Source: Clostridia bacterium
GTDB taxonomy: Bacteria > Bacillota > Clostridia > Oscillospirales > CAG-272
Reading direction: 5' to 3'
Length of the DNA: 35,335 nt
NCBI GenBank assembly: GCA_017961575.1
Contig: JAGCXA010000036.1
Coordinates: forward strand, 1-35,335
Shown: positions 1-35,335 of the stretch, one piece after another
Layout: every line of letters begins with the position of its first letter
Numbering within the stretch: position 1 is the stretch's first letter
The notes under the pieces: model-generated
The model's database searches: none
What the model was told of the DNA's origin: nothing
Seen by the model: the letters and a program-made list of their open reading frames with translations, nothing else
Position numbers and translations under genes: made by a program

Positions 1-403
1 AAAGGGGGCTTTCCAACGCCCGGCATCCGTTGTTTTCAATACAATTGAAAAAGTGATTGTAAACGGGCGTTTGGATCACAACGTTCTCATTGGCGGTGGT
101 AAGTTTTCGGATGATCGATGAAATGGAGGGTATGACGCCCGCGCTGAAAAGAAGTTCCTCTTTTTTCATCTTTAAGCCGTGCCTTCGCTGCCACCATTCG
201 ATATACGCCTGATACCACGCGTCGGGTATTGCCGTATATCCAAAGATCCCGTGTTCCATTCTCCCTTTCAGGGCGTCGAGGATCCCCGGCGCCAGGGTAA
301 AGTCCATATCGGCCACCCACATGGGAAGCTCGTTTTCCCTGACGTTCCATTTTTCAGAGTCCGTGTTTCTTCTGTCCACGACCGTATCAAAATCATAATT
401 CAT
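1..403 (-). CDS. MalY/PatB-type PLP aminotransferase / C-S beta-lyase, N-terminal part
   Basis: This partial gene runs off the left edge, so only about the first 134 residues are visible. Translation from the ATG at 403-401 gives an N-terminus with a DRRNTDSEKW stretch and the PMWVADMDF block typical of the MalY/PatB branch of fold-type I PLP enzymes, followed by the GYT and W-rich region seen in that family. Family members cleave cystathionine or cysteine to pyruvate, ammonia and a thiol. The PLP lysine lies outside the window. A GGGAG ribosome site sits about 8 bases upstream of the chosen ATG. The gene lies 31 bases beyond the rhodanese/PP-loop gene and is probably the last visible member of that operon. 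A link to sulfur supply is inferred from these neighbours. Related aminotransferases are possible, but the DRRNT and WVADMDF signatures favour this family. Confidence 0.85.
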   Translation of the reverse strand, partial: MNYDFDTVVDRRNTDSEKWNVRENELPMWVADMDFTLAPGILDALKGRMEHGIFGYTAIPDAWYQAYIEWWQRRHGLKMKKEELLFSAGVIPSISSIIRKLTTANENVVIQTPVYNHFFNCIENNGCRALESPL

Positions 404-434
404 AAATCATACTCCCGTAATTTGATCGCGCCGA

Positions 435-1580
435 TCATTCAAAAAAGGTTTGCTCTTCTTCGTCGTATGAATCGAGGAAAGAGTGAACCGTCCCTTTCCT
501 TTTATAACCGATGATCGTATCGAAATTTACGTTCCGAACGCTGTTAAATATGTTGCTTTCCACATATGGATTCGTTTTTTTCAATTCCCGTATCAGGTTT
601 TTGATCTCCTGCCGCTTCGAGGCGTTGTCCGGATTACAGGAAGTGCAGGTATCGGTGAATTTGCAGGCGCATTGCAGGAAATGCAGACCGTTATAGTCGC
701 GCCAGCGTTTTACGTCGTCCTCGCGTATGAAATACATGGGGCGGATCAGTTCCATTCCTTCAAAATTGGTACTGTGTAGTTTTGGCATCATGGTCTGCAC
801 CTGACCGCCGTAAAGCATTCCCATCAGAATGGTCTCGATCACGTCGTCGTAATGATGCCCGAGCGCGATCTTGTTGCACCCGAGTTCCTTCGCCTTGCTG
901 TACAGGTATCCGCGGCGCATTCTGGCGCAGATATAACACGGGGATTTTTCAATATGTAAGACCGATTCGAAAATGTTTGACTCAAAAACCGTGATCGGAA
1001 TATTGAGAACCTTTGCGTTTTGCTCTATGATCGTGCGATTTTCGGGGCTGTAACCGGGATCCATAACGAGAAAGACGACTTCAAACGGGAATTTGTTGTG
1101 CTTTTTAAGCTTCTGGAACAGTTTTGCCATCAACATGCTGTCTTTCCCGCCGGAAATGCAGACCGCGATCCTGTCGTTTTCTTTTATCAACCGATACTCG
1201 TTGATTGCCTCGACGAATTTGCTCCATATTGTCTTCTTGAACTTTTTTTCTATGCTTTTCTCAATGTCATCGGATTTTTGCCTGTCGGATTTCAGATCCT
1301 CCAGCATGAACCCGTAGTAGCCCTCTTTCAGATTGACCGCGCGAAATCCCGCGTCCCGCAGTTCTCCCGCGACGCCGTCGCTTACTATGCCGCTTTTACA
1401 CGCAATGACGTATAGTGTATCGCGGTCAAACTCTTCGGCTGCCCGCTTGATTTCTTTTTGCGGAATGTTGACGGCGCCCGGGATGCTGCCGTAGCGAAAA
1501 TCGATCTCGTCCCGGATGTCGATGATCCGATATTTTTCTTTTATTTCTCCTAAATCTTTGACGCTGATTTCTTCAATCAC
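435..1580 (-). CDS. Rhodanese domain fused to TtcA/TilS-type PP-loop ATPase (tRNA thiolation-like)
   Basis: The 381-residue protein begins with a rhodanese-like domain (about residues 1-95) whose candidate persulfide cysteine is Cys61 in IACKSG. A PP-loop ATP pyrophosphatase domain follows, with SGGKDS at about 143-148. A CYIC pair (about 215/218), GHHYDDVIET and a cysteine-rich tail resemble TtcA, the enzyme that thiolates C32 of tRNA. The rhodanese part could carry sulfur to the ligase part, which is inference. I prefer the GTG at 1580-1578: a GAGGG ribosome site lies 8 bases upstream, and the start falls 17 bases after the hydrolase stop. An ATG at 1622 would overlap the upstream gene by 25 bases, and an ATG-like start at 1727 by far more. 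The neighbours TcdA and a MalY-type lyase support a sulfur or tRNA-modification role. Confidence 0.8.
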   Translation of the reverse strand: MIEEISVKDLGEIKEKYRIIDIRDEIDFRYGSIPGAVNIPQKEIKRAAEEFDRDTLYVIACKSGIVSDGVAGELRDAGFRAVNLKEGYYGFMLEDLKSDRQKSDDIEKSIEKKFKKTIWSKFVEAINEYRLIKENDRIAVCISGGKDSMLMAKLFQKLKKHNKFPFEVVFLVMDPGYSPENRTIIEQNAKVLNIPITVFESNIFESVLHIEKSPCYICARMRRGYLYSKAKELGCNKIALGHHYDDVIETILMGMLYGGQVQTMMPKLHSTNFEGMELIRPMYFIREDDVKRWRDYNGLHFLQCACKFTDTCTSCNPDNASKRQEIKNLIRELKKTNPYVESNIFNSVRNVNFDTIIGYKRKGTVHSFLDSYDEEEQTFFE

Positions 1581-1597
1581 AACGGTCGCCCTCGATA

Positions 1598-2425
1598 CTA
1601 TCCTGCTGTTTTTTCGATCCATTCCGCTACGGTTTTCGCGAGTTTCATTCTTTGTCCGGCAAAACTGTGTGTGCTGACGATCACTTGGTACGTCACCGGG
1701 GCGGACGACTCTTTCAACTGTTCCCACAGCGGGCGCATCATTTTGTCCGCCGGCGCGACGGAATCCAGAGAGGCTTCCACGAGAAGGACGGGGATCGAGA
1801 CAAGACGTTCGTATTGATTCAGGATACCGAGTTCACCCCGAAAATCACGCGCGTTTTCGTAAACTTCCGCGGCGGAATTCATTTTCAGGCACTGTCCCTC
1901 TGTTTCGATCATAAGAAACAGTTCCTTTTCCAGATGATACCGGAAAGCGGCGCCGATATCGTAGGCGGCGAGCGCCGCCACGCCGCGGATGAACGGAAGT
2001 TCCTTCGCCGCGTTCAGAACCGACTGACCGCCCATGCTGTGTCCGACCAAAAATATATTGTCCGGGTCGATACCGTACTGATCGGCGATCGCGGGGTTTT
2101 TCGCCCATTTTGTGATCGCGATCAGATCGTCTTTCAGATTGGTAAACAGGTAATTTCCCTCGCTGCCCCAGGCACCGCGGTGATTCATGTGGATCACGAC
2201 GCATCCGGCGCGCATCAGCGCGAGTTCCAGATCGTTATTCGTGGTGTATCCGGGGAATCCGTGCGACGTGATCACGGTCGGATAGGGCTTTTCGATTCTT
2301 TTATCGGGTGCGAGAAGATACCCGTACAGCCGGCATCCGCCGCTGATGATATTCAGTTCGTAAATCTCCGGCGAGGTGACCTCCTCGTCCTTTTCAAATT
2401 CCATAAAAAGATGATCGGCTTTCAT
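1598..2425 (-). CDS. Alpha/beta hydrolase (serine esterase or peptidase-like)
   Basis: This 275-residue protein has an alpha/beta-hydrolase layout. It has a HGFPG oxyanion segment near residue 55, the nucleophile elbow GHSMGG with Ser130, a likely acid Asp221 in EASLDSVAP, and a likely catalytic His253 in STHSF. No signal peptide is visible, so it is probably cytoplasmic. The substrate cannot be read from the sequence. The ATG at 2425 is chosen because AGGTG lies 6 bases upstream; an in-frame GTG at 2434 would place that ribosome site inside the gene. It sits in the tcdA operon between the small Cys protein and the rhodanese/PP-loop gene, with short gaps on both sides. The TAG stop at 1598-1600 lies just ahead of the next gene. 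Confidence 0.8.
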   Translation of the reverse strand: MKADHLFMEFEKDEEVTSPEIYELNIISGGCRLYGYLLAPDKRIEKPYPTVITSHGFPGYTTNNDLELALMRAGCVVIHMNHRGAWGSEGNYLFTNLKDDLIAITKWAKNPAIADQYGIDPDNIFLVGHSMGGQSVLNAAKELPFIRGVAALAAYDIGAAFRYHLEKELFLMIETEGQCLKMNSAAEVYENARDFRGELGILNQYERLVSIPVLLVEASLDSVAPADKMMRPLWEQLKESSAPVTYQVIVSTHSFAGQRMKLAKTVAEWIEKTAG

Positions 2426-2455
2426 TTCGTCCACCTGTCGCTGCCGTTTTTTACT

Positions 2456-2671
2456 TTAACGAATGAACGGAGCGGTAAACTCCGCGTTGATCTCGCTCAA
2501 CTCTTTTTCCCCGTCAATATACGCCTGATAGATGCTGTCGATCCTTCCGCCCCCGCGATTGTCGCACCCGGAGCAGAACTCGCACTCCGCTCCGCAGTCG
2601 CCGTAGAGCGCCCGACGCACGATTTCTGCGCGTTCCTCGCGCGTTGTATCCTTGATCAGTAGCGATTTCAT
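2456..2671 (-). CDS. Small Cys-rich conserved protein of unknown function
   Basis: A 71-residue protein starts at 2671, preceded by AAAGGTG. It carries a compact cysteine cluster, GDCGAECEFCSGC (about residues 29-41), with spacing C-x3-C-x2-C-x2-C that could bind a metal or an Fe-S cluster. The N-terminal half is charged and helical; the C-terminal half reads IYQAYIDGEKELSEINAEF. Small proteins of this general form recur in Clostridia, but I do not know a tested function and do not assign one. It lies between tcdA (3 bases upstream) and the alpha/beta hydrolase, so it is very likely cotranslated with them. The tight spacing, the good ribosome site and ordinary codon use argue for a real gene. 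Confidence 0.7.
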   Translation of the reverse strand: MKSLLIKDTTREERAEIVRRALYGDCGAECEFCSGCDNRGGGRIDSIYQAYIDGEKELSEINAEFTAPFIR

Positions 2672-2674
2672 TTT

Positions 2675-3448
2675 TCACCTTTCTTTGGTTTTCGTGTTTT
2701 TCGTCAGATCCTTCACGACCTCCCCCGCGATCAGCAACCCCGCGACCGACGGGACGAACGCAACGCTGCCCGGTATATCACGCCGTTCGGTACATTTGTG
2801 CTTTGCTCCGGGAGGACAAATACAGTGTGTCCGACAACTGATCGACATATCCTCGATGGGTCTTGTCGGCTGTTCTTCCGAATAGACGACCTTCAGTTTT
2901 TTCACGCCGCGCTTTTTCAGTTCCGTGCGGATCACCCTCGCGAGAGGGCACATCCGTGTTTGGTATATATCCGCGACGCGGAACTGACTGCCGTCCAGTT
3001 TGTTGCCCGCGCCCATACAGCTGATGATCGGCACGTTGTGCCTTTGCGCCTGCATGACAAGTTCGAGTTTCGCCGAGACCGTATCGACCGCGTCGACGAC
3101 GTAATCGTACTCGTCAAACGGAAACTCGTCCGCATTTTCCGGCAGGAAAAAGCATTTGCGCACGGTGATCTCCGCATCGGGATAGATTTCCAGCATACGC
3201 TCTTTCATCACGTCTGCTTTGTACTGTCCCACCGTTTTTCTGGTGGCGATGATCTGGCGGTTCAGGTTCGTCAGGCAGACCTTGTCGTCGTCGATCAGAT
3301 CGAATTTGCCCACGCCGCTTCGTATCAGCGCCTCGCAGACGTAGCCGCCTACGCCCCCGATGCCGAAGACCGCCACGCGGCTCGACTGCAATTTTTCGAT
3401 CGCTTCTTTTCCGATAAGAAGCTGTGTTCTTGAAAACTGATTCAACAT
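2675..3448 (-). CDS. tcdA: tRNA threonylcarbamoyladenosine dehydratase-like E1 protein (TcdA/ThiF family)
   Basis: The 257-residue protein has the ThiF/MoeB/E1 adenylating fold. It has the nucleotide-binding FGIGGVGGY near residues 28-36, DDDKVCLTNLNRQ, and the DAVDTV and SCMGAGNK segments. The N-terminus (SRTQLLIGKE) and C-terminus (GSVAFVPSVAGLLIAG) match the TcdA/CsdL branch rather than ThiF or MoeB. That family makes the cyclic form of t6A37 in tRNA by ATP-dependent dehydration. A cysteine group near residue 207 (CRTHCICPPG) may bind a metal, which is inference. It is the first gene of the operon, behind the promoter at 3572-3600, with AAGGG about 7 bases before the ATG. Together with the PP-loop and rhodanese gene downstream it suggests a tRNA-modification or sulfur operon. 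Confidence 0.9.
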   Translation of the reverse strand: MLNQFSRTQLLIGKEAIEKLQSSRVAVFGIGGVGGYVCEALIRSGVGKFDLIDDDKVCLTNLNRQIIATRKTVGQYKADVMKERMLEIYPDAEITVRKCFFLPENADEFPFDEYDYVVDAVDTVSAKLELVMQAQRHNVPIISCMGAGNKLDGSQFRVADIYQTRMCPLARVIRTELKKRGVKKLKVVYSEEQPTRPIEDMSISCRTHCICPPGAKHKCTERRDIPGSVAFVPSVAGLLIAGEVVKDLTKNTKTKER

Positions 3449-3571
3449 ATCCTATCCCTTATTGCGCCGATCCCGCCCGGTTTGCAAACGGCTCCGTTTT
3501 TTCACCCGACGGTATCCTGTACGTTATGAAAATAACGCAATTCACCTATCATTTTAGTATGTGATTAAGTT

Positions 3572-3600
3572 ATTGTACCTCATCGGAAGCGAAAAGTCAA
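3572..3600 (-). promoter_or_regulatory. Sigma-A-type promoter of the tcdA operon
   Basis: On the minus strand TTGACT (3600-3595) is followed after 17 bases by TACAAT (3577-3572). It points at tcdA, leaving an A+T-rich leader of about 120 bases. I see no riboswitch in the leader. Confidence 0.75.
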
Positions 3601-3640
3601 TACTTACCGGCTTTTATCCGAAAAAAACACAGGATAAAGA

Positions 3641-3661
3641 AAACGCCCGGATCGGGCGTTT
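3641..3661 (-). terminator. Intrinsic terminator, probably usable in both directions
   Basis: Nine-base perfect arms (AAACGCCCG and CGGGCGTTT) enclose a 3-base loop. On the minus strand the hairpin is followed by TTCTTTATCC. It would end transcription coming from the tRNA side before the tcdA promoter. Confidence 0.7.
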
Positions 3662-3704
3662 TACGGAAATCAAATCTCGTAACGCAAAAACCGTTTCTTT
3701 ATGA

Positions 3705-3728
3705 TTGCGGAGACAGGACAAGTTGAAC
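3705..3728 (-). repeat. Partial copy of the tRNA-fMet 3' end
   Basis: TTGCGGAGACAGGAC at 3705-3719 matches 14 of 15 bases of the tRNA 3' half at 3885-3899 and is followed by TTGAAC, also found in the tRNA. The copy has no CCA and no anticodon arm, so it is not a working tRNA. It lies 180 bases downstream of the tRNA in the transcription direction. It may be a relic of integration or a local duplication. Confidence 0.5.
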
Positions 3729-3784
3729 GGCATTTGCCCTGACGGAGAGGGAAGGGGTGACTGTATTGGATGGGCAAACGCCAA

Positions 3785-3812
3785 GAGTTTCGCGGCTCGC
3801 GCCGCGAAACTC
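3785..3812. repeat. Perfect 12-base inverted repeat
   Basis: GAGTTTCGCGGC (3785-3796) and GCCGCGAAACTC (3801-3812) form a perfect stem with a 4-base loop. It sits between the tRNA terminator and the terminator at 3641, with a weaker inverted pair GGCATTTGCCC / GGGCAAACGCC (3729-3739, 3772-3782) to its left. No gene is visible between 3449 and 3881. The function is unknown. Confidence 0.6.
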
Positions 3813-3843
3813 GGTTCCGCGTCCGTTGGGCTTCGTAATCAAA

Positions 3844-3880
3844 CATCAAAGGGCATCCCACGAGGGGATGCCCTTTGATG
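3844..3880 (-). terminator. Strong hairpin directly behind tRNA-fMet
   Basis: Sixteen-base perfect arms (3844-3859 and 3865-3880) enclose a 5-base loop. On the minus strand the stem starts one base after the tRNA CCA and is followed by TTTGATT. It is the likely terminator, or a processing stem, for the tRNA transcript. Confidence 0.75.
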
Positions 3881-3881
3881 T

Positions 3882-3958
<77 letters not shown>

Positions 3959-3984
3959 ATACCGCTTTTTGCGTCAGCCATATT

Positions 3985-4013
3985 ATTATATACAATCCGG
4001 CGCAGAAAATCAA
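3985..4013 (-). promoter_or_regulatory. Promoter of tRNA-fMet
   Basis: On the minus strand TTGATT (4013-4008) and TATAAT (3990-3985) are 17 bases apart. The mature tRNA begins about 27 bases after the -10 box. Confidence 0.75.
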
Positions 4014-4105
4014 CCCTTTTTGCGGTGAAAAAGGCATTTTGTGAAAAATCACCGAAAGAATTGCGCCTGCAAAGATCGTTTTGAGGTTCTTTTCGGCAAA
4101 TGTGA

Positions 4106-4135
4106 CGAATCCCCGCCCGGTCGGGCGGGGATTCG
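4106..4135 (-). terminator. GC-rich hairpin behind the DUF308 gene
   Basis: Thirteen-base perfect arms (4106-4118 and 4123-4135, CGAATCCCCGCCC and its complement) enclose a 4-base loop. It lies 18 bases after the gene's stop. It lacks a U-run, so it may act as a transcript-end stabiliser or need a factor. Confidence 0.55.
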
Positions 4136-4152
4136 CGGATTTTACGGGACGA

Positions 4153-4623
4153 TTACTTCCTCGCCGAGGCGGGGATGAGGCACAGGATCCCTTCGACGAT
4201 CAGCAGGATGCCGATGACGAGGAAGAACCAACTTGCGACGGCGAAAGCGTTGATGATCATCAGAACGCCCACGACGGCGGCGCCGACGATGTAGAGGAGC
4301 GCGAGCGGGGTCTTTTTCGTACTGTCGAAGAGGCGGAGCACCGCCCAGACGAGCAGGATCACGCCGAGCACGATGATCGCGTATTTGGCGACGGCGGCGG
4401 CAAAAACGATGGCGAGCACGCCGACCGCGGCTTCAAGGATCCCTTGCACGAGGCGGCGGTTCATCATATCGAGAACCCCCTGCACGATCAGGAGAACGCC
4501 GATCCCGATCACGCACCAGCGGGCGACGGAGCCCCTGTAAATGCAGAAGAGGATGCCGAGAACGATGTAGATCAGCGCGTAGATCAGGGCGTTGGCGACC
4601 TGTTTCGATTTTTTGGATGCCAT
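4153..4623 (-). CDS. DUF308 (HdeD-like) small integral membrane protein
   Basis: The 156-residue protein is almost entirely hydrophobic and shows six predicted membrane segments in paired hairpins, with short charged turns such as MMNRRLVQG and FDSTKKTP. This pattern, and repeated GILL/GVLL-IVxG motifs, fit the DUF308/HdeD family, whose best-known member is linked to acid resistance in enterobacteria. In Clostridia the role is unknown and no acid-stress function should be assumed. It has its own promoter (4661-4689) and ribosome site AAGGAAAA, and ends in a GC-rich hairpin, so it appears monocistronic. Lysine-rich ends (MASKKSK, ASARK) probably face the cytoplasm. Confidence 0.75.
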   Translation of the reverse strand: MASKKSKQVANALIYALIYIVLGILFCIYRGSVARWCVIGIGVLLIVQGVLDMMNRRLVQGILEAAVGVLAIVFAAAVAKYAIIVLGVILLVWAVLRLFDSTKKTPLALLYIVGAAVVGVLMIINAFAVASWFFLVIGILLIVEGILCLIPASARK

Positions 4624-4660
4624 AATCAGTTTTCCTTTCCAAGCGATTTTCGGTAGTTCA

Positions 4661-4689
4661 ATGATACATCATCTGAGGGGAAAAGTCAA
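4661..4689 (-). promoter_or_regulatory. Promoter of the DUF308 gene
   Basis: On the minus strand TTGACT (4689-4684) and TATCAT (4666-4661) are separated by 17 bases. It begins right after the terminator hairpin of the preceding operon. Confidence 0.7.
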
Positions 4690-4691
4690 GT

Positions 4692-4720
4692 GCGGGAGGA
4701 CGTGTTTCGCGTCCTCCCGC
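4692..4720 (-). terminator. Terminator of the Leu T-box operon
   Basis: Eleven-base perfect arms (4692-4702 and 4710-4720) enclose a 7-base loop, 17 bases after the amidohydrolase stop. On the minus strand the tail is ACTTGACTTTTCCCC, a weak U-run; on the plus strand a better U-run follows (AGCGTTTTTT). It separates the operon from the next promoter. Confidence 0.65.
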
Positions 4721-4737
4721 AGCGTTTTTTCGGTTTC

Positions 4738-5589
4738 TTACTTTTTGAATCCCAGCAGTTCCGCCGCGTTATCCCAGAGGATCTTTTTCCGGTCGGCGTC
4801 GGAGAGCGGAATGTCGAAGAAGGCGTCGAGCACCTTGCCCGGCTCCCACATCGGGAAGTCGGTGCCGAAGAGCACGCGCTCCGCGCCGTAGCGGTCGATG
4901 ATCTCCCGCGCCTTCTCCGACCCGATATACGGGGTGCCGGAGTCCGGCACGTCGTACCCGGCGCCGAGGTCGAGCGAGGACGAGCAGTCCACCCACAGGT
5001 TCGGGGTGCCGGCAAGTTCGATGCTCGCCTGCTCCCAGATCGACCAGCCGCCGAAATGCGCGCCGATCAGTTTCAGGGTCGGGTGGCGTTTCAGCAAAGG
5101 GATCAGCCGATTGGGGTTGGAATTGTCGTAGCGCACGTCGCCCGTGTGCATCAGCATCACGAGACCTGCGTCCGCGACGGCGTCGTACATTTTGGCATAT
5201 TGGGGCAGATCGATCTGAAACCCCTGGATGTCGGGATGCACTTTGACGCCCTGCAACCCGAGGTCGACGAGGTGACGGACGTCCTCCTCGATGGTTTCGC
5301 TCTCGGGGTGGAGCGTGCCGAACCCGACGAGCAGGTCGGGATACTCGGCGACCTCGCGGGCGATGAACTCGTTGATGCTCTTGACCTGTTTCGGGGTCGT
5401 GGCGACCGAGTGAACGAGCGAGCCGTCGATGCCCGCCGCCCGACTGCGTTCGAGCAGGTCGGGCACCGTGCCGAGACAGTCGGCGGTACTGCCGTAAAAA
5501 TGATCGGTGCCCGCCACCGCCTTCGCCGCGATCTTTTCGGGATAGATGTGACAATGCGCGTCGAAAACGCGGAAACCTTTGCGACCCAT
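4738..5589 (-). CDS. Amidohydrolase-2 family metal-dependent TIM-barrel hydrolase
   Basis: The 283-residue protein has the amidohydrolase-2 (ACMSD-like) pattern. It has an N-terminal HCH metal motif in FDAHCHIYPEK, GVKVHPDIQGF, MLMHTGD, IGAHFGG with a likely metal His, and a C-terminal FGTDFPMW carrying the conserved Asp. Members are decarboxylases or hydrolases of small carboxylates and lactones; the substrate here is unknown. Its ATG overlaps the stop of the TIM-barrel/AMP-ligase fusion gene (TAATG), so the two are translationally coupled. It is the last gene of the operon behind the Leu-type T-box. That placement suggests a step linked to leucine or isovalerate metabolism, but nothing in the protein proves this. 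Confidence 0.8.
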   Translation of the reverse strand: MGRKGFRVFDAHCHIYPEKIAAKAVAGTDHFYGSTADCLGTVPDLLERSRAAGIDGSLVHSVATTPKQVKSINEFIAREVAEYPDLLVGFGTLHPESETIEEDVRHLVDLGLQGVKVHPDIQGFQIDLPQYAKMYDAVADAGLVMLMHTGDVRYDNSNPNRLIPLLKRHPTLKLIGAHFGGWSIWEQASIELAGTPNLWVDCSSSLDLGAGYDVPDSGTPYIGSEKAREIIDRYGAERVLFGTDFPMWEPGKVLDAFFDIPLSDADRKKILWDNAAELLGFKK

Positions 5590-8111
5590 TACGCCGTTAC
5601 CACCTTGCTGGCTTTTTCAAGCCCCAGTTTCTTGATCGCGTCCTCGCGCATCTTGTACTTTAAGATCTTTCCGGCGACGTTCATCGGGAAAGAGTCGACG
5701 AAGTCGACGTACCGCGGCACCTTATGGCGCGCCATATGCGAGTTGACGTATTCCTTCATTTCCTCGACGGTCATGGTTTCGCCCTCTTTTAAGATGACGC
5801 ACGCCATGATCTCCTCGCCGTACTGCTCGTCGGGAACGCCGATCACCTGCACGTCCTGAACCTTCGGGTGCGTGTAGATGAATTCCTCGATCTCCTTCGG
5901 GTAGATGTTCTCACCGCCGCGGATGATCATATCTTTGAGCCGTCCCGTGATCCGGAAGTTGCCTTCCTTCGTCCGGGCGGCGAGGTCGCCGGTATGGAGC
6001 CATCCGTCGGCGTCGATCGCCGCGGCGGTCGCTTTCGGCATCTTGTAGTAGCCCTTCATGATGTTGTAGCCGCGCGCGACGAATTCGCCCGTCACCTCGT
6101 CGGGACATTCCTCCCCGGTTTCGGGATCGATGATCTTACATTCGATCTCGGGCATCGGGCGTCCGACGGTGCCGACGCGCACCTCGATCGGGTCGTCGGT
6201 CGACGACATCGTGCAGCCGGGCGACGCCTCGGTCTGCCCGTAGACGATCGTGATCTCGGTCATGTGCATCTTTTCGACCACGTCCTGCATCACCGAAATG
6301 GGGCAGGGGCTTCCCGCCATGATCCCGGTCCGCATATAGGAGAAATCGGTCTTCGGGAAGTCGGGATGACCGAGCAGGGCGATGAACATAGTCGGCACGC
6401 CGTGGAAGGCGGTGATGTGTTCGTTGTGGATGCAGGCGAGCGCGGGTTTCGGGGAGAAGTAGGGAAGCGGGAGCAGGGTCGCGCCGTGCGTCATCGACGC
6501 CGTCATCGCGAGCACCATGCCGAAGCAATGGAACATCGGCACCTGGATCATCATCCGGTCGGCGGTCGACAGATCCATACGGTCGCCGATGCACTTGCCG
6601 TTGTTGACGATGTTCCGGTGGGTCAGCATCACGCCCTTCGGGAATCCGGTCGTTCCCGACGTGTACTGCATATTGCAGACGTCGTCGGGCGAGACCTTCG
6701 CCGCCATCCGGCGGAGTTCCTCGGCGGGGACGCGCTCTGCGTAAGCGAGCGAGTCCTCCCAGGTGAGGCACCCCTTCTGACGGAATCCGACCGTGATCAC
6801 GTTGCGAAGGAAGGGCAGACGCCGCGCGTGGAGCTGCGCGCCGGGTTTCACCGAGGCGAGTTCCGGGCAGAGTTCCGCCATGATGGCGGCGTAATCCGAG
6901 TCGCGGAAACCCTCGACCATCACGAGCGTGTGGGTGTCGGACTGTTTCAGCAGGTATTCCGCCTCGTGGATCTTGTAGGCGGTGTTCATCGTGACCAGCA
7001 CCGCGCCGATCTTGGTCGTCGCCCAGAAGGCGATGTACCATTGCGGCACGTTGGTCGCCCAGACCGCGACGTGATGCCCGGCGCGCACGCCGAGCGCGAT
7101 CAGCGCCCGCGCGAACTCGTCGACGTCCGCCCGGAATTCGGTATAGGTGCGGGTATAGTCGAGGGTCGTATAGCGGAAGGCGTACTGATCGGGGAACTCC
7201 TCGACCATCTTATCGAGCACGTCCGGGAAGGTCGCGTCGATGAGTAGATCCTTTTTCCACGGGAAGTTGCCGGTGTGCGCCCGGTTCCAGTAGAGGGTGC
7301 GTTCGTTCTTCCGGGGATCGGAGAACTGTTTCATATACCCCTCGAACTGCGCGAGCACGATCTCCATATCGTCCAGTTCCGGGCACCACGCGGGATCCCA
7401 GACGAGCGACAGGAACCCGTCGTAGTTGACCGAGCGGAGCGCGCGCATCACGTCGGAAAACGGGATCTCGCCCTCGCCCATCAGGACGTGTTCACAGCCG
7501 CCTTTTGTCCGCTTGACGTCCGAGAAATGGACGTGCCGGATATAGGCGCCGAGGTTGCGCACGACGGTTTCGGGATCGTCGCCGCCGACGAGATAAGCCT
7601 CGGCGACCTCCCAGAGCGCGGCGAGCCGATCGGAGGCGAACTGTTCGAGAATGTCGCGAAGCACCTCGGTTTTCGCAAAAACCCCCGACGTTTCGAGCAG
7701 AATGGTGACACCCTCCGCTTCCGCTTCGGGAAGCACCGCTTCGATCAGCGCCGCGGTCTTCACGCGCGCCTCGTCGGCGTTGCGGGAGTCGGTGCGGACG
7801 CGGAGCATCTGAATGCCGAGGTCTCCCGCGATCGAGAGACAGCGCAGGATCTCGTCCTTCGCCTGCTCGATCGGGGTCGCCGCCGGGTCGGACAGAACGT
7901 CCAGACACGGGAGCGACAGTTTTCTGTCGAAGAGCCGGCGTTTGGTCGCCGCCGCGGCGCGACCGTAGAACGCCCCGTCGCGGTCGGTGAAGAGCGAGCC
8001 GTTTATGTTGTGCAGTTCAATGCCCGAAAAGCCGGTCGCCTCCGCCATATCGCAGAGCGAATCGAACGATCTGCCGTGCCAGCCCTTCGTTGAAAATGAG
8101 AGTTTCATCAT
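5589..8111 (-). CDS. Fusion: sugar-isomerase-like TIM barrel + acyl-CoA synthetase (AMP-forming)
   Basis: The 840-residue protein joins two domains. Residues 1 to about 275 form an AP-endonuclease-2/xylose-isomerase-like TIM barrel (GFSGIELHN, LLETSG with Glu140, YIRHVHFSDVK). From about 290 to the end lies a full acyl-CoA synthetase: YTSGTTGFPKGV at 483-494, YGQTEASP, GWLHTGDLA, GRLKDMIIRGGENIYPKEIE, and a C-terminal GKILKYKMR with the catalytic lysine. The ligase half should activate a carboxylate with ATP and CoA. In the barrel, two places where I expect metal ligands look changed: WEVAE at 167-171, and SLVWDP near 237 where a Glu is usual. The barrel may therefore be non-catalytic. The start overlaps the LeuA-like stop (ATGA), with GAGGA 6 bases upstream. 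Activation of isovalerate for leucine synthesis is inferred from the Leu T-box. Confidence 0.85.
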   Translation of the reverse strand: MMKLSFSTKGWHGRSFDSLCDMAEATGFSGIELHNINGSLFTDRDGAFYGRAAAATKRRLFDRKLSLPCLDVLSDPAATPIEQAKDEILRCLSIAGDLGIQMLRVRTDSRNADEARVKTAALIEAVLPEAEAEGVTILLETSGVFAKTEVLRDILEQFASDRLAALWEVAEAYLVGGDDPETVVRNLGAYIRHVHFSDVKRTKGGCEHVLMGEGEIPFSDVMRALRSVNYDGFLSLVWDPAWCPELDDMEIVLAQFEGYMKQFSDPRKNERTLYWNRAHTGNFPWKKDLLIDATFPDVLDKMVEEFPDQYAFRYTTLDYTRTYTEFRADVDEFARALIALGVRAGHHVAVWATNVPQWYIAFWATTKIGAVLVTMNTAYKIHEAEYLLKQSDTHTLVMVEGFRDSDYAAIMAELCPELASVKPGAQLHARRLPFLRNVITVGFRQKGCLTWEDSLAYAERVPAEELRRMAAKVSPDDVCNMQYTSGTTGFPKGVMLTHRNIVNNGKCIGDRMDLSTADRMMIQVPMFHCFGMVLAMTASMTHGATLLPLPYFSPKPALACIHNEHITAFHGVPTMFIALLGHPDFPKTDFSYMRTGIMAGSPCPISVMQDVVEKMHMTEITIVYGQTEASPGCTMSSTDDPIEVRVGTVGRPMPEIECKIIDPETGEECPDEVTGEFVARGYNIMKGYYKMPKATAAAIDADGWLHTGDLAARTKEGNFRITGRLKDMIIRGGENIYPKEIEEFIYTHPKVQDVQVIGVPDEQYGEEIMACVILKEGETMTVEEMKEYVNSHMARHKVPRYVDFVDSFPMNVAGKILKYKMREDAIKKLGLEKASKVVTA

Positions 8112-9487
8112 CCGTTTTCCTCGTATACGATCTTGTTGACGGCGTTCAGGTAAGCCCGGATCGCCGCGCCGAGAATGTCGGTCGAAACGCCGTTGCCCGA
8201 ATAGAGTTTGCCCGCCGAGCGGAGCCGGATCAGCGCCGATCCGACGGCTTCCTGCCCTTCGGTGATCGCCTGGATCTTGAAATCGTCAAGTTCGTAGCGG
8301 TGCCCGATCACGTTTTCGAGCGCGCGGAACGCCGCGTCGATCGGACCGTCGCCGATGGCGACGCCGTGCAGCGATTTGCCGTTCGCCGACAGCGTGATCT
8401 GCGCCGACGCCGAAATGATATTGCCGGAGTTGATGACGTAATTGTCAAGTTGATAGGTCGCGGGGACTTGCAGGGCGGCGCTGGCGATGATCGCTTCGAG
8501 TTCGCGTTCGCCGACCGTCTTCTTCCCGGCGACCCGACGCACCTCGTCCGAGACGAGCGCGAGGTCTTCGTCCGAGAGGTCGTAGCCCAGCCGCGCGACG
8601 GCGGCGGCGATCGCCTCGCCGTCCGACGAGGGATCGAGCGCGATCACGCCTTCGCTTTCGGACTTTGCGGCGCCTGTCGGCGCGGCGTCCTTGCGTTCGC
8701 CGCCGATCCACTCGATCTGGCGGACGGTGCGGTGCAGTTCGGTGACGGCAAGACGGGAGGAAAGACCGAGATCTCCCCCGCGGTTGCGGATCAGGTCGGA
8801 GAAGGTCGCGAGGTCGGTGACGTCGCCGCCTACGGCGGTCTTGACGCCGGCGGCTTTCCCGCGCACCGAGAGCAGCGAGCAGGCGACCGCAAGACCGTTC
8901 AGATCCGACGCGCAAACGAAGACCGGGACCCCGGCGGCGTCGGCGATCCGCGAAACGAACGCGGCGAAATCGTCCGGCATCATCGAGGCGGCGGTATCGG
9001 TCAGCGTGACGCATCCGGCGCCCGCCTCGACGGCGGCTTTGACCGCGTCGCAGAGGAACGCTTCCTCGGCGCGGGTCGCATCACACGCCTCGAACTCGAC
9101 GTCGGGGACGGCGGCTTTCGCCTGCCCCACGATCTCGCGGATGTATTCGATCATCTTCTGCGGCTTCTTATGCGCCGTATATTCCATCCCGACGGGCGAG
9201 AGGGGAAGCGCGATGCGGATCCGTCCCTTTTTCGCGGCGGAGAGGGCGTCGGCGGCAAGCCGGACGCTCTCGGCGTCAAGCCCCGCCTCAACCGAGACGA
9301 CGGCGTCGGAAACGAAGGCGGAAAGCGTCCGCACGCAGAGCGGATCGGCGCGCGCGTCCTTCACGGGCGGCAGCTCGATCACGTCCACCCGGACTTTTTC
9401 CAGGAGACGCGCGATCTCCAGTTTCTCCTTGAAACTGTACTTGCGCTCGGATGAGAGCGTGCGGTCGGAGATGACGATCTGTTTCAT
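8108..9487 (-). CDS. LeuA-like protein with degenerate catalytic centre and LeuA regulatory domain
   Basis: The 459-residue protein resembles 2-isopropylmalate/homocitrate synthases: an N-terminal TIM barrel (ISDRTL at 6-11, FEACDATR, LTDTAASMMPDDF) and a C-terminal LeuA dimer/allosteric domain (about 340-455, YQLDNYVINSGN to STDILGAAIRAYLNAVNK). The catalytic core is altered. The usual DxTLRDGxQ reads DRTLSSERK, and the HxHND metal site reads CASDLNG at 192-198. The GERxGN segment is not visible. It is therefore unlikely to be an ordinary isopropylmalate synthase. It is the first gene after the Leu-specific T-box, with AAAGGA 6 bases before the ATG, and overlaps the fusion gene. In true LeuA the C-terminal domain binds leucine, so a leucine-sensing or altered-substrate role is possible. 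Confidence 0.75.
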   Translation of the reverse strand: MKQIVISDRTLSSERKYSFKEKLEIARLLEKVRVDVIELPPVKDARADPLCVRTLSAFVSDAVVSVEAGLDAESVRLAADALSAAKKGRIRIALPLSPVGMEYTAHKKPQKMIEYIREIVGQAKAAVPDVEFEACDATRAEEAFLCDAVKAAVEAGAGCVTLTDTAASMMPDDFAAFVSRIADAAGVPVFVCASDLNGLAVACSLLSVRGKAAGVKTAVGGDVTDLATFSDLIRNRGGDLGLSSRLAVTELHRTVRQIEWIGGERKDAAPTGAAKSESEGVIALDPSSDGEAIAAAVARLGYDLSDEDLALVSDEVRRVAGKKTVGERELEAIIASAALQVPATYQLDNYVINSGNIISASAQITLSANGKSLHGVAIGDGPIDAAFRALENVIGHRYELDDFKIQAITEGQEAVGSALIRLRSAGKLYSGNGVSTDILGAAIRAYLNAVNKIVYEENG

Positions 9488-9510
9488 GGTTTGTCCTTTC
9501 TTTTCGCTTC

Positions 9511-9780
9511 GGAAAACAAAAGTCCCCGAAGCCGGATTTCGGCTTCAGGGACGATCAAATAATCGCGGTACCACCCTGATTCCCGTCTTTGACGGGCGCT
9601 CGTCGGATACTTTCATATCCTTTGCCTTGGTAACGGGGCAAGCCGTAACCGCCTACCCCTTCCGGCTCGGCGATTCTGCTCGGGAGTGAGAGTTCTGTCT
9701 CCTGCGCCCCCGGCTTGCACCAACCGCCGGTTCTCTTTGCGCGCTTTCTTCGATGGAACGGTTCCGTCATCGCATTTATG
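9511..9780 (-). promoter_or_regulatory. T-box leader, leucine specifier (CUC)
   Basis: The minus-strand leader has AGGGTGGTACCGCG (9577-9564), whose UGGU can pair with the ACCA end of an A73 tRNA. A terminator follows with arms 9522-9535 and 9540-9552 and the U-run TTTTGTTTT. In Stem I, UGC/GCA pairs below the kink-turn and GGA/UCC above it. The codon one base before CUCC is CUC (9690-9688), with GAA just upstream. The distal loop reads GGTTGGTGCAAGCC. Uncharged tRNA-Leu should therefore permit read-through into the LeuA-like operon. The specifier was read by hand; UCU would be the main alternative. Confidence 0.85.
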
Positions 9781-9786
9781 CATAAG

Positions 9787-9815
9787 ATTATAGCACAACC
9801 CCCCCGCTTTGTCAA
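9787..9815 (-). promoter_or_regulatory. Promoter of the Leu T-box operon
   Basis: A consensus TTGACA (9815-9810) and TATAAT (9792-9787) are 17 bases apart on the minus strand, with transcription expected to start near 9780. Confidence 0.85.
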
Positions 9816-9909
9816 CCGTGATTTGAAATTTTTTTATCAAGCGTGAAAAACCGCGGAAAATCGGGGCAAAACGGCTCTTCAAAAGGTCGTGCAGACGAAA
9901 AACGGAACG

Positions 9910-9943
9910 AAAAAAGCGCCCGTTCGTTTGCTCGAACGGGCGC
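9910..9943 (-). terminator. Terminator of the Val operon behind ilvE
   Basis: Eleven-base perfect arms (9916-9926 and 9933-9943, GCGCCCGTTCG and its complement) enclose a 6-base loop. On the minus strand the stem is followed by six U. It lies 16 bases after the ilvE stop. Confidence 0.9.
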
Positions 9944-9959
9944 TTTCGCTGCTGTTGAA

Positions 9960-11027
9960 TTATTTGTCGACGGGCATCGTCCAGCCGAAGGGATCGGCGA
10001 TCTTGCCCCATTGGATCCCGGTCAGAGTATCGTAGAGGTGCTGGGTGACCTCGCCGATCTTCCCGCCGTTGACGGTGTATTTCACGTCCTTGTAGCAGAG
10101 TTCGCCGATCGGCGAGACGACGGCGGCGGTGCCGCAGCCCCACGCCTCTTCGAGCGTTCCGTTCTTCATCGCGGCGGCGAGTTCGTCGACCGAGAGCAGA
10201 CGCTCCGAGACCTTATATCCCTCTTTTTTCAGGATCTCGATGCAGGATTTCCGGGTAACGCCGGGCAGGATCGAGCCGGAGAGCATCGGGGTGACGATCT
10301 CGCCGTCGATCTTGAACATCACGTTCATCGCGCCGACTTCCTCGATGTACTTCCGCTCCACACCGTCGAGCCAGAGGACCTGGGAATACCCCTTCTCCTC
10401 GGCGCGCGCGCCGGCGCGGTTGGACGCGGCGTAGTTGCCGCCGCACTTGGCGTAACCGGTGCCGCCTCTGACGGCGCGGACGTCCTGATCCTCGATCATG
10501 ATCTTGACCGGGTTGATCCCTTCCTTATAGTAGCTTCCGACGGGGGAGGCGATGATGAGGAAGGTCGCGTGATGCACCGAATGCACCCCGAGGTTTTCGT
10601 CGTTTCCGAACATAAACGGGCGCAGATAGAGCGACGTGCCGGGCGCCGACGGCGTCCAGTCCTCCTCGGTCTTGACGAACGCGAGCAGGATCTCAAGCGC
10701 CACGTCCTCCGGGATCTGCGGTAAGCAGAGCCGTTCCGCCGAGTTGTTCATCCGGCGGATGTTCTCGGTCGGGCGGAAGAGCTGCACTTTTCCGTCGGCG
10801 CGGCGGTACGCTTTCAGCCCCTCGAAGATCTCGGAGCCGTAGTGGAGCGCGGTGCAGGCGGGATGGATCGACAGGGGACCGAACGGAACGATCCTCGCGT
10901 CGTGCCAGCCCTTTTCGGGCGTGTAGTCCATCATGAACATATGATCGGTGAAGATCCGACCGAAGCCGAGCGTCGAGGGATCGGGCTTGGCTTTCTTTTC
11001 TTTCACGAGTTGATACTTGATTTCCAT
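9960..11027 (-). CDS. ilvE: Branched-chain amino acid aminotransferase
   Basis: The 355-residue protein is a fold-type IV PLP transaminase of the longer BCAT branch. It has a FEGLKAYRRADG segment, LYLRPFMFG, the PLP lysine Lys194 in GYAKCGGNYAAS, EEVGAMNVMF, and SGSILPGVTR, a phosphate-binding turn. It interconverts Val, Ile and Leu with their 2-oxo acids using glutamate/2-oxoglutarate. The length is normal for the family. It is the last gene of the Val T-box operon, 13 bases after the vor gamma gene and directly before a strong terminator. Coupling with the 2-oxoacid:ferredoxin oxidoreductase genes suggests that 2-oxo acids made from acyl-CoA are aminated here. T-box control favours the biosynthetic direction. 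Confidence 0.93.
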   Translation of the reverse strand: MEIKYQLVKEKKAKPDPSTLGFGRIFTDHMFMMDYTPEKGWHDARIVPFGPLSIHPACTALHYGSEIFEGLKAYRRADGKVQLFRPTENIRRMNNSAERLCLPQIPEDVALEILLAFVKTEEDWTPSAPGTSLYLRPFMFGNDENLGVHSVHHATFLIIASPVGSYYKEGINPVKIMIEDQDVRAVRGGTGYAKCGGNYAASNRAGARAEEKGYSQVLWLDGVERKYIEEVGAMNVMFKIDGEIVTPMLSGSILPGVTRKSCIEILKKEGYKVSERLLSVDELAAAMKNGTLEEAWGCGTAAVVSPIGELCYKDVKYTVNGGKIGEVTQHLYDTLTGIQWGKIADPFGWTMPVDK

Positions 11028-11040
11028 CGTTTCCGCTCCT

Positions 11041-11576
11041 TTACTCTTTGTAGTTCGCGCCGAGCTGCATGGCGCGCAGGTTGACCTCGAGCATATCCGC
11101 GTGACGCGCCGAGATGACCTTGCCGAGCGCCGCCTTGATCCCCTCGTCGGAGAACTCCCCGCGGTCGGAGAGGATCTTGCCGAGCAGGATCATGTTGGCG
11201 AGGGTCGGAAAGCCGTTCTCGCTCGCCAGTTTGGTGGCGGGAACGCCGACGGCTTTGACGTCGTTCCGTTTGACCTTCCGCTCGATCAGGGACGAGTCGT
11301 AGTAGACCGAGCCGCCCGGCACGACCGCCGATTCAAAGCGGTCGAGCGAGGGGAGGTTCATCGCGACCAGAACGTCGGGGTTCGAGACGATCGGCGAACC
11401 GACCTGTCCGTCGCTGACGATGACCGAGCAGGAGGCGGTGCCGCCCCGCATTTCGGGTCCGTACGAAGGCAGCCACGAGACCTGTTTATCCTCGATCAGC
11501 CCCTTGTAGGCGACGAGTTTCCCGATGAACAGGATGCCCTGCCCGCCGAAGCCCGAGAACAGATATTTCGTCGTGC

Positions 11577-11580
<4 letters not shown>
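11041..11580 (-). CDS. vorC: 2-oxoacid:ferredoxin oxidoreductase, gamma subunit
   Basis: The 179-residue protein has the gamma-domain pattern of the POR/VOR/KOR family: [16 protein letters not shown] near the N-terminus, [13 protein letters not shown], and NPDVLVAMN. This subunit helps bind CoA and completes the alpha-beta-gamma-delta enzyme. Its ATG overlaps the stop of the beta gene (ATGA), which implies coupled synthesis. The order delta, alpha, beta, gamma is a recognised arrangement of four-subunit 2-oxoacid oxidoreductases. Isovalerate-type (VOR) specificity is inferred from the adjacent ilvE and the branched-chain T-box; from sequence alone a 2-oxoglutarate enzyme is also possible. The gene symbol is therefore provisional. 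Confidence 0.85.
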
Positions 11581-12334
<754 letters not shown>

Positions 12335-12335
<1 letters not shown>

Positions 12336-13402
12336 TAGTTTTCACCTCCGTTAGCGGCAGACTTGATGGCTTCGAGCACCTGTTCCGGGGTCGGGATCAT
12401 CCCGCCCGCGCGGTTGCAGAGCGTGACGGGGCGGCGGCATTCGGTCGAAAGCCGGACGTCCTCGATCATCTGCCCCATATTGAGTTCGACCGAGATATAC
12501 TTTTTCACGGTCGAAAGGGATTTCTTGAAGGTCTCTTTCGGGAAGGGCCAGAGGGTGATCGGGCGGATCATACCGACCTTGATCCCCATCTCGCGCGCCG
12601 CGTCGACGGCGTTGCGCGAAACGCGGGACGCGATCCCGAAGGCGGCGACGCAGATCTCGGCGTCCTCCATCCGGTATTCCTCGGCGCGGGCTTCCTCGCG
12701 CTCGATCTTCGCGTACTTCTCGTAGCGGGCGAAGTTGAACTGTTCGAGTTCCTCGGGGACGAGCGAGAGGGAGTTGATGATGTTGCGTTTCCGCTCCATC
12801 TTGGTCCCCGTGGTCGCCCAGGGTTTCTCGGGCATCGGATTGATTTTCAGGTCGTCGAGGGCGACCGGCTCCATCATCTGCCCCATCGTGCCGTCGGCAA
12901 GAAGCATCGAGGTCATCCGGTATTTGTCCGCGAGATCGAACGCCGAGACGGTCAGTTCCGCCATCTCCTGTACCGAGGCGGGGGCGAGAACGATCATACG
13001 GAAGTCGCCGTGTCCCGCGCCGCGGGTCGCCTGGAAGTAGTCCGACTGGCTCGGCTGGATGCCGCCGAGTCCGGGTCCGCCGCGCTGGACGTTCACGACC
13101 AGAGCGGGAAGGTCGGCGCCGGCGAGGTAGGAGAGCCCTTCGCCTTTCAGCGAGATCCCGGGGGAGGAGGACGACGTCATCACGCGAAGCCCCGCCGACG
13201 CCACGCCGTAGACCATATTGATCGCGGCGATCTCGGACTCGGCTTGAAGAAACGTTCCGCCGATCTTCGGCATCCGCTTCGCCATGTACGCGGCGATCTC
13301 GGTCTGCGGGGTGATCGGGTACCCGAAGTAGTGACGGCAGCCGGCGCGGATCGCCGCTTCGGCGATCGCCTCGTTGCCCTTCATCAGCACTTTCTTTTCC
13401 AT
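12335..13402 (-). CDS. vorB: 2-oxoacid:ferredoxin oxidoreductase, alpha subunit (VorB-type)
   Basis: The 355-residue alpha subunit starts [18 protein letters not shown] and has the family's [41 protein letters not shown] and [10 protein letters not shown] blocks. These form the 2-oxoacid-binding and domain I/II regions. It matches the VorB annotation class (3-methyl-2-oxobutanoate:ferredoxin oxidoreductase), close to KorA. It follows the ferredoxin subunit by 2 bases and overlaps the beta gene, so all four vor genes form one translational block. The partner enzymes in the operon (acyl-CoA synthetase before, BCAT after) support branched-chain substrates. Confidence 0.9.
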
Positions 13403-13404
13403 CG

Positions 13405-13617
13405 TCAGACTCCTTTCTCTACCTCAATGATGCAGTCGGGGCACATCGTCGCGCAGAAAGCGCAGGCGATGCAGAGGTCGGGTTTCACCGCCGTAACGGG
13501 GTGATGCCCCTTCTTGTTGATGATGTCCTCGGCGAGCGCCAGTACCCCTTTCGGGCAGACGTCGACGCAGAGCCCGCAGCCCTTGCAGTTGTCGGTGCGG
13601 AAGGTCAACTTGTTCAT
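13405..13617 (-). CDS. vorD: 2-oxoacid:ferredoxin oxidoreductase, delta (2x[4Fe-4S] ferredoxin) subunit
   Basis: The 70-residue protein carries two cluster motifs, CKGCGLCVDVCP and CIACAFCATMCP, the classic C-x2-C-x2-C-x3-CP pair of a bacterial ferredoxin-like delta subunit. It passes electrons between the TPP centre and free ferredoxin. The ATG at 13617 is chosen because AAGGAG lies about 8 bases upstream; an in-frame GTG three codons earlier would abut that site. It lies 33 bases after the ATPase gene and 2 bases before the alpha subunit. Confidence 0.92.
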   Translation of the reverse strand: MNKLTFRTDNCKGCGLCVDVCPKGVLALAEDIINKKGHHPVTAVKPDLCIACAFCATMCPDCIIEVEKGV

Positions 13618-13650
13618 ATGCAGCACTCCTTTTCGTATGATCGATTTGTT

Positions 13651-14313
13651 TTATCCGATCTTTTTTTGCAGATCGAGCGGGAAAAGATCGGGGATCTTCC
13701 CCGAAAGCGCGGGATAAACCCCCCGGTCGACCGTCGTCATCACGACGGGCAACCCGGTCAGGCGGCTGACCTCCGCGGCGTAGGCGAGCGAATCGAGCAC
13801 GTCCTCCGGGGTGGTCTCGCGTCCGACGTTCGAGTTATTGACGAGCCCGGTGATCGGCACGCCTCCGGCGCCCTCGATCTCGCGCAGGACCTCGACCGTA
13901 TCGGCGGGCGTCCGCGTCAGGGGACGGTAGCGGTTGACGACGGCAAGACACGCGAAGTCGTTTTCCGCGAGGATCGCCGGGGTCAGCCGACCGAGCGCCA
14001 GCGCGCCGCGGTCGTCCCCGCCGACGTCGAGGATCGCGGTCAGGTTCTTATCGTCGGTGACGGCGTACATCTCCTGCGGAAGCGCCGGGATGTCGAGGTT
14101 CCCGCCCGCGTAGGGCGAGGCGATCAGCCGCACGCCCGCCGCTTCGAGATCGGCGAGACTGTCCTTCGAGCGGAAATAGGGGTTCACGATATCAAGGTCG
14201 GCAAGCGCGACGGGATTTCTCGTCTTCGCGAGCGCGATCGCGTAGTTGACGGCGATGTTCGTCTTCCCGCTTCCGTAATGCCCGACGAAGAGCGTGATCC
14301 GTTTGACTTTCAT
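13651..14313 (-). CDS. P-loop (SIMIBI/ParA-like) ATPase of unknown role in the vor operon
   Basis: The 220-residue protein has Walker A GHYGSGKT at 11-18, a LADLDIVNPYFRS switch-like segment, and ILDVGGDDRGA as a Walker B-type region. This resembles SIMIBI-class ATPases (MinD, ParA, CooC, HypB relatives) but lacks a clear deviant-Walker signature lysine. It has no membrane anchor. It sits 12 bases after the acyl-CoA synthetase and just before vorD, with GGAGGG ahead of the ATG, and is surely cotranscribed. A role in metal, Fe-S or cofactor delivery to the oxidoreductase is possible by analogy only. No function is known to me for this exact family. Confidence 0.75.
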   Translation of the reverse strand: MKVKRITLFVGHYGSGKTNIAVNYAIALAKTRNPVALADLDIVNPYFRSKDSLADLEAAGVRLIASPYAGGNLDIPALPQEMYAVTDDKNLTAILDVGGDDRGALALGRLTPAILAENDFACLAVVNRYRPLTRTPADTVEVLREIEGAGGVPITGLVNNSNVGRETTPEDVLDSLAYAAEVSRLTGLPVVMTTVDRGVYPALSGKIPDLFPLDLQKKIG

Positions 14314-14325
14314 TCCGCCCTCCGA

Positions 14326-16626
14326 TCAGAGTTTGTTTCTCTGGATCTTTCCGGTCGAGGTCTTCGGCAGACTGTCGCGGAAGACGACGATCCGGGGATA
14401 TTTGTAGGGGGCGGTGTTCTTTTTGACGTAGTTCTGGATCTCTTTCTTCAATTCCTCGGTCGGCTCGGTGCCGGGGACCAGCACGATGCTCGCCTTGACG
14501 ACCTGACCCCGGACGGGATCGGGTTCGGGAGAGACGCCGCATTCGAGGACGTAGGGAAGTTCCATAATCACCGACTCGATCTCGAACGGCCCGATGCGGT
14601 AGCCCGACGATTTGATCACGTCGTCGATGCGTCCGACGTACCAGTAGAAGCCGTCCTCGTCGCGCCACGCCGTGTCGCCGGTGTGGTAGTAGCCGTCGTG
14701 CCAGACCTCGCGGGTCTTCTCCTCGTTCCGGTAGTACCCGGTGAAAAGACCGCAGGGGGCGCCGTCGGAAACCTTCACGACGATCTCTCCGGTTTCGCCG
14801 ACCGGGACGGGCTTGCCGTCGGGGTCGAGCAGGTCGACGTCGTAGATCGGGGCGGGCTTGCCCATCGAGCCGATCTTATGCGGCGCGCCGATCAGGTTGC
14901 CGATGATCATCGTGCTCTCGGACTGTCCGAATCCCTCGCGGATCTGTAACCCCGTCGCTTTTTCAAACTGGCGGTAGACCTCGGGGTTCAGCGCCTCGCC
15001 CGCCGTCGTCATATGGCGGACGGAGGAGAAGTCGTATTTCGAGATGTCCTGCTTCACCATCATCCGAAGGATGGTCGGCGGCGCGCAGAAACTGGTGATG
15101 TGGTACTTGGCGAACATCGGCAGGATGTCGGCGGCGTCGAAACGGTCGAAGTCGTAGACGAAGATCGCCGCCTCCGAGAGCCATTGTCCGTAGAGTTTGC
15201 CCCACATCGACTTCGCCCATCCGGTGTCCGAGATGGTCAGGTGCAGTCCGTCGGGATCGACGGCGTGCCAGTATTTCGCGGTATGGAAATGACCGAGGGC
15301 GTACTTGTAGTTGTGGGTCGCGATCTTCGGGTAGCCCGACGTTCCCGACGTGAAGAACATCAGCATCATATCGTCGCCGCCCGGCGCGTCGCTCTTGCGC
15401 TCGTAGTGCGAACTGTAAAGCGTGTACTCCTCGTTGAAGTTGCGCCAGCCCTCGCGTTCGCCGTTCACGATCAGTTTGTGCTTCAGGGACGGGCACTTCT
15501 CGGCGGCAAGATCGACCTGATGCGCGGTGTCGCCGTCGGCGGTGCAGAGGATCGCCGAAACGCCCGCAGAATCAAAGCGGTAAACGAAGTCGTGTTCCTG
15601 CAACTGGTTGGTCGCGGGGATCCCGATCGCGCCGAGTTTGTTCAGCCCCAGGATCGCGTACCAGAACTGGTAGTGGCGTTTCAGCACCAGCATCACGCGG
15701 TCGCCCTTCTTGATCCCGAGCGACTTGAAGTAGTTGGCGCATTGGTTGGAGCCGCGTTTCAGATCCTTGAAGGTGATCCGCCGTTCGACCTTTTCACGGT
15801 CGACGTGGAGCATCGCCAGTTTGTCGGGCGACTTCTTCGCGATCTCGTCGATCACGTCGAAGGCGAAGTTGAAATGCTCGGTATTCTTGAACGTGATCTT
15901 CGTCGGGGTGCCGTTTTCGTTCTCCTCGACGTCGACGAACCGGCGGTAGATCATCCCCGTCTCGTCGCGTTTCGGTTCGGGTTTCGCGGGTTCGGACTGC
16001 GCCGCCTTATCCGGGGAGAGTTCGGGGATCGGTTCGCCCGTGGGGTTCAGAACGATGGCGTAGAAGGTGCAGTCGCGTCCGCCGACGGCGATCATCCCGT
16101 GCGGCGACGAACTGTCGTAGTAGATCGAGTCGCCGGGGTTCAGGACTTCGCGGTGCGCCCCGACCTGCACGAGCAGCTGCCCGTCGATCACGAGGTCGCA
16201 TTCCTGCCCCGCGTGGGTCGTCAGCTCGATCGGCTTGTTCTGCGCCTCTTCGGAATAGGTGCTGACGACGAAGAGCGGTTCGGCGATCCGGTTGCGGAAG
16301 GCGTACGCCATATTGAAGTAGGTCATCCCGTGCGCGTGGGCGATCTGCTGTCCCTCGCCCGCCCGCGTCACGGTGCAGGATTTCAGGGTCGGGCTGTACC
16401 CCTCGATGATGTCGGTGACGTTGACCGAGAGCGCGCCGGCGCAGCGGTAGAGGAACGCGAAGTTCAGGTCGCGGTCGCCCGCCTCGCAGGCAAGGTATTC
16501 CTCGGTCGAAACGCCGGTCAGTTCCGCCATCTTTTCGGGCGTCAGGTTCTCGATCTCGCGCAGGGCGCGGATTCGCCCCGCCATCTCCCGGATGCGGGAG
16601 TCGAGATCGGTCGTTTGATTGCTCAT
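14326..16626 (-). CDS. XRE-cupin-acyl-CoA synthetase fusion (Val operon)
   Basis: The 766-residue protein has three parts: an XRE-type helix-turn-helix (about 14-75, PEKMAELTGVSTEEYLACEAG), a cupin-2 barrel (about 80-205, PGDSIYYDSSSPHGMIAVGG), and an acyl-CoA synthetase of the medium-chain branch (about 240-766). Ligase motifs are FFTSGTSGYPK, GFGQSEST, YYHTGDTAW, GRIDDVIKSSGYRIGP and a C-terminal STGKIQRNKL with the catalytic lysine. It should form an acyl-CoA from a short branched acid; isobutyrate is inferred from the Val T-box. The XRE-cupin half is built like a ligand-sensing repressor. The ATG at 16626 has AGGAG 8 bases upstream; in-frame codons further upstream fall inside the T-box. 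About 350 bases of the 3' end are nearly identical to the paralogue at 16995. Confidence 0.88.
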   Translation of the reverse strand: MSNQTTDLDSRIREMAGRIRALREIENLTPEKMAELTGVSTEEYLACEAGDRDLNFAFLYRCAGALSVNVTDIIEGYSPTLKSCTVTRAGEGQQIAHAHGMTYFNMAYAFRNRIAEPLFVVSTYSEEAQNKPIELTTHAGQECDLVIDGQLLVQVGAHREVLNPGDSIYYDSSSPHGMIAVGGRDCTFYAIVLNPTGEPIPELSPDKAAQSEPAKPEPKRDETGMIYRRFVDVEENENGTPTKITFKNTEHFNFAFDVIDEIAKKSPDKLAMLHVDREKVERRITFKDLKRGSNQCANYFKSLGIKKGDRVMLVLKRHYQFWYAILGLNKLGAIGIPATNQLQEHDFVYRFDSAGVSAILCTADGDTAHQVDLAAEKCPSLKHKLIVNGEREGWRNFNEEYTLYSSHYERKSDAPGGDDMMLMFFTSGTSGYPKIATHNYKYALGHFHTAKYWHAVDPDGLHLTISDTGWAKSMWGKLYGQWLSEAAIFVYDFDRFDAADILPMFAKYHITSFCAPPTILRMMVKQDISKYDFSSVRHMTTAGEALNPEVYRQFEKATGLQIREGFGQSESTMIIGNLIGAPHKIGSMGKPAPIYDVDLLDPDGKPVPVGETGEIVVKVSDGAPCGLFTGYYRNEEKTREVWHDGYYHTGDTAWRDEDGFYWYVGRIDDVIKSSGYRIGPFEIESVIMELPYVLECGVSPEPDPVRGQVVKASIVLVPGTEPTEELKKEIQNYVKKNTAPYKYPRIVVFRDSLPKTSTGKIQRNKL

Positions 16627-16654
16627 CGTGTATTCTCCTCTCGGCGGACGGGTC

Positions 16655-16925
16655 AAAAAACGCACCCGCCCCAAAGTTGTGCTTTGAGACGGGTGTAAAA
16701 CACTCGCGGTACCACTCAAATTGCCGTCCTGCGACGACCTCTCTTGGGATCGTGAAATCCCTATGCCTTGACGCAGCAGTCACGGGGGGGTTCTACTTGC
16801 CTTGCGGCTTTCTTCCCTCCGGCTCCGGAACTACAACCCGAAAACCGTGCCGATGGCTCGCACCTTCCGCCATCTCTCTGAGGTCGTGTTTTCCGGCCCT
16901 TTCCGTCATAGCCTTTCAAATTATG
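16655..16925 (-). promoter_or_regulatory. T-box leader, valine specifier (GUA)
   Basis: The minus-strand leader contains GAGTGGTACCGCG (16717-16705) and a terminator (arms 16664-16676 and 16682-16694, six U at 16660-16655). Stem I pairs GGCU with AGCC, then the kink-turn, then GGAA with UUCC. One base before UUCC lies GUA (16834-16832), giving a Val specifier. The AGAGA and GGAAGGTGCGAGCC distal parts are present. Its antiterminator half is nearly identical to that of the Ile leader at 19.4 kb. Low charged tRNA-Val would allow expression of the synthetase, vor and ilvE genes. Confidence 0.85.
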
Positions 16926-16930
16926 AAGGT

Positions 16931-16959
16931 ATTTTAGCACACAACGCCGGGTTTGTCAA
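16931..16959 (-). promoter_or_regulatory. Promoter of the Val T-box operon
   Basis: On the minus strand TTGACA (16959-16954) and TAAAAT (16936-16931) are 17 bases apart. It lies 36 bases after the stop of the upstream synthetase gene, with no terminator in between. Confidence 0.8.
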
Positions 16960-16994
16960 TAGGGGAGATCGAAAAAAACCGAAAAAGCCGCCCG

Positions 16995-19265
16995 TCAGAG
17001 TTTGTTGCGCTGGATCTTGCCCGAAATCGTCTTCGGCAGACTGTCGCGGAAGACGACGATCCGGGGGTATTTGTAGGGGGCTGTGTTCTTTTTGACGTAG
17101 TTCTGGATCTCTTTTTTCAATTCCTCGGTCGGCTCGGTGCCGGGGACCAGCACGACGCTCGCCTTGACGACCTGACCCCGGACGGGATCGGGTTCGGGAG
17201 AGACGCCGCATTCGAGGACGTAGGGAAGTTCCATGATGACCGACTCGATCTCGAACGGCCCGATGCGGTAGCCCGACGATTTGATCACGTCGTCGACGCG
17301 CCCGACGTACCAGAAGAAGCCGTCCTCGTCGCGCCACGCCGTGTCGCCGGTGTGGTAGTAGCCGTCGTGCCAGACCTCGCGGGTCTTTTCTTCATTTTTA
17401 TAATATCCGAGGAACAGACCGCAGGGCGGGTTTTCCCCGACACGGATCACGATCTCGCCGGTCTCGCCCACGGGGACCGGATTCCCGTCGGGATCCACGA
17501 TGTCGACGTCGTAGAGCGGACTGGGCTTGCCCATCGAGCCGATCTTGTGCGTTCCGCCGAGCAGGTTCGCGATGGAGAGGGTCGTTTCGGTCTGCCCGAA
17601 GCCCTCCATCGTTTGAAGTCCGGTCGCCCGCTCGAACTGATAGTAGACCTCGGGGTTCAGCGCCTCGCCCGCCGTCGTCATATGACGGATCGAGGAGAGG
17701 TCGTATTTCGAGATGTCCTCTTTCACCATCATCCGGAGCATCGTCGGGGGCGCGCAGAAACTGGTGATATGGTACTTGGCGAACATCGGCAGGATGTCGG
17801 CGGCGGAGAAACGGTCGAAGTCGTAGACGAAGACCGCGCCCTCGCAGAGCCATTGCCCGTAGAGTTTGCCCCAGAGCGCCTTGCCCCATCCGGTGTCCGA
17901 GATGGTCAGGTGCAGTCCGTCCTCGGACACGCCGTGCCAGTATTTCGCCGTGATGTAGTGCCCCAGCGGGTATTGGTAACTGTGGACGGCGATCTTCGGG
18001 TATCCCGTCGTGCCGGACGTGAAGAACATCAGCATCGGGTCGCGCCCGCAGGGGGTCTCCTCGGTGCGGTAGAAGTGCGCGCTGTAAAGCGGGTATTCCG
18101 CGTCGAAATCGTGCCAGCCCTCGCGGCTCCCCCCGACCAGCAGTTTGTGGTCAAGCCGTCCGACCGACGCCTCGGCAAGTTCGATCTGATTCGCCGAGTC
18201 GCCGTCGGTCGAGCAGACGATCGCCGACACTCCCGCGGACTCAAAACGGTACTCGTAGTCGTGCTTTTGCAGCTGATCGGTCGCGGGGATCGCGATCGCG
18301 CCGAGTTTGTGGAGCGCGAGGATCGAGAACCAGAACTGGTAGTGGCGTTTCAGGACCAGCATCACGCGGTCGCCCTTTTTGATCCCGATCGACTTGAAGT
18401 AGTTGGCGCATTGGTTGGACGCCCGCTTGATATCGTTGAAAGTGAAGCGGCGCTCGACCTTGTTGCGGTCGATGTGGAGCATCGCCAGTTTGTCGGGCGA
18501 GCGTTTCGCGATCGCGTCCACCACGTCGAAACCGAAGTTGAATTTGTCTTCGTTCTTAAAGGAGATCCCGGTGCAGAGCCCGTTCTCGTCCTCCTTCGTC
18601 TCGACGAACTGCTCGCCGACCGTCTTATGGGTCGGGAGGACGTTCGGCACCAGACTGCTCCGCACGACCTTCTCCTCGACGTCCTCGCCCGGCAGAACCA
18701 CCGCGACGAAGAGGCAGTCCTCGCCGCCGACGGCGATCATCCCGTGGGGGGTCGAACTGTTGTAGTAGATCGAGTCGCCCTCCGAGAGCAGTTCGGTGTG
18801 GTCGCCGACCTGCACCTTCAACTGCCCCTTCATCACGAGGTCGAACTCCTGCCCGGAGTGCTTGGCGAGGTGGATGGGTTTGTCCTGCAAATCCTCGCTG
18901 TACTCGTAGCGCACCCAGTAGGGCTCGGCGATCTTTTTGCGGAAGAAGGGCGCGAGGTTCTTGATCTCGATCCCGTCCTCCTTCGCCGTCTCCTGCCCCT
19001 CGCCCCGCCGCGTGACGGTATAGGAGGACAGATGGGCGCTCTGCCCTTCGAGCAGATCGGTAATGCCGATCCCGAAGGCGAGGGCGCATTTGTGGATGAA
19101 GGTAAAGGGGAAGTCGGTCTCGCCGTTCTCGTAGGCGCGATACTCCTCTTCCGTCACCTCGGTCTTTTTCGCCATTTCGGACACGGAACAGCCCGAAATA
19201 TCCCGCATCTCGCGGATACGGACGGCGACCTCTTTCAGCTTTTCGGTTTCGACGGTGTTTGCCAT
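16995..19265 (-). CDS. XRE-cupin-acyl-CoA synthetase fusion (Ile unit), paralogue
   Basis: The 756-residue protein has the same three-part design: HTH (about 10-70, VSEMAKKTEVTEEEYRAYENG), cupin (about 75-200, EGDSIYYNSSTPHGMIAVGG) and acyl-CoA synthetase (about 230-756) with FFTSGTTGYPK, GFGQTETT, YYHTGDTAW, GRVDDVIKSSGYRIGP and a terminal SGKIQRNKL. All ligase motifs are intact. It should activate a short branched acid; 2-methylbutyrate is inferred from its Ile T-box. The ATG at 19265 has AGGAG 6 bases upstream. It is the only gene between the Ile T-box and the next promoter, and no terminator follows, so transcripts may continue into the Val leader. The last third is almost identical to the Val-operon paralogue at DNA level. 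Confidence 0.88.
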   Translation of the reverse strand: MANTVETEKLKEVAVRIREMRDISGCSVSEMAKKTEVTEEEYRAYENGETDFPFTFIHKCALAFGIGITDLLEGQSAHLSSYTVTRRGEGQETAKEDGIEIKNLAPFFRKKIAEPYWVRYEYSEDLQDKPIHLAKHSGQEFDLVMKGQLKVQVGDHTELLSEGDSIYYNSSTPHGMIAVGGEDCLFVAVVLPGEDVEEKVVRSSLVPNVLPTHKTVGEQFVETKEDENGLCTGISFKNEDKFNFGFDVVDAIAKRSPDKLAMLHIDRNKVERRFTFNDIKRASNQCANYFKSIGIKKGDRVMLVLKRHYQFWFSILALHKLGAIAIPATDQLQKHDYEYRFESAGVSAIVCSTDGDSANQIELAEASVGRLDHKLLVGGSREGWHDFDAEYPLYSAHFYRTEETPCGRDPMLMFFTSGTTGYPKIAVHSYQYPLGHYITAKYWHGVSEDGLHLTISDTGWGKALWGKLYGQWLCEGAVFVYDFDRFSAADILPMFAKYHITSFCAPPTMLRMMVKEDISKYDLSSIRHMTTAGEALNPEVYYQFERATGLQTMEGFGQTETTLSIANLLGGTHKIGSMGKPSPLYDVDIVDPDGNPVPVGETGEIVIRVGENPPCGLFLGYYKNEEKTREVWHDGYYHTGDTAWRDEDGFFWYVGRVDDVIKSSGYRIGPFEIESVIMELPYVLECGVSPEPDPVRGQVVKASVVLVPGTEPTEELKKEIQNYVKKNTAPYKYPRIVVFRDSLPKTISGKIQRNKL

Positions 19266-19293
19266 ACGGTTCTCCTTTTTTGTGGGACAAAGC

Positions 19294-19555
19294 AAAAACC
19301 CGTCCCAAAGTTTCCTTTGAGACGGGTGTAAAACACTCGCGGTACCACTCAAATTGCCGTCTTGCGACGACCTCTTTCGGGGATCAGTCAATCCCTCTGC
19401 CTTAACGCGGCGACACGGGAGGCGCTTACTTGCTTTCGCGTTCGGCTCTCCGGCTCGGAAGGGATGGGCGTGCGGGCGATCGACCGTCGGTTTTCACCAG
19501 CCACCGACTCTCTGAAGGTTTTTCGACCCTGCCGTCTTCGTCATTGCCTTTTGAT
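19294..19555 (-). promoter_or_regulatory. T-box leader, isoleucine specifier (AUC)
   Basis: The minus-strand leader has GAGTGGTACCGCG (19350-19338) and a terminator (arms 19298-19310 and 19315-19327, then U-run). Lower Stem I pairs GGC with GCC below the kink-turn and GAAG with CUUC above it. One base before CUUC lies AUC (19465-19463), an Ile specifier. The distal loop reads GGCTGGTGAAAACC. From the sequence behind Stem I to the terminator it is nearly the same as the Val leader, which indicates duplication of leader plus gene followed by change of the specifier. Confidence 0.85.
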
Positions 19556-19561
19556 GGACAC

Positions 19562-19590
19562 ATTGTAGCACAACGCTTTTCGCTTGTCAA
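19562..19590 (-). promoter_or_regulatory. Promoter of the Ile T-box unit
   Basis: On the minus strand TTGACA (19590-19585) and TACAAT (19567-19562) are 17 bases apart. It lies 31 bases downstream of the stop of the lipoprotein gene at 19621, with no strong terminator between. Confidence 0.8.
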
Positions 19591-19620
19591 GAGGTTTTTT
19601 GAACTTTTTTTCGTTCCCGG

Positions 19621-21447
19621 TCAGTCGACCATCGTGACCGCCGTCGTCACGATCGCCCCGTCCGCGCCGGGGATCACGTTCACCGCCACGTATTTCTGCC
19701 CGTCGGCGGGATCGGTGAAGACGGACGTCGTGACCGTCTTCCCGTTCAGTTCGTAGGACGCCGTGTGCCAGGTCGAGGGGACGTGCGCCTTGACCGTCAG
19801 CGGGTAATTGAACACGCTCTCTTCGAGCGGCTTGCCGTCCGTGGTCGTCCGGTCGAGTTTAAGACCGACGTAGAGGACTTTGTTCCGCATCGTGCGGTAC
19901 GCCGTCGCGCTCTGGCGTTCGCGGAGATACCGGGTCGCCTCCCCGAAGGTCGCGCACCAGAGGTCGCCCGACGCGACGTAACTCCCGGCGCGGGCAAAGA
20001 AGCGGTCGGCGTCGGCGGTCGTCAGGTCTTTGCTTCCGCTGCTGCCGGCGCCCTCTCCGTAGATGGCGTGGCACATCACGATCAGCCAGCCGCCGCCCCC
20101 GACGGTTTCGTCAAGCCAGGTCAGCCCGTTCGCGTTCCCGTTCATCCATTCCCGGAACCATTGGATTTGCAGGTTGTACCAACCGCCGATCTCGGCGTTC
20201 GGCGCGGGATCGAGCGACTGGATGCCGTACCGCCCCTGCCGGACGGCGTAGTAGGTCGCGTCGGCGACCGCCTGCGCGCCCCCGTCGTTCAAAGGACGGG
20301 AGAGATCCGCCTTCCCGTTTTCGTCGAGCGCGAAACTGGCGGTCGAGAGCGTGTTGTCCCCCGGAGCGAAACAGACGATTTCGCGCCCCGGGAAGAACTC
20401 TTGCAGCTTGGCTTTCGAGTCGACCAACTCGTACTTGTACGTCGTCTGGTTGTTGTTTGCCCGTTTGTCCTGATCCTGATAGTGTTTGCTCCAATCGGCG
20501 GGGAGGGTGGCGTGCGTCATACTGTGGCATTCGGGTTCGAGCGTCCCGTCGGCGAAAAGGGTTTTCCACTGTCTGATCGAATCGGCGTTCAGTTTGCTTG
20601 CGACCAGCATACACGAACCGTTCAGTCCGTACTGTTTGTTCTTCTGATTGACCCAGACGGCTGTATCGTAGAGTCCGTCGTCGTAGGTCATCGTGAGGAT
20701 GCCCCTCGCCCCGTCCTTGACCGAAAAGATCTCGGCGGCGCTCCCGTACCACGCGGTATAGACCGCGTCCTCTTTTGCCGGGACGACCGTCTTGTCCCAT
20801 CCGACGAACTGATCCGGCCCCGCTCCGTACTCCGTCGGATCGACCGGGCAGGCGGGGACGGCGTTGGCGGCGACCGACACCTTGTGTTTGGTTCCCCGGA
20901 CGTCGAAGGTCACGGAGTAGTACCGCGTCGAGTAGGTGTAGACGGGTGTATAGATCATATACTTTTTGCCCTCCGTATTTTCGGCGGTCGGGGCGACCAG
21001 TTCGGGTTCCCACCGGGAGAAGGCGCCCACCTTGTCCGTTTTGGTCAGGTCGGTTTCGTATCCCTCGGGCGGGGTCGGAAGCTCGCCTTCGTGTACTTTG
21101 ACGCTGACGACGCGATCCCCCGGCAGAACGAACCGCGCGTCGTAGATCGTCAGCCCGTATTCGCCGACCGTCGCGGTATAGGTCGCGTTCCGCTCCGCCG
21201 GAACGATCTCTTTGTCCCAGCCCGTCACCTTATAGAAGTGCTCCGACGTCTCCCACGAAAGCTTCTCTTCGGGGCAGACCGGGATCTCTCCCCGCGCGAC
21301 CTCGACCTTCGTTTTCTCCCCGTTGATCGAGAAGGTGACCGTGTAGATCCCGTCGTCGGTCGTGACGCAGGACGAAAGCAGCGAGAGGCAGGGAAGAAGC
21401 AGGGCAAGACATAGCGCCAGAGCCACCCTTTTTTTCAGATTCTTCAT
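19621..21447 (-). CDS. Secreted lipoprotein with InlB-like repeats and a polysaccharide deacetylase (NodB-like) domain
   Basis: The 608-residue protein starts with a lysine-rich signal peptide and a lipobox ending at Cys27 (LLSSC). Residues of about 33-240 hold repeats with a VTF..KVxV...P.G and F.GWDK.VVPA...Y.A pattern, like Listeria-Bacteroides (InlB B) repeats. A CE4/NodB-like region follows: MTYDDG at 253-258 (motif 1) and HSMTH at 308-312 (metal His pair). The C-terminus looks like a beta domain. It is probably anchored to the outer face of the membrane and deacetylates a glycan, which is inferred from the motifs. The ATG has AAGGGG about 8 bases upstream. It lies 84 bases after its paralogue and may share its promoter. 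Confidence 0.8.
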   Translation of the reverse strand: MKNLKKRVALALCLALLLPCLSLLSSCVTTDDGIYTVTFSINGEKTKVEVARGEIPVCPEEKLSWETSEHFYKVTGWDKEIVPAERNATYTATVGEYGLTIYDARFVLPGDRVVSVKVHEGELPTPPEGYETDLTKTDKVGAFSRWEPELVAPTAENTEGKKYMIYTPVYTYSTRYYSVTFDVRGTKHKVSVAANAVPACPVDPTEYGAGPDQFVGWDKTVVPAKEDAVYTAWYGSAAEIFSVKDGARGILTMTYDDGLYDTAVWVNQKNKQYGLNGSCMLVASKLNADSIRQWKTLFADGTLEPECHSMTHATLPADWSKHYQDQDKRANNNQTTYKYELVDSKAKLQEFFPGREIVCFAPGDNTLSTASFALDENGKADLSRPLNDGGAQAVADATYYAVRQGRYGIQSLDPAPNAEIGGWYNLQIQWFREWMNGNANGLTWLDETVGGGGWLIVMCHAIYGEGAGSSGSKDLTTADADRFFARAGSYVASGDLWCATFGEATRYLRERQSATAYRTMRNKVLYVGLKLDRTTTDGKPLEESVFNYPLTVKAHVPSTWHTASYELNGKTVTTSVFTDPADGQKYVAVNVIPGADGAIVTTAVTMVD

Positions 21448-21531
21448 AGGAGCAACCCCTTTCCGGTTTTGCGTTGTAAACGGTTTGCGCCGTCCGTGAA
21501 AGACAGCCGACGGTCTGACGGAATCTGCCGC

Positions 21532-22956
21532 TCAGTCGATCGGGTAGATCGCCGTCGACGTGACCTTCCCGTCCTTGCCGGGCGTGACGTTCACCGTCGC
21601 GTAGACGTATCCGTCCGCCCCGACCGAGGTTTCCGCGGTTTTGCGGATCCTGTTGTCGACGTAGGCGACGGTGTTCCACCCGTCGGGGACGCGCACCGTA
21701 ACGGTCAGCGGATAGTTGAAAACCGCTTCGTCGAGGTATTTACCGTCGGCTGCGGTGCGGTTGATCGTCATATCGAGGTAGACGACGCCGCGGACCAGTC
21801 TCTCGGACACCGTCGTGTTCTGCCTCTCGCGCAGGTACTTGGTCGCTTCCCCGAAGGTCGCCGACCAGAGGTCGCCGCTCTCGACGTACTTTCCCGCGTA
21901 GGCGAAGAAGGCGTCGGCGTCGGCTTCGCTGATCTCGACGGGGGACGTTCCCTTCGCGTTGGGGCCGCCGATCCCGTGGCACATCACGATCAGCCAGCCG
22001 CCCTTCACCGCGTCGTCGAGCCAACTCTTGCCCGCACTCAGCTTGGCGTCCTCCGCAAAGGAGGAGAAGCCCTGCATCCGGAGGTTGTACCATCCGCCCG
22101 CCTCGGATCCGAAGGTGGGATCGAACGACTGAATGCCGCGCGCCCCCTGCCGGATCGCGTAATAGGTCGCCCGCGCGACCGCTTCCGCGCCCCCGTCGTT
22201 CAAAGGACGGGAAAAATCCGTTTCGCCGTTGGCGCCGACCCCGAAACTCTCGGTCGAGAGCGTGTTGCTCGCCGGGGCGAAACAGAGAATATCGTGCTCC
22301 GGGAAGAAGGTTTGCAGTCGCGCTCTCGCGTCGACCAACTCGATTTTGTACTTGGCTTGGGTGTTGTTGCCCTTTTTCTCCTCGTACTTGCCGCTCGACT
22401 TCGCGGGGAGGGTGTCGTGGTTCATACTGTGGCTCTCGGGTTCGAGCGTCCCGTCTGCAAAGAGCGCAGCCCAGCCGTCGAGATTGTCGGAGAGCGCCGT
22501 TCTGCCCGCGATCAGCATACAGGAGCCGGTCAACCCGTATTTTTTGTTTTCCTCCCAGACCCATTTCGCGGTATCGTACTGCCCGTCGTCGTAGGTCATC
22601 GTGAAGATGCCCTTCGCGCCGTCCTTCGCCGGCAGCACCTTGGCGAAATTCCCGAACCGGGCGGTATAGGTCGTATCTTCTGTCACGGCGGCAAACTCCT
22701 TATCCCATCCGATAAAACGGAGGATATTTTTGTCGGCGGAGAGCGCCGCCGCGGCGGCTTCCGGAAGGACGGGCACCGCGTTTTCGGGGACGGAGACGGC
22801 GTATTCTTTATTTTCGATCCGGAACGTGACGACGTAGGTCACGCCGGTATCTCCCGCGGTTTTTTCCGTGACGCCCGCGTCGGAGCAGGAGACGAGCGAC
22901 GCAAGGCAGGGAAGAAGCAACGCGGCGCAAAGGATCAGAACGATTCGTTTTTTCAC
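21532..22956 (-). CDS. Secreted lipoprotein with polysaccharide deacetylase (NodB-like) domain, paralogue
   Basis: This 474-residue paralogue of the preceding protein has a lipobox at Cys24 (LVSC) and one InlB-like repeat (about 40-103, F.GWDKEFA...YTARFG). The NodB-like region has MTYDDG at 120-125 and HSMNH at 176-180. The rest follows the same order as its neighbour, including SRPLNDGGA, GWLIVMCH and FGEATKYLRERQ. The GTG at 22956 is chosen because AAAGGGGA lies about 6 bases upstream and the signal peptide begins there; a longer reading to 23043 adds an Arg/Gly-rich stretch with no secretion signal. A promoter lies at 23055-23084. The shorter repeat region suggests repeat gain or loss after duplication. 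Confidence 0.8.
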   Translation of the reverse strand: MKKRIVLILCAALLLPCLASLVSCSDAGVTEKTAGDTGVTYVVTFRIENKEYAVSVPENAVPVLPEAAAAALSADKNILRFIGWDKEFAAVTEDTTYTARFGNFAKVLPAKDGAKGIFTMTYDDGQYDTAKWVWEENKKYGLTGSCMLIAGRTALSDNLDGWAALFADGTLEPESHSMNHDTLPAKSSGKYEEKKGNNTQAKYKIELVDARARLQTFFPEHDILCFAPASNTLSTESFGVGANGETDFSRPLNDGGAEAVARATYYAIRQGARGIQSFDPTFGSEAGGWYNLRMQGFSSFAEDAKLSAGKSWLDDAVKGGWLIVMCHGIGGPNAKGTSPVEISEADADAFFAYAGKYVESGDLWSATFGEATKYLRERQNTTVSERLVRGVVYLDMTINRTAADGKYLDEAVFNYPLTVTVRVPDGWNTVAYVDNRIRKTAETSVGADGYVYATVNVTPGKDGKVTSTAIYPID

Positions 22957-23054
22957 GGGACGTCCCCTTTCACCCGGAGCGCGCCCGCTTTTTCCGTCCG
23001 CCGACGCGCGGGGAAACGGCTCTCCGCAGACGCTCCTTTTCATCTTATATAATC

Positions 23055-23084
23055 ATTATACCGTACCGGTTTTTCCCGGTTCAA
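23055..23084 (-). promoter_or_regulatory. Promoter of the lipoprotein deacetylase pair
   Basis: On the minus strand TTGAAC (23084-23079) and TATAAT (23060-23055) are 18 bases apart, about 100 bases before the GTG start. Confidence 0.7.
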
Positions 23085-23141
23085 CATACCGAATTGCCTA
23101 AAACTTGCTCCCGATTGACCCGACCTCCGCCTGAACGCGCG

Positions 23142-23196
23142 AAAAAACCCGCTCCTTTCCCTTCGGCGCGCGGACGCGGCGTCGGGGTGGAGCGGG
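23142..23196 (-). terminator. Terminator behind the SGNH hydrolase gene
   Basis: On the minus strand CCCGCTCC (23196-23189) pairs with GGAGCGGG (23155-23148), followed by six U (23147-23142). The 33-base loop is GC-rich and may fold further. Confidence 0.7.
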
Positions 23197-23222
23197 GATC
23201 AAAACGAACGGAGAAAGCGTTT

Positions 23223-24062
23223 TCAGTTCTTGTTCCCGTCGGGGAGAAACGCGCCGCCGTCCTTGGTGTTCCGGAACGGCGTTCCGATGAAGCCGACCTG
23301 CTTAAAATCGTTCATATTGTGCCGGATAACGTAGTCGATATACGAACCGATCATCCGGGCGATCAAAAGGTAGCCCATCGGGTTCAGATGACCGCCGAGT
23401 TGGTAGTTTTTGACGAAGGTCTCGTCGAACGGGGGAGCGTAGCGGGCGAGATCGACGACGTAGGTACGCGGGAACAGGTCGGGCAGCCGCCGGATCCCCT
23501 CGTTCAATTTGTCCGTCAATTCTCCCCGCGCGGGGTTATAACGCCAGTCGCGCGGAACCGTAACGGGGAAGAAGAAGGCGTCGGGACGGTTCTTCCGCAG
23601 GCGGGCGACGATCCTGCCGTAATAGCCGAGCACCGTTTCGGGGTTGTTTTTGCCGTCCGCGGGGTCAATATCGTCCGCCGAGCCGATCCCGACGCCGCCG
23701 CCGAGCGCCTTGGTCAGATCGTTCACGCCGAGCGCGATAATATAGGCGTCGCAGAGTTTATCGTTTCCCCAGAATCCGTTTTTCTCGGCAAAACCGTTCC
23801 AGTATTCGCGCGCCGTCATCCCGCCGCGCGAGAAGTTCCACACGCGGCTTCCGGTCATCCGGGCAAGGAACTGACCCCACGAATACTCGAAGGTGTCGTG
23901 ATAGGTTTTGCCGCCTGTTTCGGGGTCGGTTCCCTCGAACTCACCCGAGGAGAGCGAGTCGCCGATACACCCGATCGTGCGGAAAATCGCGGTAAACCCC
24001 CCGGTCGGATCGAGTTTATCAAGAGGTTTCTCGTTTTTTTCGGGGCAGGGATCGAAGATCAT
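23223..24062 (-). CDS. SGNH/GDSL-family hydrolase
   Basis: The 279-residue protein shows SGNH blocks: GCIGDSLSSG with nucleophile Ser36, NFSRGGMTA (block II Gly), ALGVNDL (block III Asn), and GGHLNPMGY with the likely catalytic His. The usual block V Asp two or three residues before the His is not obvious (QLGGH), so the triad may be atypical. No signal peptide is seen, which suggests a cytoplasmic esterase or deacetylase of a glycan or small ester. AAGGAG lies 7 bases before the ATG. It follows atpC on the same strand, with a long hairpin (24123-24151) between, so it may be a separate transcript; I see no convincing promoter. It is followed by a terminator. Confidence 0.78.
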   Translation of the reverse strand: MIFDPCPEKNEKPLDKLDPTGGFTAIFRTIGCIGDSLSSGEFEGTDPETGGKTYHDTFEYSWGQFLARMTGSRVWNFSRGGMTAREYWNGFAEKNGFWGNDKLCDAYIIALGVNDLTKALGGGVGIGSADDIDPADGKNNPETVLGYYGRIVARLRKNRPDAFFFPVTVPRDWRYNPARGELTDKLNEGIRRLPDLFPRTYVVDLARYAPPFDETFVKNYQLGGHLNPMGYLLIARMIGSYIDYVIRHNMNDFKQVGFIGTPFRNTKDGGAFLPDGNKN

Positions 24063-24122
24063 AGTTTCTCTCCTTATATTCTGAAAAGCAAATCTGACCG
24101 TTGCAGTTCCGTTTTTGAAACC

Positions 24123-24151
24123 GTGACCCGGCGAGTCACGAGCCGGGTCAC
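24123..24151 (-). terminator. Hairpin between atpC and the SGNH gene
   Basis: Ten-base perfect arms, GTGACCCGGC and GCCGGGTCAC, enclose a 9-base loop. On the minus strand it is followed by GGTTTCAAAAAC, a weak U-run. It is the likely end or a partial stop of the atp transcript. Confidence 0.5.
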
Positions 24152-24181
24152 TTTACATATCCCATTGTGGAAGTTCTTTGC

Positions 24182-24205
24182 TCCGCTTTCTTTCAAGAAA
24201 GCGGA
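24182..24205 (-). other. Hairpin with the atpC stop codon in its loop
   Basis: Eleven-base perfect arms (24182-24192 and 24195-24205) leave only two loop bases; the TGA stop (24195-24193) sits at the tip. It may slow ribosomes or protect the 3' end. Confidence 0.5.
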
Positions 24206-24477
24206 CGTTCCTTCTCCTCGTCGTCCCACGTAAAATCCGTGGACAGAAGCCGCACGACCTCTTTGGTGACGGTGAGGTACCCGCCCGAGCATTTGGCGTG
24301 TCGGATCTTCCCGTCGGCGTACACGCGGCAGGACCCCTTGGCGAGCGCGGTCATAAACGGGATATGCCCCGCCATGATCGCCAGATCCCCGGTGATACCG
24401 CGCACCGAGAGTTGATCCGCCTCTCCGTCGTAGCGAAGCCCGTCGGGGGCAGCGATCTGTAAATGAAACGGTTTCAC
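24193..24477 (-). CDS. atpC: ATP synthase epsilon subunit, short form
   Basis: The 94-residue protein has the epsilon beta-sandwich: PFHLQIAAPDG, ADQLSVRGITGDLAIMAGHIPFMTAL and HAKCSGGYLTVTKEVVRLLS. Normal epsilon subunits are about 130-140 residues and end in two helices that can inhibit the enzyme. Here the protein stops soon after the barrel (DEEKERPLS), so the inhibitory helices appear absent. The GTG at 24477 is preceded by AAGGAGG about 11 bases upstream. A reading extended upstream would run through the hairpin repeats and is not credible. It is the last gene of the atp operon, with a hairpin across the stop codon. Confidence 0.85.
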   Translation of the reverse strand: MKPFHLQIAAPDGLRYDGEADQLSVRGITGDLAIMAGHIPFMTALAKGSCRVYADGKIRHAKCSGGYLTVTKEVVRLLSTDFTWDDEEKERPLS

Positions 24478-24502
24478 TTTTCCGGGAACCTCCTTTCGGG
24501 AA

Positions 24503-24635
24503 GTGAAGACGCGCCGGTGGCGCCGGTGAAGTTGCGCCAAAGGCGCGGTGAAGTTGCGTCTGCGACGCAGTGAAGTTGCGCCAAAGGCGCAGTGAAGTTG
24601 CGCCAGAGGCGCAGTGAAGTTGCGCCAGAGGCGCA
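24503..24635 (-). repeat. Tandem 22-base repeats, each able to form a small hairpin
   Basis: Five 22-base units GTGAAGTTGCGCCAAAGGCG-like (24526-24547, 24548-24569, 24570-24591, 24592-24613, 24614-24635) follow a more diverged 23-base unit (24503-24525). Each unit has a short stem such as TGCGCC/GGCGCA. The second unit differs (TGCGTC/GACGCA) but keeps pairing. They lie between atpD and atpC inside the operon. Confidence 0.85.
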
Positions 24636-24640
24636 GTGAT

Positions 24641-24667
24641 GAAATCGCGAGCGCGGCTCGCGATTTC
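24641..24667 (-). other. Perfect hairpin directly behind atpD
   Basis: Twelve-base arms GAAATCGCGAGC and GCTCGCGATTTC enclose a 3-base loop, starting 9 bases after the atpD stop. It has no U-run. It may stabilise or end part of the atp mRNA and so lower atpC output. Confidence 0.6.
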
Positions 24668-24676
24668 AGGGGGCGG

Positions 24677-26964
<2,288 letters not shown>

Positions 26965-27013
26965 GGCGGCGCCTCCTTTCTTTCCGCTCGTGCGGAAGGA
27001 TGGGGAACGGGGG

Positions 27014-28522
<1,509 letters not shown>

Positions 28523-28606
28523 GGTGAAATGATCCTTTCGTTCGGATTTGGGCAGTCCCCGTACGGGGGTTCTGTACGGACGTCTGCCCGGACGCCCGCG
28601 GATAAG

Positions 28607-29143
28607 TCAGAGTGTGAGCGCGGAAAGATCCGCCCGCAAGCCGTCGAGCCTGCGGCGCGCCGTTCCGTCGAGAAGCATACCCGAGATCTCGACCTTCATC
28701 CCGCCGAGAAGCGTCGGGTCGACTTTATATTCCGCCTCGACCTTCACGTCGTAGCGGCGCGCGAGCGCGGCGACCAGTTTTGCTTTCTCGCCGTCCGACA
28801 GGGGACGGGCGGAGATTACCTTCGCCACGGCGATCCCGTGATCCTCGCGGTAAAGCCGGCGGAACTCGGCAAAGCAGGCGACGATCTCCCGGCTGTACCC
28901 TCTCTCGACAATCATCGAGAGAAAATTCAGAAGGAAGCGATGTCCGCCCGCAAACGCGCGGACGACGGCGGCGGAGCGTTCCTCTTTCGAGAGGTCGGGG
29001 GAAGACAGGAGAGCGATATAGGCGGGATTGTCCCGCAATACGTCCTCCGCCGTCCGGGTCTCGTTCAACAGTTCCTCGGCGACGTTTTCCTCCCGCGCGA
29101 GCAGGTAGAGAGCCGCGCCGTATTCTTTCGATACGTCAGACAC
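28607..29143 (-). CDS. atpH: F-type ATP synthase delta subunit
   Basis: The 178-residue protein has the OSCP/delta pattern: an N-terminal helical domain (KEYGAALYLLAREENVAEE), a middle FLLNFLSMIVERG block, and a C-terminal DPTLLGGMKVEISGMLLDGT segment, conserved in delta subunits. It links the peripheral stalk to the top of F1. The start is GTG at 29143, with GGAGG about 9 bases upstream, and it overlaps the end of atpF by 8 bases, so translation is probably coupled. The length is normal. Confidence 0.94.
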   Translation of the reverse strand: MSDVSKEYGAALYLLAREENVAEELLNETRTAEDVLRDNPAYIALLSSPDLSKEERSAAVVRAFAGGHRFLLNFLSMIVERGYSREIVACFAEFRRLYREDHGIAVAKVISARPLSDGEKAKLVAALARRYDVKVEAEYKVDPTLLGGMKVEISGMLLDGTARRRLDGLRADLSALTL

Positions 29144-29669
29144 GGTCCCCGTCCTCCAGGTCGCGGATAAACGCGTCGATCATCTCGCGGTGATCCTCCT
29201 CCCGGATCTCGCGTCCGACCACCTTTTCGGCGATCTCGACCGAAATATCCGAGATGTCGTTCTTGATCTCGTTGAGCGCCTTCTTCTTTTCCTGAGCGAT
29301 CTCCTCGTCGGCGCGGCGGCGGAGACGGTCCGCCTCGCTTTTCGCCTCGTCGACGATCTCCTCCGCCCGCTCGTTCGCGCGGCGGGTCGCGTCGGAGACG
29401 ATCTTGCGCGCGCTCTCGTCGGCGCGGTCAAGTTTCGCCGTGTACTCCTCTTTCGCCGATTCGGCTTCGGCTTTCGCCGTTTCGGCGGAACCGTAGAGGT
29501 CGTCCACCTGCTGACGGCGCTTTTCGAGCGTCCGCTTCACCGGCTTGAAGAGAAACTTTTTCAGGATGAAATACAGGATCACGAGGTTCAATATCGAGAT
29601 GATCATCTGCCAGAAGTTCACCGAGATGACTTCCAGGAATTTGCCCTCCGCAAAGAGCAGATGCGTCAT
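29136..29669 (-). CDS. atpF: F-type ATP synthase b subunit
   Basis: The 177-residue protein has one N-terminal membrane helix (about 17-42, VNFWQMIISILNLVILYFIL) and then a long charged coiled coil rich in Ala, Glu and Arg that runs to the C-terminus. This is the b-subunit stator design. KRTLEKRRQQVDDLY follows the membrane segment, as in the family. Residues before the helix (about 1-16) are mildly hydrophobic. A ribosome site AGAGGG precedes the ATG. Only one b gene is present, so the stator is probably a b2 homodimer. Confidence 0.94.
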   Translation of the reverse strand: MTHLLFAEGKFLEVISVNFWQMIISILNLVILYFILKKFLFKPVKRTLEKRRQQVDDLYGSAETAKAEAESAKEEYTAKLDRADESARKIVSDATRRANERAEEIVDEAKSEADRLRRRADEEIAQEKKKALNEIKNDISDISVEIAEKVVGREIREEDHREMIDAFIRDLEDGDRV

Positions 29670-29736
29670 GTCAGATACCCTCTTTCTCCGTCGGATAAGG
29701 GAAAGTGCCGCCCGACGGCGCGGCAGGGGGAGAAGA

Positions 29737-30099
<363 letters not shown>

Positions 30100-30118
30100 T
30101 TATGGACCGGTTGGATCG

Positions 30119-31036
30119 CTACGCGCTCTCTTTTTCGGGCGCGGCGAGCGAGATATAGAGCATCGTCAGCATGGCGAAGATGAACGCCTGCAGACACCCC
30201 GAGAAGAGGTCGAAATAGACCGACAGAACGGCGGGAAGCCCGATCTGAAAGAAGGGGATCTCTCCGAGAAATCCGGGCAGCCAGCCGAAGACGATCGTCG
30301 AGAGACCGGCGAGCCCCGCGTAGACCAGCGTGGCGATGACGCCGCCGCTCATCACGTTGCCGAAGTGACGGAACGCCATCGAGATCGGGGTCGAAAACTC
30401 GCTCAGCACGTTGAAGGGAGCGAGCACGGGGATCGGTTCGAGGAATCCCTTGACGTAGGAACCGAAACCGGCTTTGAGTTTGTAGCGCGTGATCATAAAG
30501 AAGACGAGGATCGCCCAACCGCCGACCACGTTGATGTCCGAGGTCGGGGGGTAGAGCCCGAGCAGCGAGAGCAGACTCGAAAACGCCGAGAGCATCAGGA
30601 TCGCGCAGACGAAGGGCGGGAATCCGTCGTAGCCTGCGCCCATCGTGCCGGAAACGAATCCCTCGACCTTCTCGACGATGAATTCGGCGAGCACCTGCCG
30701 CGCCGATTTGCCGCGGGTGCGAAGCCCCTGCGTCAGGAACAGGCAGAAGAAGAAAAGGAAGAGCAGAACGAGCGCCGAGTTGACCTGCGATTCGGTGATC
30801 GGAAGGTCGCGGATCGGGGCGGGGAGATTTTCAAAGGGGAGCGAGAGCGTGAAGTAGATCTGCGCTCCCGTCACCGTGATCCCCTCGCTCGGCGGGGTAA
30901 GGACCAGGTTCAGAAGCATCCCGCCGACGAGCGGCAGAAGCATCAGAACGAGCCAGAGCCGGGTGAGAAAACGGTCGCGCCGCGAGATCGGTGCGTCGGT
31001 TTCCCGCGCGTCAGTTTTCGTCGGTTCCGTCTTCAT
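30119..31036 (-). CDS. atpB: F-type ATP synthase a subunit
   Basis: The 305-residue membrane protein has several hydrophobic segments and the conserved arginine helix in TPISMAFRHFGNVMSGGV, needed for ion passage between the half-channels. LYPPTSDINV and GYDGFPPFVCAILML are further conserved stretches. Its N-terminal 30 residues are hydrophilic. The ATG at 31036 is chosen because the family's first membrane segment follows soon after and GGAAG precedes it; a longer reading is unrelated in composition. The start overlaps the end of the atpI-like gene by 26 bases. It makes the stator channel facing the c ring. Confidence 0.95.
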   Translation of the reverse strand: MKTEPTKTDARETDAPISRRDRFLTRLWLVLMLLPLVGGMLLNLVLTPPSEGITVTGAQIYFTLSLPFENLPAPIRDLPITESQVNSALVLLFLFFFCLFLTQGLRTRGKSARQVLAEFIVEKVEGFVSGTMGAGYDGFPPFVCAILMLSAFSSLLSLLGLYPPTSDINVVGGWAILVFFMITRYKLKAGFGSYVKGFLEPIPVLAPFNVLSEFSTPISMAFRHFGNVMSGGVIATLVYAGLAGLSTIVFGWLPGFLGEIPFFQIGLPAVLSVYFDLFSGCLQAFIFAMLTMLYISLAAPEKESA

Positions 31037-31532
31037 CACTTCCTTTCGGTTCGGGTTCGTCGGCGTCGCCCTCGTCGGGATCGCCGTTTTCGGATTCGTC
31101 GGGTTCGTCTCCGTCCGCGCCGTCGGTCGGGATCGGGGCGTTCGCCGCGGATTCACGCCGGACGGCGACGCTGCGCACGCCGATGATCACGCGAGGGAAG
31201 AAGACCGTGATCAGGGTCGACCACGGGCTGAAAAAAATCACCCCGACGGCAAGGATCGCAAGCAGGAACAGCATCCGCGAGATCCGCGAGAGTTTGAGCA
31301 GTCCCTTCGCCGCCGCTTCCTCTTCGGGAGAGTAGGTCAGGACGCGCGTTACCGTCACGGCAAGCAGGAAAAAGTTGAGGATGCCGCCGACGGCGGAGAG
31401 GATCGCGCCGAAAAGTACCTTCGGCGCGTAGTAACCGCACAGATAAAAGACGCCGATCTCGGCGGCGGTAAGCAGCGCCGTGCCGAGCGTGACGTAGCCG
31501 ATCTCGCGCCTGACCGAGGAATCAAACTTCAT
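31011..31532 (-). CDS. AtpI-like membrane protein with acidic C-terminal tail
   Basis: The 173-residue protein has about four hydrophobic segments within residues 10-120 (LGTALLTAAEIGVFYLCGYY, FGAILSAVGGILNFFLLAV, MLFLLAILAVGVIFF, TLITVFFPRVIIGV) and a highly acidic tail from about 135 (Asp/Glu/Pro-rich, ending DEDGTDEN). Its place just before atpB and the membrane pattern fit the ATP synthase subunit I family, proteins that help assemble the c ring. The acidic tail is not typical. AAAGGAG lies about 9 bases before the ATG. It overlaps both neighbours. Family assignment rests mainly on position, so I leave the symbol empty. Confidence 0.7.
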   Translation of the reverse strand: MKFDSSVRREIGYVTLGTALLTAAEIGVFYLCGYYAPKVLFGAILSAVGGILNFFLLAVTVTRVLTYSPEEEAAAKGLLKLSRISRMLFLLAILAVGVIFFSPWSTLITVFFPRVIIGVRSVAVRRESAANAPIPTDGADGDEPDESENGDPDEGDADEPEPKGSDEDGTDEN

Positions 31533-31830
31533 CGTCGCGGTCTCCTTTCCCGTTTTCGTCGGAGTCCGTCCCGTCGGGACGGTTCTTTTCGTATGGCTCG
31601 TCCTTCGTCTCCCGGACGAAGATCTTGAAGAAACGGTAGATACTGCACCCCGAACTGATCAAACCGAAAACAAGCAGTACGATCGTCAGCCAGATCCCGA
31701 TCCCGTAGCGGTCGCACAGCCACCAGCCGAGAAAAACGAGGAGCAGGGGGGGCAGGATCACGGAAAGTCCGAATTGGGTCAGATAGCCGAGAAGACGGAG
31801 ACTTGCAAGCAGGTCGTTTTTCTTTTTCAT
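31522..31830 (-). CDS. AtpZ/AtpI-like small membrane protein, first gene of the atp operon
   Basis: The 102-residue protein has two membrane helices (about 12-39, LGYLTQFGLSVILPPLLL; and about 46-68, GIWLTIVLLVFGLISSG), with a charged C-terminus rich in Asp, Glu and Lys. Two-helix proteins at the head of atp operons belong to the AtpZ group, implicated in magnesium or calcium supply or in assembly. The ATG at 31830 has GGAGGGG about 5 bases upstream and is preferred over an in-frame start five codons earlier. It overlaps the next gene by 11 bases. The promoter is at 31884-31913. Confidence 0.7.
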   Translation of the reverse strand: MKKKNDLLASLRLLGYLTQFGLSVILPPLLLVFLGWWLCDRYGIGIWLTIVLLVFGLISSGCSIYRFFKIFVRETKDEPYEKNRPDGTDSDENGKGDRDDEV

Positions 31831-31883
31831 ACCGTCCCCTCCCAAGAGACCCGGTTCTCCCGAAAGCCAAACTACAACAAACT

Positions 31884-31913
31884 ATTATAGCATATCGCCC
31901 GCGCCCCCGTCAA
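31884..31913 (-). promoter_or_regulatory. Promoter of the atp operon
   Basis: On the minus strand TTGACG (31913-31908) and TATAAT (31889-31884) are 18 bases apart. The -10 box overlaps the stop codon of the broken gene upstream. Confidence 0.8.
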
Positions 31914-32397
31914 CCTTTTTTGCGCTTTTTTTCTTGTTTTTTCGGGACGGGCGGTCGGTTTTCCGGGCGTCGTTCTCCGGTGTGGGAAGGAGCGATCCGT
32001 CGGCGGGATCCCACGTCTCGGTATAAACGCGCGAAAAGAGGACCTGCCCCGCCCGCGAAAGCGAGACTTCGCGCGTAACCGTCAGGGCGTCGCCGCCCGT
32101 CGTCCGCCGCACGGTGTGGGAATAGATCGCGGGGCGGAAAGTGAAGCGCCGTCGGGCGGGGTCGGACGCCCGGTATTCCGCGCGGAGCCGATCGGAGAAC
32201 GCCCCGGTCAGGTACGCTTCCGCCCGGCGGGCGAGTTCGGACTAAAAGGACGCCGCGTCGGTTTTTCCGTACGCGGCGTCGAAGGCGGGGGTCTCCACCC
32301 GATAGAGAAGCAGGGGCACCCCTTCCTCGCATTCCCGTCCGGCGCACACGAGCGTCGTTTCGGGGAGGGGAAGCGCGGGGGGATTCTTTTTTTTCAC
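31885..32397 (-). pseudogene. Broken gene: hypothetical protein with one in-frame amber codon
   Basis: Reading from the GTG at 32397 (AGGAAGG about 10 bases upstream) gives 170 codons interrupted by one TAG at 32244-32242, then continuing in the same frame to TAA at 31885. The codon before and after the break reads ASF-stop-SELARRAEAYLTG; CAG (Gln) would restore it with one base change. The downstream half is ordinary protein sequence (FTFRPAIYSHTVRR, VLFSRVYTETWDP). The N-part has CAGRECEEG. The tail is Lys/Arg-rich. The alternative minus-strand frame here is mostly Arg and Pro and looks like a shadow. I do not recognise the family; a domain of the DUF3298 type is only a guess. A sequence error or a real nonsense mutation are both possible. 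Confidence 0.65.
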
Positions 32398-32455
32398 GGC
32401 GTCGCACCTTCCTTTTTTCTCGGTACAGGGTATGCGCCGCGCGACGGCGTTATGC

Positions 32456-32803
32456 CTATCCTTCCCTGTGCGTGGAAAGATAGAGCCGGATTACCTGCGA
32501 GAGCGTTTCGGTCAGCGCCGCCCGTTCTTCGGGCGGGAGGACTTCGGTGCGCCGCCAGAGGTGGAGCAGTTTCTGCCCGTAGTCGTCCGACCCCGCGTCG
32601 AGCAGGAAGTCGGCGACGTGGATGCCGAGCAGCGGCGCCATCTTCGCGAGTTGTTTCATATAGGAGGTCGAGCGTCCCCGCCGCCAGTTGCTGACCGTCT
32701 TCGGCGGGAGGTCGGCGGCGCGCTCGAAGGCGACGTCGGACTCGTATTTCAGGTCGATTAAGCGAAGCACCTTTTCCCGGATGCGTTCAGCGTCGTTTTC
32801 CAT
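32456..32803 (-). CDS. Small XRE-family transcriptional regulator
   Basis: The 115-residue protein has a helix-turn-helix at about 18-65: VAFERAADLPPKTVSNWRRG with a recognition helix around TVSNWRRGRS, then a third helix LAKMAPLLGIHVADFLL. This is the Cro/C1 layout used by small DNA-binding regulators. The C-terminal part (LLHLWRRTEVLPPEERAAL) is helical and may dimerise. The ATG at 32803 has AAAGGGGA about 5 bases upstream and overlaps the flavin reductase gene by 17 bases, so it is in the same transcript. Its targets are unknown. Confidence 0.8.
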   Translation of the reverse strand: MENDAERIREKVLRLIDLKYESDVAFERAADLPPKTVSNWRRGRSTSYMKQLAKMAPLLGIHVADFLLDAGSDDYGQKLLHLWRRTEVLPPEERAALTETLSQVIRLYLSTHREG

Positions 32804-33470
32804 CGTTTTCCCCTTTCCCTTCTCCGGGTTTCTTCGTTTTGCGACGGCGCTTGACCGCCGAGAAGCCGAAGAACCCGACCTTTTCTCCGAGCGCGTAGTA
32901 TTCTCCGTGCCCGAAGGCGAGCAGGCGCGCCCGTTCAAGCCGCAGTTTCCCGTTTTCGTCCATCAGCGATTCGTCGACCGAAACCGACAGGATCTCGGAA
33001 ACGAACACGTCGTGGGAGCCCATCGGCAAAATCTCCTTCACCCGGCATTCGAGAGCGAGGGGACATTCGGCGACGGTCGGCGCCGCCACCTCGTCGGAGG
33101 GCAGGAGCGTGAAGCCGCATTTCTCGAACTTGTCGACCTTCGCCCCTGTGTAGGTGCCGCAGTAGTCGACCTCGCGGGCAAGCGACGCCGGCGGGAGATG
33201 CAGCACGAACTCGCGGCTGTTTTTGAGCATCCCGTAGGAATGGCGGCGGGGGCGCACCGAGATATAGGTCGTCGGCGGGACCGTCGCGAGGATCCCCGTC
33301 CAAGCCACCGTCAGCACGTTCTTTTCGTCCCCGTCGGCGACCGTCACCAGCGCCGGAGGGACCGGCGCCGTCAGCGCGCCGCCCTTCAACCGGATCCGTT
33401 TCGTCCCGGTTCCGTCGGGCTTCACACGGCTCTTTTGCGACGGGGCGCGGTCGGTTTTTCGGTCGTTCAT
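32787..33470 (-). CDS. Flavin reductase-like FMN-binding protein (split barrel)
   Basis: The 227-residue protein matches the flavin reductase/flavoredoxin family: GGALTAPVPPALVTVADG, NVLTVAWTGILATVPPTTYISVRP (seen as TVAWTGILATVPP) and SREFVLHLPP, followed by the CGTYTGAKVDKFEKCGF segment. Such proteins bind FMN and either reduce flavin or pass electrons between redox partners in anaerobes. The N-terminus has about 30 basic, disordered residues, and the C-terminal tail is Lys/Arg-rich. GGAGGAG precedes the ATG. It lies 19 bases after the HAD gene in the same operon. Confidence 0.85.
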   Translation of the reverse strand: MNDRKTDRAPSQKSRVKPDGTGTKRIRLKGGALTAPVPPALVTVADGDEKNVLTVAWTGILATVPPTTYISVRPRRHSYGMLKNSREFVLHLPPASLAREVDYCGTYTGAKVDKFEKCGFTLLPSDEVAAPTVAECPLALECRVKEILPMGSHDVFVSEILSVSVDESLMDENGKLRLERARLLAFGHGEYYALGEKVGFFGFSAVKRRRKTKKPGEGKGENDGKRR

Positions 33471-33489
33471 TTTCGGCTCCTCCGATTCG

Positions 33490-34290
33490 TCACGAGCGCC
33501 GGATCCGCTCGATTTCTTCTATGATTTCGGCAACCGCCCCCTTGCCGGACGAACGGCTCGTCACGCGGCTCGCGGCGCGCTTCACCTCGTCTTCGGCGTT
33601 CGCCACGGCGAACGAGAGATCGGCGGCTTCCAGCATCGGGACGTCGTTCTCGAAATCCCCGACCGAAACCAGCAGATCCGCCCCGGTCACGTGTTTCAGA
33701 AAGAGGACGGCGCTCCCCTTGTTGCCCTCACGTTTGATGAATTCCAGCCCGATCGGCCAACTCCGCGCGGCGTCGTAGTCCGAGCCCTCGGCGGTCTTCC
33801 GCGCGAGATCGCGCAGAAGCAGTCCGTGTTCCGGCGTGTCGGTCACGAGCAGGACCTTGTAGGCGGGCGACTTTGCGAGCGAGGCGCGGGACGCGGCGTA
33901 TTCCGCCCGCGTGTATCGGGCGGCGCTGGTCCCCGCGACGGGATAGTGCAGGAAGGTCGCCTCGTAGGGGAAGGCGGCGAGGATCGCGTCGATCAGAGGA
34001 TAAACGCTTTCGTCGGTCACGGTCTCGCGCAGGGCGGCGCCGGTTTCGGGATCGACGATCTTCGCGCCGTTCAGCGAGATCAGCGCGGTGTTCGGCGCGA
34101 TCTGATCCGAAAAGGAGAGGATGTAGTCGGGATAGCGCCCCGACGCGACGGTGAACAGCCCTCCGTTCTCCTGGAAGCGCGCGATCGCCTCGCGGTTCTC
34201 CCGGCAGACGGTCTCCTCGCGCGGCGCGCCCGGAGCCGTCAGCGATCCGTCCCAGTCCGAACAGAGCAGAACGCCGTCAAAAATCCCCAT
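33490..34290 (-). CDS. HAD-superfamily phosphatase, Cof-type (IIB)
   Basis: The 266-residue protein has the HAD motifs: DWDGSL with the nucleophile Asp and the +2 Asp (motif I, about 12-17), TVASGRYPDY (motif II), REGNKGSAV with the catalytic Lys (motif III), and GDFENDVPML (motif IV). A cap domain of type IIB lies between motifs II and III. Such enzymes dephosphorylate sugar phosphates or cofactors; the substrate is not readable. The motif I cysteine-serine lead (LLCSDWDG) is slightly unusual. AAGGAG lies 7 bases before the ATG, behind a consensus promoter at 34320-34348. Confidence 0.88.
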   Translation of the reverse strand: MGIFDGVLLCSDWDGSLTAPGAPREETVCRENREAIARFQENGGLFTVASGRYPDYILSFSDQIAPNTALISLNGAKIVDPETGAALRETVTDESVYPLIDAILAAFPYEATFLHYPVAGTSAARYTRAEYAASRASLAKSPAYKVLLVTDTPEHGLLLRDLARKTAEGSDYDAARSWPIGLEFIKREGNKGSAVLFLKHVTGADLLVSVGDFENDVPMLEAADLSFAVANAEDEVKRAASRVTSRSSGKGAVAEIIEEIERIRRS

Positions 34291-34319
34291 CTTCGGTCTC
34301 CTTCGTTTTTCTCTTCCCG

Positions 34320-34348
34320 ATTATACCATTTCCTTTGCGCGATGTCAA
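34320..34348 (-). promoter_or_regulatory. Promoter of the HAD/flavin reductase/XRE operon
   Basis: On the minus strand TTGACA (34348-34343) and TATAAT (34325-34320) are 17 bases apart. It faces away from the plus-strand lipoprotein promoter, so the region is divergent. Confidence 0.85.
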
Positions 34349-34380
34349 TTCTTCCGCGGAAAAAGCGGGCGCGTCCGCCC

Positions 34381-34409
34381 TTGACTTTCGCGCGCGGATA
34401 TGATAAACT
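34381..34409 (+). promoter_or_regulatory. Promoter of the plus-strand lipoprotein gene
   Basis: TTGACT at 34381-34386 and TAAACT at 34404-34409 are 17 bases apart, about 40 bases before the ATG. The -10 match is moderate; TATGAT at 34399 would be too close. Confidence 0.6.
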
Positions 34410-34449
34410 GAAAAAAGAAATCTGCAACCTTACACGGAGGGATTCGTAT

Positions 34450-35145
34450 ATGAAAACCGCAAACAGACTGCTTGCTTTCCTCGTCGCGGCGTGTACGCTC
34501 GCGGCGCTGATCGGCTGTTCGCTGCGCCCGAGTTCAAGCGGCGGAGGCGGAAAACCCGCCGCGCCCGAAACGACCGCCGTCGTGACGGCGCCGGCAAGCG
34601 AAGAGGATCTCGACGGACTGAACGCGCTGTTTTCCGATCTGTTCCGGACGCTGACCCGCGCGCAGACGACGGTCGAGTACGACGATCCCGCCGTCGGGAC
34701 GACCCTGACCGCGACCTCCAACCTGACGCGGGACGGGGAGACCCTGACCTACCGGGCGACGGTCGACCGGGTGAACCCCGCCGACGCCGACCGCTTCCTC
34801 ACGTCCGAGACGCAGACGCCGGTCACGGGAACGGTCGAGGAGATCCGCGCGAACTGCTCCGACCTCATCGTCTGGGATCGCGTCGCCACGGGGCTCGTCC
34901 TTTCGACCCCCGCGTTCTCGTCCGAAAACCTGACCTCCCCCGTGATCGAGGAGAGGAAAAACGAAAAAACGCTGCTCGCCTCGATCCCCGACGCCAAACT
35001 CGAAGCCTTCTTCGGGCTTCCCCTTACGAACGTGACGGGGATGCGGATCACCGTGATCTATACCGCCGCCGCCGTTTCGTCCCTGTGGCTCTCCTACACG
35101 GCGGGCGCCGCGACCGTCTCGGTCACCGTTACCTATACCTACTGA
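34450..35145 (+). CDS. Hypothetical secreted lipoprotein
   Basis: The 231-residue protein has a signal peptide with a lipobox at LIGC (Cys23), followed by a Ser/Gly/Pro/Thr-rich linker (SSSGGGGKPAAPETT) that would hold the domain away from the membrane. The mature part is beta-rich with many Thr and Val and several VTVTY-type strands near the end. I recognise no family. GGAGGG lies 8 bases before the ATG. It is the only long plus-strand gene and is divergent from the HAD operon. A longer open frame exists upstream but starts inside the HAD gene and has no signal peptide, so this start is preferred. Confidence 0.85.
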   Translation: MKTANRLLAFLVAACTLAALIGCSLRPSSSGGGGKPAAPETTAVVTAPASEEDLDGLNALFSDLFRTLTRAQTTVEYDDPAVGTTLTATSNLTRDGETLTYRATVDRVNPADADRFLTSETQTPVTGTVEEIRANCSDLIVWDRVATGLVLSTPAFSSENLTSPVIEERKNEKTLLASIPDAKLEAFFGLPLTNVTGMRITVIYTAAAVSSLWLSYTAGAATVSVTVTYTY

Positions 35146-35147
35146 GA

Positions 35148-35210
35148 GCGGGGCTTCGTCCCCGCCCGCAAGCGATCGCGCCCGGCGCTTGGCGGATTGC
35201 CGCCCGGTTT
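35148..35210 (+). terminator. Possible terminator region behind the lipoprotein gene
   Basis: A short hairpin GCGGGG/CCCCGC (35148-35165) lies 3 bases after the stop, and GGCGG/CCGCC (35191-35204) is followed by CGGTTTT. Neither has a full U-run, so the call is tentative. Confidence 0.4.
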
Positions 35211-35252
35211 TCGTGTTTGTCGTTTCGTTTCCGCTTTTTTGAAAAAAAGCCC

Positions 35253-35281
35253 TTGACAAACCGGGGCGCGTGTGATATGAT
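35253..35281 (+). promoter_or_regulatory. Promoter of tRNA-Leu
   Basis: TTGACA at 35253-35258 and TATGAT at 35276-35281 are 17 bases apart, 18 bases before the first base of the tRNA. Confidence 0.8.
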
Positions 35282-35299
35282 ATTCAAGCATTCCGAAAC

Positions 35300-35335
35300 G
35301 CGGGTTTGGCGGAATTGGCAGACGCGTAAGATTCA
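35300..35335 (+). tRNA. tRNA-Leu, 5' part (cut by window edge)
   Basis: GCGGGTTTGGCGGAATTGGC starts a long-variable-arm tRNA, with the D arm GGAATTGGCAGAC of tRNA-Leu. The anticodon stem TAAGA and loop TT are followed by CA at the edge, so the anticodon is CAA or CAG. The rest is outside the window. Confidence 0.8.

Follow-up and report, generated by a model that had tools for sequence, protein, structure and literature searches.

A gene cluster with three T-box leaders predicted to direct isoleucine, valine and leucine synthesis from branched short-chain acids in an uncultured Clostridia bacterium

The window, which is the whole 35,335-nucleotide stretch of DNA that was analysed, contains three T-box leaders on the minus strand. 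The Ile leader was located at 19315..19553 (Rfam model RF00230, 89.9 bits, E 1.7e-18), the Val leader at 16682..16918 (80.3 bits, E 4.8e-16) and the Leu leader at 9544..9779 (91.6 bits, E 6.2e-19). Each covers RF00230 end to end (1-219 of 219). Their scores fall 1.4 to 12.7 bits short of the Rfam gathering score of 93, which is why a default Rfam scan missed them. All three leaders carry the T-box core GUGGNACCGCG, which reads GUGGUACCGCG in each, and their stem I internal loops contain a specifier. Based on the Rfam stem-I alignment plus a helix rule, the specifiers are AUC (19465-19463), GUA (16834-16832) and CUC (9690-9688) for Ile, Val and Leu, respectively, identical to those read by hand in the preliminary description. 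Strong terminator hairpins with a U run were found at about 19327-19298 in the Ile leader (-22.4 kcal/mol, z -5.3), 16695-16663 in the Val leader (-23.4 kcal/mol, z -3.3) and 9552-9522 in the Leu leader (-27.4 kcal/mol, z -4.8), in agreement with the earlier claim of three consecutive T-box operons. T-boxes turn genes on when the cognate amino acid is scarce.

Behind the Ile leader is LIGI (16995..19265, minus strand, 756 aa) and behind the Val leader is LIGV (14326..16626, minus strand, 766 aa). The two proteins are 70% identical and are both HTH-cupin-AMP-forming acyl-CoA synthetase fusions; that they are acyl-CoA synthetases had been recognised previously but the fusion had not. The HTH_19 match of LIGV, at 25.3 bits, is below the model cut-off of 30.2, and both HTH_19 and Cupin_2 were matched at E <= 0.01 in 19/19 fusions scanned. 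The top NCBIfam model for LIGI was MbcS (NF047394) with 417.6 bits, and LIGV scored 430.2 bits against it, both far under the cut-off of 850, such that neither was assigned as MbcS. The best PDB match was 3etc (MacsMa) for both LIGI (E 3.5e-185) and LIGV (E 2.2e-184). In the available text of the respective papers, MacsMa favours 2-methylbutyrate (PMC10455477), and MbcS accepts 2-methylbutyrate and isobutyrate, whereas it hardly uses isovalerate (PMC10026030). LIGI is a predicted 2-methylbutyrate ligase and LIGV a predicted isobutyrate ligase, and the substrate range of MbcS would fit a distinct ligase for the Leu branch.

Downstream of LIGV, also on the minus strand, are genes for a P-loop ATPase, a four-subunit ferredoxin oxidoreductase (VorDBAC) and an aminotransferase (IlvE), all of which had been claimed and were found by profile matches. 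The MinD/ParA/NUBPL-like ATPase (13651..14313) matched CbiA at 26.3 bits (cut-off 25.4), gave no useful match to solved structures, and adjoins VorD in 74 of its 76 occurrences among 120 related loci. VorD (13405..13617) is a ferredoxin-type delta subunit with Fer4 domains, the delta-subunit models scoring under their cut-offs. VorB (12335..13402), the 2-oxoisovalerate ferredoxin oxidoreductase alpha subunit, exceeded the PRK07119 cut-off of 399 with 547.9 bits. VorA (11577..12335), the TPP-binding beta subunit, has a TPP_enzyme_C domain and scored 121.8 bits against TIGR02177, under the cut-off of 261.9, and the gamma subunit VorC (11041..11580) has a POR domain with family models under their cut-offs. 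IlvE (9960..11027), a branched-chain aminotransferase, exceeded the cut-offs of both PRK13357 (483.1 bits versus 307) and TIGR01123 (399.6 versus 250.05).

The Leu operon comprises, in order, IPMSL (8108..9487), APLIG (5589..8111) and an amidohydrolase of the Amidohydro_2 family (4738..5589) which is present in just some of the related loci; all are on the minus strand. Thus, although each T-box operon has its own acyl-CoA synthetase, as previously stated, the Leu ligase is the second gene and is preceded by a LeuA-like gene. IPMSL matched LeuA_dimer with an E value of 3e-30, and an HMGL-like barrel together with LeuA_dimer was found in 28/28 members scanned. In an alignment of 41 rows including the window gene, however, the Arg of the LRDG motif was kept in 4 rows and the Asp in none, no row had both HxH histidines, and the GER and HESGIH positions were gapped in all 41. 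Since these residues have catalytic or metal-binding roles in LeuA, IPMSL was rejected as a working isopropylmalate synthase and is read as a LeuA-like pseudoenzyme that retains the leucine-binding domain and is perhaps a sensor. APLIG, a fusion of an AP_endonuc_2 TIM barrel to an AMP-forming ligase by Pfam, adjoins IPMSL in 40 of 41 occurrences. Its top NCBIfam model was PRK12583 (709.2 bits, under the cut-off of 832). From its gene context, the substrate of APLIG is probably isovalerate, which is the least secure of the three assignments because APLIG belongs to a different ligase subfamily. The Leu ligase proposed earlier was present, and the different subfamily, the TIM-barrel fusion and the preceding LeuA pseudoenzyme were additional to what had been described.

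The agreement between specifier and ligase was surveyed in the window and the 120 related loci, some of which end at contig ends, with a total of 203 core motifs. Ligases in the related loci were labelled LIGV or LIGI by best BLAST match; as the loci had been selected for holding a LIGV relative, the presence of LIGV in them proves nothing alone. Confident specifiers were obtained for 76/85 LIGV leaders (68 Val, 6 tied Ser/Val, 1 Ile and 1 Pro), 78/85 LIGI leaders (69 Ile and 9 ties which all included Ile) and 19/30 IPMSL leaders (Leu in 19/19), where the 85, 85 and 30 include the three window leaders on which the specifier rule was written and which fit it by construction. Calls below threshold (8 LIGV, 4 LIGI and 8 IPMSL) were excluded; the threshold was reached by 14/1015 shuffled and 11/1015 random windows. 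The discordant LIGV-labelled leaders were L052, reading Ile, and L127, reading Pro with Val second best, and the Val calls at L039 and L042 depend on a doubtful helix. Of the 72 Val rows in the ligase tree, 71 fell into one supported set of 88 ligases; the other 17 members lacked a confident Val or Ile call, and Ile rows were absent from the set. The LIGV and LIGI clades effectively represent a single evolutionary split rather than many independent events, and the related species counted in the locus statistics are not independent. LIGI, LIGV, VorB and IlvE occurred together in 55/120 related loci, some truncated by contig ends, and VorB was found in 70 of the 96 loci holding LIGV.

The LIGV and LIGI groups were non-overlapping at just 2 of 550 alignment columns, A471/G461 and M474/L464 (LIGV/LIGI), both of which are near W475, the equivalent of the MacsMa pocket residue Trp259. 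A reading based on Gly versus Ala in the pocket is incomplete, because L173, a lone ligase downstream of an Ile T-box, carries Leu rather than Gly at the pocket column, and because Ala is also commonest there among relatives without a T-box (18/22 rows in all).

With the ligase, Vor and aminotransferase genes all together in the window, we propose, with a probability of roughly 0.8, that the cluster is an assimilatory route which turns volatile branched acids of the gut into Ile, Val and Leu, with each activation under T-box control. LIGI, LIGV and probably APLIG would convert 2-methylbutyrate, isobutyrate and isovalerate, respectively, to their acyl-CoAs, with cleavage of ATP to AMP and PPi. 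VorDBAC would then use reduced ferredoxin to convert the acyl-CoAs to 2-oxo acids by reductive carboxylation, and IlvE would aminate these to the branched-chain amino acids (BCAA). That each ligase feeds its own acid into a shared Vor and IlvE, as first suggested in the preliminary description, gains support from the specifier-clade agreement and from MacsMa and MbcS being the nearest enzymes. Uncharged tRNA-Ile, -Val or -Leu would permit read-through of the matching leader, while charged tRNA would allow the terminator to form, and the Val leader probably also controls the downstream shared ATPase-Vor-IlvE genes. It is from the sequence that we infer the ligase substrates, the direction of the pathway, the extent of the operons and their regulation.

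A route of this kind would be consistent with the gene content of the genome, which is 94% complete. Neither ilvC (KARI) nor ilvD (DHAD) was found in the genome search, as predicted by the earlier reading, and neither a true LeuA (IPMS) nor LeuC (IPMI) was found. The LeuA profile had three matches, two of which were attributed to the halves of IPMSL. The third, on contig C15, neighbours an aconitase gene and an NADP-isocitrate dehydrogenase gene. The aconitase scored well above the aconitate hydratase cut-off (972 versus 612) and just above that of a generic aconitase/isopropylmalate dehydratase subfamily (387.2 versus 385), and it passed no LeuC-specific model; the pair was therefore read as part of a glutamate operon and rejected as a leucine pathway. 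Among 60 genomes of the genus, one had both fusion ligase and ilvC, 30 the fusion only, 13 ilvC only and 16 neither (Fisher p 1.4e-4), so that the two were almost mutually exclusive. In the order panel, where a fusion was a full-length match of at least 54% identity with no stop, picked by eye and leaving out split HTH-cupin/ligase pairs, ilvC was present in 7/41 fusion-bearing genomes. The absence of ilvCD and leuAC is also compatible with auxotrophy, in which the organism would import BCAA and the cluster would be a minor salvage route, and the 16 genus genomes lacking both ilvC and the fusion fit this explanation. However, the search for the BCAA uptake families, covering the LIVCS carrier and the Liv binding protein, found neither in the genome, and three amino-acid-specific leaders have been kept across many loci, making import a very unlikely explanation, although BCAA or peptides may enter by carriers of other families.

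We regard a Stickland-like oxidation, in which IlvE and Vor would break BCAA into branched acids with the ligases reversed for energy, as similarly improbable. Vor is reversible and IlvE bidirectional, but the ligases have the AMP-forming fold and would therefore need PPi in reverse, T-boxes activate at amino acid scarcity, and the biosynthetic genes ilvC, ilvD, LeuA and LeuC were not found, leading us to reject this direction as the main function. The anabolic role favoured previously was upheld, since AMP-forming ligases point to acid uptake. Least probable is a lipid-primer function, in which the ligases would make branched acyl-CoA for membrane fatty acids in the manner of Staphylococcus aureus MbcS, the top NCBIfam match, which serves fatty acid synthesis (PMC10026030, available text); amino-acid-specific T-boxes and clustering with Vor and IlvE (VorB in 70/96 LIGV loci) argue against it as the main function, although a secondary lipid role is possible.

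Within the proposed assimilatory route, IPMSL may relay leucine status to APLIG at the protein level. We tentatively suggest, as a rather doubtful extension, that IPMSL is a leucine-sensing pseudoenzyme gating APLIG and that the HTH-cupin-ligase fusions are enzyme-regulators reporting acid or acyl-CoA levels to DNA. Isopropylmalate synthase chemistry would have been lost as leucine synthesis shifted to isovalerate, with the leucine-binding domain retained, making the pseudoenzyme a biosynthetic enzyme turned sensor for its replacement pathway. On this reading, tRNA would regulate each branch through its RNA, and product or substrate would add a second layer of control through protein. More broadly, the cluster would flag uncultured gut bacteria dependent on branched acids, and the specifier codon would tell which acid its ligase uses, so that the function of acyl-CoA ligases could be predicted and tested.

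The three proposed conversions are those reported for rumen anaerobes (Allison, Robinson, Bryant and Peel, 1962-1971, as cited in the available text of PMC7356843), in which Leu is formed from isovalerate, Ile from 2-methylbutyrate and Val from isobutyrate; to these the cluster adds a proposed gene set and RNA control in uncultured Clostridia. BCAA synthesis is under T-box control in Bacillales and Clostridia (PMC2494555, in the part available), and those leaders share the specifier, T-box core and terminator with the window leaders, which in contrast precede acid-activating ligase genes, one leader per acid. The accessible text of T-box surveys, including PMC2494555, contained no mention of "acyl-CoA" or "CoA ligase" when searched by term. 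Likewise, no description of such genes and control was found in the accessible literature on T-boxes, ferredoxin oxidoreductases and branched-acid carboxylation, consistent with the initial impression that end-product T-box control of a ligase was undescribed. LIGV and LIGI share their ligase domain with S. aureus MbcS and Methanosarcina acetivorans MacsMa, as well as the MacsMa pocket Trp, the substrates given in the available text being 2-methylbutyrate (both) and isobutyrate (MbcS). They differ in their N-terminal HTH and cupin, T-box control, Val/Ile split and scores far below the MbcS cut-off. IPMSL shares the HMGL-like barrel and LeuA_dimer domain of LeuA (2-isopropylmalate synthase), whereas the catalytic Arg/Asp, HxH, GER and HESGIH elements are changed or deleted. 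The chemistry has thus been known since the rumen work of the 1960s, while the gene set, its wiring and the pseudoenzyme appear to be new with respect to the literature searched.

A default Rfam scan of the window returned a tRNA alone. A relaxed scan added three T-box leaders, all full-length and minus-strand, with scores below the gathering score; a strong hairpin with a U run lies downstream of each (3/3). The Rfam alignment and the helix rule GC-N2-UGA-N-helix ... specifier-N-helix-NGA-GC gave the specifiers CUC, GUA and AUC, so the Leu, Val and Ile codons read by hand in the preliminary description were correct. The 1.88-Mb genome (94% complete) has seven T-box matches; the four outside the window precede valS, a sodium symporter, a TrpB-like gene and thrS (genes read by eye).

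The Ile leader precedes a single gene, that of LIGI, the predicted 2-methylbutyrate ligase. Behind the Val leader are LIGV (predicted isobutyrate ligase), a P-loop ATPase, VorD, VorB, VorA, VorC and IlvE, and behind the Leu leader are the LeuA-like gene IPMSL, APLIG (a TIM barrel-ligase fusion, predicted to act on isovalerate) and an amidohydrolase. LIGI and LIGV share 70% identity, and in both the ligase is preceded by HTH and cupin domains; HTH_19 and Cupin_2 matched at E ≤ 0.01 in all 19 of the 19 fusions scanned, with the window LIGV below the HTH_19 cut-off. VorB and the branched-chain aminotransferase IlvE passed curated cut-offs, whereas VorA, VorC and VorD were below theirs and were assigned from domain and gene position. 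The P-loop ATPase (13651-14313, minus strand) belongs to a weakly NUBPL-like family (23/24 members at E ≤ 0.01) and may assist Vor through Fe-S assembly or the supply of electrons. Elsewhere on the minus strand are a rhodanese and PP-loop fusion (435-1727), a ThiF-family gene (2675-3448) and an ATP synthase alpha/beta family protein (27014-28522). Two tandem paralogues on that strand (19621-21447 and 21532-23043) share 53% identity across 440 aligned positions; neither matches Pfam, and both start like lipoproteins as judged by eye.

Profile searches for ilvC (PF01450) and ilvD (TIGR00110), for which the preliminary description had proposed looking elsewhere in the genome, gave no match here and were positive in 14/14 control genomes. 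The lone aconitase-family match lies in an operon with NADP-isocitrate dehydrogenase, as does the one LeuA-like match outside the window among the matches listed. At locus L191 (1268-6479), a homocitrate-synthase-like gene lies together with genes for aconitase and NADP-isocitrate dehydrogenase, probably as a glutamate operon. Neither a LIVCS carrier nor a Liv-type binding protein was found in the genome. Across 117 genomes of the order, ilvC was present in 7/41 with the fusion versus 47/76 without it (P = 2.8e-6, kinship ignored). Within the genus (60 genomes from a larger group), both occurred in 1 genome, the fusion without ilvC in 30, ilvC without the fusion in 13, and neither in 16 (Fisher P = 1.4e-4, kinship ignored); the corresponding counts for the 19 best genus genomes were 1, 10, 5 and 3 (P = 0.041, kinship ignored).

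Conservation was assessed in 120 related loci. Of these, 40 came from genomes of the order in which the fusion was matched over its full length, and the other 80 came from named contigs, 42 of which name a ruminant host in their titles by our own count. LIGV was present in 96 loci, both fusions in 75, and LIGV with VorB in 70; LIGI, LIGV, VorB and IlvE occurred together in 55, including 29 that also had IPMSL. The T-box core motif was missing in 12/120. A ligase tree built with FastTree, with local support values only, grouped 71 of the 72 Val rows in a supported set of 88 that contained no Ile row. In a phylum panel, 38/299 genomes matched the query at E ≤ 1e-150, most matches listed covering the ligase part only. 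The system is real and widely conserved.

The closest solved structure for both LIGI and LIGV was 3etc, which we take to be MacsMa. Trp259 of MacsMa, placed on the LIGV alignment via the YHTGD landmark (431-435), corresponds to W475, which is invariant (189/189 rows). Only 2 of 550 columns shared no residue between Val-specifier (n = 72) and Ile-specifier (n = 78) ligases, and these lie four residues and one residue ahead of W475. Column 471/461 is Ala in the Val form and Gly in the Ile form; column 474/464 is Met (69), Thr (2) or Ala (1) in the Val form and Leu (78) in the Ile form. MacsMa resembles the Ile form at the former column (Gly) and neither form at the latter (Val). T-boxes also precede stand-alone or split relatives of these ligases in other families, reading Val in L172, L175 and L188 and Ile in L173. 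Among the six T-box-preceded ligases outside fusions, Ala occupies 471/461 in the three Val-reading members and in L185 and L189, whose specifiers have no clear reading. A simple residue rule is weakened by the Leu of L173 and because Ala is commonest irrespective of a T-box (18 Ala, 3 Leu and 1 Gly among the 22 rows listed). PMC10455477, which cites the MacsMa structure, gives 2-methylbutyrate as the preferred substrate and Trp259 as critical. The best named family for LIGI and LIGV was MbcS, with scores far under its cut-off; MbcS uses 2-methylbutyrate and isobutyrate, and isovalerate very poorly, according to PMC10026030.

IPMSL, a LeuA pseudoenzyme, is the most unusual part of the system. 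Of 41 rows, one from the window and 40 from relatives, 4 retained the Arg of the TLRDG motif and none the Asp; each HCHND histidine was present in 1 and both together in none, and the GER and HESGIH positions were gapped in all 41; these residues are presumably catalytic in LeuA. The LeuA_dimer domain, which we take to bind leucine, was matched by 28/28 members scanned, and its GPID motif was retained (G in 41, P in 40 and D in 39 of 41). IPMSL adjoins APLIG in 40 of 41 occurrences in the related loci. With APLIG alongside and a Leu T-box upstream, the likeliest inferred role of IPMSL is that of a leucine sensor.

The preliminary description had proposed that Val, Ile and Leu are made from branched short-chain fatty acids via the ligases, Vor and IlvE; the Ile and Val branches are well supported, and the Leu branch less so. 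PMC7356843 cites the rumen conversions that yield Leu from isovalerate, Val from isobutyrate and Ile from 2-methylbutyrate, and a Prevotella bryantii study describes the reverse reaction that would turn branched acids into branched-chain amino acids as "not yet proven" (PMC7709123). The terms "acyl-CoA" and "CoA ligase" did not occur in three T-box texts searched for them (PMC2494555, PMC3766115 and PMC11477304), and any claim of novelty is confined to these and to the literature searches made. The system joins a known chemistry to a known RNA switch, in a combination for which that literature showed no description.
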